Part shown: positions 1 to 64,000 of the stretch, piece by piece
How the letters are laid out: each line of letters starts with the position of its first letter
Position numbering within the stretch: the first letter of the stretch is position 1
Assembly (NCBI RefSeq): GCF_029504655.1
Contig: NZ_JAQFIL010000001.1
Span: 7,598,001 to 7,662,000 of the forward strand
Direction of reading: 5' to 3'
From: Catalinimonas alkaloidigena
GTDB lineage: Bacteria > Bacteroidota > Bacteroidia > Cytophagales > Cyclobacteriaceae
Length of the DNA: 64,000 nt
Position numbers and translations under genes: made by a program
Notes under the pieces: generated by a model
What the model was told of the DNA's origin: nothing
Database searches by the model: none
The model's input: only the letters and a program-made list of their open reading frames with translations

Positions 1-2193
1 GTCCTGGTCGCCATCCTGGTCTACATCCAGAAAAGCGCCACAGCTACTTTCAAATGATCCAGCTATTTTTAGCCCCTCACTCGGCGTTCTTTTAAAACTT
101 CCGTCATTCCTCTGGGTAAATAGTTTGTCTTCATCGTCTTTAGCACCCAGTAAAACGAAATCTTCAAGCTTATCCCCATTTACATCCCCTTTTACTATTC
201 TGGGGCCTTCGGTCGACAACATTCTCCAGAGTAAAATTTCGTGATCAAAATCATTGTAGCGGTTCTCCTGATGGCGGGAGTCTCCCTGCACCAATTGGTC
301 ACTGACTTCTGTTAGTAGAGGAGCCGGAACATTCCTGGCAGTTGATACTGGCACCGCTGTACTACTAGCCTCTTCATGATCCAGCGTGAGGGTTTGGTCA
401 GCAGCAATATTTTTCAGTAGCTGTTTTCTTTTATCCGGCCAGATTACTTCAAGTTGATCAATGCTACTTTCTTCCCCAAGACCAAATAATAAGTAAGGCT
501 CAATGCTACTCTCAAAACCCCGGGTATTGAAATTCTGTAATACCTGAATATTCTCCTTAATCGATATTTTGACCTGTGCACCAATACCAAAAGGGTTGTT
601 CGCATAACCTTTAAATTTAATTTTGAGGTAGTGATGCTGTGTCTTTTCAGCTTCGTTTTGGTAGATGAAGACAGGCATATTGACATTGTTGATGACCAGG
701 TCCTGATCCCCATCGTTATCCAGGTCACCATATGCGGCCCCATTGCTGAAAGAGGGCTGAGCCAGTCCCAGCTGCACTGTGTTATCTTCAAAACCCAGCC
801 TTCCGGTATTGCTAAAGGCAAAATTTCTGATTGGGTTAGAAGGCATCTGAGTAATCATATTACTATAGTCAACCTTCTCTTTTTGGGCTATTTTTCGGTA
901 TACTCCATTGTCTGAAAGAAAGTCCCGAAAATCCATATACATCAGGTCTCGTTGTAGACCATTACTGACAAAGAGGTCTTTATGCCCATCATTTTCAAAA
1001 TCAAAAATAAGTGCCCCCCAACTCCAGTCTGTGGCTGCTACATCTGAAAGCATGCCAATCTCCTGAAAATCGCCTTTGCCATCGTTAAGGTGCAGGCAGT
1101 TTTGCCCTATTTGGTAATGATAATTAGCCCTGTACTTCATGTTCTCCAGGTGATAAGGGTCAAAGGCTGACATAGCTTTCAGCCGGTAATTATCACCCGC
1201 CAGCATATCAGTGGTAAAAATCTCGGGATGACCGTCATTATTAATATCCGCCATATCACCTCCCATACTGGAAATGGAACAGAAGTCTATGCGGTCGATC
1301 AATTCTTCGGAGAAGCTCCCGTCTCCCTGGTTGATGTAAAGGTAGTCTCGTTCCCAAAAGTCATTGCTAATATAAATGTCGGGATACATGTCCTGATTGA
1401 TATCCCCGATTACTGCGCCTAGTCCGAATCCTATGGCGCTGCTGTAGATGTTTGCCTGCAGGGTGATGTCTGTAAACTTATTACCATCATTTCTGTACAG
1501 TTTATCTCCTCCCATTTCGTCGGGTTCATCACGCATACTTTTGAACAGGTCAATCTTGCTGGGATCTTTAAAACTGTTGTTGAGTAAGTAGCAGTCAAGA
1601 TCTCCATCCAGGTCGTAGTCAAAGAATGCTGCCTGGGTAGAGTAGCCCTGATTGTTTAAACCGTACTCCTCGGCTTGTTCACTAAAAGAAAGGTCTCCAT
1701 GATTGATAAACAACTCGTTTTCCTTATTATCTCCAGCGATATCACCCGAATTGCTGACGTAAATGTCCAGCCAGCCATCTCCATTCACATCAGCCATCGT
1801 TACCCCTGTGCTCCAGGCTTTAGTGCCGGCAACACCTGCCTGTTCGGTGACATCTTCAAATGTCATGTTTCCTTTGTTGAGGTATAGTTTATTTCCTGTC
1901 AAATTGGCGGTGAAGTATAAATCGGGAAGGCTATCATTGTTGATATCCCCGATAGCTACACCTCCTCCATTATAAAAATTGCGATAGGTAAGAATGTTAA
2001 AATCCTCCTGATCCTCTACCTGGTTGATAAAGTCTACGCCTGTAGATCCGGCTTCTAACAGACGAAAGTAGGTCTGTCCATTATTTTCAGGAGCAGTAGG
2101 CTTGCTCTTCTGTTCAGATATTTCCTGCGAGCAGGCAGTGAACAACATACATCCAAAAAACAGAAAAATACAGTAATTATATATAGAGCTCAT
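1..2193 (-). CDS. CRTAC1-family FG-GAP repeat lipoprotein (3' end outside window)
   Basis: 731 codons are visible and the reading frame is still open at base 1, so the C-terminus is missing. The start is the ATG at 2193. It gives a short hydrophobic signal and a lipobox (LFTAC, Cys at about residue 21), which points to an outer-membrane or surface lipoprotein. The body carries repeated FG-GAP/VCBS calcium-loop motifs of the form DxNxDGxxD (for example DVNGDGWLDIYV), typical of a beta-propeller of the CRTAC1/ASPIC-UnbV family. That family has no assigned enzymatic role and is thought to mediate binding. It lies 18 bp downstream of another FG-GAP gene and is probably the last gene of the SusC-SusD operon starting at 8599. 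It is a shorter relative of the 1113-residue protein at 10403-13744. The family call is strong; the function is unknown. Confidence 0.9.
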   Translation of the reverse strand, partial: MSSIYNYCIFLFFGCMLFTACSQEISEQKSKPTAPENNGQTYFRLLEAGSTGVDFINQVEDQEDFNILTYRNFYNGGGVAIGDINNDSLPDLYFTANLTGNKLYLNKGNMTFEDVTEQAGVAGTKAWSTGVTMADVNGDGWLDIYVSNSGDIAGDNKENELFINHGDLSFSEQAEEYGLNNQGYSTQAAFFDYDLDGDLDCYLLNNSFKDPSKIDLFKSMRDEPDEMGGDKLYRNDGNKFTDITLQANIYSSAIGFGLGAVIGDINQDMYPDIYISNDFWERDYLYINQGDGSFSEELIDRIDFCSISSMGGDMADINNDGHPEIFTTDMLAGDNYRLKAMSAFDPYHLENMKYRANYHYQIGQNCLHLNDGKGDFQEIGMLSDVAATDWSWGALIFDFENDGHKDLFVSNGLQRDLMYMDFRDFLSDNGVYRKIAQKEKVDYSNMITQMPSNPIRNFAFSNTGRLGFEDNTVQLGLAQPSFSNGAAYGDLDNDGDQDLVINNVNMPVFIYQNEAEKTQHHYLKIKFKGYANNPFGIGAQVKISIKENIQVLQNFNTRGFESSIEPYLLFGLGEESSIDQLEVIWPDKRKQLLKNIAADQTLTLDHEEASSTAVPVSTARNVPAPLLTEVSDQLVQGDSRHQENRYNDFDHEILLWRMLSTEGPRIVKGDVNGDKLEDFVLLGAKDDEDKLFTQRNDGSFKRTPSEGLKIAGSFESSCGAFLDVDQDGDQD

Positions 2194-2211
2194 AAGCTAG
2201 GAGGTTCTTTT

Positions 2212-3762
2212 TTACTCGATTAGGCTATATTGTTTTTTTGTTGGAAACTGGCTCTTACTCTGGGTTCCCATGTATTCACCCCAGCGCGGTGAGCCTTGCA
2301 TTCTGATTCCTGTACTGATGCGCTTTACACTCATTCCCATAAAGCGGAAAAGGTCATTTGGGTTGAAGTATTGAGTATAGACGATATCGAGGAATCCATC
2401 CATGTCCAGGTCGCCCAGCCAGGGTGTAGAGTAAATGTTCTTAAAACTTGGAGCCTGGTCTATGATATGTTCTTTTCTATCCTGGAAGTCAAGTGCGATT
2501 AGCCGCATTCTTATACTTTTTGGTGAACGAATGTCTTCTGTAAGCTCAATATCACAGTCGTAATCATTGACGCTGAGAATAGCTTCGTCATACCCATCAT
2601 TATCTATATCGTAAGCTACAGGGGTAGATAAATTGAAACAACCAATATTGTTCTGGTAGATAATTACACCGTCTCTGCCATCAAGAAGTACCTGTGAGGC
2701 TGTTGAATAATCCGGCCATTTACCCTTACTCAGCATGGTAAAGAAATCCGGAATATTGTCCTCATTAAAATAGCCCACAGCAAAACTATTGCTTGACTCC
2801 ATCTGGCTAAATTTTGTTTCCCATATTGGCTCTAAGGATTTTCCATCTATCGCAGAGGCTGTGCCAGCGTGAGAGATTGCTATGATATCAGTATAGCCAT
2901 CCTCTGTGATGTCTGTCAATACAGGGGGAGCGATAAATCCATGCTGTTCTTCGGTGGCAATAGCTTTGGCTTTGTAGAGTTGCCCTTTTATCAGATCATC
3001 AAGCGTAGCAAGATACAAGCTGCCTCCCATAGTTTCGCCACCCGTACCGAATATGAGCTGTATATTTTCATTTCCTGCATGCGCAAAGCAGAGCGGAGAC
3101 ATATAAGATTCATGGCTATCAGGCATGGTATCTGCCGCGATAATTTTTCCGTTTCGGGAGTCAAATAGCATCAGCACAGCAGGATGGCGTTCGCTGGTAT
3201 CATTGGGCAGAGCATTCCAATTACCGCCGTTTACAGTAAGTAAATCCTGGAAGCCATCATGATTCTGATCTGGTACAAGAACGCTGTTGTAAAAGTTGAA
3301 ACGTGCATACTGCAATACCGGATCATTTTCGTGGTGATAGCTGTATTCCCAAATTAAATCGCCACTCTTACCATCCAGGGCTTTCAGGCTATGGTTTCTT
3401 CCTCCTATAAAAACATCCTTGACGCCATCACCATTGATGTCGTAGAATACTGCTGAGCCTACGATACTGGCATCAGCCGCCTGTTGCCAAAGTAAGTCAC
3501 CATTCTTACCATTTAGGGCAAGTATACCTTGCTCTGTGGGAGCTAATTCTTCTTTTCCAGCGCCTATTACGATATCCAGTATCCCATCAGCATTCAGGTC
3601 GGCTGCTTTGGGTGAAGACTGGGACCCAATCTGATAAAAAGATTGCTGCCAGGCTACTTCAGTCTTCTTTCTGCTACACCCAATAATTCCTAACAGGATA
3701 ATTAAGTAGTGAATGTGTACAACGCTCCTAAGCACTTGGGTATCAGGTTTCTCGTTTTTCAA
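2212..3762 (-). CDS. FG-GAP/PQQ-like beta-propeller lipoprotein
   Basis: A 516-residue exported protein. A hydrophobic segment ends in a possible lipobox (LLGIIGC, Cys about residue 29), followed by repeats that alternate FG-GAP loops (DINGDGVKDVFIGG, DITEDGYTDIIA, DIDNDGYDEAIL) with PQQ-type blades such as ALDGKSGDLIW. This predicts one beta-propeller that sits on the cell surface and binds something; no catalytic residue is evident. The longest frame begins with TTG at 3762. A GTG ten codons further in would still keep the signal sequence, so the exact start is uncertain. It sits between susD (3902-5440) and the CRTAC1 gene (1-2193). A strong hairpin lies just upstream at 3841-3878, so its expression may be lower than that of susCD. 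The substrate is unknown. Confidence 0.85.
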   Translation of the reverse strand: MKNEKPDTQVLRSVVHIHYLIILLGIIGCSRKKTEVAWQQSFYQIGSQSSPKAADLNADGILDIVIGAGKEELAPTEQGILALNGKNGDLLWQQAADASIVGSAVFYDINGDGVKDVFIGGRNHSLKALDGKSGDLIWEYSYHHENDPVLQYARFNFYNSVLVPDQNHDGFQDLLTVNGGNWNALPNDTSERHPAVLMLFDSRNGKIIAADTMPDSHESYMSPLCFAHAGNENIQLIFGTGGETMGGSLYLATLDDLIKGQLYKAKAIATEEQHGFIAPPVLTDITEDGYTDIIAISHAGTASAIDGKSLEPIWETKFSQMESSNSFAVGYFNEDNIPDFFTMLSKGKWPDYSTASQVLLDGRDGVIIYQNNIGCFNLSTPVAYDIDNDGYDEAILSVNDYDCDIELTEDIRSPKSIRMRLIALDFQDRKEHIIDQAPSFKNIYSTPWLGDLDMDGFLDIVYTQYFNPNDLFRFMGMSVKRISTGIRMQGSPRWGEYMGTQSKSQFPTKKQYSLIE

Positions 3763-3840
3763 AATGCCTTAAAATGTAATGAGTATAATCTTGAAAAAAA
3801 AGCATAAGCAGGTTTTAAGGCACGGATCAATTGGTTACTG

Positions 3841-3878
3841 AATAAAAAATAGCGGACCTGTAAGATCAGGCCCGCTAT
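3841..3878 (-). terminator. Rho-independent terminator or attenuator after susD
   Basis: On the minus strand a 12-bp stem (arms ATAGCGGGCCTG and CAGGTCCGCTAT, one G-U pair) closes a 6-nt loop and is followed by TTTTTATT. It lies between the susD stop at 3902 and the next same-strand gene at 3762. It probably trims or attenuates transcription so that susCD is made in excess over the two downstream propeller genes. Confidence 0.8.
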
Positions 3879-3901
3879 CATGATTTTATCAAATTATCTT
3901 T

Positions 3902-5440
3902 TTACTGAACGTCCCACCATACACGGGTCATCACATCGTTGGGAAGTGTACCCCCTTCCTGAAGGTTAGGGTTATTGGCCACTTCCTGAGAATAGTATTC
4001 AATTCTTCTGAATATCTGCCCGCCTGAAACATTACCAGGATAATTTACCGGACTTAGTTCCGGGTAACCCGTTCTTCTCCAGTTACTATAGGCCTCATAC
4101 CATTGCATAAAGTTTGCTGCCCAGTGTTGCTCACCGATCATTTTCTCTGAACCATCAAAAGGGTTAGCCGCCAGATAGGCTTCTACTTCCGCATCGCTCA
4201 CGGTCAGTGAAGGATCAAAAATATCCCACTGCTGCATTGAGCCTTTGACACCGGCATTGTAGTGAGAGGTAGCATCACCACTGTGCCAACCTTTGAGTGC
4301 GGCCTCGGCTAATAGGAATTCTACCTCTGCATAAGTCATAAAGATAAAGGGGTCATCTACATCCAGCATCATTGGATTAAGGCGAGAGTAGGTAAGCTCC
4401 CTGTCTATTTCTTCAGTGGTGCCTTCGTACTCCTTGATGGTTTCCGTATCATAACCATTAGGCATGCCTTTTTGCGCGGCGGGGTCTGTATTGTAAGGAC
4501 CACCCCAGATACCGATTCCTCCGCTATAGATCATCAGGCGAGGATCATTACGACCTTTAAGAAAGTCAATCAGAGTTTTGCTAAGCATATTGTTAGCTCC
4601 CCAGTCATCAGGGATCATGGCACGGGAAATACCATTTTGGTTGAACCACTGGCTGGGGCCGGATGCCATCTGTATCCACGCCATGTCCTCATTGCTCTCC
4701 ATCACACCTCCGGAAATGGCTTTCTGCACATAAGTTTGAGCAGTACCGGGATCTACATTAGAAATACGCATGGCTAAACGTAACATCAGCGAATTAGCGA
4801 GCTTTTTCCACTTGGTAAAGTCTCCTCCGTATACAACATCAGCAGCGCCTACCTCATCCGAACCGGTGCCTATGGTAGCGGCGGCAACCTCAAGCTTAGC
4901 CAGCATATCCTTGTAGATGGTTTCCTGTGAATCATATTTAGGAAAGAATATGCCCTCAACCCCTTTGTTGGCTTCGGTGTAGGGCACATTACCATGCAAA
5001 TCGGTCATGATATGCATAGGAATAATATACATGATCTGGGCCATATGGTGCAGGTTTGTCCAGTTGGGGTTTGTGCCTTCTGGCCCAGTCTGGCGAATAA
5101 CCTCTCCTAAAGTTTTCAGGGCGTTTTCATAAACGTAAGACATAAAACCATTGAAACTGTCAAGGTGGCGCATGTATTTATCACCGCTTCCTCTCTCTCC
5201 GCCCACTTGTAGGGTTGCCATCTGCTGGATAAGACCGGATGCAAGGTTCAGATGCACCCTGCCATTGATATATCGGTTTTCGGCAGCTTGCACCTGCCCC
5301 TGGGTCAACATGAACTTCCAGTCCAGTTCATTAGCAGCGGTGGGGTTAATATTTAGTTCCACCAGTTCATCGTTATCGCAGCTCGCCAGTGGCAGCATAC
5401 AGATGATGATGATGCATGAAAATATATTTATGTATTTCAT
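3902..5440 (-). CDS. SusD/RagB-like outer-membrane lipoprotein (SusD-like_2 type)
   Basis: A 512-residue substrate-binding lid protein that should sit over the adjacent SusC channel. A signal peptide with lipobox PLASC (Cys about residue 21) anchors it. The mature start (CDNDELVELNINPTAAN), the central helical region and the C-terminal ending TRVWWDVQ match the SusD-like_2 group, which keeps the TPR-like fold. It starts 15 bp downstream of the SusC stop, so the two are one transcript. No glycan-degrading enzyme follows; the next genes encode FG-GAP propellers. The ligand therefore cannot be inferred from neighbours and need not be a polysaccharide. Confidence 0.95.
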   Translation of the reverse strand: MKYINIFSCIIIICMLPLASCDNDELVELNINPTAANELDWKFMLTQGQVQAAENRYINGRVHLNLASGLIQQMATLQVGGERGSGDKYMRHLDSFNGFMSYVYENALKTLGEVIRQTGPEGTNPNWTNLHHMAQIMYIIPMHIMTDLHGNVPYTEANKGVEGIFFPKYDSQETIYKDMLAKLEVAAATIGTGSDEVGAADVVYGGDFTKWKKLANSLMLRLAMRISNVDPGTAQTYVQKAISGGVMESNEDMAWIQMASGPSQWFNQNGISRAMIPDDWGANNMLSKTLIDFLKGRNDPRLMIYSGGIGIWGGPYNTDPAAQKGMPNGYDTETIKEYEGTTEEIDRELTYSRLNPMMLDVDDPFIFMTYAEVEFLLAEAALKGWHSGDATSHYNAGVKGSMQQWDIFDPSLTVSDAEVEAYLAANPFDGSEKMIGEQHWAANFMQWYEAYSNWRRTGYPELSPVNYPGNVSGGQIFRRIEYYSQEVANNPNLQEGGTLPNDVMTRVWWDVQ

Positions 5441-5455
5441 TGTTATCTGTTTTTT

Positions 5456-8400
5456 TTAAAAGCTCACCTTTAAATTAAATCCATAAGAACGGGTTTGAGG
5501 CACACCAAAGTAGTCAAAACCCTGTGCGTTATCATTGCTGTAGTTAGACTCAGGGTCAACGTTTTCCAGATTGGAATACAGAATGAAAAGGTTTCTTCCT
5601 ACGAAGGAAATACTTGCCCTGTTTATAGGTGTGTTTTTTAACAAGCTACTGGGCAATGTATAGCCCAGGCTTAGCTGGCGGAATTTAATGAAAGACGCAT
5701 CATAGATGAAACGATCTGATAGCGAACTGTACGCCCCCCAGAAGCCAGGAATTTCTGTGGCATCCAGCGTTTTGGAGAAGGCTTCTCCATCCTGATCTAC
5801 TCCGGTAACAGTAAGCGACTCGCGGCCTTCTGAAACAAAGCCAAGTCCACTGGTGGGTTCTACTGTCATCTTATGCTGACCTGCTCCTACAAAGCGTGCG
5901 TTAGTTCCTGAGTAAATATCCCCTCCAGCCTTGAAGTCAATCAGAAAGTCCATGTATATTCCTTTCCAATTGAAGCTGTTGGTCAGACCTCCCACATAAT
6001 TATGTACACCGTTGCCAAGAATAGAAGTTTCGTCTGAGCGTACCGGCTGACCACTATCCGGATCAAATACCGGCTGTCCATTGATCATCTTCTGGGTAAA
6101 GCCAGTGATCGTACTGAATTGTTCACCCACAATCTGATTGATGAATGCTACCCTGGTACGAGGCTCACCAACCTGTATACTGGTAATGCCATCAGAAAGC
6201 TCAATTACTTCATTGTTATTCAGAGAGAAGTTAAATGTGACATCCCAGTTGAAATCACTTTGCTGTATAGGTGTACCTGTTAGCAAGAGCTCAACTCCTC
6301 TGTTTTGCATTTTTCCTACGTTAATGGTTGTTCCTGAGAAGCCTGAAGCTTCGGAAATGGTAGCATTCAGGATGTCATCAGTAGTTTCCTGACGATAATA
6401 GGTAAAGTCAACACCGAGCCGGTTATTGAAGAAGCGGAAGTCCGCACCAATTTCAAACTCAGTAGAAGTCAGGGGTACCAGGAAGCGGTTAGGAATATTA
6501 CTTTGTGAGATAGAGGCAGTAGGTAAGCCCAGGTGACCTTGTCCCAAACTATAGGTCAGGTCTAAGCGGTAGGGGTCGGTATCTCCTCCCACCTGTGCCC
6601 ACGAACTACGCAGCTTACCATAAGAAAGAAAGCTGTTGCTGGACATGTTAAAAAGCTCTGTGAAGACAAAGCTACCTCCGATAGATGGGTATAAAATATC
6701 GTTAGTTTCAGGATTGAGCGTAGAGAACCAGTCCTGTCGTGCGGTTCCTGTTATGTAAATTAAATCCTTATAACCGATGGTAGCTGACCCAAATACTGAG
6801 TTAATCCCTTTTTCGCTGAATCCATAGCCAGGATTCTGGTTTTCCAGATTGGTAAAAGTATTGAAGAATGGAATATTAAAATTACTTCCGTTCAAAGCCA
6901 GTGCTTCGTAAGAACGTCGCATACGGTTTCCTCCTATGAAGGCATTAACAGAAATATCTCCAAAGTTATCATCAAAGCCAATCATCCCTTCCAGATTGGT
7001 TTCACGTATACGTTCTTCTCTTTCATTCATGCTCCCCCGGCGCTGATAGCCGGTTCCATAAGGAGTGATATCAGTTTCTCTCCGGGTATACCAGTCCATC
7101 CCGAAGCGCCCCTGCACATAAAGAAAATCTGTAATGTCATAACGAGCTACATTAGAAGTGATGATCCTGTCCCTGACATCGTCATTCTCAAACTGATGCG
7201 CCGCCCACCAGGGGTTCTGGTTCCAAAGGTCATTAGATATTTGTAATTCCTCACCGGGGGCTTTACCATCTCCGGGCACAAATCCCTCAGGTACTGCACC
7301 TAGCTTGTCTGGATCTCCTTTCAAATCGTTGACGTTATAGTTAGGAGGGAGTCTCAATAATCCCTGAGGAGCATTACCCGGTGAGTCAGAAATGCGCGGG
7401 CGGTTTTGTGCATTCTCGTTGGAATACATAACCTTAGAAGTAACGGTAAGCTTATCAGCATAATTTCCATTATATGATAAGCTTAGGTTGTTACGGTCGT
7501 ATCCAGAATTTGGAATGATGCTTTTATTTTGCAGGTTAGAGAAGTTCAAACGGAAAGTTTGTGTCTCATTGCCTCCGGAAAAACCTATGCTATTTGTCCA
7601 GGTGGTTCCGGTCCGGTAAAAGCGATCATAATTATCTCCCGCATAAGCATAAGGCCGTTCCACACCATCAAACTGTGCTACAGGCCTTCCGTCCAAACGG
7701 CCTCCCCATACGCTTGTGCCCACATTGAAAGCCTCTGATGCGTCTACCGGGGCACGTCCCTGGTTGCCCTGTCCGTATTCTTTTTGCAGGTCTAACAGGT
7801 TGAAAATATCCTCGAAGACAAAGTTGGAATTAAAATCAATGCCAATACCTTTTCTGGCTTTTCCGCTTTTCGTGGTGATCAGAATAACACCGTTGGAGGC
7901 TCTTGATCCATATAATGCGGCTGCGTTCGCTCCTTTCAAAACAGTCATTTCAGCAATGTCATCCGGGTTAATACTGGATGTTCCATCACCTTCATCAGAA
8001 CCTCCCCACATGCCTGCCTGTCCAAATCCTGAATTGTCTATCGGAATCCCGTCTACCACATAAAGAGGTTGGTTATTACCCGTCAGTGAGACATTACCAC
8101 GGATAACTACACGGCTGGAACCGGCCGGGCCGGAGGCAATATTGCTGACATTAACCCCGGCTACTTTACCAGCGAGGGAGTTTGCAATATTAAGTTCTCG
8201 TGCTTCCTGGAAGCTTTCTCCATCTACTTGTCCTACTGAATAAGAAAGCGCCTTTGCGCTACGCTCCATACCCAGGGCTGTTACTACAACTTCACTTAGC
8301 TCCTGGACGTCAGGGGCCAGGCTCACGTTGATAGTAGATCTGCTTCCTACTTCAACCTCCTGGAGGGCATACCCAATAGAAGAAAATGTGAGAATCGCAT

Positions 8401-8599
8401 CATCTCCGGGCACACTAATATTGTAATTTCCGTCAATGTCTGTCACAGTACCAGTAGTAGTGCCTTTGACCAGTACATTGACTCCTGGTAATGGATCACT
8501 ATCATCGGTACCGGTCACAGTTCCTGAGACCTGCCTTTGCGCCATCGCATAAGTGACGCTGGCAACCATAAGTGTTAAAATGAGTAATTGTTTTTTCAT
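5456..8599 (-). CDS. SusC/RagA-family TonB-dependent outer-membrane transporter
   Basis: 1047 residues. A signal peptide (MKKQLLILTLMVASVTYAMA) is followed by a carboxypeptidase-regulatory-like domain at about residues 22-100 (GTTTGTVTDIDGNY motif), the conserved ELSEVVVTALG stretch, a plug domain at about 115-245 (VRGN-type and VDGIPIDNSGFG motifs), and a 22-strand barrel ending in YGFNLKVSF. It imports a ligand captured by the SusD partner, using TonB energy. It heads the operon 8599 to 1. The 460-bp region upstream presumably holds its promoter. No anti-sigma or ECF gene is next to it, so its regulator is not visible here. Confidence 0.96.
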   Translation of the reverse strand: MKKQLLILTLMVASVTYAMAQRQVSGTVTGTDDSDPLPGVNVLVKGTTTGTVTDIDGNYNISVPGDDAILTFSSIGYALQEVEVGSRSTINVSLAPDVQELSEVVVTALGMERSAKALSYSVGQVDGESFQEARELNIANSLAGKVAGVNVSNIASGPAGSSRVVIRGNVSLTGNNQPLYVVDGIPIDNSGFGQAGMWGGSDEGDGTSSINPDDIAEMTVLKGANAAALYGSRASNGVILITTKSGKARKGIGIDFNSNFVFEDIFNLLDLQKEYGQGNQGRAPVDASEAFNVGTSVWGGRLDGRPVAQFDGVERPYAYAGDNYDRFYRTGTTWTNSIGFSGGNETQTFRLNFSNLQNKSIIPNSGYDRNNLSLSYNGNYADKLTVTSKVMYSNENAQNRPRISDSPGNAPQGLLRLPPNYNVNDLKGDPDKLGAVPEGFVPGDGKAPGEELQISNDLWNQNPWWAAHQFENDDVRDRIITSNVARYDITDFLYVQGRFGMDWYTRRETDITPYGTGYQRRGSMNEREERIRETNLEGMIGFDDNFGDISVNAFIGGNRMRRSYEALALNGSNFNIPFFNTFTNLENQNPGYGFSEKGINSVFGSATIGYKDLIYITGTARQDWFSTLNPETNDILYPSIGGSFVFTELFNMSSNSFLSYGKLRSSWAQVGGDTDPYRLDLTYSLGQGHLGLPTASISQSNIPNRFLVPLTSTEFEIGADFRFFNNRLGVDFTYYRQETTDDILNATISEASGFSGTTINVGKMQNRGVELLLTGTPIQQSDFNWDVTFNFSLNNNEVIELSDGITSIQVGEPRTRVAFINQIVGEQFSTITGFTQKMINGQPVFDPDSGQPVRSDETSILGNGVHNYVGGLTNSFNWKGIYMDFLIDFKAGGDIYSGTNARFVGAGQHKMTVEPTSGLGFVSEGRESLTVTGVDQDGEAFSKTLDATEIPGFWGAYSSLSDRFIYDASFIKFRQLSLGYTLPSSLLKNTPINRASISFVGRNLFILYSNLENVDPESNYSNDNAQGFDYFGVPQTRSYGFNLKVSF

Positions 8600-9059
8600 T
8601 TGAGGTAGAGTTTGGTTGTTGTATGCAATAGCATGGTTGAGAGAAAAGAGTTGTTTGTGATTCTCATAAATTGAATGGTTTTAGGTAGATATTAATAGCA
8701 AATACTTAATTAATTTAGGCATAATTATGATATTCTCAAATAATTTAGAGATGATATTCAGGGTGCTAATAAATAGGGGTAAAAACCCTAAAAAGTATTG
8801 AGAAAATAGTATGAAGAGTTAAGTGTTTTAGTTAAAAAAAACATCTTTTTTTAAGTTTATAGAGACTTTTTAGGTAATGAAAAGCAATTAAATTTCCTTT
8901 AATTAATATGTAAATGAAGAAATTTTCAGTAGCGGGTATAAAATACAGTTTTGCGGACAGTATTCTGCATAAAAGCTTAAGGCAGGAAAGTTACGCAACA
9001 CCAGTTACTTCTTAAGAATGGCATACTCTTAGGCGATAACGGTGTGGGTATACAAAACA
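8600..9059. other. Intergenic region upstream of susC
   Basis: 460 bp, strongly AT-rich from about 8690 to 8900. It separates the haloperoxidase stop (9060) from the susC start (8599), both on the minus strand, so it must hold the susC promoter. I found no clean TAnnTTTG/TTG promoter pair, no convincing terminator and no open frame that looks coding. Confidence 0.5.
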
Positions 9060-10406
9060 CTACCTGCCTGAGACTTCCTCCGGAGAAATTGAGAGCTTAC
9101 TCAGGGCAAAATGCCCAATAGCCTTGCCTTCCACTACACCATCTTCTATCGCATCGCGAAAGTGAATACCTCCATAGAGTCTTGAAATAGCAGCTTCCTC
9201 TGCTGCCTGGTAGAAAGAAGTAAATGATCTGACTGGTAAGCCAAAGTAAACTTCGGAATCATCATCAAAGGAGAAATTGTCTCCTAGTAGTGCAGTAAGA
9301 ATGACTGCCGCTGAAGCTGAGGCTACACTGTGCCCGCTGGTATATTCCGGGAAAGGAGGGGTTTGCAGAATAGGCCTCCAGCGCTGGTCAATATAGCGGT
9401 TGATCACAGTCTCGGGACGAATGCGGTCACTGCGGTATTTCTCATGCCAGCAACTGATAAAAGCATCATGCAAGGTAAGCGCTAGCAGCGTATGCGTCAA
9501 GACTGCTTTGTCAAAAGATATATCAGCATTTTCACAGGCAATACCTGCAATGCTTATCCAGTGCCCTCCGGGCGTAATTTTCTTCAGCCCTATAGCCATA
9601 TGTCCAGTAAATTTTACGGCAAAGGGATTGCAATCCCAGAAGTTGGCTATCTCTTCTTTTTCTTCATCAAGGCTTTTCACCGTTTCATACACCTCCATGG
9701 TCTGCTTATAAAAGCTGCTCGTACTGTCCAGGCTGAAAGGAGCCGGAGGAGGAGGCATAAACTGGTTGGCCGAGTCCATAAAAAAAGTGCGTATATGCAT
9801 CCAGTTGGGCTCAATGGCTTCAATATACGCTGGCGGAGTAGGATACCAGCTTCCTTCTTTTTGTGCCGGTGTATAACGTGTATAAGTACTTAACTTGCCG
9901 TAACCGTCGGTTTTAGCGTAAGTCAGTACCTGCTGGGCGATAGCTTCAGCGTAACTTACATTTGCTGCCGAAGCCTTGTTGGAAAGCTTGTATTTTTTTT
10001 GGTAGGTATCAATATAAGCGTCTTGCTTTTCCTGTAGCATGTAGCCGGAAGGAAGAATTTTCTTGCCTAACTCCAGCATGGCATAAGTGGCTGCAAACAC
10101 CTTGTCCAGCGATTTGGGAGTAGGTACAGTAGTGAAATTTGGTGATGCTTTAAACTTGCTGCTGAGCCTGGGAAGGACTTCATTATTGGCTTCTACCACC
10201 TGATAAGCCGCCAGCATGGCGTAGGCATAAAACCGACTGGCAGCTGGTGGGTTGACCACATCATGGAGCATAACTGAGGAAATCTCAAATACTTGGTCAG
10301 TAAAATCCTTGATCTGTGCTTTGCGCATTTCCTCATCTGGGGGGGTAATGGCAGCAGCTGAGGTAAACAAGAAACTGAGGATAAAACTTAAGCTCACAAT
10401 TCTCAT
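9060..10406 (-). CDS. Vanadium-dependent haloperoxidase / PAP2-superfamily secreted enzyme
   Basis: 448 residues with a signal peptide ending about residue 19 (TSAAA). The C-terminal half carries the vanadate/phosphate-binding pattern of the superfamily: KYRSDRIRP (Lys323, Arg330), TSGH (Ser357-Gly358-His359, in place of the usual PSGH) and SRLYGGIHFRDA (Arg409, His415, Asp418). Such enzymes either oxidise halides with peroxide or remove phosphate groups, and sequence alone does not separate the two. Its ATG overlaps the stop of the CRTAC1 gene by 4 bp (ATGA), so the two are translationally coupled and probably act together outside the inner membrane. The physiological substrate is unknown. 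Confidence 0.85.
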   Translation of the reverse strand: MRIVSLSFILSFLFTSAAAITPPDEEMRKAQIKDFTDQVFEISSVMLHDVVNPPAASRFYAYAMLAAYQVVEANNEVLPRLSSKFKASPNFTTVPTPKSLDKVFAATYAMLELGKKILPSGYMLQEKQDAYIDTYQKKYKLSNKASAANVSYAEAIAQQVLTYAKTDGYGKLSTYTRYTPAQKEGSWYPTPPAYIEAIEPNWMHIRTFFMDSANQFMPPPPAPFSLDSTSSFYKQTMEVYETVKSLDEEKEEIANFWDCNPFAVKFTGHMAIGLKKITPGGHWISIAGIACENADISFDKAVLTHTLLALTLHDAFISCWHEKYRSDRIRPETVINRYIDQRWRPILQTPPFPEYTSGHSVASASAAVILTALLGDNFSFDDDSEVYFGLPVRSFTSFYQAAEEAAISRLYGGIHFRDAIEDGVVEGKAIGHFALSKLSISPEEVSGR

Positions 10407-13400
10407 GGCTGAGTCAATTTGTAGGATTCTATTCCACTATTGTTAATACCTATCAACAGATAAGTTTCATCTTTAATTCTGATACTTTCAAAGGACTTTA
10501 CATCCCCTTTCAGATCAAGGCCTGATTTTGTCTGAGGAACATAAGTAAAGTTTCCTTTTCCATCCCCCTCAAAGAGCTGTCCGTAGTTGGCATCCATCAC
10601 GCCCATGCGGATTCTGATCGCACTCTGGTTGCCTGCCAGAATTAAGTCCAGATTACCATCATTATTATAGTCCAGCGTAGCGATGGCGTATACAGGAGCA
10701 AACTGCGCCTCTTTAGGAAGTTTAAGCGGAATGAATTTGCCATCTTTATTTTCCAGATACATGGTTTCTAAAGTCTCGGCAGTAAGTACCCTGGCCTCTT
10801 GCAGCTCTTTTTCCGAGAAAATGTCTTCCAGCTGAGCATCGGCATAGTCGGCATAAGTAGTATACTTTTGGCGCATGCTATAGATTTGGTCCAGCAGCTC
10901 GCCCCGGCTGGCAAAAGGATACGGTTTTCCCTGAATGTAATAAGTTAGAATAGGATCTACTGAACCATTACCATCAAAATCATGATAAACCATGCGCAAT
11001 GGTTCTTCATAACTTACCTTGAGTTGCGAGTTCAAACCAAAGTTTGCCGCTACAATATCCTGATCTCCATCATTGTCAAAGTCCGCCAGCGTCAGCTTGT
11101 TCCATAGTCCTGAAATAGGTCTTTCAAAATATTGTTCAGTGGCATCTTCAAAGCCTTTTTCTCCACGGTTGATAAAAATTTTGATAGGCATGTACTCTCC
11201 CACTACGATCAGGTCCTGACGCTCATCACCATTGAGGTCTGTCCAGCTTGCATCGGTGAGCATGCCTGCCTTGGCAAGCCCGGGTATTTTGTCCTTCATC
11301 ACATCGCTAAAGCGCGGCTTCCCGTCTTTATCCACACCTTCATTCTCCAGCAGGAAGCTCTGGGGTGTCATGGGGTACTGCCCGGGAATGACTCTTCCCC
11401 CTACAAACAGGTCCACATCTCCATCCTGATCATAATCAGCGGGTGCTACACATGATTTACTGACTAGCATAGGCGGCAGTGTACCTTCTGAGACTTCAAA
11501 CTTGCCTTGTCCGTCATTTAAGTAAAGAATATCCTGAAGTACCAGGTCCTGCGGATTAAAATCCTGATACCCTCCGCTGGCTACGTATAGGTCCTGGTCG
11601 CCATCACCATCGGCATCAAAAAACACGGCATCAGCATCGGTATTGAGCATATCTATGCTACTAAAATCCTGCTCAGTTTCTTGGTACTGTCCCTCAGAGG
11701 TGAGCGTATAGATTTTGCCAAAACTTCCTTTAGCGCCTCCTACAAAGATATCCGGTAGATTATCCTGATTGACATCTGCCATGGTCATAGAAGGACCGCA
11801 GGTGGTTAGCATATTCATGAGAAGCGGCTGACGCTTAAAATCATTGTATGCGTATTCCTGATGCTGGTAAGGTAGCAGTGTGGGCACCTTCTGAAACACA
11901 CAGCTAGCTGTTTGAGTGGATGTCATAACCGGCTTTTGACTATCTTTCTCATCAATGGTTAGCAGTTGGTCAACTTTCACGTTTCTGAGCGTTTGGCTGC
12001 TACCAGAAAGCCATTGCACCTGAATAGAATCTACTTGCTCTGTGCTACCCAGGCCAATATGGATACGGGAACTCATAGAAGACTGAAACCCCCGGGTAGG
12101 CATATTTTCAAAAAACTGAATCCCGTTCTTCGTGTATATTTTCAGCTTTGCACCCAAAGCGGTAAACTTATTCCCTTTAAGTAACAAGCTCAGATAATGA
12201 TGATCGGGATGCTGCTCCCTGCTGAGATTCTTGTGCAAAAAAGCACGCTCATTCAGATTGTTAACGACCAATTCCAGATCACCGTCATTGTCCAGGTCAC
12301 CGTAAGCGGCACCATTAGAAAACGTCTTATCCTCAAAGCCCCAGGGTTCACTTTTGTCAGTAAAATTTAGTTCCCCATCATTTTTGAAGATATAATTGTG
12401 CACCGGCGTGGAAGTCATGCTGGTGACCAACTGAAAAGTATCCGCTTTTTCTTCATTGACTGCCTTCTGGAAGAAATAGTCCCCTTTGTATTTCAGAAAA
12501 TCACGATTGGTGTAGTCGCGATAGTAGCCATTGGTGATGAAAAGGTCTTTCCAGCTATCGTTATCAAAATCAGCAAAGAGTGAGGACCAGCTCCAGTCCG
12601 TATTGGATACGCCCGCCAGTTGTCCTACTTCGCTGAAAGTACCATTGGCATTATTTACGTGCAGCATATTCCGCATATTCTGATGATAGAAGCCGTTCAT
12701 CACCATCAGAGCGTAATGCTCATAATTATCCGGGCCATACAGTAACTTCTGCCGTTCATTATCTTCAGGGAGCATATCCAGCGTATAGATGTCAGGCTCA
12801 CCGTCATTGTTCATGTCCACAATATCCGACCCCATAGAGAAGTAGGAGATATGCTGAAAATATTCTGTCATTTGATCTTTAAAGGTGCCGTCCTGCTGAT
12901 TGATGTAAAGGTAATCAGGCTCTATATAATCATTGGATATGTAGATATCCTGCCAGCCATCTCCATTAACGTCGGCTATAGCAACGCCCAGTCCAAAACC
13001 CAGCGGGCTGCCTTTGATGCCGGCTTTCTCACTAATATCTACAAAATGCCCGTTCACATTTTCGTACAGTTTATCTCCGGCCAGCGGATGACGGGTATCG
13101 CGGACATTATTGTACTCCACTTCATAAATAACGGTAGTATTATGGTTTAGCAGATACATATCCAGGTCGCCATCTTTGTCAAAGTCAAAAAAGGCAGCCT
13201 GCGTACTGTTGGAAGGGTCATCCAGACCATATTCAGCCGCTTTTTCTACAAACTCCTCTCCGCCCTGATTGAGGTACAATTCATTTCGCCTTGCTTTCTC
13301 ATCCTGCCAGCCGGAGTAGCATACATATATGTCCAGTAAGCCATCCTCATTGATATCCACCATGGTAACGCCGGTGCTCCACGCGTCTTTTTTCCCTTCT

Positions 13401-13744
13401 ACCTTGGCTGCTTTGCTGATGTCTTTGAATTTGAGGTCACCCTGATTCAGAAAGAGGGCGTTTTTGCCCATATTGGCAGTAAAGAAAATGTCCTCAAGCC
13501 CGTCATTGTTAACATCTCCAATAGCTACTCCTCCCCCATTGTAAAAATACTCGTAAGTGAGAATATTGTGCTTCTCATCTTCTTTCAACTGATTCTTAAA
13601 ATTAATGCCTGACTTGGAAGAAGATAAAAGCTCAAACAGGGGTGATTTCTGTGCTAAAACCTTGTTCAGTGAAGTTAAGCCTAAACATGCCAGGCACAAT
13701 ACATAGAAAAGATGGAAAGGTGCAGGTTGCAGTATTTGTTTCAT
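10403..13744 (-). CDS. CRTAC1/ASPIC-UnbV family FG-GAP repeat protein
   Basis: 1113 residues, exported (hydrophobic start, cleavage near LNKVLAQ, about residue 32). The N-terminal propeller carries FG-GAP loops with the calcium-binding DxNxDGxxD pattern (DVNNDGLEDIFFTA, DVNGDGWQDIYISN). An ASPIC/UnbV domain follows at about residues 520-600 (GLGSTEQVDSIQVQW), then a second FG-GAP propeller to the C-terminus (DYNNDGNLDLILAG). Proteins of this build are common in marine Bacteroidota and have no proven activity; extracellular binding is the usual guess. It is translationally coupled to the haloperoxidase-like gene at 9060-10406 and related to the protein at 1-2193. Confidence 0.92.
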   Translation of the reverse strand: MKQILQPAPFHLFYVLCLACLGLTSLNKVLAQKSPLFELLSSSKSGINFKNQLKEDEKHNILTYEYFYNGGGVAIGDVNNDGLEDIFFTANMGKNALFLNQGDLKFKDISKAAKVEGKKDAWSTGVTMVDINEDGLLDIYVCYSGWQDEKARRNELYLNQGGEEFVEKAAEYGLDDPSNSTQAAFFDFDKDGDLDMYLLNHNTTVIYEVEYNNVRDTRHPLAGDKLYENVNGHFVDISEKAGIKGSPLGFGLGVAIADVNGDGWQDIYISNDYIEPDYLYINQQDGTFKDQMTEYFQHISYFSMGSDIVDMNNDGEPDIYTLDMLPEDNERQKLLYGPDNYEHYALMVMNGFYHQNMRNMLHVNNANGTFSEVGQLAGVSNTDWSWSSLFADFDNDSWKDLFITNGYYRDYTNRDFLKYKGDYFFQKAVNEEKADTFQLVTSMTSTPVHNYIFKNDGELNFTDKSEPWGFEDKTFSNGAAYGDLDNDGDLELVVNNLNERAFLHKNLSREQHPDHHYLSLLLKGNKFTALGAKLKIYTKNGIQFFENMPTRGFQSSMSSRIHIGLGSTEQVDSIQVQWLSGSSQTLRNVKVDQLLTIDEKDSQKPVMTSTQTASCVFQKVPTLLPYQHQEYAYNDFKRQPLLMNMLTTCGPSMTMADVNQDNLPDIFVGGAKGSFGKIYTLTSEGQYQETEQDFSSIDMLNTDADAVFFDADGDGDQDLYVASGGYQDFNPQDLVLQDILYLNDGQGKFEVSEGTLPPMLVSKSCVAPADYDQDGDVDLFVGGRVIPGQYPMTPQSFLLENEGVDKDGKPRFSDVMKDKIPGLAKAGMLTDASWTDLNGDERQDLIVVGEYMPIKIFINRGEKGFEDATEQYFERPISGLWNKLTLADFDNDGDQDIVAANFGLNSQLKVSYEEPLRMVYHDFDGNGSVDPILTYYIQGKPYPFASRGELLDQIYSMRQKYTTYADYADAQLEDIFSEKELQEARVLTAETLETMYLENKDGKFIPLKLPKEAQFAPVYAIATLDYNNDGNLDLILAGNQSAIRIRMGVMDANYGQLFEGDGKGNFTYVPQTKSGLDLKGDVKSFESIRIKDETYLLIGINNSGIESYKLTQP

Positions 13745-14080
13745 AACTCACAGACTTTGGGTAATGCAAGAAATTCCCTACGTAATATTTCAATCTGGTA
13801 AATAATGCTTAAGTAAGCAAAACGGCTTTACTTTCCTTTTCAGTTAGCATTCTCCTTCATTCATAAAGTCAGGGTTTGTCTCTGTTATTCCGTGTACTTA
13901 TAGCTATTTTGGCTAGCTACAGCCCTTAATACTAGTATTTAAAGGAAGTGAGTCTACTGATAAATAGATTCCTTTAACCGGGAAATTTAGAGAAATACTG
14001 AAAATAAGCAAAATTTTTACCTGAAATATACAGTAGTTATAAATACCTGACGACCACCAGCCTTCAGGGGCATAAGGATG
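13745..14080. other. Intergenic region upstream of the CRTAC1-haloperoxidase operon
   Basis: 336 bp between the minus-strand nuclease gene and the CRTAC1 gene start. It should contain the operon promoter, read leftward. No strong inverted repeat, no clear TAnnTTTG element and no plausible small frame was found. Confidence 0.45.
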
Positions 14081-14857
14081 CTAACCGTAAATTTCATTAA
14101 GGATGCCTGCTAACCTTATGCCTGCTTGTAATAATTGCTCTTCTACAATGGGGTAATTGACATATGAGTATTCGTAACCCAAATGTTTATGCTCAGGCAA
14201 GTCATAGACAGTTGGGCGTAAGTCCATCGCCTCATACAGCCACTGTTCAGGGGAGGTTGACTGCCATTGCTTTACCAGTCTTTCAGTTGCTCGGCGATTG
14301 AGGTGCTGGGCCAGCTCAGTGTAGCTGAGTTGTCTGCTATTGATCATGTCACTGTCCCACACCCTATGCAGGTTAGAAGGCTCACCCATCCACTCAACTC
14401 TGACATCATTCCCTCCTTTGTCCTCACCTGTGCCTACATGTAAAGGTTGGTGGAGGTCTCCCACCAGGTGTACCAGCATTTTGAGGTATTCTTCTTCTGT
14501 CTGGGTAGAAATAGTATCGCTTTTCAACCCACTAATGATTTGCCTAACTACTGCATAAGCATCGCCTTCAGGCTCTTGTATGCTTTTATCATATTTTTGT
14601 CTGTTGGGTATGGTTACCCAGTGCCAGGTATAGGTATAGTCGTAGGCATCATCAGAACGGATTTCATCCATCCAGGTACTGACCATCGCCAGCGAGTTGG
14701 GTCCAAGAATCTGATTGATTTTCTTTGCAGCGCGTTTGTTTAGATGCCATTCAGCGATTTGTCCAATAGTACGATGACCTAACTGGCCCCAGCCGTAGAC
14801 CGGTAAATATGAGCTTATCAGGAAAGAAGAGAATAAGATAATAAAGCCTCTAAGCAT
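14081..14857 (-). CDS. Secreted S1/P1-type nuclease
   Basis: 258 residues. A signal peptide leaves Trp23 near the mature N-terminus (GWGQLGHRTIG), as required in this family, where the N-terminal Trp and the nearby His bind zinc. Further ligands are visible: TWMDEIRSDD, TWHWV, the signature VGDLHQPLHVG, and NDVRVEWMGEPSNLHRVWD. These trinuclear-zinc enzymes cleave single-stranded DNA and RNA and remove 3'-phosphates, here in the periplasm or outside the cell, probably to scavenge phosphate and nucleosides. The length matches the family. It is transcribed alone. Confidence 0.93.
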   Translation of the reverse strand: MLRGFIILFSSFLISSYLPVYGWGQLGHRTIGQIAEWHLNKRAAKKINQILGPNSLAMVSTWMDEIRSDDAYDYTYTWHWVTIPNRQKYDKSIQEPEGDAYAVVRQIISGLKSDTISTQTEEEYLKMLVHLVGDLHQPLHVGTGEDKGGNDVRVEWMGEPSNLHRVWDSDMINSRQLSYTELAQHLNRRATERLVKQWQSTSPEQWLYEAMDLRPTVYDLPEHKHLGYEYSYVNYPIVEEQLLQAGIRLAGILNEIYG

Positions 14858-14970
14858 GCTTTTTTTACTGCAAACTTAAAGAATTAATATGACTCATGAG
14901 GGAAAGAGAGGTTAAGTTGTTGTTAAAGCGCATTTATGGCTTCAATTGGCTTATCCCTATGCATGTAAAG

Positions 14971-15001
14971 TAAAAAAGACACATGAGCTAAAGCATGTGC
15001 C
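14971..15001 (-). terminator. Rho-independent terminator downstream of the 15038-15586 gene
   Basis: Read on the minus strand, GGCACATG pairs with CATGTGTC (8 bp, one G-U pair) around an 8-nt loop and is followed by TTTTTTA. It lies 37 bp past the stop at 15038, which fits transcription termination for that gene. Confidence 0.7.
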
Positions 15002-15037
15002 TGATTTGTAAATGCAAAAGAGTCCACAGGATAATAT

Positions 15038-15586
15038 TTAGCGGGTTTTATTCACCTTGATAGCAGGAGCTACGCCAGTGAAAACTTCAATTTTTGTATC
15101 CTTCATCCATACCTTACCGGCCTCATTCAGCAGGATACCGTAAGAAATAATATCACTATCCGGGTCTACTTCTAAGGTGATGGAGTAATCTTTCCAGTCC
15201 TGCGTGTTTTTGATGGCGTGGCGAATCATATTTTCGTAGGCATAAATCTCATTGGTTTGTGAATCAGCAACTCTCATCCAAAGCCCCACCCAGCCCTTGA
15301 TATCTTCTGTTTTGACAGAAGCGGTAAATTTAACCTTTCTACCCTTGAAAGGCTTTGAAGAAATGTTTTTCATAATCGTTCCCCACCCTTTCACACTTTC
15401 CTGATTGGAACGTAAATGCAATACTTGCTTTTTCTCAATATTCTGTGTGATAAAGTCATAAGCATAAGCTTTATCGCCGTTTTTATACCAATCCAGTTCA
15501 CTTTGATCTCCATTGAGAGGAACACCAATGAAACTGGTCATAAGAAAAAATATGGTGATTAATGTAAGTAACTTCATGGCATACAT
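15038..15586 (-). CDS. Secreted single-domain protein resembling the C-terminal domain of AraC-type regulators
   Basis: 182 residues; an internal ATG three codons in (MKLLTL) is an equally good start. A hydrophobic signal (LLTLITIFFLMTSFIG) precedes one jelly-roll-like domain, with the runs SVKGWGTIMKNI, KVKFTASVKTEDIKGW, VGLWMRV and SYGILLNEAGKVWMKDTKIEV. From memory this domain occurs at the C-terminus of AraC/HTH regulators in Firmicutes and Bacteroidota, where it looks like a ligand- or carbohydrate-binding fold. Here it stands alone behind an export signal, with no DNA-binding part. It is monocistronic with its own terminator. The function is unknown. Confidence 0.7.
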   Translation of the reverse strand: MYAMKLLTLITIFFLMTSFIGVPLNGDQSELDWYKNGDKAYAYDFITQNIEKKQVLHLRSNQESVKGWGTIMKNISSKPFKGRKVKFTASVKTEDIKGWVGLWMRVADSQTNEIYAYENMIRHAIKNTQDWKDYSITLEVDPDSDIISYGILLNEAGKVWMKDTKIEVFTGVAPAIKVNKTR

Positions 15587-16074
15587 ATTTTAGGGTGAAC
15601 CCTGAGGGTTGTTGATACTGCTTTGTATTTGTCTTATGCAATACGTATTACCGGAAGGAACAGAGAAATTGTTTATTTAGATATTGTAGTATACTTTCAA
15701 AAACCTTCAGGTATTATTACAGTAAGCGACTCATAACTACTAAATAATTGGGACCTAGCTTTTTAAGGCATGATGGAATATACAAAAAATTGCCTTTGAT
15801 GTCTATTATTATGCCTTTTAATAAAGTGTGAGATTTACGATTTAGGTAAGATTATATTACTACAACCAACGATACTCATCCATTTTACTTCTCGTATCCT
15901 TGAAGATACAAGCACTTTAAGTACACAACTTAATATTTAAAACGCTTTATTTTCAATTTGGATATCTGATCAGACGCTTTTTTTAGATTTTTTTGAGAAA
16001 CCCTTTCCACTTATTGTGTATTGTAAATATGCTTTTTTCAAGATAGCAGCATAGTTAGGTGCATACAGCCTTTT
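15587..16074. other. AT-rich intergenic region
   Basis: 488 bp between two minus-strand genes. It should hold the promoter for the 15038-15586 gene and the 3' end of the methyltransferase transcript. No hairpin followed by a T-run, no clear promoter element and no coding-like frame was seen. Confidence 0.45.
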
Positions 16075-16746
16075 TTAAATGTCTTCAATTTTCCATACGG
16101 CCATGCTCTTATCATGAAAAGCGCCTTCCATCTCACTACATTGCTCATTGAGTAACTCCAGAGGCAGTGGAAGGTTAAAGGGGGGCAGACAAAAATTAGC
16201 GGGACGCCAGCCTCCGGTTATTATGTCTTTATTGTGATCCTCAAGGGGGAAATGGGTCATCATCAGGTAGGTAGAACCGCTTGCTTTTATATTTGTCAAT
16301 GCTGAGCTCACATCTTGGTGGGAGAAATGTACCAGGCAGTCGCGGCAAAAAATAAGATCAACCTGAGGCAATGGGTCATTGATCAGATCCATGAGTGTAA
16401 ACTCCCTGTGATTGCACCCATAAAGCCTTTGATTTTTTTGAACGAGTTCAGAGACAATATCAGCCCCTGTATAGTGAATTCCTTCCAGTTTCAGTTCCTG
16501 CATCCAGTGGAAATCCCCACAGGGTAAATCCAGCATGCTGTGTACATTGAATTGCCTGAGTAGCCTGGGCAAATCCTTTTTTAGCGCCTGTGTTTGCTCA
16601 GTAGTAGAGCCTTCACCTGAAACAGATTCCTGAGTGCTTATATTCCAGGTATTTTGCTCATAGATATCCTGAAACACTTCACGGGCAGACTTGCCATGAT
16701 AATGCTGCCCATTGGCATAAGGGTATAACTGGTCTCGGTCGGACAT
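16075..16746 (-). CDS. Class I SAM-dependent methyltransferase
   Basis: I take the ATG at 16746 (MSDRDQLYPYANG), giving 223 residues; the longer frame to 16827 adds 27 atypical residues. Motif I is MLDLPCGDFHWM, followed by the acidic motif II region YTGADIVSELV, motif IV DLIFCRDCLVHFSH and the C-terminal strand HDKSMAVWKI. These are the hallmarks of a Rossmann-fold SAM methyltransferase. The acceptor cannot be deduced. It is transcribed alone and divergently from the dehydrogenase at 17698. Confidence 0.8.
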   Translation of the reverse strand: MSDRDQLYPYANGQHYHGKSAREVFQDIYEQNTWNISTQESVSGEGSTTEQTQALKKDLPRLLRQFNVHSMLDLPCGDFHWMQELKLEGIHYTGADIVSELVQKNQRLYGCNHREFTLMDLINDPLPQVDLIFCRDCLVHFSHQDVSSALTNIKASGSTYLMMTHFPLEDHNKDIITGGWRPANFCLPPFNLPLPLELLNEQCSEMEGAFHDKSMAVWKIEDI

Positions 16747-17697
16747 AATTATATAAGTGGAAACAACAAAATGGTAGCGGAAGAGCTTTACAAAACTTAA
16801 ATAATGGTACCTAATTAGTGTTATCAAGTACTCACATAAAAATTAACGTTTTATAAAAAGTGATAATTGATGTACAAGTAAAAAGCCCTCTTCTTACAAT
16901 ATTAGCAAATATCACGATTGATTCCTAAACAGAAAGACCACCCTCGTCAAACAGCTTTTTATCCGGCTATAAATAATGTGTTAATAAAATGCTGAGGTTA
17001 AGGATAAATCATCAACTTATCCGAATGCGTTTGCATTTTTTAGGGCTTTGAAAATCTGAAGGCTCTGTTTGACTCCTAAGCAATGCATCAATCTGAATTT
17101 AACATAAGCATTACCTATGGGCTTTCGCCAATTTATTGACAAACACCTGCACTATAATTTTTATTTAATAAGGTTGAAGGCAGTCAGGGTACCGCAATGT
17201 AAGACAGGTGGAGCTATAAAACCGCAAATTTTCAGCCTGGTCGGCAAAGTCTGCCAGCCTCCATTTTTTCGAAAACTGTATGACGAATAACCGAGGCGGC
17301 ATTGACCATGGTCAGTCTGTGGATGGTACCAACAATCTTAGAGCAGTAAAACAGATGTGAGAAAATATATGCGCTCAATTTTCAAGGGAAGAAAATTTGA
17401 TCGTATTTCAGCTTATACGAGTGGTACCGCTGACTCCAACGCAGGTCTATCGGGATATGCTTCAATGATTGAAGCAGCTGATTATCAGTGAACGTATAGA
17501 AAAAATCAAGCGCATGAGCGCGGTATGTGAACAGTAGTGCTGCGCGCTACCCTTCATCGAGATTGTACAGCGCGATATGATCCGCTTATCAGGTAAGCAC
17601 TTGAAATAGTGCTCTTTTTCACTACTGATCTGCATATTTGCCCTTTATCCCCTATATTGAGCTTTCCAAATTTTTAGTAAGCATAACACCCATTTTT
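16747..17697. other. Long divergent intergenic region with possible gene remnant
   Basis: 951 bp between divergent genes. The half near the methyltransferase is AT-rich and contains one LacI-operator-like site at 17022-17035. From about 17200 to 17610 the composition becomes more coding-like, and the plus frame from an ATG at 17280 to a TAG at 17607-17609 is interrupted by stops at 17358, 17466 and 17535. This may be an eroded gene, but I could not assign it to a family, and three stops in 110 codons is no fewer than chance would give. Confidence 0.4.
17022..17035. promoter_or_regulatory. Possible LacI-family operator
   Basis: The 14-mer CGAATGCGTTTGCA matches the general LacI consensus TGNAANCGNTTNCA at all but two fixed positions. 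It shares the half-site CGTTTGC with the two better sites upstream of the polygalacturonase at 59259 and 59399. It lies in a divergent promoter region, 660 bp from the nearest plus-strand start. Confidence 0.3.
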
Positions 17698-18648
17698 ATG
17701 GCTAAAATTCTCGTTTCGTATCGTCTACCGGAAGCAGGCTTGCAGGTTCTTCGTGAAAAACATGAGCTAATCACTCCCAAAGATCTTAGGTTTAGCCGGG
17801 AAGAACTGATGCAGCAAATAGGCGATTGCGATGCCCTGCTAGCTGCCAGTCTGAAGGTAGATCGTGAACTTATTGACAAAGGCAGTAAGCTTGGCATCAT
17901 CGCCAACTACGGGGCCGGTGTAGATAAGATAGACATAGCATATGCCAAGGAAAAAGGAATAGTAGTGACCAATACGCCAACTGCTGTAACCGAGGCTACT
18001 GCTGAACTCGCTTTTGGACTTATACATGCATTGTTGCGAAGAATCAACGAATGTGACCGTCGTTTGCGCAATGACCCTGATTTCCTGTGGGGGATGATGC
18101 GACCTCATATAGGCCATAGCCTTTACGGCAAAACCCTGGGCATTGTAGGCTTGGGCAAGATCGGAAGAGCACTGGCACGTAGAGCCCTGGCAGCCCGTAT
18201 GAAAGTACTCTATCATAATCGCCGCCCCATATTTAATAAATTTGAGCAGGAAAGTGGCGCTACCTACACTTCTCTTGACGAACTTCTGCAAAAGTCAGAT
18301 ATTGTCTCTTTACATACGCCACTTACAGATGCTACCCGGCATTTGATCGGCCCACATCAATTGAGTATCATGAAGGACAGTGCTTTTCTGATCAATACGG
18401 CGCGTGGCGCAGTAGTAGATGAGACTGCCCTGATCGGTTACCTCAAAGAAGGCAAGATCGCGGGCGCGGCACTGGATGTTTTTGAACATGAGCCTAAGGT
18501 TCCGGAAGAATTGCTGATGATGGAAAATGTAGTGCTTGTGCCTCATATTGGTACAGAAACCATAGAGTCACGTACTGAAATGACCTATGAGGCAGCAGGA
18601 AATCTGCTTCATTTTTTTGAAAGAGGCAAGGGGCTGAACTTGGTCTGA
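17698..18648 (+). CDS. D-isomer-specific 2-hydroxyacid dehydrogenase (glyoxylate/hydroxypyruvate reductase type)
   Basis: 316 residues from the ATG at 17698. The frame extends to a TTG at 17638, but those 20 extra residues do not fit the family start MAKILVSYRLPEAG. The NAD(P)-binding loop is GLGKIG (151-156). The catalytic triad is visible as Arg236 in NTARGAVVDE, Glu265 in DVFEHEP and His283 in VPHIGTET. Such enzymes interconvert 2-oxoacids and D-2-hydroxyacids using NAD(P)H in the cytoplasm. It lies 399 bp upstream of the rhamnose genes on the same strand and could process lactate- or glyoxylate-type products, but the link is positional only. Confidence 0.9.
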   Translation: MAKILVSYRLPEAGLQVLREKHELITPKDLRFSREELMQQIGDCDALLAASLKVDRELIDKGSKLGIIANYGAGVDKIDIAYAKEKGIVVTNTPTAVTEATAELAFGLIHALLRRINECDRRLRNDPDFLWGMMRPHIGHSLYGKTLGIVGLGKIGRALARRALAARMKVLYHNRRPIFNKFEQESGATYTSLDELLQKSDIVSLHTPLTDATRHLIGPHQLSIMKDSAFLINTARGAVVDETALIGYLKEGKIAGAALDVFEHEPKVPEELLMMENVVLVPHIGTETIESRTEMTYEAAGNLLHFFERGKGLNLV

Positions 18649-19047
18649 AGGCTTACAAGATAAGCCATTTGACCTTGATAGGCGACGAAGGTAGATTATA
18701 GTTTTTGCTTTATTTATAAGGCTACCATTTGAAGTAAAGAGAAGTATTAAGGCTCGAAAGAAGTATATTTTCAATACACTTTTGCATTGTCGTGCACCTG
18801 ATGAGACTGCTTACTTTCTCTGCTTTATACATTAATTCACCAAGTGTTTCTAAGTTTTCCGAAAAAAAATTGCACGAATTAGCATTATCAAAATTTTAAA
18901 ATTTCAAATAAATTTGTCAATTTAATTACGCTATTTACGCTAAATAAAAGCTTTTTTATGCTTTTTATAAGTCTGTTTCAGGAAAGTGCAGGATGGAGTT
19001 TCACCTGTGTTTATCTAAATATCGGGCTTTAAGAATCAAATTTTTGT
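18649..19047. other. Intergenic region upstream of the rhamnose genes
   Basis: 399 bp. A small hairpin (GGCTTA/TAAGCC, 18650-18666) follows the dehydrogenase stop but lacks a T-run. The rest is very AT-rich. A Bacteroidota-type -7 box TAAATTTG lies at 18909-18916, without a convincing -33 partner. The region presumably carries the rhamnose promoter. Confidence 0.4.
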
Positions 19048-20313
19048 ATGCGCATTCACACACAGACGATCCGGCAATTTAATAAACAGGAGCACGACGC
19101 ACATCATAAAAAATTGAGTGCCCTGCAAGCGAGTAAAGAAGCCCCTCAGCTATTAGAAAGCATAATCCAGAAGCTTGCCGCTTTGCAAATCGCTATTCCC
19201 AGCTGGGCATTAGGTACTGGCGGCACACGCTTTGGCAGATTTGCCGGGGGCGGGGAGCCTCGTAGCCTGGAGGAAAAACTTGAGGATATAGGTTTGCTGC
19301 ATGCACTAAACGCAAATAGTGGGGCAGTGTCTCTGCATATTCCCTGGGATATTCCCGAAAATTATCAGGCGATTAAAAGCCTGGCGGATGAGCTGAATAT
19401 CAAGTTTGACGCAGTTAACTCCAATACCTTTCAGGACCAGAAGCAGCAGGAGCATTCATACAAATTTGGTTCCCTGGCGCATAGTGAAATGCAGGTGAGA
19501 AAGCAGGCAGTGAAGCACAATATTGAGGTGATTGAACACGGAGAAGCTCTAGGCTCAAAATCCATGACAGTATGGCTGGCTGATGGGAGTAACTTTCCTG
19601 GGCAGCAGAATTTCCGCAAAGCTTTTGAGCGCACGCTGGATTCCCTGCAGCAGATTTACGCGGCCCTTCCCGATGACTGGAAGCTATTTGTAGAGTATAA
19701 GCCTTATGAGCCCAACTTTTATAGTACGGTCATTCAGGATTGGGGAAGCTCATTGCTACTGGCTTCCAAATTAGGTTCCAAGGCTTATTCACTGGTTGAT
19801 CTTGGCCACCACCTTCCCAACACCAATATTGAGCAGATTGTGAGCCGTCTGATGATGGAAGGTAAGCTGGGAGGCTTCCATTTTAACGATTCCAAATATG
19901 GGGATGATGACCTGACAGTAGGCAGCATCAAACCTTATCAACTATACCTGATTTTCCTGGAACTGGCCGAAGGCATGGAGCAGCATGATTTTGCCTGGAT
20001 GATAGATGCAAGTCATAATGTAAAAGACCCGCTGGAAGATCTGCTACAGTCAGTAGAAGCCATCCTGATTGCTTATGCGCAGGCGCTGCTGGTAGACAAA
20101 GAAGCGCTTGAGCAGGCTCGTGATGCTAATGATGTGGCGCTTTGTCAGGAGATCATCCAGGATGCCTACCGTACAGATGTGCGTCCGTTGCTTGCTGAGG
20201 CACGCCTCAGAAAAGATGCGGCATTGTATCCGATAAGGCTCTTCAGAGAACTGAAAGTACGAGCGCAACTTATTGAAAGCAGAGGTAGAGAGACCGTGGC
20301 CACTGGCTTGTAA
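19048..20313 (+). CDS. rhaI: L-rhamnose isomerase (RhaI type)
   Basis: 421 residues, cytoplasmic, converting L-rhamnose to L-rhamnulose. It belongs to the Pseudomonas stutzeri-type family: TIM-barrel core with IPSWALGTGGTRFGRF near residue 50. The metal ligands are visible in order: Glu in LFVEYKPYEPNFY, Asp in YSLVDLGHHLPN, His/Asp in GGFHFNDSKYGDDDL and Asp in WMIDASHNVKDP. The length fits the family. It is the first of three catabolic genes on one strand, followed 128 bp later by the FGGY kinase and then by the fused aldolase. The context confirms the rhamnose role. Confidence 0.93.
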   Translation: MRIHTQTIRQFNKQEHDAHHKKLSALQASKEAPQLLESIIQKLAALQIAIPSWALGTGGTRFGRFAGGGEPRSLEEKLEDIGLLHALNANSGAVSLHIPWDIPENYQAIKSLADELNIKFDAVNSNTFQDQKQQEHSYKFGSLAHSEMQVRKQAVKHNIEVIEHGEALGSKSMTVWLADGSNFPGQQNFRKAFERTLDSLQQIYAALPDDWKLFVEYKPYEPNFYSTVIQDWGSSLLLASKLGSKAYSLVDLGHHLPNTNIEQIVSRLMMEGKLGGFHFNDSKYGDDDLTVGSIKPYQLYLIFLELAEGMEQHDFAWMIDASHNVKDPLEDLLQSVEAILIAYAQALLVDKEALEQARDANDVALCQEIIQDAYRTDVRPLLAEARLRKDAALYPIRLFRELKVRAQLIESRGRETVATGL

Positions 20314-20441
20314 ATAGAAGACAACAGAGGGGTGAAGCCATAAGGGGTGGACTACAACCTCCGGTCTTCAGTTTCCAAAATTAACACTACTAAGCTTTGT
20401 CCTGAGGGCAAGCGTGCAACAACCTAAAATTATAAAGCCTT

Positions 20442-21878
20442 ATGTCAGAATCTGTAATTGCTGTTTACGACATTGGCAAGACGAATAAGAAGCTTATTCT
20501 TTTTGACCGACAGTACCAGATCATCCATGAAGAAAGTCGCAAATTTAAAGAGATTACGGATGATGATGGCTATCCCGCGGAGGATCTGACAAGGGTAAGT
20601 CAATGGGTAAAAAAGAGCTTTAAGGACATCAAAAAGCGAGATGATCTGGATATACAGGCTGTTAATGTTTCCGCTTATGGTGCCAGCCTGGTACATCTGG
20701 ATGATAAAGGCTTCCCTGCTACACATCTCTACAATTACATGAAGCCTTTTCCCGATGATCTGGCAGATCAGTTTTATAGTACGTATGGAGGTCGCGAGGA
20801 ATTTAGTATGCAGACTGCTTCTCCCGTCCTGGGCATGCTCAACTCCGGATTACAATTGTATTGGCTCAAGTATAAGAAGCCCGACTTATTTGCCAACATT
20901 AAGCGCACCCTCCACCTGCCTCAATTTTTTGCTTACCTACTCCATAAGAAGCCATTTTCTGAAATCACCAGCATAGGCTGTCATACCGGATTGTGGGACT
21001 TCAGAAATGACCGTAGCCATGATTGGGTGTATGAAGAAAAACTGACCTCACTCTTCCCCCCTATAGTTTCAACCTATAGCTATAAGATGTTGCGCAGCAA
21101 GCTAAGGACAATCAAATGCGGGGTGGGAATTCATGATAGCTCAGCAGCATTAGTGCCTTATCTTCAGGGCTTTCGTGATCCTTTCATGCTGATCTCTACC
21201 GGCACCTGGAATATAACACTTAACCCATTCAACCAGGACCCGCTAACCAAAGAAGAACTCAAAAAAGATTGTCTGAACTTCATGGATTTTCGAGGTGCAC
21301 CCGTCAAAGCATCTCGTGCGTTTTTGGGTAAAGAGCATGAGTACCAGCTACAAAGGATCGCTGATCACTTTCAGAAAGACGCGGACTACCACCACCATAT
21401 CAAGTTGGATAAGGAAACGCTGCTTGGCTTATTAGGAAGTAATCATACTGAGATCAGGAAGTTTTATCCTCAGACGATGCAGGGTACTGGCCCTATGCCT
21501 GAATATACCGGACCGGAAAATGACCTTTCTCTCTTCAAAAACTTTGAGGAAGCCTATCACCAACTGATGCTGGATCTTGTGAGCATACAGATAAACTCAT
21601 TAAAGTTAGCAAAAGGAGAAACACAGCCAGAAAAAATATTTGTGTCGGGCGGCTTCTGTAAGAACCAGCTTTTTCTCCAGCTTTTGGCCAGTTACAATAA
21701 AGACATAGCTATTTACGTGGCTGATCTGGCTGGTGCTTCTGCCCTGGGAGCGGCCCTGGTGATGCACCGCCACTGGAACAGAGAGAGTAATCCCGATCAT
21801 TTGTTTGATAAGTTTAAGTTAATTCCTCCTGTACCATTAGAACAGCTTCATCAATACCAACTGGTAGCAGGTAACTAA
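20442..21878 (+). CDS. FGGY-family carbohydrate kinase, probable rhamnulokinase
   Basis: 478 residues, cytoplasmic. The first phosphate loop is YDIGKTNKKLILFD near the N-terminus. Domain II has the ATP-binding runs LISTGTWNITLNPF, FVSGGFCKNQLFLQLLA and ASALGAALV near the C-terminus. The catalytic Asp probably lies in GIHDSSAALVPYL. The family phosphorylates sugars and ketoses. Its position between rhamnose isomerase and rhamnulose-1-phosphate aldolase makes L-rhamnulose the likely substrate (RhaB role). The sequence alone would also allow a fuculo- or xylulokinase, so no symbol is given. Confidence 0.88.
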   Translation: MSESVIAVYDIGKTNKKLILFDRQYQIIHEESRKFKEITDDDGYPAEDLTRVSQWVKKSFKDIKKRDDLDIQAVNVSAYGASLVHLDDKGFPATHLYNYMKPFPDDLADQFYSTYGGREEFSMQTASPVLGMLNSGLQLYWLKYKKPDLFANIKRTLHLPQFFAYLLHKKPFSEITSIGCHTGLWDFRNDRSHDWVYEEKLTSLFPPIVSTYSYKMLRSKLRTIKCGVGIHDSSAALVPYLQGFRDPFMLISTGTWNITLNPFNQDPLTKEELKKDCLNFMDFRGAPVKASRAFLGKEHEYQLQRIADHFQKDADYHHHIKLDKETLLGLLGSNHTEIRKFYPQTMQGTGPMPEYTGPENDLSLFKNFEEAYHQLMLDLVSIQINSLKLAKGETQPEKIFVSGGFCKNQLFLQLLASYNKDIAIYVADLAGASALGAALVMHRHWNRESNPDHLFDKFKLIPPVPLEQLHQYQLVAGN

Positions 21879-22150
21879 TATGGGGGCTACGGCTGCCCTG
21901 TGCCGAACCATTGAAATTGACCTGAGGGATAGGCTGGAGAAAAGCGAACTGCCCGAAAAAGGCCAGCACGGGGATAACATTTTATACTAAAGTATTGAAG
22001 TGTAATTTGAATAATACGCCCTGAACAACGAACTGACAAACTAAGAATGATCATAACAGGTAGGTACAGTATGGTTAACAGTGAGCAGATTCGTACCTTT
22101 ATTTTATACATAATCTTGAATTAATAACCAGCACTTAACCAAATAAAGTA

Positions 22151-24274
22151 ATGGAAAAGGAAGTAAGCTCTTTCAAACATGTACAGTATCTCTGGGATCA
22201 TGATAAAGCCCGCGAGCTAAAAGGAGATGAGGTAGCACTCTTGCTCTATCGCTCCAATATGCTGGGGGCAGATCTGCGTATCACCAATTATGGTGGAGGC
22301 AACACCAGTTGTAAAACGATAGAAAAAGATCCGCTAAGCGGAGAAGATACCGAAGTAATGTGGATCAAAGGTTCAGGGGGCGATATAGGCTCGCTGAAGC
22401 GTAGTGGGCTGGCAGGTTTATATGTGGACAGGCTGCATGCCCTTAAGAACCGCTATCGTGGTTTGGAGTACGAAGATGAGATGGTGGGCTTCTTCTACCA
22501 CTGCCTCTACGATTTGGATTCAAAAGCACCCAGCATTGATACCCCACTGCATGCTTTTCTTCCCTTTAAGCATATAGACCACCTGCATCCTGATGCCATC
22601 ATCGCAATTGCGGCAGCCAAAGACGGAAAGAAGATTACCGAAGAGCTGTTTGAAGGCCAGCTGGGCTGGGTAGACTGGCAGCGTCCCGGATTTGACCTGG
22701 GTTTACAACTGGAGAAATGCCTGAAAGAGAATCCCGGAATCAAAGGAATTATGTTAGGAAGCCACGGCCTGTTTACCTGGGCTGACGACGCCTATGAGTG
22801 CTACATGAACAGTCTAGAGACCATAGAGAAAGCTTCACGTTTTCTGGAAGAAAATTATGGCAAAGAAAGACCCGTATTTGGGGGCGCTAAGGTAGAATCA
22901 TTACCACCAGAGAAACGCAAGTCGCAGGCAGCGCAGTTGGCTCCTTTGCTCAGAGGCTACTGTTCTACCCACGCGGCCATGATTGGGCACTTCACTGATG
23001 ACGATAAGGTATTAGAGTACATTAACAGCAATGACCTTAGCAAGCTGGCTCCTATGGGAACCAGTTGTCCCGACCACTTCCTCCGTACCAAGATCAAACC
23101 TTTGGTATTGGACTTTCTCCCTGCCGATACGGATCTAAGTGATCAGGTAGCCATGAAGAAGCATATGGATGATGCATTTGAGCAGTATCGTAAAGAGTAT
23201 GCCGAATACTATGAGCAGTGCAAGCATCCTGACAGCCCTGCTATGCGTGACCCTAATCCCGTCGTTATTCTGTGGCCGGGTGTGGGCATGTTTACATATG
23301 CCAAAAACAAGCAGACTGCCCGTGTTGCCAGTGAGTTTTATGTCAATGCAATTAATGTGATGCGCGGCTCTGAGGCCGTTTCGGAGTACACTTCATTGCC
23401 TACTCAGGAAGCCTTTAACATTGAATACTGGCAGTTAGAAGAAGATAAGCTAAAGCGTATGCCTCCTGAAAAAGCCCTGTCCCGCAAGATTGCCCTAATT
23501 ACGGGTAGTGGCGGTGGAATCGGTAAGGCAGTAGCTGATATTTTTATGCAGCATGGAGCCTGCGTAGTGCTCTCCGATATGAATGCTGAGCGCCTGGAAG
23601 AAAGTCGTAAAGAGTTTGAAGCCAAATACGGCAAAGATGCAGTTTCTTCAGTACCCATGAATGTTACCAATGCTGAAGACATTGCTAAAGCTTACAATGA
23701 GGCAGCTCTTCATTTCGGAGGCGTTGACATACTGATTAACAATGCGGGCTTGTCTATCTCCAAACCTTTAGAAACTACTACTGATCAGGACTGGGATATC
23801 CAACATAATGTGATGGTAAAAGGACAGTTCAAAGCCAGTCAGGAAGGCGTCAATATCATGCGTAAACAAGGTATGGGAGGGGATATTATTAACATTGTAA
23901 GTAAAAACGCTTTGGTATCCGGGCCAAATAATGTAGCTTACGGCTCTGCTAAGGCAGCTCAGCTGCATATGTCCAGGTTGCTGGCGGCAGAGTTAGGCAA
24001 AGATAAAGTGCGTGTGAACGTAGTGAACCCTGATGCGGTGATAGAAGGGAGCAACATCTGGGCCAACGGCTGGGCAGAAGGAAGGGCAAAAGCTTACGGA
24101 GTAAGTGTAGATGAATTGCCTGCTTTTTATGCCAAGCGTACTTTGCTGAACGAAACAATTAAACCGGAAGATATTGCTAACGCTGTTTTTGTACTGGTCG
24201 GCGGATTGTTGAAGAAAAGCACTGGTAATGTGCTCAATGTAGATGGAGGACTAGCCCAGGCATTCGTTCGCTAG
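22151..24274 (+). CDS. rhaEW: Bifunctional rhamnulose-1-phosphate aldolase / L-lactaldehyde dehydrogenase
   Basis: 707 residues in two domains. Residues 1 to about 430 are a class II aldolase/adducin fold with NYGGGNTSCKT, the metal-binding HIDHLHPDAI and GSHGLFTWADD. Residues about 440-707 are a short-chain dehydrogenase with ITGSGGGIGKAV, the NNAG motif and the catalytic YGSAKAA (YxxxK). This fusion splits rhamnulose-1-phosphate into dihydroxyacetone phosphate and L-lactaldehyde and oxidises the latter to lactate, as in the RhaEW proteins of Bacillus and many Bacteroidota. It ends the rhamnose catabolic set; a terminator at 24299 separates it from the GH78 gene. Confidence 0.94.
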   Translation: MEKEVSSFKHVQYLWDHDKARELKGDEVALLLYRSNMLGADLRITNYGGGNTSCKTIEKDPLSGEDTEVMWIKGSGGDIGSLKRSGLAGLYVDRLHALKNRYRGLEYEDEMVGFFYHCLYDLDSKAPSIDTPLHAFLPFKHIDHLHPDAIIAIAAAKDGKKITEELFEGQLGWVDWQRPGFDLGLQLEKCLKENPGIKGIMLGSHGLFTWADDAYECYMNSLETIEKASRFLEENYGKERPVFGGAKVESLPPEKRKSQAAQLAPLLRGYCSTHAAMIGHFTDDDKVLEYINSNDLSKLAPMGTSCPDHFLRTKIKPLVLDFLPADTDLSDQVAMKKHMDDAFEQYRKEYAEYYEQCKHPDSPAMRDPNPVVILWPGVGMFTYAKNKQTARVASEFYVNAINVMRGSEAVSEYTSLPTQEAFNIEYWQLEEDKLKRMPPEKALSRKIALITGSGGGIGKAVADIFMQHGACVVLSDMNAERLEESRKEFEAKYGKDAVSSVPMNVTNAEDIAKAYNEAALHFGGVDILINNAGLSISKPLETTTDQDWDIQHNVMVKGQFKASQEGVNIMRKQGMGGDIINIVSKNALVSGPNNVAYGSAKAAQLHMSRLLAAELGKDKVRVNVVNPDAVIEGSNIWANGWAEGRAKAYGVSVDELPAFYAKRTLLNETIKPEDIANAVFVLVGGLLKKSTGNVLNVDGGLAQAFVR

Positions 24275-24298
24275 ATCACTGCTAAACTACCTAAACCG

Positions 24299-24330
24299 AA
24301 GCCACTGTCAAAAGCAGTGGCTTTCTTATA
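24299..24330 (+). terminator. Rho-independent terminator after the rhamnose catabolic genes
   Basis: A perfect 9-bp stem (AAGCCACTG/CAGTGGCTT) with a 7-nt loop is followed by TCTTATAT, 24 bp past the aldolase stop. The T-run is imperfect, so some read-through into the rhamnosidase gene 90 bp downstream is likely. Confidence 0.7.
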
Positions 24331-24363
24331 TACTAGCTACCTACTACAACCACCTTTATCTCT

Positions 24364-26742
24364 ATGAAAAAACAACTTTTTGGCTTACTGCTGTTCTTTT
24401 CATGTTTTGATGTATCAGCTCAGTCCCCTGACATTAACCCTGAGCTTCTGCGTCATCAGTGGGATGCGTCCTGGATCACTCACCCTACTGCCCCACTCAC
24501 TACTTATGGCGTTTTCCACTTTCGCAACACTTTTGACCTGCCAAGCCAGCCAGCCTCGTTTGTAGTACATGCTTCAGCCGATAATCGTTACCGTCTTTTT
24601 GTGAACGGTCAGCCGGTAGGTTTCGGTCCAGCCCGGGGGGATTTGTTGCACTGGCGTTATGAAACCTATGATATCTCCGAGCATTTGCAAGTGGGTAAAA
24701 ATGTGATTGCCGCTGTGGTATGGAATTTCGGTGAGGATATGCCCGTAGCACAGCATTCCTACTATACCGGCTTTATCCTACAGGGCAATACTGAGGCAGA
24801 GCATGTAGTTAACACAGGTGAGGGAGAATGGAAAGTAGTAGAAAATGAGGCTTATCAGCCGCTCACCCAGCAGGATTTTACAGTACTCGGTTACTATGCC
24901 GTAGGCGCTACCGATCATGTAGATGGAGAACAGTACCCCTGGGGATGGGAAGAAACAGCTTATAATGATGATGAATGGCTCAAGCCCAGAAACCTCAAAA
25001 GAGGAGCCCCCTACGGATTCCCTTACGGCTACGGAGATGGTGGTTACAACCTGATTCCTCGTAATATTCCGATGATGGAAGAATATGTAGAAAGGTTTAA
25101 AGAAATAGAACGTAGCGAAGGTAGCAGCGCCCCGGAGGGATTTATACAAGGAGAAGAAAGCTGGACAATTCCCGCCAATACCAAAGCCCGTCTGCTGCTG
25201 GACCAGACTTATCTGGTAGCCGGATATCCCGAGCTCAAACTGAGCGGAGGCGCGGGAAGCCAGATTAAGATCACCTATTCAGAAGCTTTGTATGATGAAA
25301 GTCGTCAAAAAGGAAACCGTGACGAAACTGAGGGCAAAAATATTATTGGTTATTACGATATTTTTGAAACGGATGGAGGAGATGACAGAACATTTCGTCC
25401 GCTCTGGAACCGTACCTATCGCTATGTACTGCTGGAAGTAGCGACGGAAGGCGATCCGTTAGAAGTACAGGACTTTTATGGTATTTATTCCAATTATCCC
25501 TTTGAAGAAAAAGCAATGTTCAGCACGAATGATGAGGTGACAGAAGACATCTGGGAAGTAGGCTGGCGTACCGCTCGCCTCTGTGCTACCGAAACCTATA
25601 TGGATTGTCCATATTATGAGCAACTGCAGTACATCGGAGATACGCGCATACAGGCATTAATTTCTCTCTATGTCTCAGGCGATGATCGTTTGATGCGCAA
25701 TTCTCTTATGCAGTTTGATCATTCGCGTGCGCCGGAAGGCATCACGATGAGTCGCTATCCTTCCGGACTGGCACAATACATCCCTCCTTACGCCCTCTTC
25801 TGGATTGCCATGGTGCATGATTACCATATGTACAGAGAGGATGAGGCTTTTATCAAAGAAATGCTGCCCGGGGTTGAGTCAGTGCTGACCTGGTTTGAAG
25901 ATCAGTTGGATAATAGCGGTCTGCTGGGTGGTTTGCTCTGGTGGAACTATGCCGATGCAGTTGAAGGCTTCAGCCGGGGGACACCTCCCGGAGCAGAGGA
26001 AGGGAATTCTATTTTGCTCACGCTTCAGTTTATCTATGCAGCAGACTATGCTGTAGAGCTTTTTGAAAGTTATGGTAAGTCCTACCTGGCGGACCATTAT
26101 CGGGAGCTGTCTGCTCAGATGAAAGAAGCAGTGATGGCGTTGGGCTATGATGATTCCAGAAAACTTATTGCTGAAACCCCCGAAAAAGATGCCTTCAGTC
26201 AGCATACTAACATTATGGCTATCCTGACGGATACGGCACCCGAAGAAATGCAGGTAGCCTTATTTGACAAGCTTGTAGCGGATACCAGCCTGGTACAGTG
26301 CAATATCTACTATCGCTTTTACCTGACTCGTGCTGCTAATAAAGTAGGTAAGGCAGACTATTTTGTCAATAATATGAGTACCTGGACTGACATGCTGGAA
26401 CAGGGCCTGACTACTTTTGCCGAGCATGAAGACAATACCCGCTCGGACTGTCATGCCTGGAGTGCCAGCCCCAACTATGAGTTTTTGGCTACTGTGGCCG
26501 GTATTATGCCCGGTAGTCCGCACTATGCTTCTGTACAAATTGCCCCGGCTTTAGGTTATCTGGATGAAGTTTCCGGAAGTACGCCCCACCCGCTGGGTAT
26601 GATAGAGGTAGACTTAGAGCGTAAGGGTGAAAAGGGAATACAGGGAACGGTTGATCTTCCTCAGGGGTTGAGTGGTACTTTTGTATGGAATAATAAAACC
26701 GTCAAACTCGGAGGAGGAAAGCAGGAAATTAAGCTTGAGTAA
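24364..26742 (+). CDS. Secreted GH78-family alpha-L-rhamnosidase
   Basis: 792 residues with a signal peptide (MKKQLFGLLLFFSCFDVSAQS). An N-terminal beta-sandwich (about 30-230, FVVHASADNRYRLFVNGQPV) and a second sandwich (about 240-380) precede the six-hairpin (alpha/alpha)6 catalytic domain (about 390-700) and a C-terminal beta domain (PHPLGMIEVDLER). The signature DCPYYEQLQYIGDTR replaces the classic DCPxREKLGWTGD but keeps a Glu and the GD; it marks a known GH78 subgroup. HEDNTRSDCHAWSASP contributes the second acidic residue. It should release terminal alpha-linked L-rhamnose in the periplasm to feed the isomerase upstream. Its 3' end overlaps a convergent gene by 14 bp. Confidence 0.92.
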   Translation: MKKQLFGLLLFFSCFDVSAQSPDINPELLRHQWDASWITHPTAPLTTYGVFHFRNTFDLPSQPASFVVHASADNRYRLFVNGQPVGFGPARGDLLHWRYETYDISEHLQVGKNVIAAVVWNFGEDMPVAQHSYYTGFILQGNTEAEHVVNTGEGEWKVVENEAYQPLTQQDFTVLGYYAVGATDHVDGEQYPWGWEETAYNDDEWLKPRNLKRGAPYGFPYGYGDGGYNLIPRNIPMMEEYVERFKEIERSEGSSAPEGFIQGEESWTIPANTKARLLLDQTYLVAGYPELKLSGGAGSQIKITYSEALYDESRQKGNRDETEGKNIIGYYDIFETDGGDDRTFRPLWNRTYRYVLLEVATEGDPLEVQDFYGIYSNYPFEEKAMFSTNDEVTEDIWEVGWRTARLCATETYMDCPYYEQLQYIGDTRIQALISLYVSGDDRLMRNSLMQFDHSRAPEGITMSRYPSGLAQYIPPYALFWIAMVHDYHMYREDEAFIKEMLPGVESVLTWFEDQLDNSGLLGGLLWWNYADAVEGFSRGTPPGAEEGNSILLTLQFIYAADYAVELFESYGKSYLADHYRELSAQMKEAVMALGYDDSRKLIAETPEKDAFSQHTNIMAILTDTAPEEMQVALFDKLVADTSLVQCNIYYRFYLTRAANKVGKADYFVNNMSTWTDMLEQGLTTFAEHEDNTRSDCHAWSASPNYEFLATVAGIMPGSPHYASVQIAPALGYLDEVSGSTPHPLGMIEVDLERKGEKGIQGTVDLPQGLSGTFVWNNKTVKLGGGKQEIKLE

Positions 26743-27466
26743 CTTTATCGCTGTCTTTTTTTTGCTGCTCACTAATCACCTGAAAGATATAAGGATCATC
26801 CATAATTGCTTCCAGGTAACGAGAGGCGCCTATGATTTCTATATGATTTTGATAGATCAGCATTTCAAGCGTGCAGCGGTCAGGCGCAAAGCAGTAGGCA
26901 TAGAGATACCTTAATGAGTTGTCGAGCTGATACTCCAGATGGTAGTTGGCTTTATAGCTTACTGAGAAAACAGAATCCCTTAATCTGTATTGAACGACAT
27001 TCAGCAACTTTTTCTTCGGGCCTTTTATGTCAATACAGAGGACATACGTTTGAGAAACATTGGCTCCTAAAGCAAGCAACACCGGAACTACTGAAAGTTG
27101 CGCATACACACTAAGGGGGTAAGGCTCAAAAAAAGAGCTTAGAGTGATCAAAAGGAGACAAAAAGTGCTACTGATGATAAAAAGTCTCATAAGCCGGATA
27201 TAGTAAGAAGGGTTTATACTTTGGTTAACCTTTCTGACCAAAAGCTTTTTGCGTTTTACCTTTTTCCTGAGCTTATACTCAAGCAAAATCTCATAAGCTG
27301 CAGTCGCCAGGCCTGCCAGGGTACCAACTAGCAAGGAGTAGAGTAGTACAGGTGAGAAGCCAAATCCCTTTAGGATATTTACCAGTGCAAGGTCAATGAG
27401 CAAGATAATGCCTATTGAGAGCAGTACGTTACGAGTGAAGATTTGGAAATAATCAATTCCGGGCAT
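26729..27466 (-). CDS. Hypothetical membrane protein with four predicted TM segments
   Basis: 245 residues. Four hydrophobic segments are predicted: about 14-32 (VLLSIGIILLIDLALVNIL), 38-60, 91-113 and 118-138. A basic linker (KLRKKVKRKKLLVRK) separates the second and third. The soluble C-terminal part of about 100 residues is mixed alpha/beta and has no recognisable motif. The layout resembles membrane anchors of signalling proteins, but no output domain follows. It converges on the rhamnosidase gene with a 14-bp overlap of the 3' ends. No function is assigned. Confidence 0.6.
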   Translation of the reverse strand: MPGIDYFQIFTRNVLLSIGIILLIDLALVNILKGFGFSPVLLYSLLVGTLAGLATAAYEILLEYKLRKKVKRKKLLVRKVNQSINPSYYIRLMRLFIISSTFCLLLITLSSFFEPYPLSVYAQLSVVPVLLALGANVSQTYVLCIDIKGPKKKLLNVVQYRLRDSVFSVSYKANYHLEYQLDNSLRYLYAYCFAPDRCTLEMLIYQNHIEIIGASRYLEAIMDDPYIFQVISEQQKKDSDKVTQA

Positions 27467-28007
27467 AAGAAATACAGATAAAGTGATGTATTAACAGAGA
27501 AGTAGTATTACTTAATTTTTTTGAAAAATTCAATAATAGCAAACGCTCAAAAGCTTAGGATGTTAAAGGGAGATATATACACTTATCGGTAGCTTTGGTG
27601 TGAAGGGCTGGTGATGATTCATAGAGGTGGTAAGCGCTTCAAACATCATAAAAAGTAACCGATTAAGATGGTTAATTATTATAGGTTTGGAAGTATATAA
27701 TGAGGACGTTAGCCAACGAAAATTTAGCGCCAATGCTTGCAAAATATAGTCAATACTAATTATTCAATTATGTGAGAACATAACTAAGTGCAGCATCGGG
27801 CAGGTTTCTTAGGAAAATACCAGTTTTGTGCATTTTAAGCAAATAGCTCAAGTAAATGGCTTAAAATGGCTATTATTGTACTTGAGTATAATGCCTTTGC
27901 CACTGCGGTACTTTGAAGGGAAAGATGAGTAAAATCACGTTTTACCCGTAAACCAATGGATTTTTCTATATTTTGTAAAAAAATAAAACAACCTTAACCA
28001 TCTTTTC
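27467..28007. other. Divergent promoter region before the multi-PAS kinase
   Basis: 541 bp between a minus-strand membrane-protein gene and the plus-strand kinase. It contains a short inverted repeat GTAAAA-TCACG-TTTTAC about 75 bp upstream of the kinase start and an AT-rich TATATTTTG at about 27968, which may be part of a promoter. No coding-like frame was seen. Confidence 0.4.
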
Positions 28008-31000
28008 ATGCCAAATTCTTCAGAATTAATAAATACCTGTTTGAATGCTGTTGATTCAGGTATTTGTGTGATAGATCAACATGGAAACATTAAGCTTGCC
28101 AATGCTGCATTTGCAGCATTGTGTGAGATAAGCCTTGATAAAATAAGCAATAGTACTTACGAATCTATTCTGCCACAGGAAAAGTCTGGAGCCTTACTAA
28201 TTGAAGAACTAATCCAGGGTACTCGCAATGAGCTTGAAGAATGCAAGACATGGTGGAATACGCCGGAGCTGTACAAGTTTGTCCGGGGGCATGCGCAGGA
28301 TACAGTAGGGGATTTTGGAAAAGGGAGAATCATCTTATTAAAAGACATAAGCAAAGAAGTACATCAAAGGCAGCAGTTGCAATACCAATCCATCATTCTC
28401 GGCAATGTGCAGGATAGCGTAATAGTGACCGACAGTAGAGGAGTGATTACTTACTGGAATGATGCCGCTACTGAGCTTTTTGGTTATACCCGGCAGGAGA
28501 TGGTGGGGGGTAATATCAATAAGCTTAATCCCGCATTTAATGTAGATGACTTTATCACGAAAGCGGGTGGGAAAAAAGACTATTACCGCCGTAGGGACTG
28601 GCAGTATACCCGGCGAGACGGAAAAGAAGTATGGGCAGATGTTAAGCTCAGCATGTTATATGATGAAAATGGGTCCGATTTTATCGGATTTATAGGGGTG
28701 TCCAAAGATATCACCGAAAAGAAAAGGCAAGAGCAGGAGCTGGTACGGCGCAATAAAGAATTGGCCTCTCTAATTGAATCACAAACTAACTTTCTGGCAA
28801 GAGTTGACCTTGAAGGACATTATATTTTTGTAAACAAGCACTTTTTAGAAAGCTTCGATTACGATGAAAGTATTATAGGAAAGCATTTTTCTTCGGAAAT
28901 TCATCCCGACGATATTGAGAAATGCAGAGAAGGGATTCGCAGATGTATGGCCTATCCGGGGGTTGCTGTCCCTATTGAGATACGCAGGCCCAAGGGTGAT
29001 GGCTCTTATATTACCAACTACTGGGAGTTTACAGGAATTACAAATGAAGAGGGAGAAGTTGTAGAGCTTCAGGGGATAGGGTACGATATTACAGAGCGCA
29101 AAAGAACAGAAAATAAAGTTCATTATTTAAAAACTTTTAATGAGCTGTTACTGGAAATTTCTACCGGCCTGGTCAATTTGAAGTATCAGAACCTGGGAGC
29201 ACATATCATTGAGGCGCTGGGAGATGTTACTGAATTTACCGGCTTTGACAGAGCGATGATGTACTTGTTCAATGAAGATACTTCTGAAAGTGAGTTGCAG
29301 TATGAATACTGTGCGGCAGGTATCCCATCATCGCCACCGGAATCCCACAAATACCCCGCTGGTCCCTTTGTGTGGTGGAAAGAAAAGATCATGAACCTAG
29401 AGGCTGTAGAAATCTCTAACAAAGAAGGTCTGCCCGCAGAAGCTAAAAACACCAGACGGGAAATGGAGGCCTATGGTGTAAATGCCATGATCAGTGTACC
29501 AGTAGCCTATGAGCAGGAAGTGATGGGTTTTTTAGTCTTTCTTTCTATGAAGAAAGATAAATGCTGGGATTACGATGCAGTTACATTACTCAAACTATTA
29601 GGGTCAATTCTGGCCAATACACTGTATCGGGCCAGAACAGTCCTGGACCTGGAAGAAAGCCGTAACCGTTACAGGTTATTGGCAGATAATGTGACTGATA
29701 TGCTCATCAAACATGATCTTGATTTCAACATCACTTTTGCTACACCTTCCAGCAAAGAGATGATAGGATATCTGCCTGAAGAGCTGATTGGTAGTTCATT
29801 TGCCGAACTGGTGTATCCTGAAGATCACTATAAGATTATGAATCATGTACAGGAAGCACTGGACGGAAATCTTATTCGCTTTATCACTCGCCTGAAAAAG
29901 AAAAGTGGTGCGTATCTCTGGGTAGAGGCTAGTGCCAGAGCTTTTGACAATAATGGAAAAACAGAGCTCGTAGCTGTGATACGAGATATTCATACACAAA
30001 AGCTGATTGAGATAGAAAAGACAGAGCTTTTCCGGGAAACGCACACATTAAATGAAGAATTGAGGGCTAGTGAGGAGGAATTGAGGCAAACTTTAGACAA
30101 GACCGTAGAACTCAACGAACAGCTAGCCAACAATGAACGGAAATTCAAAGGGCTTATTGAGAAAAGCTTTGATGGCATCGTAGTATATGGTCCAGATTCC
30201 AGCATCAAATATATTTCCTCTTCAGCTACCCAGATTATTGGTTATACACAGGAAGAAGCATTGAAAATGAGCGGGAGGGATTTTATCTACCCTGCGGATC
30301 TGCCAGCAGCGGATGAAAAAATGAGTAGTCTGATTCAAAAACCAGGAGAGCGTGTATCTTTTGAGGTACGTAGCACCCGCAAAGACGGTAAAGTAATATG
30401 GATAGAGACACATATTACAAACTTACTGGGAGACCCTGCAATACAAGGCTTAGTAGCAAACTTTAGAGATATTACTGATAGGAAAAAAGCAGCTATAGAG
30501 CTGGAAGAAATCCGTATGTCACTCAATGTAGCGCAGAAAATCGCCAAGATAGGAAGTTGGGAACTGGAGCTGCCTGCAATGAAATCCTATATGTCGGAAG
30601 AGTTTTATAATCTTCTTGGTTTACAAAGAGATGAAACTCAAAAATCTGCGCTGAATTTTGTTGAGTTTGTTCACCCAGACGATAAAGAAAGGATACAGAC
30701 AGCTATTGATTTGATGATGCAGGCGCAGAAAGTCACTGATCTGGAATTTAGGATTATAGACAAAAAAGGACGACTTAAGTACGTAAGAGCACAAAACCGC
30801 TTAGTTACTGATGGACATGGAAAGGCTGTCAGAATTTTAGGCACTATTCAGGATATTACCAAAGAAACTGAACTGGAGCGTTTGCTGGAAGAGACCAGCA
30901 GACTGGCAAAAGTAGGAGGCTGGGAGGTCAACGTAATTACTAATGAGCTTATTTGGACTGAAGAAACTTATGCGGTGCACGAAGTGCCTTATGGAGAGGA

Positions 31001-32333
31001 GCTAGAACTAGAAAAAGGTATAGAGTTCTATCATCCTGAGGATCGTCCGGTGGTGGAAGAAGCACTGAAAAAAATGACAAGCACTGGCATAAAGTATGAC
31101 CTTGAGCTAAGAATTATCACATCCAAAGGTAACCTGAAATGGGTACGTACCACCGGTGGTATTGTAACTCAGGTAAATGGTAAGGTCATCAAAATCAGAG
31201 GGTCAATTCAGGATATTACAGAGCGCAAACTAAGAGAAGAAGAAGTAAAGAAGTATTCTGAGCGCCTTAGGCTGGCTGCAGAATCCGCGCAGATTGGTGT
31301 ATGGGATATGGATATTCAACAAGATATCCTGCGCTGGGATAGACAAACCTGCAAAATATTTGGAGTCAGTGAGAAGCATGTACAAGCTTCACTAGAGAAG
31401 CTGCGAACGCTTTTGTACCCTGAAGACAGAGACAGGATTCCTGACATAGAAACCCTCAAATCTATGCAAGGAGATAGTATAAACTTACAGTTCAGAATTA
31501 TCAAAGCAGACAGCAAAGAGATAAGGCACATTAAGTCTTCAGCTAAGGTGCTTTTTGACAATGAGCAGAATGCGGTGCGTATGATCGGAATTCATTGGGA
31601 TATTACTGCCCTCAAAGAAAATGAGGAACGTCTGCAAAAGAATAATGAAGAGCTCCGCAAAACTAATACGGAACTGGATTACTTTGTCTACAGTACTTCG
31701 CACAACCTGAGGGCTCCCCTCACTTCAGTAATGGGCATAGTAGATGTATTACGTGACGCTCGGTCTGAAGCAGAAAAAGGGCAGTTCATTGACCTGATCA
31801 GAAAGAGTATCTACAAGCTGGATGAGACGATACAGGAGATCAATGATTATTCTAAAAACTCAAGAGTAGAAGTACAAAAAGTACCGATAGACTTCAGGCA
31901 AATGATCAATACCATTGCAGAAAGTCTCTCTTTTATGGATAATGCCCGTAAGGTGAAGCTAGACCTGAAATATCCAGAGGAACTTGAGTTTTATTCTGAC
32001 ACGGGCCGGCTCAAAATCATATTCAATAATCTGCTCTCTAATGCAATCAAGTATAGCAATCCGGCCGAGGAAGATCCCATTATCTCGGTAAATGTAGAAA
32101 GCTTGGAAGAGGGGGTGCTTATTGAGATCAAGGATAATGGGATAGGCATCAAGAAGGAGTATCTGGATAAGATCTTTAATATGTTTTTTCGTGCTACCAA
32201 TCGGTCCAGTGGCTCAGGCCTGGGACTATACATTGTAAAGGAGGCAGTAGAAAAATTAGGCGGGGATATCAATGTAAAATCAGCCCCGGGTAAAGGGACT
32301 GATTTTAAAATACAACTACCAAATTTAAAGTGA
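28008..32333 (+). CDS. Multi-PAS/GAF sensor histidine kinase
   Basis: 1441 residues, with no membrane segment and no signal peptide, so a cytoplasmic sensor. In order: PAS (about 5-115), PAS (123-240, FIGVSKDITEKK), PAS (250-365), GAF (375-545), PAS (553-670), a coiled-coil linker, PAS (710-830), then three PAS_3-type domains (about 840-955, 960-1080, 1085-1205). A short coiled coil follows, then HisKA with His1232 in STSHNLRAPLTSVMGI, and HATPase with NNLLSNAIKYSNP, DNGIGI and GSGLGLYIVKEAV. There is no receiver domain and no regulator beside it, so it is an orphan kinase. GAF/PAS count suggests integration of several small ligands or redox cues. Confidence 0.93.
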   Translation: MPNSSELINTCLNAVDSGICVIDQHGNIKLANAAFAALCEISLDKISNSTYESILPQEKSGALLIEELIQGTRNELEECKTWWNTPELYKFVRGHAQDTVGDFGKGRIILLKDISKEVHQRQQLQYQSIILGNVQDSVIVTDSRGVITYWNDAATELFGYTRQEMVGGNINKLNPAFNVDDFITKAGGKKDYYRRRDWQYTRRDGKEVWADVKLSMLYDENGSDFIGFIGVSKDITEKKRQEQELVRRNKELASLIESQTNFLARVDLEGHYIFVNKHFLESFDYDESIIGKHFSSEIHPDDIEKCREGIRRCMAYPGVAVPIEIRRPKGDGSYITNYWEFTGITNEEGEVVELQGIGYDITERKRTENKVHYLKTFNELLLEISTGLVNLKYQNLGAHIIEALGDVTEFTGFDRAMMYLFNEDTSESELQYEYCAAGIPSSPPESHKYPAGPFVWWKEKIMNLEAVEISNKEGLPAEAKNTRREMEAYGVNAMISVPVAYEQEVMGFLVFLSMKKDKCWDYDAVTLLKLLGSILANTLYRARTVLDLEESRNRYRLLADNVTDMLIKHDLDFNITFATPSSKEMIGYLPEELIGSSFAELVYPEDHYKIMNHVQEALDGNLIRFITRLKKKSGAYLWVEASARAFDNNGKTELVAVIRDIHTQKLIEIEKTELFRETHTLNEELRASEEELRQTLDKTVELNEQLANNERKFKGLIEKSFDGIVVYGPDSSIKYISSSATQIIGYTQEEALKMSGRDFIYPADLPAADEKMSSLIQKPGERVSFEVRSTRKDGKVIWIETHITNLLGDPAIQGLVANFRDITDRKKAAIELEEIRMSLNVAQKIAKIGSWELELPAMKSYMSEEFYNLLGLQRDETQKSALNFVEFVHPDDKERIQTAIDLMMQAQKVTDLEFRIIDKKGRLKYVRAQNRLVTDGHGKAVRILGTIQDITKETELERLLEETSRLAKVGGWEVNVITNELIWTEETYAVHEVPYGEELELEKGIEFYHPEDRPVVEEALKKMTSTGIKYDLELRIITSKGNLKWVRTTGGIVTQVNGKVIKIRGSIQDITERKLREEEVKKYSERLRLAAESAQIGVWDMDIQQDILRWDRQTCKIFGVSEKHVQASLEKLRTLLYPEDRDRIPDIETLKSMQGDSINLQFRIIKADSKEIRHIKSSAKVLFDNEQNAVRMIGIHWDITALKENEERLQKNNEELRKTNTELDYFVYSTSHNLRAPLTSVMGIVDVLRDARSEAEKGQFIDLIRKSIYKLDETIQEINDYSKNSRVEVQKVPIDFRQMINTIAESLSFMDNARKVKLDLKYPEELEFYSDTGRLKIIFNNLLSNAIKYSNPAEEDPIISVNVESLEEGVLIEIKDNGIGIKKEYLDKIFNMFFRATNRSSGSGLGLYIVKEAVEKLGGDINVKSAPGKGTDFKIQLPNLK

Positions 32334-32339
32334 AAAGGG

Positions 32340-32375
32340 GGCCGTACCCCTGCTCAAATGAGCGGTGATACGGCC
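32340..32375. terminator. Shared hairpin between convergent kinase and amine oxidase genes
   Basis: GGCCGTA pairs with TACGGCC, with an inner stem GCTCA/TGAGC, filling the 56-bp gap between the two convergent stops. On the minus strand it is followed by CCCCTTTTC, on the plus strand by no T-run. It more probably ends the amine oxidase transcript. Confidence 0.5.
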
Positions 32376-32389
32376 TTGGAACAACTCCC

Positions 32390-34456
32390 TCATTCACGCT
32401 CTCCGCTGGCAGGAGTTTTCTGCCCGCTTAAGTTTTTGTCAGGAGTAGCCTTTTTGGTAAGGCCATCAGGCATGCTTACCGGAGGTACTCCCAAAGCAGG
32501 ATTTTGCTCAAAAAAGCCGAAAGGAACCAACTGGAATGACATATACGCCCGGTTCATAATAGGCCAGTCCTCAGAGCGCACGATGTGGGTTTTACCCATC
32601 ACGTACCACAATACTACATCCGTGTTCTCAATATTTCTGTCCTGTTTTGTCCACTGAGGAAGTCCTTCCCACTTCTGGTTACTGGCAGGGTACATACCGG
32701 CAGGGTAAATCTCATCACGCTCATAAGGCGTTACCCAGAAATGGTTGTAAAGCACTTTAGCACGGTTTGAGAGAGAAGACCCTTCATGTGCCAATGGCGT
32801 AGTACCGGGAGAAGGCATCAGCACATAGCTAGGCATGCGGCCCAATGAGTCGCGCACACCGGGAGTCATGACTCTCCAGCGTCGGCTGGTGGTTTCATCA
32901 TTATTTCGTATGGCCTGCTTCTCTGTTTTCAGCATGGTGGGCTTGGCGATGATTACATTACGATAAGGATTTTCAGGACCGGCAGCAGGGCTTACATTAT
33001 TTACCTCGGCTACTGTATTGTGGGTGCCATCTACATCCATATCCAGGCGGAACACATGCCAGTGCTGGTGATTGTTAGCTTCCACATGTGGATAGACGGT
33101 TACTCCTGGATAGCTACCATCAATCATCTCTTCTTTATGAGTAGGCATATCGTCCGGACGCTCCACACTGCGGATGTGTACAATGCCCTGTAGCTCGTTA
33201 TCTACCTGAATCACACCATTCTCTTTAAAGATCCACTTAAACCCATAATCGTAATTACCGGCAGTGATATAGTATTTGATTGACAGGTCAGTAGCTCGGC
33301 GGGCATGCTTTTCATGTCTCCAGAGCGGACCTCCATATTCTTCGTAAATGGCTACCGCACTATCAATTTTTACAGGCTCACCATGATGTCCGTGTACGGT
33401 GGCATCGAGGTAAGTAGCGTTCTCAGGAGCATCGGAACCGGCGGTAAGCGGCCTGTTTTTGCTCTGGAAAAACCTGAACTCTCCTTGGTCAAAGTAGTTG
33501 TTGGTAGCATTAAGCAGGTCAGGTGATCCGTAGTTTACTACCATTTCCACAGCTGAGCCACGGTACATGATTTTGCGCCACTCTTTTTTGTAAGGGTCAA
33601 AAAACTGCACATCGTAAATTACCAGTCCTTCACGGTTATGGATGCCATAGCGAAGCTTCCAGTGAGGCGTGATGACCTGATTCCCCTGCAGCTCATAATT
33701 CACACCATCAGGTTGGCTGATCATCACCTGCTTCATAGGAGCGAGAGTAGGCTCCAGCTCATCGCCGTCAAAGTAGCCGGGGTCAGTAGGCTCATTCCAG
33801 CCTTTGCCTTCGTCAACGATCTTAAGCACTTTTTGGTCAGTAAGATCTACAAAAGCATAAAGTCCTCCCACCGGCACACGGCGGTATTTTTTGTTCTTGT
33901 AATATGGGCTGACAATTACTTCCCGATGTCCTTCGGGAGCGATACCCATATCGGCGGCAAAGTTACCATGCGCTTCAATAGAATCTACATTGATCCCTCT
34001 TTTCTCCAGAGCGGCCAGCCAGCTTTTGTCTTCAGCCAATATGTCGCTGGCAATAGAGTCTCTTTTAAAATGCCCAACCGGCTGCTTGTTTTCTACCGTC
34101 TCATAAGAAGTGATCTTTTTGTCATTCAGATTAATGATCGCTTCGGTGAGGGTATTGGTAGAATAATGGTAAAGAGCAGCAAAAGCTTCACGCACAATCG
34201 GCGAGCCGGGTTCCCAGGCTTTTACTTCAGCTTTTTCAGGCTCACGCAGATAAACCATGCTAAAGTAATGGCTGCTGTCATGCTGAATTTTCTTTTCTTT
34301 CAGCAGAATCTGTTTTACGAGCTTAAGTTCATTGGAATCCAGTGGATCCAGGGGGTGTTTGTATTCCATGCTGCTTTGTTGTGCCATGAGTTGTTGACTC
34401 ATGCCCAGCAGGCTGCATAGCGTAATCAGGCAAGTTGTCCAAAGTATCTTTTTCAT
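32390..34456 (-). CDS. Exported copper-containing primary-amine oxidase
   Basis: 688 residues with a signal peptide (cut near MAQQS, about residue 25). The cofactor motif is intact: TAGNYDYGFKW, with Tyr402 as the precursor of topaquinone. The catalytic Asp lies in YFDQGEF (about 323). Copper ligands are His463 and His465 in NNHQHWHVF and His624 in GKTHIVRSEDWPIM, and the family C-terminus NPALGVPP is present. The reaction oxidises primary amines to aldehydes, ammonia and hydrogen peroxide outside the cytoplasm. The short N-terminal part lacks an obvious copper-chaperone-like D1 domain. It starts 41 bp after a SusD gene and is the third gene of a SusC-SusD operon, an unusual partner for such importers. 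Confidence 0.93.
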   Translation of the reverse strand: MKKILWTTCLITLCSLLGMSQQLMAQQSSMEYKHPLDPLDSNELKLVKQILLKEKKIQHDSSHYFSMVYLREPEKAEVKAWEPGSPIVREAFAALYHYSTNTLTEAIINLNDKKITSYETVENKQPVGHFKRDSIASDILAEDKSWLAALEKRGINVDSIEAHGNFAADMGIAPEGHREVIVSPYYKNKKYRRVPVGGLYAFVDLTDQKVLKIVDEGKGWNEPTDPGYFDGDELEPTLAPMKQVMISQPDGVNYELQGNQVITPHWKLRYGIHNREGLVIYDVQFFDPYKKEWRKIMYRGSAVEMVVNYGSPDLLNATNNYFDQGEFRFFQSKNRPLTAGSDAPENATYLDATVHGHHGEPVKIDSAVAIYEEYGGPLWRHEKHARRATDLSIKYYITAGNYDYGFKWIFKENGVIQVDNELQGIVHIRSVERPDDMPTHKEEMIDGSYPGVTVYPHVEANNHQHWHVFRLDMDVDGTHNTVAEVNNVSPAAGPENPYRNVIIAKPTMLKTEKQAIRNNDETTSRRWRVMTPGVRDSLGRMPSYVLMPSPGTTPLAHEGSSLSNRAKVLYNHFWVTPYERDEIYPAGMYPASNQKWEGLPQWTKQDRNIENTDVVLWYVMGKTHIVRSEDWPIMNRAYMSFQLVPFGFFEQNPALGVPPVSMPDGLTKKATPDKNLSGQKTPASGERE

Positions 34457-34497
34457 AAAATTAGATAGATTAAGTGAATGAGTGATAGATTAAAATT

Positions 34498-35955
34498 TTA
34501 TTTGTCCCACCATACACGGGTGCTCATAAGGTCAGGGCCCTGTCGTGCGATGGCTTCATCGTAATTTTTTTTATTCAGGCTGATTTCTGAGAGCGGATAA
34601 CCTCTTCGGCGGGGAATGTCTCTTCCTGCGGCAGCATCAGGAGCAGGCAGCAGTTGAGGGTAGTCCAGTCTTCTCCATTCTGACCAGGCCTCCATACCCT
34701 GCATGTAAAGAGCAAACCACTTTTGGTTACCGATAGATGCTTTGTAATTGCTGGCATCAAAAGCGACCTCATCCTGTGCCAGGTAGGCTGCAAGATCAGC
34801 ATCTCCTACGTTCCACTGCTCAAAAGAGGCGGCAATGGCCTGCTCATATAACTGCTCGGCATCTTCACCAGTCCATCCCCGTGCCGCGGCTTCGGCTCTC
34901 AGAAAGAGCACTTCTGAATAAGTTTGCAGCGTAGCAGGGTAATCAGTGGAAGTAATCGCATCAGCAGGCAGCGATACTTCTTCATTTTTGATACTACCGG
35001 CAATGGCAGCATTGACACCATAAGGCATGCCCACATACTCACCCAAAGCGTCGGCTTCTTCCGCAAAGGCAGGGAGGCGAGGGTCATTCAGCTCCATTAG
35101 TTTGTCAATCATGGTATTGGAAACCGCCAGCGTAATGGTCTCCAGATGAAATTCAGTATACCAGGGGTTGACAAAAGGGACCTGCTCATTATAGGTGAAA
35201 GTAGCGTTTTGCGCATTGCTGGTAAATACACCCTTTTGTAAAGCATCAGCTACTACTGCCTGTCCAAGTTCAGGTTTGGCTTCTGAAAGGCGCATGCCCA
35301 GTCGCAGCCGTAAAGATTGGGCAAACAATTTCCACAGGGCCATATCTCCATCGTAGATGAGGTCTCCTTCAATACCTCCCGCTCCCTCGTCTATCTGTGC
35401 ATATGCTTCGTCCAGCTCCTGAATAATACCTTCATAGATTTGCTCCTGTGGATCATAGATGGGCGTGACATTTTCAGAGCCCAGCAAGGTTTGGCTGTAC
35501 GGAATATCGCCCCAGATATCGGTCAGGTTATGAAAGGTATAAGCCTTAAGAATACGGCTTACCGCTATCTGGTTCTGGTTAGGGCCGGAGAAAGCCGCCT
35601 GAACAGCAGTCTCAGGATTAGAGTTTTGCTCAATTACCTCTTGTAAATCCCTTAAGCTTTTATAGTATACAGGCGTAAAATCTCCTTCAATCGTAACATA
35701 ACGGTCTTCGGAAGTATAGAGGGTAGAAGTCCAGTGCTGCATATAGCGCATGCCGGTAAGGTTCCACTTAAACGACTCATTGTACAGGCCGAAGAGTTCC
35801 TCTATGAGCTTGGTCTGCGCCCCGGCAAGGATGTAGGAAGTAGGTACCTCCGTAGGATTATTGGGGTCCTCATTCATTTCCTCAAAGCCATCGTCACAGG
35901 CAGGCATAGTGGCTACCAAAGCAAAGATTAGTATAAATATAGGTAACTTTTTCAT
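34498..35955 (-). CDS. SusD/RagB-like outer-membrane lipoprotein of the amine oxidase operon
   Basis: 485 residues from the ATG at 35955 (MKKLPIFILIFALVATMPAC); the frame runs upstream to 36060 but that part overlaps susC. The lipobox Cys is about residue 20. The mature protein begins DDGFEEMNEDPNNPTEVP, the usual SusD-like_2 opening, and ends TRVWWDK. It should bind the ligand at the outer face of its SusC partner, whose stop lies 31 bp upstream. The absence of glycoside hydrolases and the amine oxidase immediately downstream suggest an amine-containing ligand, by inference only. Confidence 0.94.
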   Translation of the reverse strand: MKKLPIFILIFALVATMPACDDGFEEMNEDPNNPTEVPTSYILAGAQTKLIEELFGLYNESFKWNLTGMRYMQHWTSTLYTSEDRYVTIEGDFTPVYYKSLRDLQEVIEQNSNPETAVQAAFSGPNQNQIAVSRILKAYTFHNLTDIWGDIPYSQTLLGSENVTPIYDPQEQIYEGIIQELDEAYAQIDEGAGGIEGDLIYDGDMALWKLFAQSLRLRLGMRLSEAKPELGQAVVADALQKGVFTSNAQNATFTYNEQVPFVNPWYTEFHLETITLAVSNTMIDKLMELNDPRLPAFAEEADALGEYVGMPYGVNAAIAGSIKNEEVSLPADAITSTDYPATLQTYSEVLFLRAEAAARGWTGEDAEQLYEQAIAASFEQWNVGDADLAAYLAQDEVAFDASNYKASIGNQKWFALYMQGMEAWSEWRRLDYPQLLPAPDAAAGRDIPRRRGYPLSEISLNKKNYDEAIARQGPDLMSTRVWWDK

Positions 35956-35986
35956 GATGTTCTTTTTTATAGCAATAGCGCAGTGA

Positions 35987-38900
35987 CTATAATTTAATGT
36001 TAATGTTGAATCCGACAGAGCGCGTACTGGGGAGCTGAGAGTTTTCCAGTCCCTGCACATTACCTGAGCCTAAAGTAGTTTCGGGATCAACATGGGGAAC
36101 TTTAGAGTAGAGCAAAGCCAGGTTTCTGCCTACCAGACTGAAAGACACACCGCTTATCGGCATATTTTCAAGCATCCGCTGGGGAAGCGCCCAGCCAAAT
36201 CTCAGTTCGCGCAGCTTTATGAAGCTGGCATCAAAAACGCTGTATTCATCTATGCCGGTGATGTCTTTGAAGTAGTCCACCGCCTCTACGTATTGCTGAT
36301 TCTGCTCTCCGCTTTCCAGTATACCTTCAGCTCTTACGCCTCCCCCTTCATCTACCGGGCTACGCATAGGATTGCCAAGATCATTTAGGCCTACAGTCTC
36401 TTCAAGTAATCCGGCATATACTCCCACTGAGCGGGTACCGACAAAGAGGTCTCCGCCTTTTTGGAAGTCCACCAGTCCGCTAAGCATAAAGCCTTTGTAA
36501 GAGAAAGTACTGTTGACACCTCCGGTATAGTCGGCCATGACGTTGCCCAGGACTTTACCAAACTCACGGATATAGTAGCCCTCGTTGTCTACCAGTCTTT
36601 CTCCGTCTTCATTGGTGGCAAAACCATCGCCTACAATAGTACCGTAAGGCTCTCCGATACGGGCATTAATGGTAACCCTTTGGTCGGCCAGTTGATAGTT
36701 GTCCTGTCCATCTGCCAGGCTAACTACTTGGTTATTATTTTTGGCAAGGTTGAAGATCATTTCCCATACGAAGCCACTGCTGGTTTCAATGGGTACAGCG
36801 GTTAGCATAAGTTCAATGCCATTATTCGTCATCTCTCCGGCATTTACGATGTTAAACTGGCTCCCTGAAGTGCCGGAAACCGGAAGTTGGATGATCTGGT
36901 TGGTCGCTATACTACTGTAGTAAGTTGCGTCCAGGCCGATACGCCCGTTCAGGAATTGCATATCCAGACCAAATTCATAAGAGGTCGTAGTTTCAGGCTT
37001 GAGGTTGGCATTGTTAAGAATATCAGGAACAGTAAAAAGCGGAATGGTGCCGAAAGATCCGAAAGGCTCATAAATCTGGTACAACCGGTAAGGGTCAGTA
37101 TCGTTACCTACCCTGGCCCAGCCTGCGCGAAGTTTTCCAAAAGAAATGAGGCCTTTGTTAGAGATAAACTCAGAAAATACAAAGCTACCGGCGAATGAAG
37201 GGTAGAGGTACGAATTGTTATCTACTGGAAGCGTAGAGGACCAGTCATTTCTCAAGGAAGCATCCAGATACACAAAATCCCTGAAGCCCAGATTAACACT
37301 ACCATAGATACTGTTTACTTCCCGCTCCTGCGACATATCGGTAATGGTAGGGCGGTCTTTGGAGGCTTCCAGCGTATAGAAATAGGGAACACTTAATCCT
37401 CCGTTGGTCTTGCCATAGTTGCGGTACAGCGTCTGAATACGTCGGTTGGCCCCCAGGTTGGCTGCCAGAGACATGTTATCATTCAGGAAACGACGGTCAT
37501 ACTGGGCCAGTAATTCAAAATTGTTTTCACTGACCTTTCTCACATCTTCAGCATAAGAACTGATATTGACATGGCCTATTGGCGTCCATGCCTCACGGCG
37601 GTCGTCGTAGAAATCGGTACGGGCCCAGCCGGTAAGTTTGAGGTGGTCATTGAACTGGTAGGCGAGAGAGATGTTACCATATACACGCTCACGCATATCC
37701 TGGTTAGAAGCTTCCTGTAATTCCCAATAGGGGTTGTTCCAGTAAAAAGGCGTCAGGTTTTCAGGTCCGGAAAGATTCCACAGTCTTTGCAGCCCTTCCG
37801 GTGTGGTGGTTTGCTTGAGCCTGTCCATGTCAAGCTGGCGCTGAAACCAGGTGTTGAAGGAAGATTGTACACTCTGCGCACCGTCTCCGATATAATCACC
37901 GGTAACGGGTCTGCCATTTACTTTAGACTTCATGTAATTGAAGCGCACGCTGGTAGTAAGCTTATCAGTGATACTGGCATCAGCATTTACGCTAATGGTG
38001 TTGCGCTTCAGTTCACTATAGGGAAAAACTCCTTTCTGATCCAGATTGGTATATGATATACGCACGCTGGCGTTGTCACTACCCGCAGTAAGCGCTACAT
38101 TATTGGATAAGTTTACACCGGTTTCGTAAAAGTTTTTGATATTATCAGGCTGGGCTACCCAGGGGCGTAACTCCCCGTATTCAGGAGAGTTAGGGTAAAA
38201 ACTGTCCCAATGCCTTACCATTTGTCCATCCAGGATAGGTCCCCAACTCTCGTCAGCCTGAGTTGCTACCATGGGCTCACCATTATACATATCAAATACC
38301 TGCTTGTATCCCCCACCATATTCATTCTGATAGTCGGGCAGGATATACACTTCGCTGAAAGTAGTGTTGGAATTAATGCTCACCCCAATGCCATTGGTCC
38401 CCTTGCCGCTTTTGGTAGTGATCAGGATTACGCCATTGGCAGCCCGGGAGCCATACAGCGCTGCTGCGCTGGGACCTTTGAGTACAGATATGGATTTGAT
38501 GTCGTCGGGGTTGAGGTCCTGAGCGGCATTTCCATAATCTATACCACCATTAGCCGCCTGAGTGTCTTCTGAGTTGAAGTTAGAATTGTCAATGGGTGTT
38601 CCATCCACAACAAAGAGAGGCTGGTTATTCCCGGAAACAGAACTGGCACCCCGGATCAGGATGCGGGAAGAGCCTCCAATATTTCCGGCAGAACCAGCAA
38701 TTTGTACACCAGCGACTTTACCCTGTAGTGAGTTGACAATATTGGTTTCACGAGCTTCCTCCAGCCCCTGGGTATTGATTTCCTGTACTGAATAGCCCAG
38801 TGAACGTTCTTCGCGTTGGATACCCAAAGCGGTAACCACTACTTCTGAAAGCTGTTGTGCGTCAGTAATTAACTCAACATTAACAGTAGATTGGTTGCCG

Positions 38901-39193
38901 ATCGCTACTTCTTTACTAAGGTATCCGATGAAAGAAAAGACAAGTGTGCTGGCTTCTTCGCTTACACTAAGTGAGTATTTTCCATCTATATCAGTAACAG
39001 TACCGGTAGAGGTCCCTTTTACGATGACATTTACACCAGGCAGAGGGTCTCCTCCTTCGCCGCTTACCTGGCCGCTGATATTGGATTGTGCAAATAAGTG
39101 ATTTTGTAAGATTAGCAAGCTGAACAACAGAAGCCACCGGCTGCTGCCACAGTGGCCACTGCTAAAGAATAGGTAGTAGAGTTTTTTTTTCAT
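35987..39193 (-). CDS. SusC/RagA-family TonB-dependent transporter of the amine oxidase operon
   Basis: 1068 residues from the ATG at 39193 (MKKKLYYLFF), preferred over the frame start at 39223 because it directly precedes the signal segment LLLFSLLILQNHLFAQ. A regulatory beta-domain (GTSTGTVTDIDGKYSLS), the ELSEVVVTALG-like stretch QQLSEVVVTALG, a plug with VDGTPIDNSNFN and a barrel ending SVGFNINIKL follow in order. It forms the energised channel for the SusD at 34498-35955. The operon continues into the copper amine oxidase. The roughly 680-bp region upstream has no divergent regulator gene. Confidence 0.95.
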   Translation of the reverse strand: MKKKLYYLFFSSGHCGSSRWLLLFSLLILQNHLFAQSNISGQVSGEGGDPLPGVNVIVKGTSTGTVTDIDGKYSLSVSEEASTLVFSFIGYLSKEVAIGNQSTVNVELITDAQQLSEVVVTALGIQREERSLGYSVQEINTQGLEEARETNIVNSLQGKVAGVQIAGSAGNIGGSSRILIRGASSVSGNNQPLFVVDGTPIDNSNFNSEDTQAANGGIDYGNAAQDLNPDDIKSISVLKGPSAAALYGSRAANGVILITTKSGKGTNGIGVSINSNTTFSEVYILPDYQNEYGGGYKQVFDMYNGEPMVATQADESWGPILDGQMVRHWDSFYPNSPEYGELRPWVAQPDNIKNFYETGVNLSNNVALTAGSDNASVRISYTNLDQKGVFPYSELKRNTISVNADASITDKLTTSVRFNYMKSKVNGRPVTGDYIGDGAQSVQSSFNTWFQRQLDMDRLKQTTTPEGLQRLWNLSGPENLTPFYWNNPYWELQEASNQDMRERVYGNISLAYQFNDHLKLTGWARTDFYDDRREAWTPIGHVNISSYAEDVRKVSENNFELLAQYDRRFLNDNMSLAANLGANRRIQTLYRNYGKTNGGLSVPYFYTLEASKDRPTITDMSQEREVNSIYGSVNLGFRDFVYLDASLRNDWSSTLPVDNNSYLYPSFAGSFVFSEFISNKGLISFGKLRAGWARVGNDTDPYRLYQIYEPFGSFGTIPLFTVPDILNNANLKPETTTSYEFGLDMQFLNGRIGLDATYYSSIATNQIIQLPVSGTSGSQFNIVNAGEMTNNGIELMLTAVPIETSSGFVWEMIFNLAKNNNQVVSLADGQDNYQLADQRVTINARIGEPYGTIVGDGFATNEDGERLVDNEGYYIREFGKVLGNVMADYTGGVNSTFSYKGFMLSGLVDFQKGGDLFVGTRSVGVYAGLLEETVGLNDLGNPMRSPVDEGGGVRAEGILESGEQNQQYVEAVDYFKDITGIDEYSVFDASFIKLRELRFGWALPQRMLENMPISGVSFSLVGRNLALLYSKVPHVDPETTLGSGNVQGLENSQLPSTRSVGFNINIKL

Positions 39194-39869
39194 TACATTA
39201 GCATTTAAGTTGACTTGAAACAATACTCCCCTGTCATCTATGAGAATAGATGTGTTGACGCATGTGCAGGGAAAAGCTCAACTGAAGCCAGAGACGGTAC
39301 CAGCGTTTCTGGCTTTTATTTTTTTTGACCTGGGTTAATGATTATTTGAGCGTTGCAAAGCTTATATTCTGTAAAAACACGACATATATGGAGCTAAGTG
39401 GCTTTGCCTGAAAGATGATGTAATACCAGAACTTAGGTATTATTACCTGAAACTCTGTTTTGCAATATTAGGTTATAAGGCTTATTAATCAAATAAAATT
39501 TTGAATTTGATTTTAAATACAGTAAAAAAATCTAATATGTATATAAATTTAACAATTTTATTTTGATATATGTAAAAAGTGCTGATACTTTATCGTTTGG
39601 ATTGCTAATCTTTTATGTCCCTTATACTGGTATTTCTGTATGTAAATTGCTCTTCTTCGGAATTTGCAGTAAATTCATTTTGCCCTGCTATCTATTTTTA
39701 ACCCGATTGTGTTAATCCTGCAAATCATCATTAAGTATAGTTTGTATGTAGCGCTATGATAATGAAACTGGTCTCTACAGAGATATAATACGCAAAAAAG
39801 GGGTAACGCTATGGATAAGCTCAATGCGTGCAAAAAAGGCTTTTCCGCTTTCCCAACAAATTTTCAAAG
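39194..39869. other. Divergent intergenic region upstream of the amine oxidase operon
   Basis: 676 bp, AT-rich between 39440 and 39700. It includes two overlapping inverted repeats, TAATACC-N8-GGTATTA (39421-39442) and AGGTA-TTAT-TACCT (about 39435-39448), which could be operators for the susC promoter. No clean -33/-7 promoter pair and no coding-like frame was found. Confidence 0.4.
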
Positions 39870-40259
39870 ATGAGAAGAAAACGTTTCCCCCTAAGCCTGC
39901 TGCTGGCCATCATGAGTATGGTCTTGATATTGGCACTTTTTCTGATTTTTATGCCAGTTGTTCCTGCGACCCAGGATAATACGGTAAAAATTTCCGCTAA
40001 AGTACAGGCAATTGAAGAAGGAGGTAGGCTGGATGTCATCATCAGGCTGGCTGAGGATAATCATTATTATTATATCAACCGGGGGCTGGAGCAGGGACTT
40101 AAGCTTGAAAAGCTACAAAAAGGCCTGGAAGGTGAGCAAATTACTTTGCGATATATAAAACACTGGTCTTTGCTGAACCCTTCCGGCAGGGTGAGGCCGG
40201 TGGCTCAACTAAGCTTCAAAGAAACTAAACTCTTTGATATCGTAAGTAATGCCAAATGA
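39870..40259 (+). CDS. Hypothetical protein with one N-terminal membrane segment
   Basis: 129 residues from the ATG at 39870 (MRRKRFPLSLLLAIMS); a GTG at 39828 would add 14 residues. A basic start and one long hydrophobic helix (about 7-30) anchor it, followed by an extracytoplasmic domain of about 100 residues with beta-strand character (NTVKISAKVQAIEEGG, GEQITLRYIKHWSLLNPSGR). No known family was recognised. It lies 66 bp upstream of the AlkD-like gene and may share its transcript. Confidence 0.6.
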   Translation: MRRKRFPLSLLLAIMSMVLILALFLIFMPVVPATQDNTVKISAKVQAIEEGGRLDVIIRLAEDNHYYYINRGLEQGLKLEKLQKGLEGEQITLRYIKHWSLLNPSGRVRPVAQLSFKETKLFDIVSNAK

Positions 40260-40325
40260 CAGGAGAAAATTGAACAGACATATACTTGGAAACATGTAAA
40301 TATTTAGATCAGATCTACAACCGAC

Positions 40326-41015
40326 ATGAAGCAAAATTCTCCCTCAGCCCAAGATATTCTGGCTGAACTCAAGTCTCAAAGTAATCAGGAATATCTGAGT
40401 AGCTTACGCCAACTGGGGGTTCAGGGTGAGAAAATACTGGGAGTCAAGATGCCTGTCATCAGGAGTTTGGCCAAAACCTATCATAAAAATCATGAACTGG
40501 CCCTGCAGCTTTGGCAGACAGAGATTCATGAAGTTCGTATCATGGCGGGCTTACTGGATGATGTTAAAGCAGTAACGGTGCAGCAGATGGAAGCCTGGGT
40601 ACAGGACTTTAACTCCTGGGATATATGTGACCAGACCTGTAGCAATCTGTTTTGCCGTACCTCCTACGCTTACGATAAAGCCCTGGCCTGGAGTGAGCGT
40701 CATGAGGAATTTGTCAAGCGGGCGGGTTTTGTGCTGATGGCCGGCCTGGCAATCCATGATAAAAAAGCGGAAGATGCCAAGCTGGCGGCCTTCTTCCCGC
40801 TGATAGAACGCGAAGCTTATGATGAGCGAAATTTTGTAAAAAAAGCAGTGAACTGGGCCCTGCGGCAGATCGGTAAGCGTAACGCCACTTTACGTACCAT
40901 GGCTTTGTTAGTGGCGGAACGGCTTGCAGCACACGAATTACCCAATGCCCGTTGGATAGGAAAAGATGCGCTACGCGAACTCAAAAGTGAGAAAATACGT
41001 AAGAGACTACAATAA
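40326..41015 (+). CDS. AlkD-like DNA alkylation repair HEAT-repeat protein
   Basis: 229 residues, nearly all helical. The family signature pattern is clear: LGVKMPVIRSLAKTY near the N-terminus, then the HEAT-like stretch EVRIMAGLLDD, FNSWDICDQTCSNLF, KRAGFVLMAGLA and the C-terminal NFVKKAVNWALRQIGKRN. AlkD-type glycosylases remove alkylated purines without flipping the base, using a Trp and an Asp in the SWDICD region. It is cytoplasmic. Its neighbours are unrelated to repair, which is usual for this family. Confidence 0.88.
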   Translation: MKQNSPSAQDILAELKSQSNQEYLSSLRQLGVQGEKILGVKMPVIRSLAKTYHKNHELALQLWQTEIHEVRIMAGLLDDVKAVTVQQMEAWVQDFNSWDICDQTCSNLFCRTSYAYDKALAWSERHEEFVKRAGFVLMAGLAIHDKKAEDAKLAAFFPLIEREAYDERNFVKKAVNWALRQIGKRNATLRTMALLVAERLAAHELPNARWIGKDALRELKSEKIRKRLQ

Positions 41016-41174
41016 AATATGGTATTTTAGCTTTTGTGCTCTCTGTTGAAATTTTTCAAAAAATATTTTAAATTATTAGGGGGAAATTAAATATTTCGCA
41101 AGCTTACATCCTGATTTTAGCTTTTTCATATATATTATCTGATCCAGTTTTTTGAAGCCTAAACGGAGCGAATC

Positions 41175-42548
41175 ATGAGATACTTCACTACCACTCTCGT
41201 TCTAACATTATTTGCCAGTTTGTATTTTTCGCTATCCGCTCAATCTTTAAAAGTAAGCGATGACCAGCGTTACCTGCTTCGGGAGGATGGCACCCCTTTC
41301 TTCTGGCTAGGCGATACGGCCTGGGAACTTTTCCATCGGTTAGACCGTGAGGAGGCCAGCATGTATCTGGAGGATCGTGCCAGCAAGGGGTTTACAGTAA
41401 TTCAGGCTGTAGTATTGGCCGAACTGGATGGGCTGAATACGCCTAACCCATATGGTGATACTCCTCTGGCTAATAATGATCCTACACAACCCAATGAGGC
41501 ATACTTTGAGCATGTGGATTTTATTGTGGATAAGGCTGAAGATCTGGGCATATATATAGGTATGTTACCCACCTGGGGCGACAAGTTCAACAAGCGCTGG
41601 GGTGTAGGGCCAGAAGTCTTTACTCCTGAAAATGCCCGCGTTTATGGCAAGTTTTTAGGAGAAAGGTATCAGGATAAGCCTATCGTCTGGATACTGGGAG
41701 GTGATCGTATTCCTGAAGAAGATGAAGACTTTGCCATCATCAGGGCAATGGCTGAAGGTTTGGCTGAAGGAGATAATAACACTCACTTGATGACTTATCA
41801 CCCGATGGGCGGACGCAACTCGGCTGAATTTTTTCATGCAGATGACTGGCTGGATTTTAATATGTTTCAGTCAGGGCATGGAGAGATAGACAAACCTAAC
41901 TATCAGGTAACAAAGCATAACTATGCCCTGAACCCTGTGAAGCCTACTTTGGATGGAGAGCCCTGCTACGAAGATCATCCGATTAACTGGAAGCCTGAAA
42001 ATGGTTGGTTTGATGAAGACGATGTAAGGCAGGCCGCTTACTGGTCTATGTTGGCAGGAGCCTTTGGGCATACTTACGGTAACCATAACATCTGGCAGAT
42101 GTGGGAAGAAGGGCGAGAGCCCGTTTCCTCAGCACGTACCCCCTGGAAAGAAGCCCTGGATCATCCGGGAGCCTATCAGATGGGGTATATGCGGCAATTG
42201 TTTGAGTCTCGCGATTTTACTGAGCTTACTCCCGACCCTTCTTTAGTAGTAAGCAATGAAGGTGGGGATAAACATATCGCGGCAGCAAGAGGCACTGACT
42301 TTATGATGGTTTACCTTCCCTCCGGTGAGTCAGTAGAGATAGATGCCCGGAAAATATCCGGTAAAAAGATTAACGCCTGGTGGTTTGATCCCCGCACCGG
42401 CGACTCAGTAAGTCTGGGTAAATTTAAAAATAACCGTACCTATGCTTTCCGTACGCCTATCGCTGAGCGGGACTGGGTGTTGATCATAGATGATGCCAGC
42501 CAGACTTACTCTACTCCCGGTCAAACATTTTTCGGTATGAACGAGTAG
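41175..42548 (+). CDS. Secreted GH140-type (DUF4038) glycoside hydrolase
   Basis: 457 residues with a signal peptide (cleaved near SLSAQS, about residue 23). The N-terminal TIM barrel has the DUF4038 opening FFWLGDTAWELFHRL and continues with WGDKFNKRWG, PIVWILGGDRIPE and LDGEPCYEDHP, where the Asp of GGDR and the Glu of GEP are the likely catalytic pair. A small C-terminal beta domain (about 360-450, the DUF4038-associated domain) follows. The characterised GH140 enzyme of Bacteroides removes apiose-linked chains from rhamnogalacturonan II, which fits the other pectin genes here. The activity on this exact substrate is an inference. Confidence 0.87.
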   Translation: MRYFTTTLVLTLFASLYFSLSAQSLKVSDDQRYLLREDGTPFFWLGDTAWELFHRLDREEASMYLEDRASKGFTVIQAVVLAELDGLNTPNPYGDTPLANNDPTQPNEAYFEHVDFIVDKAEDLGIYIGMLPTWGDKFNKRWGVGPEVFTPENARVYGKFLGERYQDKPIVWILGGDRIPEEDEDFAIIRAMAEGLAEGDNNTHLMTYHPMGGRNSAEFFHADDWLDFNMFQSGHGEIDKPNYQVTKHNYALNPVKPTLDGEPCYEDHPINWKPENGWFDEDDVRQAAYWSMLAGAFGHTYGNHNIWQMWEEGREPVSSARTPWKEALDHPGAYQMGYMRQLFESRDFTELTPDPSLVVSNEGGDKHIAAARGTDFMMVYLPSGESVEIDARKISGKKINAWWFDPRTGDSVSLGKFKNNRTYAFRTPIAERDWVLIIDDASQTYSTPGQTFFGMNE

Positions 42549-42564
42549 ATATAGCGCGTAGGAT

Positions 42565-43098
42565 TTAATCTTTCAGGCGAGCATAAATGAGCTCATCTAC
42601 CGTCTTACCTTCTTTGGTTATGTTTTTCTCAAGACGAGCTTCCAGATGAAAGCCCGCCTTTTCTAGCACTCGACCCGAAGCCGCATTATACTCAAAGATC
42701 CCGGCATATATCCGGCATATATCGTAATCCGGATGATTGAATACATATTCGGAAAGCATATCGACCGCCCGACTGATGATCCCTCTGTTCCAGAAAGGCT
42801 CGCCTAGCCAGTAACCTATTTCCGCGGAGCGGGCGTAGATGTCCTGTTTGAAAACAAGACCAACCCCTCCCACTGATTTTCCTTCAACTTCCACTGCCAG
42901 GTTAATCGTAGAGTGGTCTGCATTAGCAATACGTACCCACAGTTTGGCATCCTTAAGGGTATAAGGGTGAGGAAAGTGGTCTCTTACATTGATCCATATT
43001 TTGTAATTATTTGCGTATTTCGAGAGTGCTTCTTCATCTCCTTCCTGCCAGGGGCGAAGGATAAAGTCTTCCTGTGGAAGAACGATAGCATGTTTCAT
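42565..43098 (-). CDS. GNAT-family (RimJ/RimL-type) N-acetyltransferase
   Basis: 177 residues from the ATG at 43098, chosen because it overlaps the preceding kinase stop by 4 bp (ATGA). Acetyl-CoA binding is indicated by GYWLGEPFWNRGIISRAVDM, and the C-terminal strand by NAASGRVLEKAGFHLEARL. The family acetylates ribosomal protein or small-molecule amines; the substrate is not predictable. Coupling to a PfkB-type kinase suggests co-expression rather than a common pathway. Confidence 0.88.
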   Translation of the reverse strand: MKHAIVLPQEDFILRPWQEGDEEALSKYANNYKIWINVRDHFPHPYTLKDAKLWVRIANADHSTINLAVEVEGKSVGGVGLVFKQDIYARSAEIGYWLGEPFWNRGIISRAVDMLSEYVFNHPDYDICRIYAGIFEYNAASGRVLEKAGFHLEARLEKNITKEGKTVDELIYARLKD

Positions 43099-44027
43099 AA
43101 CTTTGATAAAATCCACTGATATAGCTTTTCAGTATCTTCTTTCTTGCAAAGCCCTGTTCCCTCATTCATGGTGGCAGCAGTTCCTGAAGCCACCCCAAAG
43201 GCTACCACTTCGGTTAGTGATTTATTTTGAGATAGGCTAAGCACCATACCTGCTACCATGCTATCCCCGGCGCCAACCGTACTTTTCTTATGGACTGTGG
43301 GAGCAGGCACATATACTACCTGGTCTTTAGCCACCAGCATGGCACCCTGGGGACCCATGGATACCACTACTACCTCAGCCCGTTGGCTACCAATAAGTCT
43401 TTTTGCCAGGTCCTCCTGTTCCATTGCCGTCACAGACTCCTTTTTTGACAGAGAGCCTAACTCTCCCAAATTGGGTTTCAGCAGGTATACCCCTTCTTCG
43501 GCGGCTAGTTCAAGAGCCTCTCCCGAGCTATCTACGATGTAGCGGGCGTTATTTTCTTTAGCGATACGGGCAAGCCTGGCCCAGAAGTCATCCGGCGCGC
43601 CGGGAGGTAAACTGCCACTGCCTACCACGTAGTTAGCTTTCTGGCAGAAGGTTTCCATAGCTTTGAGAGCTTGCTTCCACTCTTTCTCGCTAATCTCTTC
43701 ACCCGGCATACCGAAGCGGTATTGCTGGTTATTGCTTTTGTCTACCACAATAAAGTTTTCTCTGGTCCAACCCTCCATGGAAATAACATGTTGCTTCACG
43801 CCCTCTTCTTCAATAAGCTGTTGCATGTGCTCCCCATCCGGTCCTCCGGCCAGATAAGCGCAGAGGGAGTCCCCTCCCAATTTGTGTATGGCACGTGAAA
43901 CATTAATGCCTCCCCCACCAGGCTGATATTTGGGAGGTTCGCAACGTAGTTTGCTGTCCGGACGAATGTTGTTTACACGTGAACTTTTGTCCAGTGCGGG
44001 ATTCATGGTTAGGGTAACGATCTTCAT
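43095..44027 (-). CDS. PfkB-family phosphofructokinase (Pfk-2/FruK type)
   Basis: 310 residues from the ATG at 44027 (MKIVTLTMNPALD). Family signatures: NPALDKSSRVNNI, the glycine-rich substrate loop YQPGGGGINVSRAIHKLGG, QQYRFGMPGEE and the catalytic motif VGAGDSMVAGMV near residue 255. It phosphorylates fructose-6-phosphate, fructose-1-phosphate or tagatose-6-phosphate. The QYRFGMPG stretch is closest, as I recall, to E. coli Pfk-2, so glycolytic fructose-6-phosphate is the best guess. It is translationally coupled to the downstream acetyltransferase. Confidence 0.88.
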   Translation of the reverse strand: MKIVTLTMNPALDKSSRVNNIRPDSKLRCEPPKYQPGGGGINVSRAIHKLGGDSLCAYLAGGPDGEHMQQLIEEEGVKQHVISMEGWTRENFIVVDKSNNQQYRFGMPGEEISEKEWKQALKAMETFCQKANYVVGSGSLPPGAPDDFWARLARIAKENNARYIVDSSGEALELAAEEGVYLLKPNLGELGSLSKKESVTAMEQEDLAKRLIGSQRAEVVVVSMGPQGAMLVAKDQVVYVPAPTVHKKSTVGAGDSMVAGMVLSLSQNKSLTEVVAFGVASGTAATMNEGTGLCKKEDTEKLYQWILSKL

Positions 44028-44154
44028 AAAAATTGCGGGTTTGCTGTTCAAAAAATATTTAATGCTTCATTAGATAAGCATGTTGATAAAAAAATTGTGC
44101 GCATCAAAACATTTATTCATAAAGGCTCTTTAATTTAGCATTAAACAAATTGTT

Positions 44155-44922
44155 ATGGAAATTTTTTTAGAAGCAGAAAACTGGATTGCTTTACTCACCC
44201 TTACTTTTTTAGAAATTGTATTAGGGATTGACAACATCATTTTTATCTCTATTGTCACTGGAAAACTTCCTGTCGAACAACAACCAAGGGCTCGTAATCT
44301 GGGCTTGTTACTGGCACTTATCTTTAGGATTGGTCTCTTGCTAGGCATTACCTGGATTATTGGTTTTACCGAGCCTTTGTTTAGCCTTTTTGAGCTAGAT
44401 ATCAGTGGCCGCGACCTCATTCTGATGGCAGGAGGTTTGTTTCTGCTGGCAAAAAGCACCTCCGAAATACACCATAAGATAGAAGGCGAACAAATTACTC
44501 ATGGTGATGATGCGAATAAAAAGACACAAAGCTTCGCTAAGATTATCACCCAGATCATACTATTAGATATGGTCTTCTCTTTTGATTCCATCCTTACTGC
44601 CGTAGGACTTACTCAGCAGATCCTGATTATGATTATAGCTGTGGTTATTTCCATTATCGTGATGATGGTGTTTGCCGGTAAAATCAGTGATTTTATTAAC
44701 AAGCACCCTACGCTGCAGATCCTGGCACTCTCATTTTTGATCCTGATTGGGTTTATGCTAGTGATTGAAGGTTTCCACTTCCACGTCCCCAAAGGTTATA
44801 TTTACTTCGCAGTGGCATTTTCTTTATTGGTAGAGATATTAAATATGCGCCTCCGCAAAAAAGCCAAGCCGGTGCAGTTGCACGATCAGCAAATGCCCAA
44901 AAAAGAGGCAGTGAAGAAGTAA
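44155..44922 (+). CDS. TerC-family integral membrane protein
   Basis: 255 residues with about seven membrane helices. The conserved acidic motifs of the family are present: FLEIVLGIDNIIF in the first helix and LDMVFSFDSILTAVGL in the middle. The family includes tellurite-resistance and metal (manganese) efflux proteins that help load metal onto exported enzymes. It stands alone between divergent and distant genes and ends at a strong terminator. The ion handled is inferred, not shown. Confidence 0.92.
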   Translation: MEIFLEAENWIALLTLTFLEIVLGIDNIIFISIVTGKLPVEQQPRARNLGLLLALIFRIGLLLGITWIIGFTEPLFSLFELDISGRDLILMAGGLFLLAKSTSEIHHKIEGEQITHGDDANKKTQSFAKIITQIILLDMVFSFDSILTAVGLTQQILIMIIAVVISIIVMMVFAGKISDFINKHPTLQILALSFLILIGFMLVIEGFHFHVPKGYIYFAVAFSLLVEILNMRLRKKAKPVQLHDQQMPKKEAVKK

Positions 44923-44941
44923 GAAAAAAGTACTACATTTT

Positions 44942-44970
44942 AAGGCGATATTTTCATATCGCCTTTTTTC
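44942..44970 (+). terminator. Rho-independent terminator after terC
   Basis: A perfect 9-bp stem (AAGGCGATA/TATCGCCTT) with a 6-nt loop and a TTTTTTC tail, 19 bp past the terC stop. Confidence 0.88.
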
Positions 44971-45479
44971 ATTCTGATACCATAGATACAACATAAAAAA
45001 GACAGGTAGTCTCAATTTTTTTTTACGTCCGGTGGGTAAGGAAAAGCCTAGTGTAATAAAAAGCTGAAACTTGAACTTTAGGCAGCGATTTTTCTTAAGA
45101 TAGTCAGTTTACAATAAGGGTTGGTTCAGAATAAAAAGAACCAATGATAGGATTTAGCAAAATTTAATTTATCAAAAGGAAGGTATTGCAAAATAATTTT
45201 TTAAAACAATGATTTTGGTAATCTATTTTCAAAAGTCCATTCATAAATTCACTTCCTTTCCCTAAAAGTGATAATATCTAATAAATGCAAAACTAATAAG
45301 TGATACTTTGCCTCAAAGGGTTGATATTCAGTAAAATATATTTGTGGATAATCTTATATAAGAGATACAATCTTTACCATATGAAATTTTGCATTCATAT
45401 AAAATAACTTTTATTTCGTCACTTATTTGATTGATATAGGCTATATCATTTTTTTATCGTTTTACATAAATCTTTTCTT
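44971..45479. other. Upstream region of the third susCD operon
   Basis: 509 bp, AT-rich. A TATATTTG at 45337-45344 matches the Bacteroidota -7 consensus TAnnTTTG and would give a leader of about 130 nt, but no TTG at the usual -33 distance was seen. No coding frame or hairpin was found. Confidence 0.4.
45337..45344 (+). promoter_or_regulatory. Candidate -7 promoter element for susC
   Basis: TATATTTG fits the Bacteroidota sigma-A -7 consensus TAnnTTTG exactly. It is 135 bp upstream of the susC start. The -33 element is not evident, so the call is tentative. Confidence 0.25.
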
Positions 45480-48400
45480 ATGAACAAAATTCTTTACATG
45501 TGTACGCTCCTGGCCTTCCTCAGCTTTACCGGCAATATAGGGATGGCCCAGTCGCGTACAGTAAGTGGTAATGTGACTTCCCTGGAAAACGGGGAAAGCT
45601 TACCTGGAGTAAACATTCTGGTACAGGGTTCTACTACCGGTACTGTAACCGACGTAGATGGCAACTACCGGATTTCGGTACCTTCCGATGATGCAATTCT
45701 ATTATTTTCGTTCATCGGTTACCAATCAGAGGAAGTAGCTGTCAATGGTAGAAGTAATATTGATGTGGCACTTTCTCCCAGCCTGGAACAATTATCGGAG
45801 GTGGTAGTGACTTCCTTTGGTATAGAGCAGGAAAAACAGGCTTTGGGATACTCAGTACAAGAGTTACAAAGCCGCGAAATTACGGAGACCAAGCAGCCTA
45901 ACCTGGTAAATGCCCTACAAGGTAGAGTAGCAGGGGTGCAAATCACCAATTCGGGAGGTGCACCAGGGATGAGCTCACGTATCATCATCCGTGGACTTAC
46001 GTCACTGAATCCTGATGCAGACAATCAGCCTTTGTTTGTGGTAGATGGTGTGCCTATTGATAATACTACGGTAGAATCTGATGGAACACCCCGCGGTATG
46101 AGTAACCGGGTGGCTGACCTCAATACCAATGATATAGAATCAGTCAACGTGCTGAAAGGTGCGGCGGCAACCGCATTGTATGGAGTACGTGCTGCCAATG
46201 GCGCGGTGATTATTACCACTAAAAAAGGTCAAGCCGGTGCCACGAAAGTAAATGTAACCAGCTCAATTGGTTTTGAGGAAATTAACAAGTATCCTGATTT
46301 TCAGGAAAAATACGGTCAGGGTTTCTCTGGTGCTTATGAGCCAAGTAGTTTCTGGCCTAGCTGGGGTGCCCCGGTAGAAGCCGCCCAGGTGATTGACCCT
46401 GATCATCGCTACTACGACAATACCCGCAATACTATGGAGACCGGTATGCAACTGGAAAATACGGTAAGTGTATCGGGCGGTAATGAAAGCGCTACTTTCT
46501 ATGGTTCCGTTTCTAACCTTCAGCAGGATGGTGTAATTCCTTTTAGCGAGTGGGACCGTACCTCTGCCAAGCTTTCCGGTAAAATAAGCGCGGGAGAAAA
46601 GTTTGACCTGAATGGCTCCATCAACTATATCAATTCAGGAGGTAATCGTGTGCCTCACGACCGTATCATGGAGCGACTGATGTATTGGGCCAATACCCAG
46701 GATGTTACTGATTATATCAATCCTGACGGTACCCAGAATACTTATGGAAATACTAACCCTCTCTATGACGCCCGTTTTGCGACCTACGAAGACGATGTTA
46801 ACCGAATCATAGGTAATCTGAATTTCAACTATCGTCCTGCTGACTGGATGAGCATTTCTTATCGTATCGGTACAGATGTGTATAGTGATAGCCGTGTTGA
46901 GATTTTACCTGGCCCATTGGGCATTGATGGTGAGGTAGCATTGAGCAGTACCGGCTTTATCACCAAAGAGAAGATCAACAGCCGTGATATTAACTCTACC
47001 CTGAATATTAGCCTGAACCATACTTTTGCCGAAAAACTGGATGCTACCCTTCGTATAGGTAATGATGTTTTTGACAGAAGCAGAAATGACCTGACTTCTA
47101 CAGGTACTGACTTTGTCATTCCTCGTTTCTTTAACCTCAGCAATACTACTGAGCTACAAACTGGAGAATTTACCAGTCAGAGACGACTTATCGGTGTTTA
47201 TGGCGACTTACTATTAAACTATGATGACTATCTCTACCTGAATATTACAGCCAGGAATGACTGGTCATCTACGCTTCCGGTTGAGAATCGCTCGTTCTTC
47301 TATCCTTCATTCAACTTAGGATTTGTGTTCAATGATGTGTTGGGTGTTCCTGAATTCTTAAGCTATGGTAAGTTCAGAGCTTCCTATGCTGAGGTGGGTA
47401 AGGACGCTGATCCTTATTCTACGGCTATCACTTATACTTCACCAAACTTTTTCCCGGTAGAGGGACAGGTTGGATTTACCAGAAGCAGCACATTTGGATT
47501 ACCTACGCTGAAACCGGAAAGAACTACCGCAGTAGAGATTGGTACAGACCTGAGGTTTTTTGAGAACCGCTTAAGCCTTGACTTTACCTGGTACAAGTCC
47601 AATAGTAAAGACCAGATCATTCCGGTGCCAGTATCCAATGCTACAGGTTTTACGCGTTTTGTGACCAATGCAGGTGAACTGGAAAATCAGGGCGTAGAAA
47701 TCATACTGGGGGCGACACCCGTGAGCATCAACGATTTTAGCTGGGATGTGTTGCTTAACTTTACCAGAAACCGCAACCGGGTAGTAGAAATCAGAGAAGG
47801 TATTGAGAATATTGTGCTGGGAAGCCAGTTTGGCTATGCCGGTAGCTCAGTTACCCTGCAGTTGATTGAAGGAGATGCTTACGGAAATCTTTACGGACGT
47901 AGCTATGAGCGATATTACGAAGGGGGCGAACCTGAGAACCTTACTGAAGTAGATAGAGATCTTCCCTTACTGATAGGTGATGATGGCTTCCCGGTGGTCA
48001 ATACCAATCAGTTGATTCTGGGTAACGCGCAACCCAAGTGGTATGGAGGTATTCGCAACACCTTCAATTATAAAGGCTTAAGCCTGTCATTCCTGATAGA
48101 CGCCCGTGCCGGCCAGTATCAGTACGATCAGTATGCCAATTTCTATTCTGCTTTTGGTAAGCTTGATTATTCTCTCAACCGAAACGATGTGGTTGTTTTT
48201 GATGGTCTTCTGGCGGACGGTTCACCCAATACACAAGAAGTATGGCTAGGTCAGGGTATTGGCCCGGATGGCAGAGATTATGGTGCAAGCTTCTATCGTA
48301 ATATCTACAGAGGAGTATCTGAAAACTTTGTGAAAGATGCTTCTTTCGTGAAACTGAGAAATATCTCTTTAGGCTATACGCTTCCTTCCGGAATTCTGGA

Positions 48401-48584
48401 TGCTACTCCTTTCTCAGCAGCCAACGTATCACTGGCAGCCAATAATATTATCCTGTGGACACCGTGGACAGGCTTTGACCCTGAGTCTTTCAGCGCCGGA
48501 GCAGGGGGGAACGCATCAGCCTTTACCGGCTTAGGTTACCCTGGAGTACAGAGTTATTTCTTTACACTTAACCTAACGCTTTAA
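45480..48584 (+). CDS. SusC/RagA-family TonB-dependent transporter
   Basis: 1034 residues with a signal peptide (cleaved near GMAQS, about residue 24). The regulatory beta-domain (GSTTGTVTDVDGNYRIS), QLSEVVVTSFG, the plug with VDGVPIDNTTVE and GVRAANGAVIITTKKG, and the barrel ending in YFFTLNLTL are in the usual order. It pairs with the SusD that starts 10 bp after its stop. No enzyme gene is in the operon. The ligand is unknown. Confidence 0.95.
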   Translation: MNKILYMCTLLAFLSFTGNIGMAQSRTVSGNVTSLENGESLPGVNILVQGSTTGTVTDVDGNYRISVPSDDAILLFSFIGYQSEEVAVNGRSNIDVALSPSLEQLSEVVVTSFGIEQEKQALGYSVQELQSREITETKQPNLVNALQGRVAGVQITNSGGAPGMSSRIIIRGLTSLNPDADNQPLFVVDGVPIDNTTVESDGTPRGMSNRVADLNTNDIESVNVLKGAAATALYGVRAANGAVIITTKKGQAGATKVNVTSSIGFEEINKYPDFQEKYGQGFSGAYEPSSFWPSWGAPVEAAQVIDPDHRYYDNTRNTMETGMQLENTVSVSGGNESATFYGSVSNLQQDGVIPFSEWDRTSAKLSGKISAGEKFDLNGSINYINSGGNRVPHDRIMERLMYWANTQDVTDYINPDGTQNTYGNTNPLYDARFATYEDDVNRIIGNLNFNYRPADWMSISYRIGTDVYSDSRVEILPGPLGIDGEVALSSTGFITKEKINSRDINSTLNISLNHTFAEKLDATLRIGNDVFDRSRNDLTSTGTDFVIPRFFNLSNTTELQTGEFTSQRRLIGVYGDLLLNYDDYLYLNITARNDWSSTLPVENRSFFYPSFNLGFVFNDVLGVPEFLSYGKFRASYAEVGKDADPYSTAITYTSPNFFPVEGQVGFTRSSTFGLPTLKPERTTAVEIGTDLRFFENRLSLDFTWYKSNSKDQIIPVPVSNATGFTRFVTNAGELENQGVEIILGATPVSINDFSWDVLLNFTRNRNRVVEIREGIENIVLGSQFGYAGSSVTLQLIEGDAYGNLYGRSYERYYEGGEPENLTEVDRDLPLLIGDDGFPVVNTNQLILGNAQPKWYGGIRNTFNYKGLSLSFLIDARAGQYQYDQYANFYSAFGKLDYSLNRNDVVVFDGLLADGSPNTQEVWLGQGIGPDGRDYGASFYRNIYRGVSENFVKDASFVKLRNISLGYTLPSGILDATPFSAANVSLAANNIILWTPWTGFDPESFSAGAGGNASAFTGLGYPGVQSYFFTLNLTL

Positions 48585-48594
48585 TCTGATTATT

Positions 48595-50022
48595 ATGAAT
48601 ATGATTATGCGAAAGCTAAATATATTATGCATAGCGGCCTTATTGATATTTACAGCAAGTTGTGAAGATTATCTGGATATCAATACAGATCCCAACAACC
48701 CTACTGTAGCGCCGCTAAGTGGGTTGCTCGCCAACGCCACCCTGGAGACAGCCAATAACGTATTTGATATAGGTGGAACGACTTCCTTTTATGTACAGTA
48801 CCTGGCTTCCCCTAACGCCTCAAGCTCTACTGATATCCATGATGAAGTGCCTTACGATAATACGTGGTTCAATCTGTACAATGTGATGACCGACCTGAGT
48901 GACATAGAGGTACTGGCAGAAGAATCAGGGGCTACTGAGTATTTGGGCGCAGCTAAAGTGCTTAAAGCCCTGAATCTGGGTATGACAGTGGATCTCTGGG
49001 GAAATCTGCCTTACAGCGAGGCTTTCTTTGCCCAGACATTAACGCCTTCTTATGATGATGCGGAGAACCTGTATCAGGAGATTTTTACCCTTTTAGATGA
49101 TGGTATTGTAGCCCTTGGGCAGGAAAATTCAGCAATTGTAATAGGAGATGATGATTTCTTTTTTGGAGGCGACACTGAGGCCTGGATCAAGATGGCTTAT
49201 GCACTGAAAGCCCGCTATCTGCTACATCTGAGTGAAACTGGCAGCTATGACCCTCAGGCAGTATTAGCCGCAATAGATAATGGCTTTGAAAGCTCAGAAG
49301 ATGATGCACAAGTTACCTCTTATGCCAATACACTTCAGCGTAACCCCTGGGCACAGGAGGCGATAGATAACGAAAACCTATTGCTGGGAGGTTGGATTTC
49401 CGAGCAACTGGTAGAAGCTATGGATGGTACTACCTATGGCTATGTGGACCCTCGTATGCCCTTTATGTTCGGCCTAACCGATGATAGCGTATATGTGGGT
49501 ACACCCAACGGAGCAGGCCGGGGAGATGCACCTGAGCAGGGAGCTCGCTCAACGCTGGTAACAGATACTTATTATGCCGCGGAAGATGCGCCTCTTTTGG
49601 TGATTACCTACTTTGAGCAGAAGTTTATAGAAGCTGAGGCAGCTTTGGATGCAGGTGATCAAAGTAGGGCTTATAACGCATACATTGAAGGCATCACTGC
49701 CCACCTGAATAAGCTGGGTGTTGAAGAAGCGGAAATAGAGGCTTACCTGGCAAATCCTGAAGTGAGTGTGGGAGCCGCTAATCTTAGTATTCAGGATGTT
49801 TTTAAGGAGAAATATATCAGCATGTTTTTACATCCTGAAGCCTGGACCGATGCTCGCCGTTTTGATTATCAGTATGAGAATATGACCTTACCGGCAAACC
49901 ATAATCCTAACCTCAACGGTGAGTTTATCAAAAGACTTATCTATCCTGATTCAGAAACAACCCGTAATGGGCAGAACGTACCAGCGGTTTCTCTGGGAGA
50001 CCCATTGTTTTGGGACGAGTAA
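48595..50022 (+). CDS. SusD/RagB-like outer-membrane lipoprotein (SusD-like_2 type)
   Basis: 475 residues. Three in-frame ATGs (48595, 48601, 48607) precede the signal peptide; all keep the lipobox FTASC (Cys about residue 23). The mature start EDYLDINTDPNNPTVAP is typical, as is the SusD-like_2 arrangement of helices. It binds the ligand for the SusC upstream. The protein is acidic overall and is followed 30 bp later by a small lipoprotein gene. Confidence 0.94.
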   Translation: MNMIMRKLNILCIAALLIFTASCEDYLDINTDPNNPTVAPLSGLLANATLETANNVFDIGGTTSFYVQYLASPNASSSTDIHDEVPYDNTWFNLYNVMTDLSDIEVLAEESGATEYLGAAKVLKALNLGMTVDLWGNLPYSEAFFAQTLTPSYDDAENLYQEIFTLLDDGIVALGQENSAIVIGDDDFFFGGDTEAWIKMAYALKARYLLHLSETGSYDPQAVLAAIDNGFESSEDDAQVTSYANTLQRNPWAQEAIDNENLLLGGWISEQLVEAMDGTTYGYVDPRMPFMFGLTDDSVYVGTPNGAGRGDAPEQGARSTLVTDTYYAAEDAPLLVITYFEQKFIEAEAALDAGDQSRAYNAYIEGITAHLNKLGVEEAEIEAYLANPEVSVGAANLSIQDVFKEKYISMFLHPEAWTDARRFDYQYENMTLPANHNPNLNGEFIKRLIYPDSETTRNGQNVPAVSLGDPLFWDE

Positions 50023-50052
50023 TTTGGTGTTTTTAATTTTGAAATCAATAAC

Positions 50053-50499
50053 ATGAAAATATATAGTAAAATACTCGTAATGATGGCATTAGCTTTTAGC
50101 TTTGCTGCCTGCGAAAAGAACGAAGTGCTTCCTGACTATCAGGTAGCAGGGACAAGTACAGCTACCATTGCTCAGATAAGCGTATCTAATGATGAGCCTC
50201 TGTCCGGTGAAGAGATAACCGTTACTCTGTATTATGTAAATCTGGAAGAGGACCCTGCGACAGGAATTGAACTGTTGGAACAAGTAGGTGGTAGTGATTT
50301 TACAACAGTTACTACTTTGGATGAGTCTTCCGCTTCATTAGATGCAGAGATTACCCGCACATATACCTATACAGTTCCGGATGTAGAAGTCGGGACTGCT
50401 ATCAGACTGGATATGGTGCTAAGCTCACAAAACAAGGAGTTTCCCCAGCGGGAAAAAGTAGATTTAGAAGTTTCGGAAGAAGAAGAGACGGAGGAGTAG
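50053..50499 (+). CDS. Small acidic surface lipoprotein, third gene of susCD operon
   Basis: 148 residues. The signal peptide ends in a lipobox (SFAAC, Cys about residue 20). The mature part is a single predicted immunoglobulin-like beta-sandwich (ISVSNDEPLSGEEITVTLYYVN, here split: strands near 50-65, 70-85 and 105-130) with a very acidic tail (VSEEEETEE). It fits the slot of SusE/SusF-like or BACON-type accessory lipoproteins that help SusD, but is much smaller and shows no known domain signature. A terminator follows at 50527. Confidence 0.65.
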   Translation: MKIYSKILVMMALAFSFAACEKNEVLPDYQVAGTSTATIAQISVSNDEPLSGEEITVTLYYVNLEEDPATGIELLEQVGGSDFTTVTTLDESSASLDAEITRTYTYTVPDVEVGTAIRLDMVLSSQNKEFPQREKVDLEVSEEEETEE

Positions 50500-50526
50500 T
50501 TTCCGCTGATATGTAATTTTGTGAAA

Positions 50527-50560
50527 AACTCTCTGTACGAAAGTGCAGGGAGTTTTTTTA
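50527..50560 (+). terminator. Rho-independent terminator of the third susCD operon
   Basis: A 9-bp stem (AACTCTCTG/CAGGGAGTT, one G-U pair) with a 10-nt loop is followed by TTTTT, 27 bp past the lipoprotein stop. Confidence 0.85.
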
Positions 50561-50633
50561 TATCAGCAAAGCGAAGCGTTTGTAGAGTTTCAAATTAGAA
50601 CATTATTTTTGTTTAAAAATCTTATATAGAAAA

Positions 50634-50849
50634 ATGATGACACCATTCAAACTCAAAGCGGGAAGTGAATACATTGAGCTTAATAAACTCCTGAAAATCA
50701 TGGGATGGGCTGGCAGTGGTGGGGAAGCCAATCAGCTGATTGAATCAGGGTTTGTACAGGTAAATGGCTCCGAGGAAACTCAGAAGAGAAAAAAGCTGGT
50801 TGCTGGTGATCAGGTTACTTATGAAGCATACAAAGTAGTAATTGAGTAG
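50634..50849 (+). CDS. S4-domain RNA-binding protein (YbcJ-like)
   Basis: 71 residues, the whole length being one S4 domain: EYIELNKLLKIMGWAGSGGE, ANQLIESGFVQVNG and KKLVAGDQVTYEAYKVVI. The fold binds structured RNA. Small stand-alone proteins of this type (YbcJ family) are cytoplasmic and probably ribosome- or tRNA-associated. It stands alone and converges with the regulator at 50864, whose stop lies 14 bp away. Confidence 0.88.
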   Translation: MMTPFKLKAGSEYIELNKLLKIMGWAGSGGEANQLIESGFVQVNGSEETQKRKKLVAGDQVTYEAYKVVIE

Positions 50850-50863
50850 TTGATTGCATTATG

Positions 50864-51493
50864 CTAAGCTAAGTTATCTTTTATTTCCTTAATCAGGTAG
50901 GCACATCTTCTTGCTCCTTTTACGATATGCTCGGTACGTTCTACACTCACCCCCTGCCCCAAGAGCTGGCGAAAGGTATTGAGCTCTGTACGACAAAAAC
51001 CCTGACAATAGGTAGCCGCTTCGCAGATTGGACAATGATTTTCTATCAATAGCAAGGCATCATTTTCTTTTTTTACTTCAGCCAGGTATCCTTCACGACT
51101 TCTGATATCCGCTAGTTGCTGTACTTTTTCCTCCAAAGTTTCTGCTTCAGCTAATTTCTGCTGATAGCGTGTCTTTACTTCTTTTTCCCTGGCCTCGATT
51201 ACTTTTTCTAATGAATTTTCCCCCAACGTATCCCGGATTTGCTTGATGAGCTGTAGCGTAAGTTGACTATGTGTATCCGGAAAGTGCGCATGCCCATCAG
51301 AAGTTAGGCTGAAAATCTGCTTAGGACGTCCTACTCCTTTTGCTTCACTGTGGCTACGTACCATTTTTTGCTGCACCAGTTGGCTCAGTTGCAGGCGCGC
51401 CCCTTCACTGCTGATACCAAGCTCTTCAGCAATCAGAGGTGCTGTCATAGGGCCTTTGGTCTTAAGTAAAAGTAAAATTTGCTCAGTACGCAT
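50864..51493 (-). CDS. SufR-like winged-helix regulator with a Cys-rich Fe-S site
   Basis: 209 residues. The N-terminal winged helix (about 1-65, APLIAEELGISSEGARLQLSQL) binds DNA, followed by a coiled coil (about 95-145) for dimerisation and a C-terminal cysteine cluster: Cys154, Cys157, Cys163, Cys167 and Cys197. The 154-to-167 spacing resembles the Fe-S ligands of cyanobacterial SufR, so the protein may sense iron-sulfur or oxidative state. It is divergent from superoxide dismutase, with a 28-bp palindrome between them, 11 bp before this gene's start. This predicts control of both sod and itself. ArsR/DeoR-like members with different ligands remain possible. Confidence 0.75.
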   Translation of the reverse strand: MRTEQILLLLKTKGPMTAPLIAEELGISSEGARLQLSQLVQQKMVRSHSEAKGVGRPKQIFSLTSDGHAHFPDTHSQLTLQLIKQIRDTLGENSLEKVIEAREKEVKTRYQQKLAEAETLEEKVQQLADIRSREGYLAEVKKENDALLLIENHCPICEAATYCQGFCRTELNTFRQLLGQGVSVERTEHIVKGARRCAYLIKEIKDNLA

Positions 51494-51503
51494 GATGAAA
51501 GCT

Positions 51504-51531
51504 AATAAAACAAGTAACCACTTGTTTTATT
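51504..51531. promoter_or_regulatory. Perfect palindromic operator between regulator and superoxide dismutase
   Basis: Two 12-base arms, AATAAAACAAGT and ACTTGTTTTATT, are exact inverted copies around a 4-base spacer (AACC). The element lies in the 98-bp divergent region between the SufR-like regulator and sod, well placed for a dimeric winged-helix repressor acting on both promoters. Confidence 0.75.
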
Positions 51532-51591
51532 ATTCGTAAGAATAAATGAAAGGTTTAAAACCCATTTTTTTTCATATTAAAATATACAATT

Positions 51592-52197
51592 ATGTCATTT
51601 GAATTGCCAAACCTACCTTATGCGTATGATGCACTGGAACCCCATATCGATGCACAGACTATGGAGATCCACCATACAAAACACCATAATGCATACGTGA
51701 GCAAACTGAATGCTGCTATTGAAGGAACGGATGCTGCTGATAAGTCTCTGGAGGAGATTATTAAAAATGTATCCAACTATGCTACAGGAGTAAGAAACAA
51801 TGGCGGAGGACATTATAACCATTCGTTCTTCTGGCCGCTACTTTCTGCTAATGGAGGCCAGCCTGGCGGAAAACTGGCTGAGGCTATCAACGCCACTTTT
51901 GGATCATTAGATAAGTTAAAGGAAGAATTTAACAATGCTGCCGCCACACGCTTTGGTTCAGGCTGGGCATGGTTGATTGTAGATGAAAGCGGAAGCCTGA
52001 AAGTAACTTCTACTCCTAACCAGGATAACCCTTTGATGGATGTAGCCGAAGTAAAAGGAACTCCTGTTTTGGGGCTTGATGTATGGGAGCATGCGTACTA
52101 TCTCAAATACCAAAACAAGCGCCCGGATTATATTGCAGCATTCTGGAATGTAGTTAACTGGGAGCAGGCTGAAAAAAATTATCAGAGCGCCCTGTAA
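51592..52197 (+). CDS. sodA: Superoxide dismutase (Fe/Mn family)
   Basis: 201 residues, cytoplasmic, converting superoxide to oxygen and hydrogen peroxide. The four metal ligands are visible: His27 ([12 protein letters not shown]), His in [13 protein letters not shown], and Asp/His in [13 protein letters not shown]. Gly-Gly before the second His and Gln in TPNQDNPL favour manganese, though cambialistic use is possible. The length is normal. It is divergent from a Fe-S-type regulator and is monocistronic, ending in a strong terminator. Confidence 0.95.
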
Positions 52198-52262
52198 TCA
52201 AACCATATTGCTGGTTTATAAACGCTTATTGTTTATAAATCAAGTTATTGATCTTAATATGA

Positions 52263-52300
52263 AAACCTTCTGTACACGTAAAGTACAGAAGGTTTTTTTT
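52263..52300 (+). terminator. Rho-independent terminator after sod
   Basis: A perfect 13-bp stem (AAACCTTCTGTAC/GTACAGAAGGTTT) around a 7-nt loop is followed by a run of T. It is the strongest terminator in the window. Confidence 0.95.
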
Positions 52301-52414
52301 GCTTCAAAAGTAGAGAGGGTACAAATTAGCCAAGGCTTAAAAGTCAATTATTCTTACTTATTTGGTATATTGTTGATCACTCGTGCGTCACATTGACATT
52401 AAAAAATTAATAAT

Positions 52415-52663
52415 ATGTTTGGGCTTTTTAAGAAGAAAAAAAAGAAGCATCAGCCTGTACTCGCAGACCTTAACAATCATCCTCTACATGAAGGAGATGT
52501 AGTAGAATCATTACGCTATGGATTAGGAAAATGCAGGATCATCATGGGGGATAAAGGGCTTGCGTACGAATCTATGGAAAATGGTAAGCAGGTAAGTTGG
52601 CACTTAATGGTAGATGCGGCCACAGATCTACAAAAAGTGAAAAAGATTACGCTTAAAAATTGA
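52415..52663 (+). CDS. Small basic hypothetical protein
   Basis: 82 residues. A lysine-rich start (MFGLFKKKKKKHQP) is followed by a compact beta-type domain with HPLHEGDVVESLRYGLGKCR and GLAYESMENGKQVSWHLMV. The region HEGDVVESLRYGLGKCRI resembles CarD- or KOW-like surface loops, but this is not enough for an assignment. It is monocistronic. No signal peptide or membrane helix is present. Confidence 0.6.
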   Translation: MFGLFKKKKKKHQPVLADLNNHPLHEGDVVESLRYGLGKCRIIMGDKGLAYESMENGKQVSWHLMVDAATDLQKVKKITLKN

Positions 52664-52785
52664 ATTATATTTTGAGTAAATAGTCATGATATAAAGAATT
52701 TTTTACTTATGTAATATTTCCGCCTTTTCGGAGGAACTGTTTTAGAGATTATTGGGTATATTGAATCTATTAATCTCATAAAAAT

Positions 52786-53076
52786 ATGGTTTTGACTTTT
52801 GTTGTTTTTGCAATTTTATCAGTAATAAGCCTTGCAATCTATTTGGTGGAAAGTATCAGTCACCAGCGTACGCTGAGGCGCAATCATGATGACAACGGAA
52901 ATTTCTACGCTGGAAAACTTCAGCCGATAATGGTCACTGCTATACGAAAAGGTGAAATGCAGGAAACTTATTATTATATGCCGGAACAACAGTTACAACA
53001 TGGACATTATCAGCTAAAGGTAGAACGTTCACTTTTTAGGAGTCTGGTGATGAGCACTCAGCTTTCAGCTAATTAA
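52786..53076 (+). CDS. Small hypothetical membrane-anchored protein
   Basis: 96 residues. One N-terminal membrane helix (MVLTFVVFAILSVISLAIYL) precedes a soluble tail with several short beta-prone stretches (QPIMVTAIRKGEMQETYYYM). No known family was recognised. It begins 122 bp after the previous small gene and has its own terminator at 53106. Confidence 0.6.
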   Translation: MVLTFVVFAILSVISLAIYLVESISHQRTLRRNHDDNGNFYAGKLQPIMVTAIRKGEMQETYYYMPEQQLQHGHYQLKVERSLFRSLVMSTQLSAN

Positions 53077-53105
53077 TACCGTTACAATTTACACAAACGT
53101 TAAGG

Positions 53106-53128
53106 AGCAGTTTCAGGACTGCTTTTTT
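53106..53128 (+). terminator. Rho-independent terminator
   Basis: A 6-bp stem (AGCAGT/ACTGCT) with a 6-nt loop and a run of six T, 30 bp past the small membrane-protein stop. Confidence 0.8.
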
Positions 53129-53168
53129 ATTTATTGATGTTGTGGTTTAGCCGGGCGATATAATGCTA

Positions 53169-53757
53169 CTAATGTAATGCAGCCCTTAACGGTAAATTTT
53201 CTACAATTTTTGCTTCCTCAGCAACTAATTCAGCAATGCGTTCGTCTACCTCCTTTTTATCAAAGTACCGCAATGCCATATGTACAAAAATATGACTATG
53301 TTTAGCTTCCGAAGCCCATAAGAGCTTATAGAAGCGCCGAATATCCTCATCCTCCTGTGCTTCGCTTACTAACTTAAAACGTTCACATCCTCTACTCTCT
53401 ATCAGAGAAGCTAAAATTAGCCGATCACGGAAACGGGTGAGAGGTGTTCCTCCGTGGCTGAGCGCCATCAGTTGCTTAATATAAGGATCTGGTGACATTT
53501 GCTTTTGCCAGTGGAATACCCTTCTGACGCATAAACTCATATACCTGCTGAAAATGTTCCAGCTCTTCAATTCCCGTAGCAATGAGCTCAGGGATAATTT
53601 CATGGCGTTCAGGATATTTGGCTACAAAACTCATAGCCATGGCTGACGCCTTTCTTTCACAGTCAGCATGATCCTGTAAAAAACTATTGAAATCGTTCAT
53701 TACGGTATCTAACCACGCCTGGCTGGAGGCATTAGCAAGTTCTATTTTATATTGCAT
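53169..53757 (-). pseudogene. miaE: miaE, tRNA hydroxylase gene with a one-base frameshift
   Basis: Two overlapping frames on the minus strand together encode a full MiaE-type diiron enzyme, which hydroxylates the isopentenyl side chain of ms2i6A37 in tRNA. The N-terminal frame (53476-53757) has the ligands in ASAMAMSFVAKYPERHE and GIEELEHFQQVYEFM. The second frame (53169 onward) has SLIESRGCERFKLVSEA and SEAKHSHIFVHMAL. The break lies in GCAAAAGCAAATG near 53501. Removing one C (a g at 53501 on the plus strand) restores LAKEMSPDPY, as in the family, and gives exactly 195 residues. It could be a true pseudogene or a sequencing error. Confidence 0.88.
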
Positions 53758-53829
53758 ACTAATATATCTTTAAGAAAGCCTTTACTGCTTTTGATATGAC
53801 TTTTGCGAAAATATTAATTTTACGGCATT

Positions 53830-55123
53830 ATGCATGAAAACTCACTGGTAGCAATTGCTGATCGCTACTTTAAGCGGTTTGGCTTTTGTGACAAACAGCT
53901 GGAAAGTATTCCTCATCCTGATACTAAAATTTCTATTGTAATTCCTTGTTATGACGAGCCGGCACTGACACTTACGTTAGATGCGCTGTACCAGTGTGAA
54001 CCACCAGCGTTTCCGGTTGAAGTACTGATCGTAATCAACAGTAGCCTTAATGATGATAAGACGCTAAAACTGAGAAACATAGAAACCAGAAAAGAGATAG
54101 CGCACTGGAAAAGCAAGCATGAAAAATCCTGGCTCAAAATACAAGTATTATATATAGAAGACATGCCTTCCAAACATGCCGGAGTAGGATTAGCCAGGAA
54201 AATTGGTATGGATGAGGCATTGCGCCGTTTTGCTTTCATCAGGTATGCCGGCATGATTGTTTGCCTGGATGCTGACTGCCTGGTAGCAACAAACTACTTG
54301 CGGGTATTAGAAAAAGTTCAGGTACATCACAAGCCACAATCCTGCTCCATATATTTTGAACACATTTTAGAACAGGCCGACAATTCAAAACTGCGAATAG
54401 GGATTATTTATTATGAATTATTCCTGCGTTATTATGTAAATGCGCTGGCATATAGTCAGTACCCCTTTGCTATGCATACTGTGGGCTCAAGCATGAGCGT
54501 CGCGGGCAGATACATACGCACTAAGTGGAGGAATGAACAGGCGTAAGGCAGGAGAAGATTTTTACTTTCTACATAAAGTAGTGCCCTTGGGAAATCATTA
54601 TGTTATCAACGAAACTGTGGTTTATCCTTCTTCTCGGCTTTCAGCTCGTGTTCCTTTTGGTACTGGTAAAGCACAGCAGGAGTGGCTAAACGATGAGGAG
54701 AGCCGTAAACAAGCTTACCATCCTGCTATTTTTGATGATTTGAAAGTGTTTATTCAGTATGTACCTATGTTTTATGAGACAAGCCATTTTGATGAAGAAC
54801 TCTCCAGCCTAAGATTGCCCGAGGCTTTAAGGACCTTTTTGATAAAACAGCGCTTTGTGGATAAACTCCAAGAGATGAAAGCTAATTCATCAAGCTTTAA
54901 AACTTTTAAGAAGCGATTTTTTTTATGGTTTGACGGCTTTAAAGCTTTAAAATTTGTACATTACTGTAAAGATCATTATTATGAACAGCAGGAGTTGAAC
55001 TTCGCTAGTCAGCAATTACTAGAAAAGTTGGGCTTAGAGAGCGCAGCCAGTATAACAGAACTTTTGCAGGCCTATAGAAGGTTAGATAAGAGTAGATATC
55101 CGATAAATTTAATGTTGACTTAA
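53830..55123 (+). pseudogene. Family 2 glycosyltransferase with a one-base frameshift
   Basis: Two overlapping frames (53830-54546 and 54533-55123) join into one glycosyltransferase of 430 residues when one base is removed. The first has the GT2 nucleotide-sugar motifs SIVIPCYDEPALTLTLDAL and IVCLDADCLVA. The second carries on with MNRRKAGEDFYFLHK, the acceptor-side ED motif. At the junction AGCGTCGCGGGC, deleting the G at 54502 gives a continuous VGSSMSVRADTYALSGG, as expected for the family. The function would be sugar transfer in the cytoplasm or at its membrane; the product is unknown. As it stands the gene is interrupted. Confidence 0.85.
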
Positions 55124-55183
55124 GCAGGTTAAATAAAATATTTTTTAACTTTCTGCTTGAAAAGCAATTTAACCAGCGTTTGT

Positions 55184-55723
55184 ATGTCTTTTCGTAGCAT
55201 CAACGTGATTATTGAACCTCGCCACTTTTTTCCCTGGATTGCTCAGAAGATCCAGGTTGATGGACAAGCTACGTTTTATGTAAAACGTACTTATCGTCTA
55301 TTGTCTGCTACCACAAAAGTAAAAAGAATTAACCCTCGCGGGTTGGAGATTAAAATCCATAAGCCCTTCATTCATAGCTCTGGATTTGAAATAATTACTG
55401 CTGGAAAGAATTACAGAATTCGTAAAATCTCATACTGGCAATGGGAATGTCGCTGTGAAGAGGAGGTGATCATGGTAAACCGTTTGGGAGGAATCAAATG
55501 TGTACTTTCGCAGGAAGGACGCCAGCTTGCCATCATGTCTTTGGGGACCAATCTACCTTTTGTAAAAGATAGAAATACCTATATCAGAGTAAATAGCGAT
55601 GACTATCTACATATTGCTATTGCCTCAGCATTACTCATCAGCGGTTTTGGTATTAATATCAATCCATTACTGCTGAATAATAATAAGATGAGTTCTTCTA
55701 TGCGTCCTATTGAAATTGCCTAG
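55184..55723 (+). CDS. Hypothetical protein, possibly Tubby/LURP-like fold
   Basis: 179 residues from the ATG at 55184 (MSFRSINVII); a TTG at 55157 would add nine residues. It is rich in beta-strand-like stretches (ATFYVKRTYRLLS, NYRIRKISYWQWEC, RQLAIMSLGT) and ends with a hydrophobic helix (IAIASALLISGFGINI). The repeated strands and terminal helix recall Tubby/LURP-one-like domains, but no diagnostic motif is present. It has no signal peptide and follows the broken glycosyltransferase by 60 bp. Confidence 0.6.
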   Translation: MSFRSINVIIEPRHFFPWIAQKIQVDGQATFYVKRTYRLLSATTKVKRINPRGLEIKIHKPFIHSSGFEIITAGKNYRIRKISYWQWECRCEEEVIMVNRLGGIKCVLSQEGRQLAIMSLGTNLPFVKDRNTYIRVNSDDYLHIAIASALLISGFGININPLLLNNNKMSSSMRPIEIA

Positions 55724-55747
55724 CATCCGGCTACGCTACTTGTTTGC

Positions 55748-55817
55748 GTTGATAAAGCATTCATTCTCCTGATTTTCTGAAAATTCCCCTATAATTCAGA
55801 GATGCTTTATTATCAAC
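55748..55817. other. Large imperfect inverted repeat
   Basis: GTTGATAAAGCAT (55748-55760) is repeated in inverse form as ATGCTTTATTATCAAC (55802-55817), differing by a 3-base bulge, around 41 bases. It lies just downstream of the gene ending at 55723. There is no T-run, so it is not a normal terminator; a structured 3' UTR or small RNA is possible. Confidence 0.35.
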
Positions 55818-55865
55818 AGAACCTACATTTGCCTACCTTCGTTTAAGGAATACATTTTATACAAT

Positions 55866-56102
55866 ATGGAAGAACTTTTTTATCTGGCAGAAGACTTAGG
55901 TCTGGAAAAAGGAAAAGATTTTGATTCAAAAGTAGAGAACCTATCTGCTACTTTTACTTTTACCGACAAACAAAAAGGCGATCTGCTCAGAAACGTATTT
56001 TTGAAGAAGTATGCAGAGGGACTAATTAACGTAGGTTACATCTCCAATCTAAAAAAGTCAGCTGTCAGTGGTAAGTATTCTTTTAAAATTACGATTCAGT
56101 AA
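55866..56102 (+). CDS. Small hypothetical cytoplasmic protein
   Basis: 78 residues, acidic at the N-terminus and basic at the C-terminus. It contains two probable helices (MEELFYLAEDLGLEKG and FTDKQKGDLLRNVFLKKYAEG) and a strand pair near the end (SGKYSFKITIQ). No family was recognised. It has no signal peptide or membrane segment, and codon use is like that of its neighbours. Confidence 0.5.
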   Translation: MEELFYLAEDLGLEKGKDFDSKVENLSATFTFTDKQKGDLLRNVFLKKYAEGLINVGYISNLKKSAVSGKYSFKITIQ

Positions 56103-56256
56103 GCAGCTGTAGTACCTCTTTTCAGCTTATCGACGAACTAAGCTAACCATCTGATGAACTTTTTTTCCAACGCTTTAATTTGGAAGGACTTCTTACATTT
56201 AGTAAAAACTAGCCCACAAATTGCTGTCTTTCCTCGAGAAAAATAAGGTTGGAACT

Positions 56257-56487
56257 ATGGAAATAGCAGAATTCAAGGAGTTATCTCGTTACGAACAGGT
56301 GAATTTTTTGCAGTATAAAGGTGTCTTTTTAACTGTTCTCAGGACAAAACACTATATACTTAAGCTTTACGCAATGAATAAATTTTATGTAGAATTATTG
56401 TATGATACCAGTTTAGGTACAGTTGACATCAATGTGCTGAGTGGTATCAATAAACTGGACTATTACCTGGAAGAGATTAAAGTCTAA
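56257..56487 (+). CDS. Small hypothetical protein
   Basis: 76 residues from the ATG at 56257 (MEIAEFKELSRYEQVNF); an upstream TTG at 56221 is possible but less likely. The remainder (GVFLTVLRTKHYILKLYAMN, FYVELLYDTSLGTVDINV) is a predicted alpha/beta domain with no recognised motif. It is probably cytoplasmic. The small size makes the call moderate. Confidence 0.5.
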   Translation: MEIAEFKELSRYEQVNFLQYKGVFLTVLRTKHYILKLYAMNKFYVELLYDTSLGTVDINVLSGINKLDYYLEEIKV

Positions 56488-56927
56488 AGAAAGCAGGCGA
56501 TACTTTTCCTGCATCGCCTCCCTAGCTTTCCTTACTATACCTAATTATTGCAAGCCAAAAACTTATCGGGCAAAAGTATATGCTCAATAAGAAACTAGTA
56601 AATGCAATGGTAGAATTTCAGTAATGTGATTGAGTTGGATAATTTCTGACGCAAATGGTGTTACAGCTACTTTTTGTTTGCTAACCAAATCGCTAAAATT
56701 GCCAATACCAAAATGCCTCCAAAAATCAGGAGTAATGTGGTGTTATCCATGCTTTTGAGTTTAGTTAGTTAGTTTATTTATTTCTAATGGTCAAAATAAG
56801 TAAATTATTTCAAATACATAAAACGAGGGGCTATATATAAGAAAAACAAATAAGGGAGAGTAAGATTAATGAGGAATGCATAGAATGTTTACCATTGATC
56901 ACTATCCATTCCTCATCAGCATTAAAT
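56488..56927. other. Intergenic region with a possible very small gene
   Basis: 440 bp between convergent genes. It holds one 27-residue frame at 56667-56750 (separate entry) and an imperfect repeat TGAGGAATG/CATTCCTCA (56870-56915) without a T-run. Otherwise no structure was seen. Confidence 0.45.
56667..56750 (-). CDS. Candidate 27-residue single-TM small protein
   Basis: An ATG at 56750 opens a frame of 27 codons plus a TAG. It consists of MDNTT, one hydrophobic helix (LLLIFGGILVLAILAIWL) and a basic end (ANKK). The arrangement, with a clean N-terminal start and positive residues on the inner side, is that of small membrane proteins. It is too short for codon statistics to be decisive, and no upstream Shine-Dalgarno is visible, which is normal in this phylum. 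Confidence 0.45.
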   Translation of the reverse strand: MDNTTLLLIFGGILVLAILAIWLANKK

Positions 56928-57965
56928 TTAACGTGAAACTCTACCCGAAGCATCTCCGCTCATGAGCTTCTCTACCTCATCTACAGTTACAAGGTTGAAA
57001 TCTCCGTGGATGGTATGCTTCAGGCAGGAAGCGGCTACCGCAAAGTTGAGTGCCTGCTGGTCATCATCCGGATAAGTGAGCAAGCCATAGATCAAGCCGC
57101 CCATGAATGAGTCTCCTCCCCCTACGCGGTCTACAATGTGCGTGATCTGGTAAGTAGGGGCTTCATACAGTTGCTTGCCATCGTAGAGCACGCCCGACCA
57201 GCTGTTGTGGCTGGCACTGATAGAGCCTCTTAAGGTGATGATCGCCTTCCTGGCTCTGGGAAATTTCTCCATCAGCTGGCTACAGACCGACTCATATGCT
57301 GCTGCTTCCACATGGCCTTTGGTGACGTCTACACCTTCAGGATGTATGCCAAACACTTTCTCCGCATCTTCTTCATTGCCCAGGATGATGTCACAGCCTG
57401 CTACCAGCTCAGGCATTACTTCAGAAGCTTTCTTGCCATATTTCCAGAGGTTTTTGCGGTAGTTGAGGTCAGTAGAAACGGTGATGCCTTTAGCATTGGC
57501 CGCTTTTACGCCTTCCAGACAGACATCGGCTGCGCCCTGAGAAACGGCTGGAGTGATGCCTGTCCAGTGAAACCACTCGGCACCGTCCAGGGCTTTGTCC
57601 CAGTCAATCATGCCGGGCTGGATTTCAGAAAGCGCAGAGTTGGCTCGGTCATAGACCACTTTGCTGCCCCGGCTTACAGCGCCGGATTCCAGAAAGTAGA
57701 TGCCCAGGCGGTCTCCGCCAAAAGCGATATGGTCGGTACCGACATTGTATTTTCTTAAAGTAGAGAGGGCAGCTTTGCCGATATCGTTCTGAGGCAGTCG
57801 GGTAACAAACTGAGGCGAAAGGCCGTAGTTGGCGAGCGATACTGCGACATTGGCTTCTCCGCCACCATAGGTAGCTTCAAAATCAGTGGCCTGGATAAAG
57901 CGTTGGTAGCTGGGCGTGGCCAGTCGCAACATGATTTCTCCAAAAGTTACTACTTTTTTACGCAT
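56928..57965 (-). CDS. kdgK: 2-keto-3-deoxygluconate kinase
   Basis: 345 residues, PfkB family. The N-terminal block MRKKVVTFGEIMLRLATP and substrate loop YGGGEANVAVSLANYG fit KdgK. The anion-hole and base motif is VGGGDSFMGGLIYG near residue 285. It phosphorylates 2-keto-3-deoxygluconate, the product of pectin/uronate breakdown, to KDPG. It lies 104 bp downstream of the LacI regulator on the same strand and close to a GH28 pectinase, which supports the role. A weak LacI half-site (CGTTTGCA at 58015-58022) sits between the two genes. Confidence 0.92.
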   Translation of the reverse strand: MRKKVVTFGEIMLRLATPSYQRFIQATDFEATYGGGEANVAVSLANYGLSPQFVTRLPQNDIGKAALSTLRKYNVGTDHIAFGGDRLGIYFLESGAVSRGSKVVYDRANSALSEIQPGMIDWDKALDGAEWFHWTGITPAVSQGAADVCLEGVKAANAKGITVSTDLNYRKNLWKYGKKASEVMPELVAGCDIILGNEEDAEKVFGIHPEGVDVTKGHVEAAAYESVCSQLMEKFPRARKAIITLRGSISASHNSWSGVLYDGKQLYEAPTYQITHIVDRVGGGDSFMGGLIYGLLTYPDDDQQALNFAVAASCLKHTIHGDFNLVTVDEVEKLMSGDASGRVSR

Positions 57966-58014
57966 AGGTTGATTTGAAAATTTAGATGTTTGAAATAAAA
58001 ATTAAATGCTTACT

Positions 58015-58022
58015 CGTTTGCA
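58015..58022. promoter_or_regulatory. LacI-type half-site upstream of kdgK
   Basis: CGTTTGCA matches the right half of the operators at 59259 and 59399 exactly, but the left half does not fit TGNAAN. It lies between lacI and kdgK and may be a weak operator. Confidence 0.3.
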
Positions 58023-58069
58023 ATTGTATATTTAGCAGGAACTCAACAGGCATCAGGTTAAATAATAAA

Positions 58070-59098
58070 CTATTCCTCTTTTCTGAGGGAAGAACCTCTG
58101 ATGATGAGCTTAGGCGTAAGCACAGTTTTTTGGCTTACAGGCTTTTTTTCTGACCTAAGCTGATCAAAGAAAAGTTCAGCGGTAAAATTGCCCATCGTGA
58201 TACTCAACTGATCTACTGTAGTAAGGGGAGGAGAAGTAAAGGAGGTAAAAGGCTCATTACTAAATCCCGCCAAAGCTATCTGCTGAGGAATCTTGATCTG
58301 CCTTTCTTTTAAAACCTGCATAGCACCCATAGCCCCATAATCGCTGGCAGAGAAGACTGCATCAGGAAGGGCGGGTAATTTCAAAAGTTGTTCCATACTA
58401 CTTCTCCCATCCTCCAACTGAAGGTTGCTTTCTACCACCAAAGATTTATCATAGGGGAGTCCATAATCTTGCAATGCTGCTTTGTACCCTCTTAACCGTT
58501 CAATGTATATACTTACTTTTTTGGGGCTGGTAAAATGGGCAATGCGTGTACAGCCTTGTTCAATCAAGTGTTCCACAGTCTTATAAGCTCCCAGGTAATC
58601 GTCTATCATAACCTGGCTCACATCCAGTTCATCAGTCACCCTGTCAAAAAGGATGAGGGGGATATCTCTGTCCTGTGCTCTTTTAAAATGGCTAAAGTCT
58701 TCTGTGTTTTTTCCGATTGAGGCAATGATACCATCTACTCTTGCACTGATCAGGGCATCTACGGTCTGAACCTCTTTTTCGTAATTGTCGTACGACTGGG
58801 AGATAATTACCTTATAATGAACCTTGTTGGCAATTTCTTCAATACCCCGGACAACAGAGGCAAAAAAGCTTCGGTCGGCAGTGGGTACCATAATACCAAT
58901 GAGGTGACTTTTCCCATTGCGGAGAGCGGCCGCAATGTTATTAGGCTGATAATTGAGTTGCTTGGCAGCTTTAAGAACTGCCTTACGCGTATTCTCGCTG
59001 ATTCTTGGTTTGTTATTCAGGGCACGAGATACGGTAGAAGCCGTAATATTCAGCTTCTTGGCAATATCGTGTATGGTTGCTCGGGAGTTTTTTGCCAT
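58070..59098 (-). CDS. LacI-family transcriptional regulator
   Basis: 342 residues. The N-terminal LacI helix-turn-helix is intact (ATIHDIAKKLNITASTVSRA, about residues 7-26), with the hinge helix NNIAAALRNGKSH near 53-65. The sugar-binding PBP-like domain follows (SHLIGIMVPTADRSFFASVV, DGIIASIG, AGFSNEPFTSFTSPPLTTVDQ). It should repress or activate in response to a pectin-derived sugar, as judged from flanking kdgK and GH28. Two operators fitting the LacI consensus lie 160-315 bp upstream of its start, in the region shared with the divergent GH28 gene. Confidence 0.93.
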   Translation of the reverse strand: MAKNSRATIHDIAKKLNITASTVSRALNNKPRISENTRKAVLKAAKQLNYQPNNIAAALRNGKSHLIGIMVPTADRSFFASVVRGIEEIANKVHYKVIISQSYDNYEKEVQTVDALISARVDGIIASIGKNTEDFSHFKRAQDRDIPLILFDRVTDELDVSQVMIDDYLGAYKTVEHLIEQGCTRIAHFTSPKKVSIYIERLRGYKAALQDYGLPYDKSLVVESNLQLEDGRSSMEQLLKLPALPDAVFSASDYGAMGAMQVLKERQIKIPQQIALAGFSNEPFTSFTSPPLTTVDQLSITMGNFTAELFFDQLRSEKKPVSQKTVLTPKLIIRGSSLRKEE

Positions 59099-59258
59099 GA
59101 CTTACTAAAAGCAAATTAAAATAATGACCTTTTTGCAAAAGATTCCAGGTACCTCAAGGGTTTAAAATATAACTAGACTTTTAGGTCTTACTGATTGGTT
59201 ACTGTCAAGATTACCAAAATCAATGAGATTGTCAGTGTTTATAACTTAATAATAATTG

Positions 59259-59272
59259 TGTAATCGTTTGCG
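59259..59272. promoter_or_regulatory. LacI-family operator 1
   Basis: TGTAATCGTTTGCG fits the palindromic LacI consensus TGNAANCGNTTNCA at all fixed positions but the last. It lies 160 bp from the lacI start and 198 bp from the GH28 start. Confidence 0.6.
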
Positions 59273-59398
59273 TAAAATAAGCGTCATTTTGATCAAATCA
59301 AATTTTTCAGATAAAAGGCGACTCTATACTTTGTCTTGATATCGTGAAAAGAGAAGGGAAATAACAAATTTTGCCTATTATTAGAATATTCATTATAA

Positions 59399-59412
59399 TA
59401 CAATCGTTTGCA
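59399..59412. promoter_or_regulatory. LacI-family operator 2
   Basis: TACAATCGTTTGCA fits TGNAANCGNTTNCA with a single mismatch (A for G at position 2). It is 58 bp upstream of the GH28 start, in the zone where a repressor would block the promoter. Confidence 0.65.
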
Positions 59413-59469
59413 TTTCTGTTACAACACATTCACTAGCGTCGTATTAAAAAACTTTACCTAAAATACTGG

Positions 59470-60936
59470 ATGAAACTTAATACTGCTCAATCACTTAACC
59501 TTTCTTTTGTTGCTCTGCTGATTATTATTAGTTGTTGCAGTGTGCCTAAGCAAGATGAACAAGAAAAATCTGAGGTCAGTAATAGAGATGCTTGGAAAAG
59601 TATGAATGCGATTTTGGCGGAAATCAAACCTCCTGCTTTTCCTGATCGCGATTTTCTTATTACAGATTATGGAGCAGTGGGAAATGGTTCTCAGGATAAC
59701 ACCCAGGCGTTTCAGGAAGCCATAGCAGCCTGCAATCAGCAAGGGGGAGGAAGAGTAGTAGTACCTCAGGGTAATTTTTTTACCGGACCTATTCACCTGA
59801 AAAGTAATGTGAATTTACATTTGAAAGAGGGGGCGAAAATTTCTTTTTCAACCAATCCGGACGATTATCTTCCTTTGGTATACACCCGCTGGGAAGGAGT
59901 AGAACTGATGAATTACTCTCCACTGATCTATGCTTTTGCGCAAACAAATATTGCTATTACAGGCCAGGGCATATTGGACGGACAAGCTAATGAAACCAAT
60001 TGGTGGCCCTGGAAAGGCCGCAAAGAATATGGTTGGCAGGAAGGTATGCCGCAGCAGGAAGAAGATGCCAATCGCCCGGCTTTATTTGCTATGGCGGAAG
60101 AAGGGGTGCCAGTGAGTGAGCGAAAATTTGGAGCGGGACATTATCTGCGGCCCCAGTTTGTGCAGCCATACCGTTGTGAAAATGTATTGATTGAAGGCGT
60201 GACCTTTGTCAACTCCCCCATGTGGATACTCAATCCCGTGCTATGTAACAATGTCATCATTCAGGGGGTAACGGTGGATAGTCAGGGTCCGAACTCTGAT
60301 GGCTGCGATCCCGAATCTTGTAAAAATGTGCTGATCAGAGACTGTTTCTTCAATACCGGAGATGACTGTATCGCCATCAAATCTGGTAGAAACGCTGATG
60401 GGCGAAGGATTAATGTGCCCAGTGAGAATATCATCATTCAAAACTGCTCTATGGCCAATGGGCATGGTGGCGTGGTAATTGGCAGTGAGATATCAGGAGG
60501 GGCCAAAAATATCTTTGCTGAAAACTGCAGCATGAACAGTCCCTTACTGGATAGAGCTTTAAGAATTAAGACCAGTTCCATGCGCGGTGGTGTGGTAGAA
60601 GATATATACATGAGAAATATAAAAGTTGGACAGGTGGCAGAGCAGGTGATTCGTATTAATATGTTTTATGAAGACTCAGGCTCATTCATCCCCACTGTCA
60701 GAAATATTGAAGTAGAAAACATGACTGTGGAGCATGGGGGTGAAGTAGGAATATTGCTGGAAGGTTACGAACAATCTCCGGTAGAAAACATCCGCTTATT
60801 TAATGTAAGCATCAATGATGTGAAAATTCCTTATGAGTTTTCTAATGTAAAGAATGTAGTGTTTCAAGATGTGACCATCAACAACCAAAGTATTACGCAT
60901 CAGGAGCAAAAAATATCAGGGTCTAAAGCTTTTTAG
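59470..60936 (+). CDS. GH28 polygalacturonase-type lipoprotein
   Basis: 488 residues. The signal ends in a lipobox-like ISCC near residue 23, so it is probably anchored to a membrane. The catalytic right-handed beta-helix carries the GH28 signature set in order: NSDGCDP, NTGDDCIAIKSG, NGHGGVVIGSE and RIKT. The acids in DGCD and DDC are the catalytic ones. Such enzymes hydrolyse alpha-1,4-galacturonide or rhamnogalacturonan bonds. The upstream operators and the neighbouring LacI regulator indicate substrate-controlled expression, and KdgK would consume a downstream product. Confidence 0.93.
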   Translation: MKLNTAQSLNLSFVALLIIISCCSVPKQDEQEKSEVSNRDAWKSMNAILAEIKPPAFPDRDFLITDYGAVGNGSQDNTQAFQEAIAACNQQGGGRVVVPQGNFFTGPIHLKSNVNLHLKEGAKISFSTNPDDYLPLVYTRWEGVELMNYSPLIYAFAQTNIAITGQGILDGQANETNWWPWKGRKEYGWQEGMPQQEEDANRPALFAMAEEGVPVSERKFGAGHYLRPQFVQPYRCENVLIEGVTFVNSPMWILNPVLCNNVIIQGVTVDSQGPNSDGCDPESCKNVLIRDCFFNTGDDCIAIKSGRNADGRRINVPSENIIIQNCSMANGHGGVVIGSEISGGAKNIFAENCSMNSPLLDRALRIKTSSMRGGVVEDIYMRNIKVGQVAEQVIRINMFYEDSGSFIPTVRNIEVENMTVEHGGEVGILLEGYEQSPVENIRLFNVSINDVKIPYEFSNVKNVVFQDVTINNQSITHQEQKISGSKAF

Positions 60937-61066
60937 CTATCCCGGCTGTTCCTTTAATTACTATTTTAGGATAGTAAAGCTTACCTAAGTAAGTATTGAA
61001 AACAAGATAGAATCAATTTAATAATTTGTATAATTATTTTTATCTGTTAAATAATTGTGCAAGCAA

Positions 61067-64000
61067 ATGAAATTTTCAATATGTCTGCTGTTTTCTCTTC
61101 TTCAACTTCCCCTACTTTTATCTGCTCAATATAAGAGTATAAAATTTGAGGAGGTTCGGGCTAATCAGGGGATATCAAGCAATGTTATTTGTATTCTACA
61201 GGATAGCCGGGGCTTTATGTGGTTCGGAACACGTGATGGGTTAAGCAAGTACGATGGGTATAACTTGACAAACTACAAGCACGATTATAAAGATGCCGGA
61301 AGCATTAGCCATAGTACAGTGATGGATCTTATAGAAGATGAGCAGGGTAATCTGTGGGTAGCTACATGGGATGGCGGTTTGAATAAGCATGATCGATATA
61401 AAGATCGCTTTGAGAGTTATCAAGCTAATGAAGAAGATCCTGAAGCCCTCGCTTCAAACATGATCAACAGTATTCTTATCGATAGCCAGGGAAATTTTTG
61501 GGTATGCACCAAAGGAGGAGGACTCAACTTATTTGACCGGGAAAGTGGCAGTTTTACTCACTACAGACATCAATCTGAGAATATCAGCAGCATAAGCAGT
61601 GATATGGTGACTGAGGTATACGAAGATAGTGAGCAAAACTTATGGGTAGGAACATACGACGGGGGACTAAACCTTTTCAACCGAAAAGCTCAGACATTCA
61701 CCAGGTTTCAATACGACAAAAGGGATCCACAGTCTCTAAGTCACAATTACATTTCAGAGATATATGAAGACAGCCAAAACCGTTTATGGGTGTGTACCCG
61801 AGGTGGAGGACTTAACCTTCTAGACAGAAAAACACAGAAATTCAGACATTTCAGACACTCTCCTTACGACCAGACCAGCATAGCCAGCGATGTAATTCTG
61901 TCCATAGAGGAAGACGATCAGGGAGTACTATGGATAGGTACTGAAAACGGTGGAATAAGCATTCTTGAAAACGGAACTGAAATTTTCCAAAACTATAAAG
62001 AAGATGGAGGAGATGATACCAGCTTAGGAAACAATACTATTTATGACATCTACAAAGACAATAAAGACAATATTTGGGTAGGCACTTTCAGTAGTGGCCT
62101 CCATATGGTAAATATTGATTACAAGCAGTTTGCCCATTATAAGCACAACTCTTCCCCTTACAGCCTGAGTAACAATAATGTACTGTGTATTTATGAAGAC
62201 TCAAGTAATGATCTGTGGGTAGGAACGGATGGAGGAGGGCTCAACCTGTTTGATAGAGAAGAAGGCCGTTTCTACCACTATAAGCATGAGTTAGGAAACA
62301 AAAATAGTATTGCAGGAAATCATGTGTTGAGAGTGACTGAAGATAGTGAAGGTAACTTATGGATAGGTACCTGGGGAGACGGATTAACAATCTACAATAA
62401 AGAAAGAAACACTTACCGGCATTTTAATCATGATCCGGACAATCCGCAAAGTATCAACAGTGATAACATCTGGAATATATATGAAGACTCTCAAAAAAAT
62501 ATCTGGTTGGCAACTTATCATAGTGGCCTGGATTTGTATGATCGGCGAAAAGACGCTTTCGTTCATTTTACTTCCAAGCCGGAAGATAAATCAAGTATAG
62601 GCCACAATACAGTAAATAATATTTTTGAGGATAGCCACGGTCGTTTATGGGTAGGAACTAAAGGAGGAGGGCTCAACCTGATGGACAGAAAGACGAATAC
62701 CTTTACACGTTTTGTGCACCATAAGAATAAAAATAGTATCAGTAACAACTTCACCAGTTGTATTTTTGAAGATAAGCGAGGTGATCTGTGGATAGGTACA
62801 GAAGAAGGCTTGAATCGTTTGAATAATGAAACGAATAAGTTTACTAACTACTTCCAGGTAGATGGCCTTCCCAATGATTTTATTTTTGGTATTTTGGAAG
62901 ATGATCATGGCAACTTATGGATAAGTACTAAAAAGGGGTTATCTAAATATGATCCTCTGAACGATAATTTTGAGAACTATGGAGTGGCAGATGGCCTTCA
63001 GGCAGAAGAATACCGTGAGGCATACTGTAAAAGCCGTTCCGGAAAAATGTATTTTGGTGGCATCAATGGCTTAAATGAGTTTCATCCTGATAGCATCAAA
63101 GAAAAAGAGTTCACCCCTCCTCTGGTCATTACCAAGTTTGAAATATTCAATAGCGTTGTCCCTATTGGACAAGACGATGAAGCAATATTGAAAAAACATA
63201 TCTCTGAAACTGAGGCCCTAACGCTTTCACATGAGCATTCGGTGTTTTCTTTTGAATTTGCATCTCTCAACTATACACTTCCCGACAAAAAGCAGTATGC
63301 CTACCAGCTGGAAGGCTTTGACAAAAGCTGGAATTATGTAGGCACTCAACATATGGCTACCTATACTAACCTGGACCCTGGCACATATACTTTTAGGGTT
63401 AAAGGTCTTGATAATCAGGGTAGTTGGTCAAAGAATACTGCTTCATTGAAGCTAACAATTACTCCTCCCTACTGGCAAACCTGGTGGTTCAGGCTGGGGG
63501 CGGTCCTATTCATTCTGGGTGGTTTTGTGCTTTCCTTTCATGTGCGGGTAAGGGTAATTCACAATCAAAAGGAGGCCCTTGAACGGCAGGTAAAAGAAAG
63601 AACGGAGCAGTTGGAAAGCCTGACTGAAGAGGAACGAATTGCTCGCCTGGAAGCAGAAAAGGCAAGAGTAGAAGCTGAGAAAGCAAATCGTGCTAAAAGC
63701 GTGTTTCTGGCTACTATGAGTCATGAAATTCGTACTCCTATGAATGGCGTAATGGGGATGACCGCCCTACTGGAAGAAACAGCACTTAGTCATGAACAGC
63801 AGGAATATACAGCAACAATCCGCAGTAGTAGTGAGAATCTGTTGGGAGTAATCAATGATATTCTTGACTTCTCCAAAATAGAGTCGGGAAAGATGGAGCT
63901 CGAGGCCAGGGATTTTCACCTGAGAAGCTGTGTAGAAGGAGTATTGGATTTATTTGCTACCAAGGTCAATAAAAACGAAATGAACTTAGTGTTGCAAGTG
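61067..64000 (+). CDS. Hybrid two-component sensor with Reg_prop propeller (3' end outside window)
   Basis: 978 codons from the ATG at 61067; the frame is open at the right edge. A signal peptide ([20 protein letters not shown]) is followed by about fourteen Reg_prop blades (residues 25-690, pattern [18 protein letters not shown] and [15 protein letters not shown]), the Y_Y_Y domain around residue 740 ([12 protein letters not shown]), a membrane helix at 806-826, a coiled coil, and a HisKA domain with His886 in [15 protein letters not shown]. This is the layout of HTCS-type polysaccharide sensors, whose periplasmic domain binds oligosaccharides. ATPase, receiver and any AraC domain would lie beyond the edge. 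It follows GH28 by 130 bp and probably senses pectin fragments. Confidence 0.92.

Follow-up and report, generated by a model that had tools for sequence, protein, structure and literature searches.

In most readings, the SusCD loci of Bacteroidota serve the use of glycans or peptides, with hydrolases or lyases at their centre. Excerpts of PMC5127042 describe such a PUL, the chitin locus of Flavobacterium johnsoniae, which holds CusDII (5j5u), a GH20 enzyme and nagB. The operon described here lies in a 64,000-nucleotide stretch of DNA (the window) and, like these PULs, combines a SusCD pair with an exported enzyme. It differs from them in that its only enzyme is an oxidase, with no glycosidase, lyase or peptidase, and in that no regulator adjoins it except a convergent histidine kinase gene. 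The enzyme, a copper amine oxidase (CAO), resembles TynA of E. coli and the phenylethylamine oxidase of Arthrobacter in its N2 and catalytic domains and in having all five catalytic residues. Unlike TynA-type oxidases, it is linked to a SusCD pair, falls below the PRK11504 and PRK14696 cut-offs, and is encoded in a genome without over-cut-off Paa genes. A further comparison is offered by the chitin-disaccharide PTS of Vibrionaceae with its GH9 glucosaminidase (excerpts of PMC6096475): it shares PTS parts, a NagB-like protein and the kind of GH9 with a PTS operon of two other CAO genomes (G1210 and G1207), whereas the window's operon has no PTS. CAOs and SusCD pairs are each already known; a search of the open-licence PMC literature found no report that brings the two together. 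The "amine oxidase" in excerpts of PMC6987092 is a flavin enzyme of another gene cluster, and excerpts of PMC5491611 list a CAO-domain protein of Veillonella; neither of the two is a SusCD-CAO locus. A conserved SusCD operon with an oxidase as its only enzyme would extend the concept of these loci to oxidative nitrogen release, help in approaching orphan SusCD pairs and suggest that CAOs have an unassigned substrate.

A preliminary description of this DNA had proposed that susC, susD and the CAO gene follow each other on the minus strand, 31 bp and 41 bp apart, and end in a hairpin. Family models, coordinates (Table 1) and folding all bear this out. The stretch after the CAO gene folds at -29 kcal/mol (z -3.84; 0 of 200 shuffles equally good), and a scan for terminator-like sites, with 10 matches in the region against 7.1 expected, placed one at 32351-32335. 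Neither the susC-susD nor the susD-CAO gap contains a hairpin (0 and -1.3 kcal/mol), which is consistent with the operon reading. Judged from the DNA alone, the three genes probably form one operon and would be co-transcribed. A scan for an internal promoter with a Bacteroidota-type pattern was uninformative, with no match upstream of susC or at the end of susD, and 12 sigma-70 sites were found where 12.3 were expected. The candidate leader is conserved across three genomes of the window's genus and had no match of note in an Rfam search. An in-frame TTG at 39223 is a possible alternative start of susC.

Table 1. Features of the susC-susD-CAO operon and its borders
Feature	Position	Strand	Description
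SusC	35987-39193	minus	TonB-dependent importer of the outer membrane, SusC/RagA type, 1068 aa (ATG start)
SusD	34498-35955	minus	Surface lipoprotein of the SusD-like_2 subfamily, 485 aa
Copper amine oxidase (CAO)	32390-34456	minus	Topaquinone type, signal peptide, 688 aa
Terminator-like hairpin	32325-32392	minus	Operon end, where the CAO gene and the histidine kinase gene converge
Candidate structured leader	39225-39320	minus	Upstream of susC

The family-model scan also agreed with the earlier remark that glycan- and peptide-degrading enzymes are missing: none of the three genes encodes a glycosidase, lyase or peptidase, no carbohydrate-active enzyme is present within the SusCD operon, and neither NagB nor an amino-sugar glycosidase was detected in these genes or the scanned neighbours. 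A rhamnosidase gene (24364-26742) and an apiosidase gene (41175-42548) are found in the window on the opposite strand, outside the operon. The operon contains no regulator gene. At other loci, FecR and sigma genes flank the triplet or CAO (G251 and G1161), and G1203 is flanked by FecR and by a gene that looks sigma-like by eye.

The CAO matches the catalytic domain PF01179 with 377 bits (cut-off 27) and PF02727 with 33 bits. Its catalytic residues have exactly the numbers first given for them, with Tyr402 as the cofactor precursor, His463, His465 and His624 as copper ligands and Asp323 as the base, and all five are identical in 18 aligned CAOs and in a second alignment of 23 that has 14 rows in common with the first. 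The protein fits the N-Y-D/E-Y cofactor, copper-histidine and catalytic-aspartate motifs of the family. It scores under the NCBIfam cut-offs for PRK11504 (585 against 651 bits) and PRK14696 (315 against 1278 bits). Its nearest solved relatives, at about 269 bits each, are phenylethylamine oxidase and 1d6u, presumably the E. coli copper amine oxidase; lysyl oxidases are far weaker matches (49.6 and 46.1 bits). These relatives, together with a tyrosine at the gate position 321, would suit the use of phenylethylamine or tyramine as a carbon source via phenylacetate, as with TynA in E. coli. We regard this route as very unlikely, because PaaA/PaaC (PF05138) was over the cut-off in none of the 10 CAO genomes compared (seven CAO genomes found later are outside this set), against 2 of 18 others; the window's genome has a weak PF05138 match below the cut-off. 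Small amines, moreover, would hardly need a SusCD importer. CAO chemistry yields peroxide, and the hydrogen peroxide itself could be the purpose of the enzyme, in antagonism or signalling, but nothing besides the CAO among the three genes suggests it and we rate this as extremely improbable.

The preliminary description had noted an export signal and suggested deamination in the periplasm. By eye, ordinary-looking signal peptides are indeed present in the window's CAO, in its close kin and in the CAOs of the PTS operons. The periplasmic placement is limited by the CAOs of G251, G1203, G1161 and G024, which have a short hydrophobic start ending in Cys and appear lipoprotein-like. CAOs encoded in NagB-MFS gene rows showed no signal by eye. 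The location of the CAO seems to follow the type of transporter, which would fit a transport-then-oxidise logic.

SusC scores 649 bits with TIGR04056 (cut-off 368) and 64.5 bits with the signature TIGR04057 (cut-off 46). It is clearly of the type of the BT2263-2264 importer, its nearest solved relative being BT2264 (BT_2264; 463 bits, the next 159 bits). SusD (PF12771, 400 bits; Cys20 invariant in 20 aligned SusDs), in contrast, scores higher with chitin- and glucan-binding SusDs than with BT2263, and the window's operon differs from that importer also in carrying an oxidase. By sequence, SusD matches CusDII with 190.9 bits and BT2263 with 118 bits, and in a Foldseek search with its AlphaFold model (mean pLDDT 83.8) the chitin-binding 5j5u was the top match, while BT2263 first appeared at rank 41. 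CusDII is a chitin-oligosaccharide binder for which tryptophans W74 and W330 are named in excerpts of PMC5127042. Assuming a numbering offset of 21, W74 aligns with W75 of the window's SusD and W330 with a glutamate, so that one of these two chitin-platform residues is retained. The charge of SusD was considered as a sign of a cationic ligand and set aside as uninformative (-38 in the window, -11 to -41 in CAO-linked and +4 to -42 in CAO-less SusDs). The kinship of SusC would suit a system in which oligopeptides enter through SusCD and their lysine-like side chains, or amines released from them, are deaminated by the CAO; a Bt2263/64-peptide complex is mentioned in excerpts of PMC7782687, and SusCD-free CAO genes lie near an amidase gene. 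We nevertheless consider peptides an unlikely ligand, given that SusD is nearest to 5j5u in both sequence and fold, that the three genes include no peptidase, and that the closest solved CAOs are phenylethylamine-type and not lysyl oxidases.

The CAO is rare. Of 390 genomes from the order, 10 have a PF01179 match, nine of them over the cut-off (the tenth, G145, has a weak match below it and was dropped); the corresponding counts are 2 of 395 genomes in a class draw and 14 of 395 in a phylum draw, and the three draws overlap and each includes the window's genome. Close relatives of the window's CAO occur in all three genomes of its genus and, at E 1e-100, in 8 of the 128 genomes from its family. 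At E 1e-80 they occur in 1 of 18 genomes of the G204 family, 5 of 48 of the G251 genus and 1 of 8 of the G024 family, the last count being one in which the split CAO of G110 falls under the threshold.

Conservation of the triplet in relatives, which the preliminary description had left to be checked, was found at 11 of 18 CAO loci, with order and strand unchanged, so that one of the two refuting outcomes named there did not occur. These loci come from the window's genus and a second one in the family, from a MAG of the Flammeovirgaceae and from three further families. The triplet is present in six of the nine order genomes with an over-cut-off CAO (G000, G372, G251, G024, G204 and G110), and chance adjacency is excluded because of this recurrence; the remaining three (G188, G343 and G363) have a CAO without window-type SusCD. 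Wider searches added triplets in G390, MAG contig L003 and G1122. In G1203, SusC and SusD are followed by two tandem CAOs, and contig L002, which begins inside SusD, holds SusD and CAO. In G110, CAO residues 31-232 are encoded about 550 bp behind SusD and run into the contig end, with residues 499-663 on a separate small contig; we infer that the two fragments are one gene. The SusD-CAO gap measures 3-75 bp across seven loci, 50 bp in G1122 and 17 bp in G1203. The flanks of L016, L017, L018 and L003 mostly differ from the window's, with weak matches in L016 and L018 (26-27% over 206 and 215 aa) and, for L003, a single match of 39% with a gene that lies 20 kb off in the window. A single joining event could underlie all triplets, so that the adjacency might be an accident inherited within one lineage, but its retention in four families and a MAG, despite exchanged flanks and an in-place exchange of the CAO body, makes this vanishingly improbable.

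The 18 loci of the CAO group, the window's included, comprise 11 with window-type SusCD, one with an unrelated SusCD, two in a PTS operon and four with neither (G188, G343, G363 and G1166), these four having amidase and PF00144 genes nearby. The locus with an unrelated SusCD is that of G1161. This second type of SusCD with a CAO, seen in L115 (SusC 25% identical, SusD of the SusD_RagB type), is accompanied by ECF and FecR genes as well as by a CehA/McbA metallohydrolase. Among 13 CAO loci outside the order, a set comprising part of the phylum matches, no gene next to the CAO matched SusC or SusD of the window; two of these loci are on contigs shorter than 4 kb.

Phylogenies of the importer proteins followed the presence of the oxidase. 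CAO-linked SusDs form a single clade (99/99; 10 of 23 tree rows), as do CAO-linked SusCs (97/97; 8 of 21 tree rows); every row inside both clades has a CAO, and related SusCD pairs outside have none adjoining. At least 41 of the 390 order genomes contain a close SusD (scored on at most four candidates per genome), 10 a CAO and six both, and these six are the linked loci and have the six highest SusD scores. Therefore, the CAO marks one lineage within a SusCD subfamily. A clade of SusCD-linked CAOs apart from SusCD-free CAOs was rejected (AU p 4.6e-5). The SusCD-CAO link is real, and the CAO is a movable module. A strict view of one importer and one enzyme is disfavoured because 4 of the 18 CAOs lack SusCD, 2 others belong to PTS operons, and close SusCDs occur free of CAO: same-type pairs are present in five genomes without any CAO (G072, G207, G364, G049 and G180), and the window's own genome has a SusCD paralogue without an adjoining one. 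The same observations would fit genes that share regulation only, with SusCD importing one nutrient and the CAO scavenging nitrogen from small periplasmic amines that arrive by other ways. This appears rather unlikely to us, as a clade of CAO-linked SusCDs with a CAO in every tree row is unlike a loose grouping.

Exchange of the CAO seems to have taken place within the triplet as well. Against G372 and G390, the window's SusC and SusD show 85-88% identity, compared with only 60-64% for the CAO; identities to MAG L003 are 78% for the CAO, 84% for SusC and 77% for SusD. When the CAO alignment was divided into blocks of 30 columns, the opening block and the two closing ones were nearer to G390 (73, 82 and 100%) than to L003 (34, 43 and 40%), and 20 of the middle 21 were nearer to L003, with one exception. 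The window's CAO therefore looks like a mosaic, with an L003-like body and with a signal peptide and C-terminal tail like those of G390, which is of the same genus; recombination seems to have swapped the body and retained the ends. The CAO data reject a clade of the window, G372 and G390 (AU p 1.7e-72; the group was named after the identities had been seen), and a pairing of the window with L003 is not rejected by SusC (p 0.063) or SusD (p 0.139). The putative mosaic draws more on the block identities than on tree conflict, and the trees agree in direction.

We think it fairly likely that the operon is a dedicated uptake-and-deamination module for an amine-bearing ligand, because of its genes, the intact catalytic residues, the conserved linkage, the co-phylogeny and the fact that an amino-sugar-type operon also makes use of a close CAO. 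SusD would capture the ligand on the cell surface and SusC would import it using TonB energy. The exported CAO would then oxidise the primary amine to an aldehyde (or ketone), with release of ammonia and hydrogen peroxide, and the ammonia and the deaminated product could be used by the cell. Our preferred ligand class, weakly supported, is a glycan or oligosaccharide with amino groups, which might be an amino sugar or an ethanolamine-type substituent offering CH2-NH2. Classical CAO substrates carry CH2-NH2; the amine of glucosamine sits on a ring CH.

The amino-sugar option receives indirect support from two kinds of NagB operon with a CAO and from the kinship of SusD with a chitin-oligosaccharide binder. 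In the first kind, found in G1210 and G1207, the CAO gene separates the EI gene from the HPr gene in a PTS operon of the mannose family; EIIA, EIIB and HPr were located in the operon of G1207. The CAOs of this operon are 72% identical to that of G390 and group with those of G372, G390 and the SusCD-free loci (97/94). The NagB-like protein is over the Pfam cut-off and under that of TIGR00502 (137 against 237 bits). We know of no CAO in the chitin-disaccharide PTS locus of Vibrio. The operon also holds a divergent GH9 gene; the best solved relatives of its product are three chains titled endoglucanase or endoglucanase-related (417-404 bits, the next 28). We take 6gdt and 5dgq to be Vibrionaceae exo-glucosaminidases. 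Enzymes of this GH9 kind are discussed in excerpts of PMC6096475. The second kind is a TonB receptor-NagB-MFS-CAO gene row in G1210 and G1213, with CAOs about 35% identical to the window's and, in G1213, a GH20-like gene upstream. Linkage of a CAO to NagB or an amino-sugar glycosidase was seen only in the operons of G1210, G1207 and G1213. Three points speak against an amino-sugar ligand: the kinship of SusC with BT2264, whose pair has a known peptide complex, the lack of the GH9 in the window's genome, and the ring-CH position of the glucosamine amine. An amino-glycan or an ethanolamine-type substituent is therefore hinted at as the ligand, as a lead and not a result.

Co-occurrence of CAO with glucosaminidase-like GH9 was also considered and set aside as weak evidence on the ligand: GH9 was present in 5 of 17 genomes with a CAO and 4 of 52 without, all hand-picked, and one of the five supplied the query and another is a congener with the same operon. 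At E 1e-60, such a GH9 was absent from the window's genome, G372, G390 and G1122. The GH9 proteins of G1203 and G024 are 37-38% identical and have no adjoining PTS genes.

A broader reading, which is tentative and which we ourselves doubt, is that some Cytophagales-type CAOs act as a mobile module for the deamination of amino-glycans, inserted behind any transporter that imports an amino sugar or an amine-decorated glycan, namely outer-membrane SusCD, a PTS with NagB and a glucosaminidase, and a TonB receptor-NagB-MFS row with a signal-less CAO. If so, the window's operon would be the outer-membrane form, and these CAOs would have an activity on amino-glycans so far unassigned in the family. 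Two further species of the genus of G1210 and G1207 (G373 and G1201) have the same PTS operon without a CAO, EI adjoining HPr. Since several families have linked loci, and a single genus has PTS operons that hold a CAO as well as others that lack it, the question is directly testable. The GH9 gene of G373 contains one stop.

The operon of the window, in which SusC and SusD (SusCD, an outer-membrane import pair) are followed by a copper amine oxidase (CAO), is preceded by a conserved stretch that we consider a candidate cis-regulatory leader RNA. When the window was aligned with G372 and G390, two other genomes of its genus that carry the SusC-SusD-CAO triplet, the ~95 nt upstream of susC had a mean column identity of 85% across the three sequences, and identity further upstream was 60-73%. 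The leader can be folded into three stems (fold z -1.93), with a possible additional CCCTG/CAGGG pseudoknot. Its 16-base core is unique within the window and recurs in 2 of 138 loci, those of G372 and G390; an Rfam search with the leader gave matches at chance level only. These two genomes also have a relative of the window's very large histidine kinase at the same position, which was absent from that position in the other triplet loci compared.

Features at the CAO and SusCD loci
Feature	Locus	Coordinates	Strand	Remark
Candidate structured leader	window	39225-39320	-	~95 nt upstream of susC; sequence kept in G372 and G390
Multi-PAS histidine kinase, 1441 aa	window	28008-32333	+	convergent with CAO gene
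Paralogous SusCD	L082 (window's genome)	9480-14610		
Paralogous SusCD	L086 (G372)	2539-7637		
ECF sigma, FecR, SusC, SusD_RagB, CehA/McbA metallohydrolase, CAO	L115 (G1161)	68-11626		consecutive
SusC-SusD, then two tandem CAOs	L128 (G1203)	8714-18183		
PTS-NagB operon with CAO	L126 (G1210)	8452-17882		EI-CAO-HPr order
PTS-NagB operon with CAO	L127 (G1207)	8325-17842		EI-CAO-HPr order

After the paralogous SusCD of L082 and L086, the place that the CAO has in the window's operon is taken by a gene for a small lipoprotein-like product (110 aa in L082, 116 aa in L086); a Pfam search with that of L082 gave no match. L115 is a second SusCD-CAO association, with an importer unrelated to that of the window. 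The tandem CAOs of L128 have diverged from each other and are separated by 20 bp.

CAOs also occur in the PTS operons of L126 and L127, which additionally hold a NagB-like protein and a glucosaminidase-like GH9; the same operon is found without a CAO in two sister species (L135 and L136). Among CAOs that do not adjoin SusCD, those of L020, L021, and L116 lie downstream of a gene for a PF00144 serine hydrolase and close to one for an amidase; in L022 this neighbourhood is rearranged, and only a fragment of the amidase gene was observed. A molybdopterin oxidoreductase lies near the CAO in L020, L022, and L116. An amidase could release an amine substrate.
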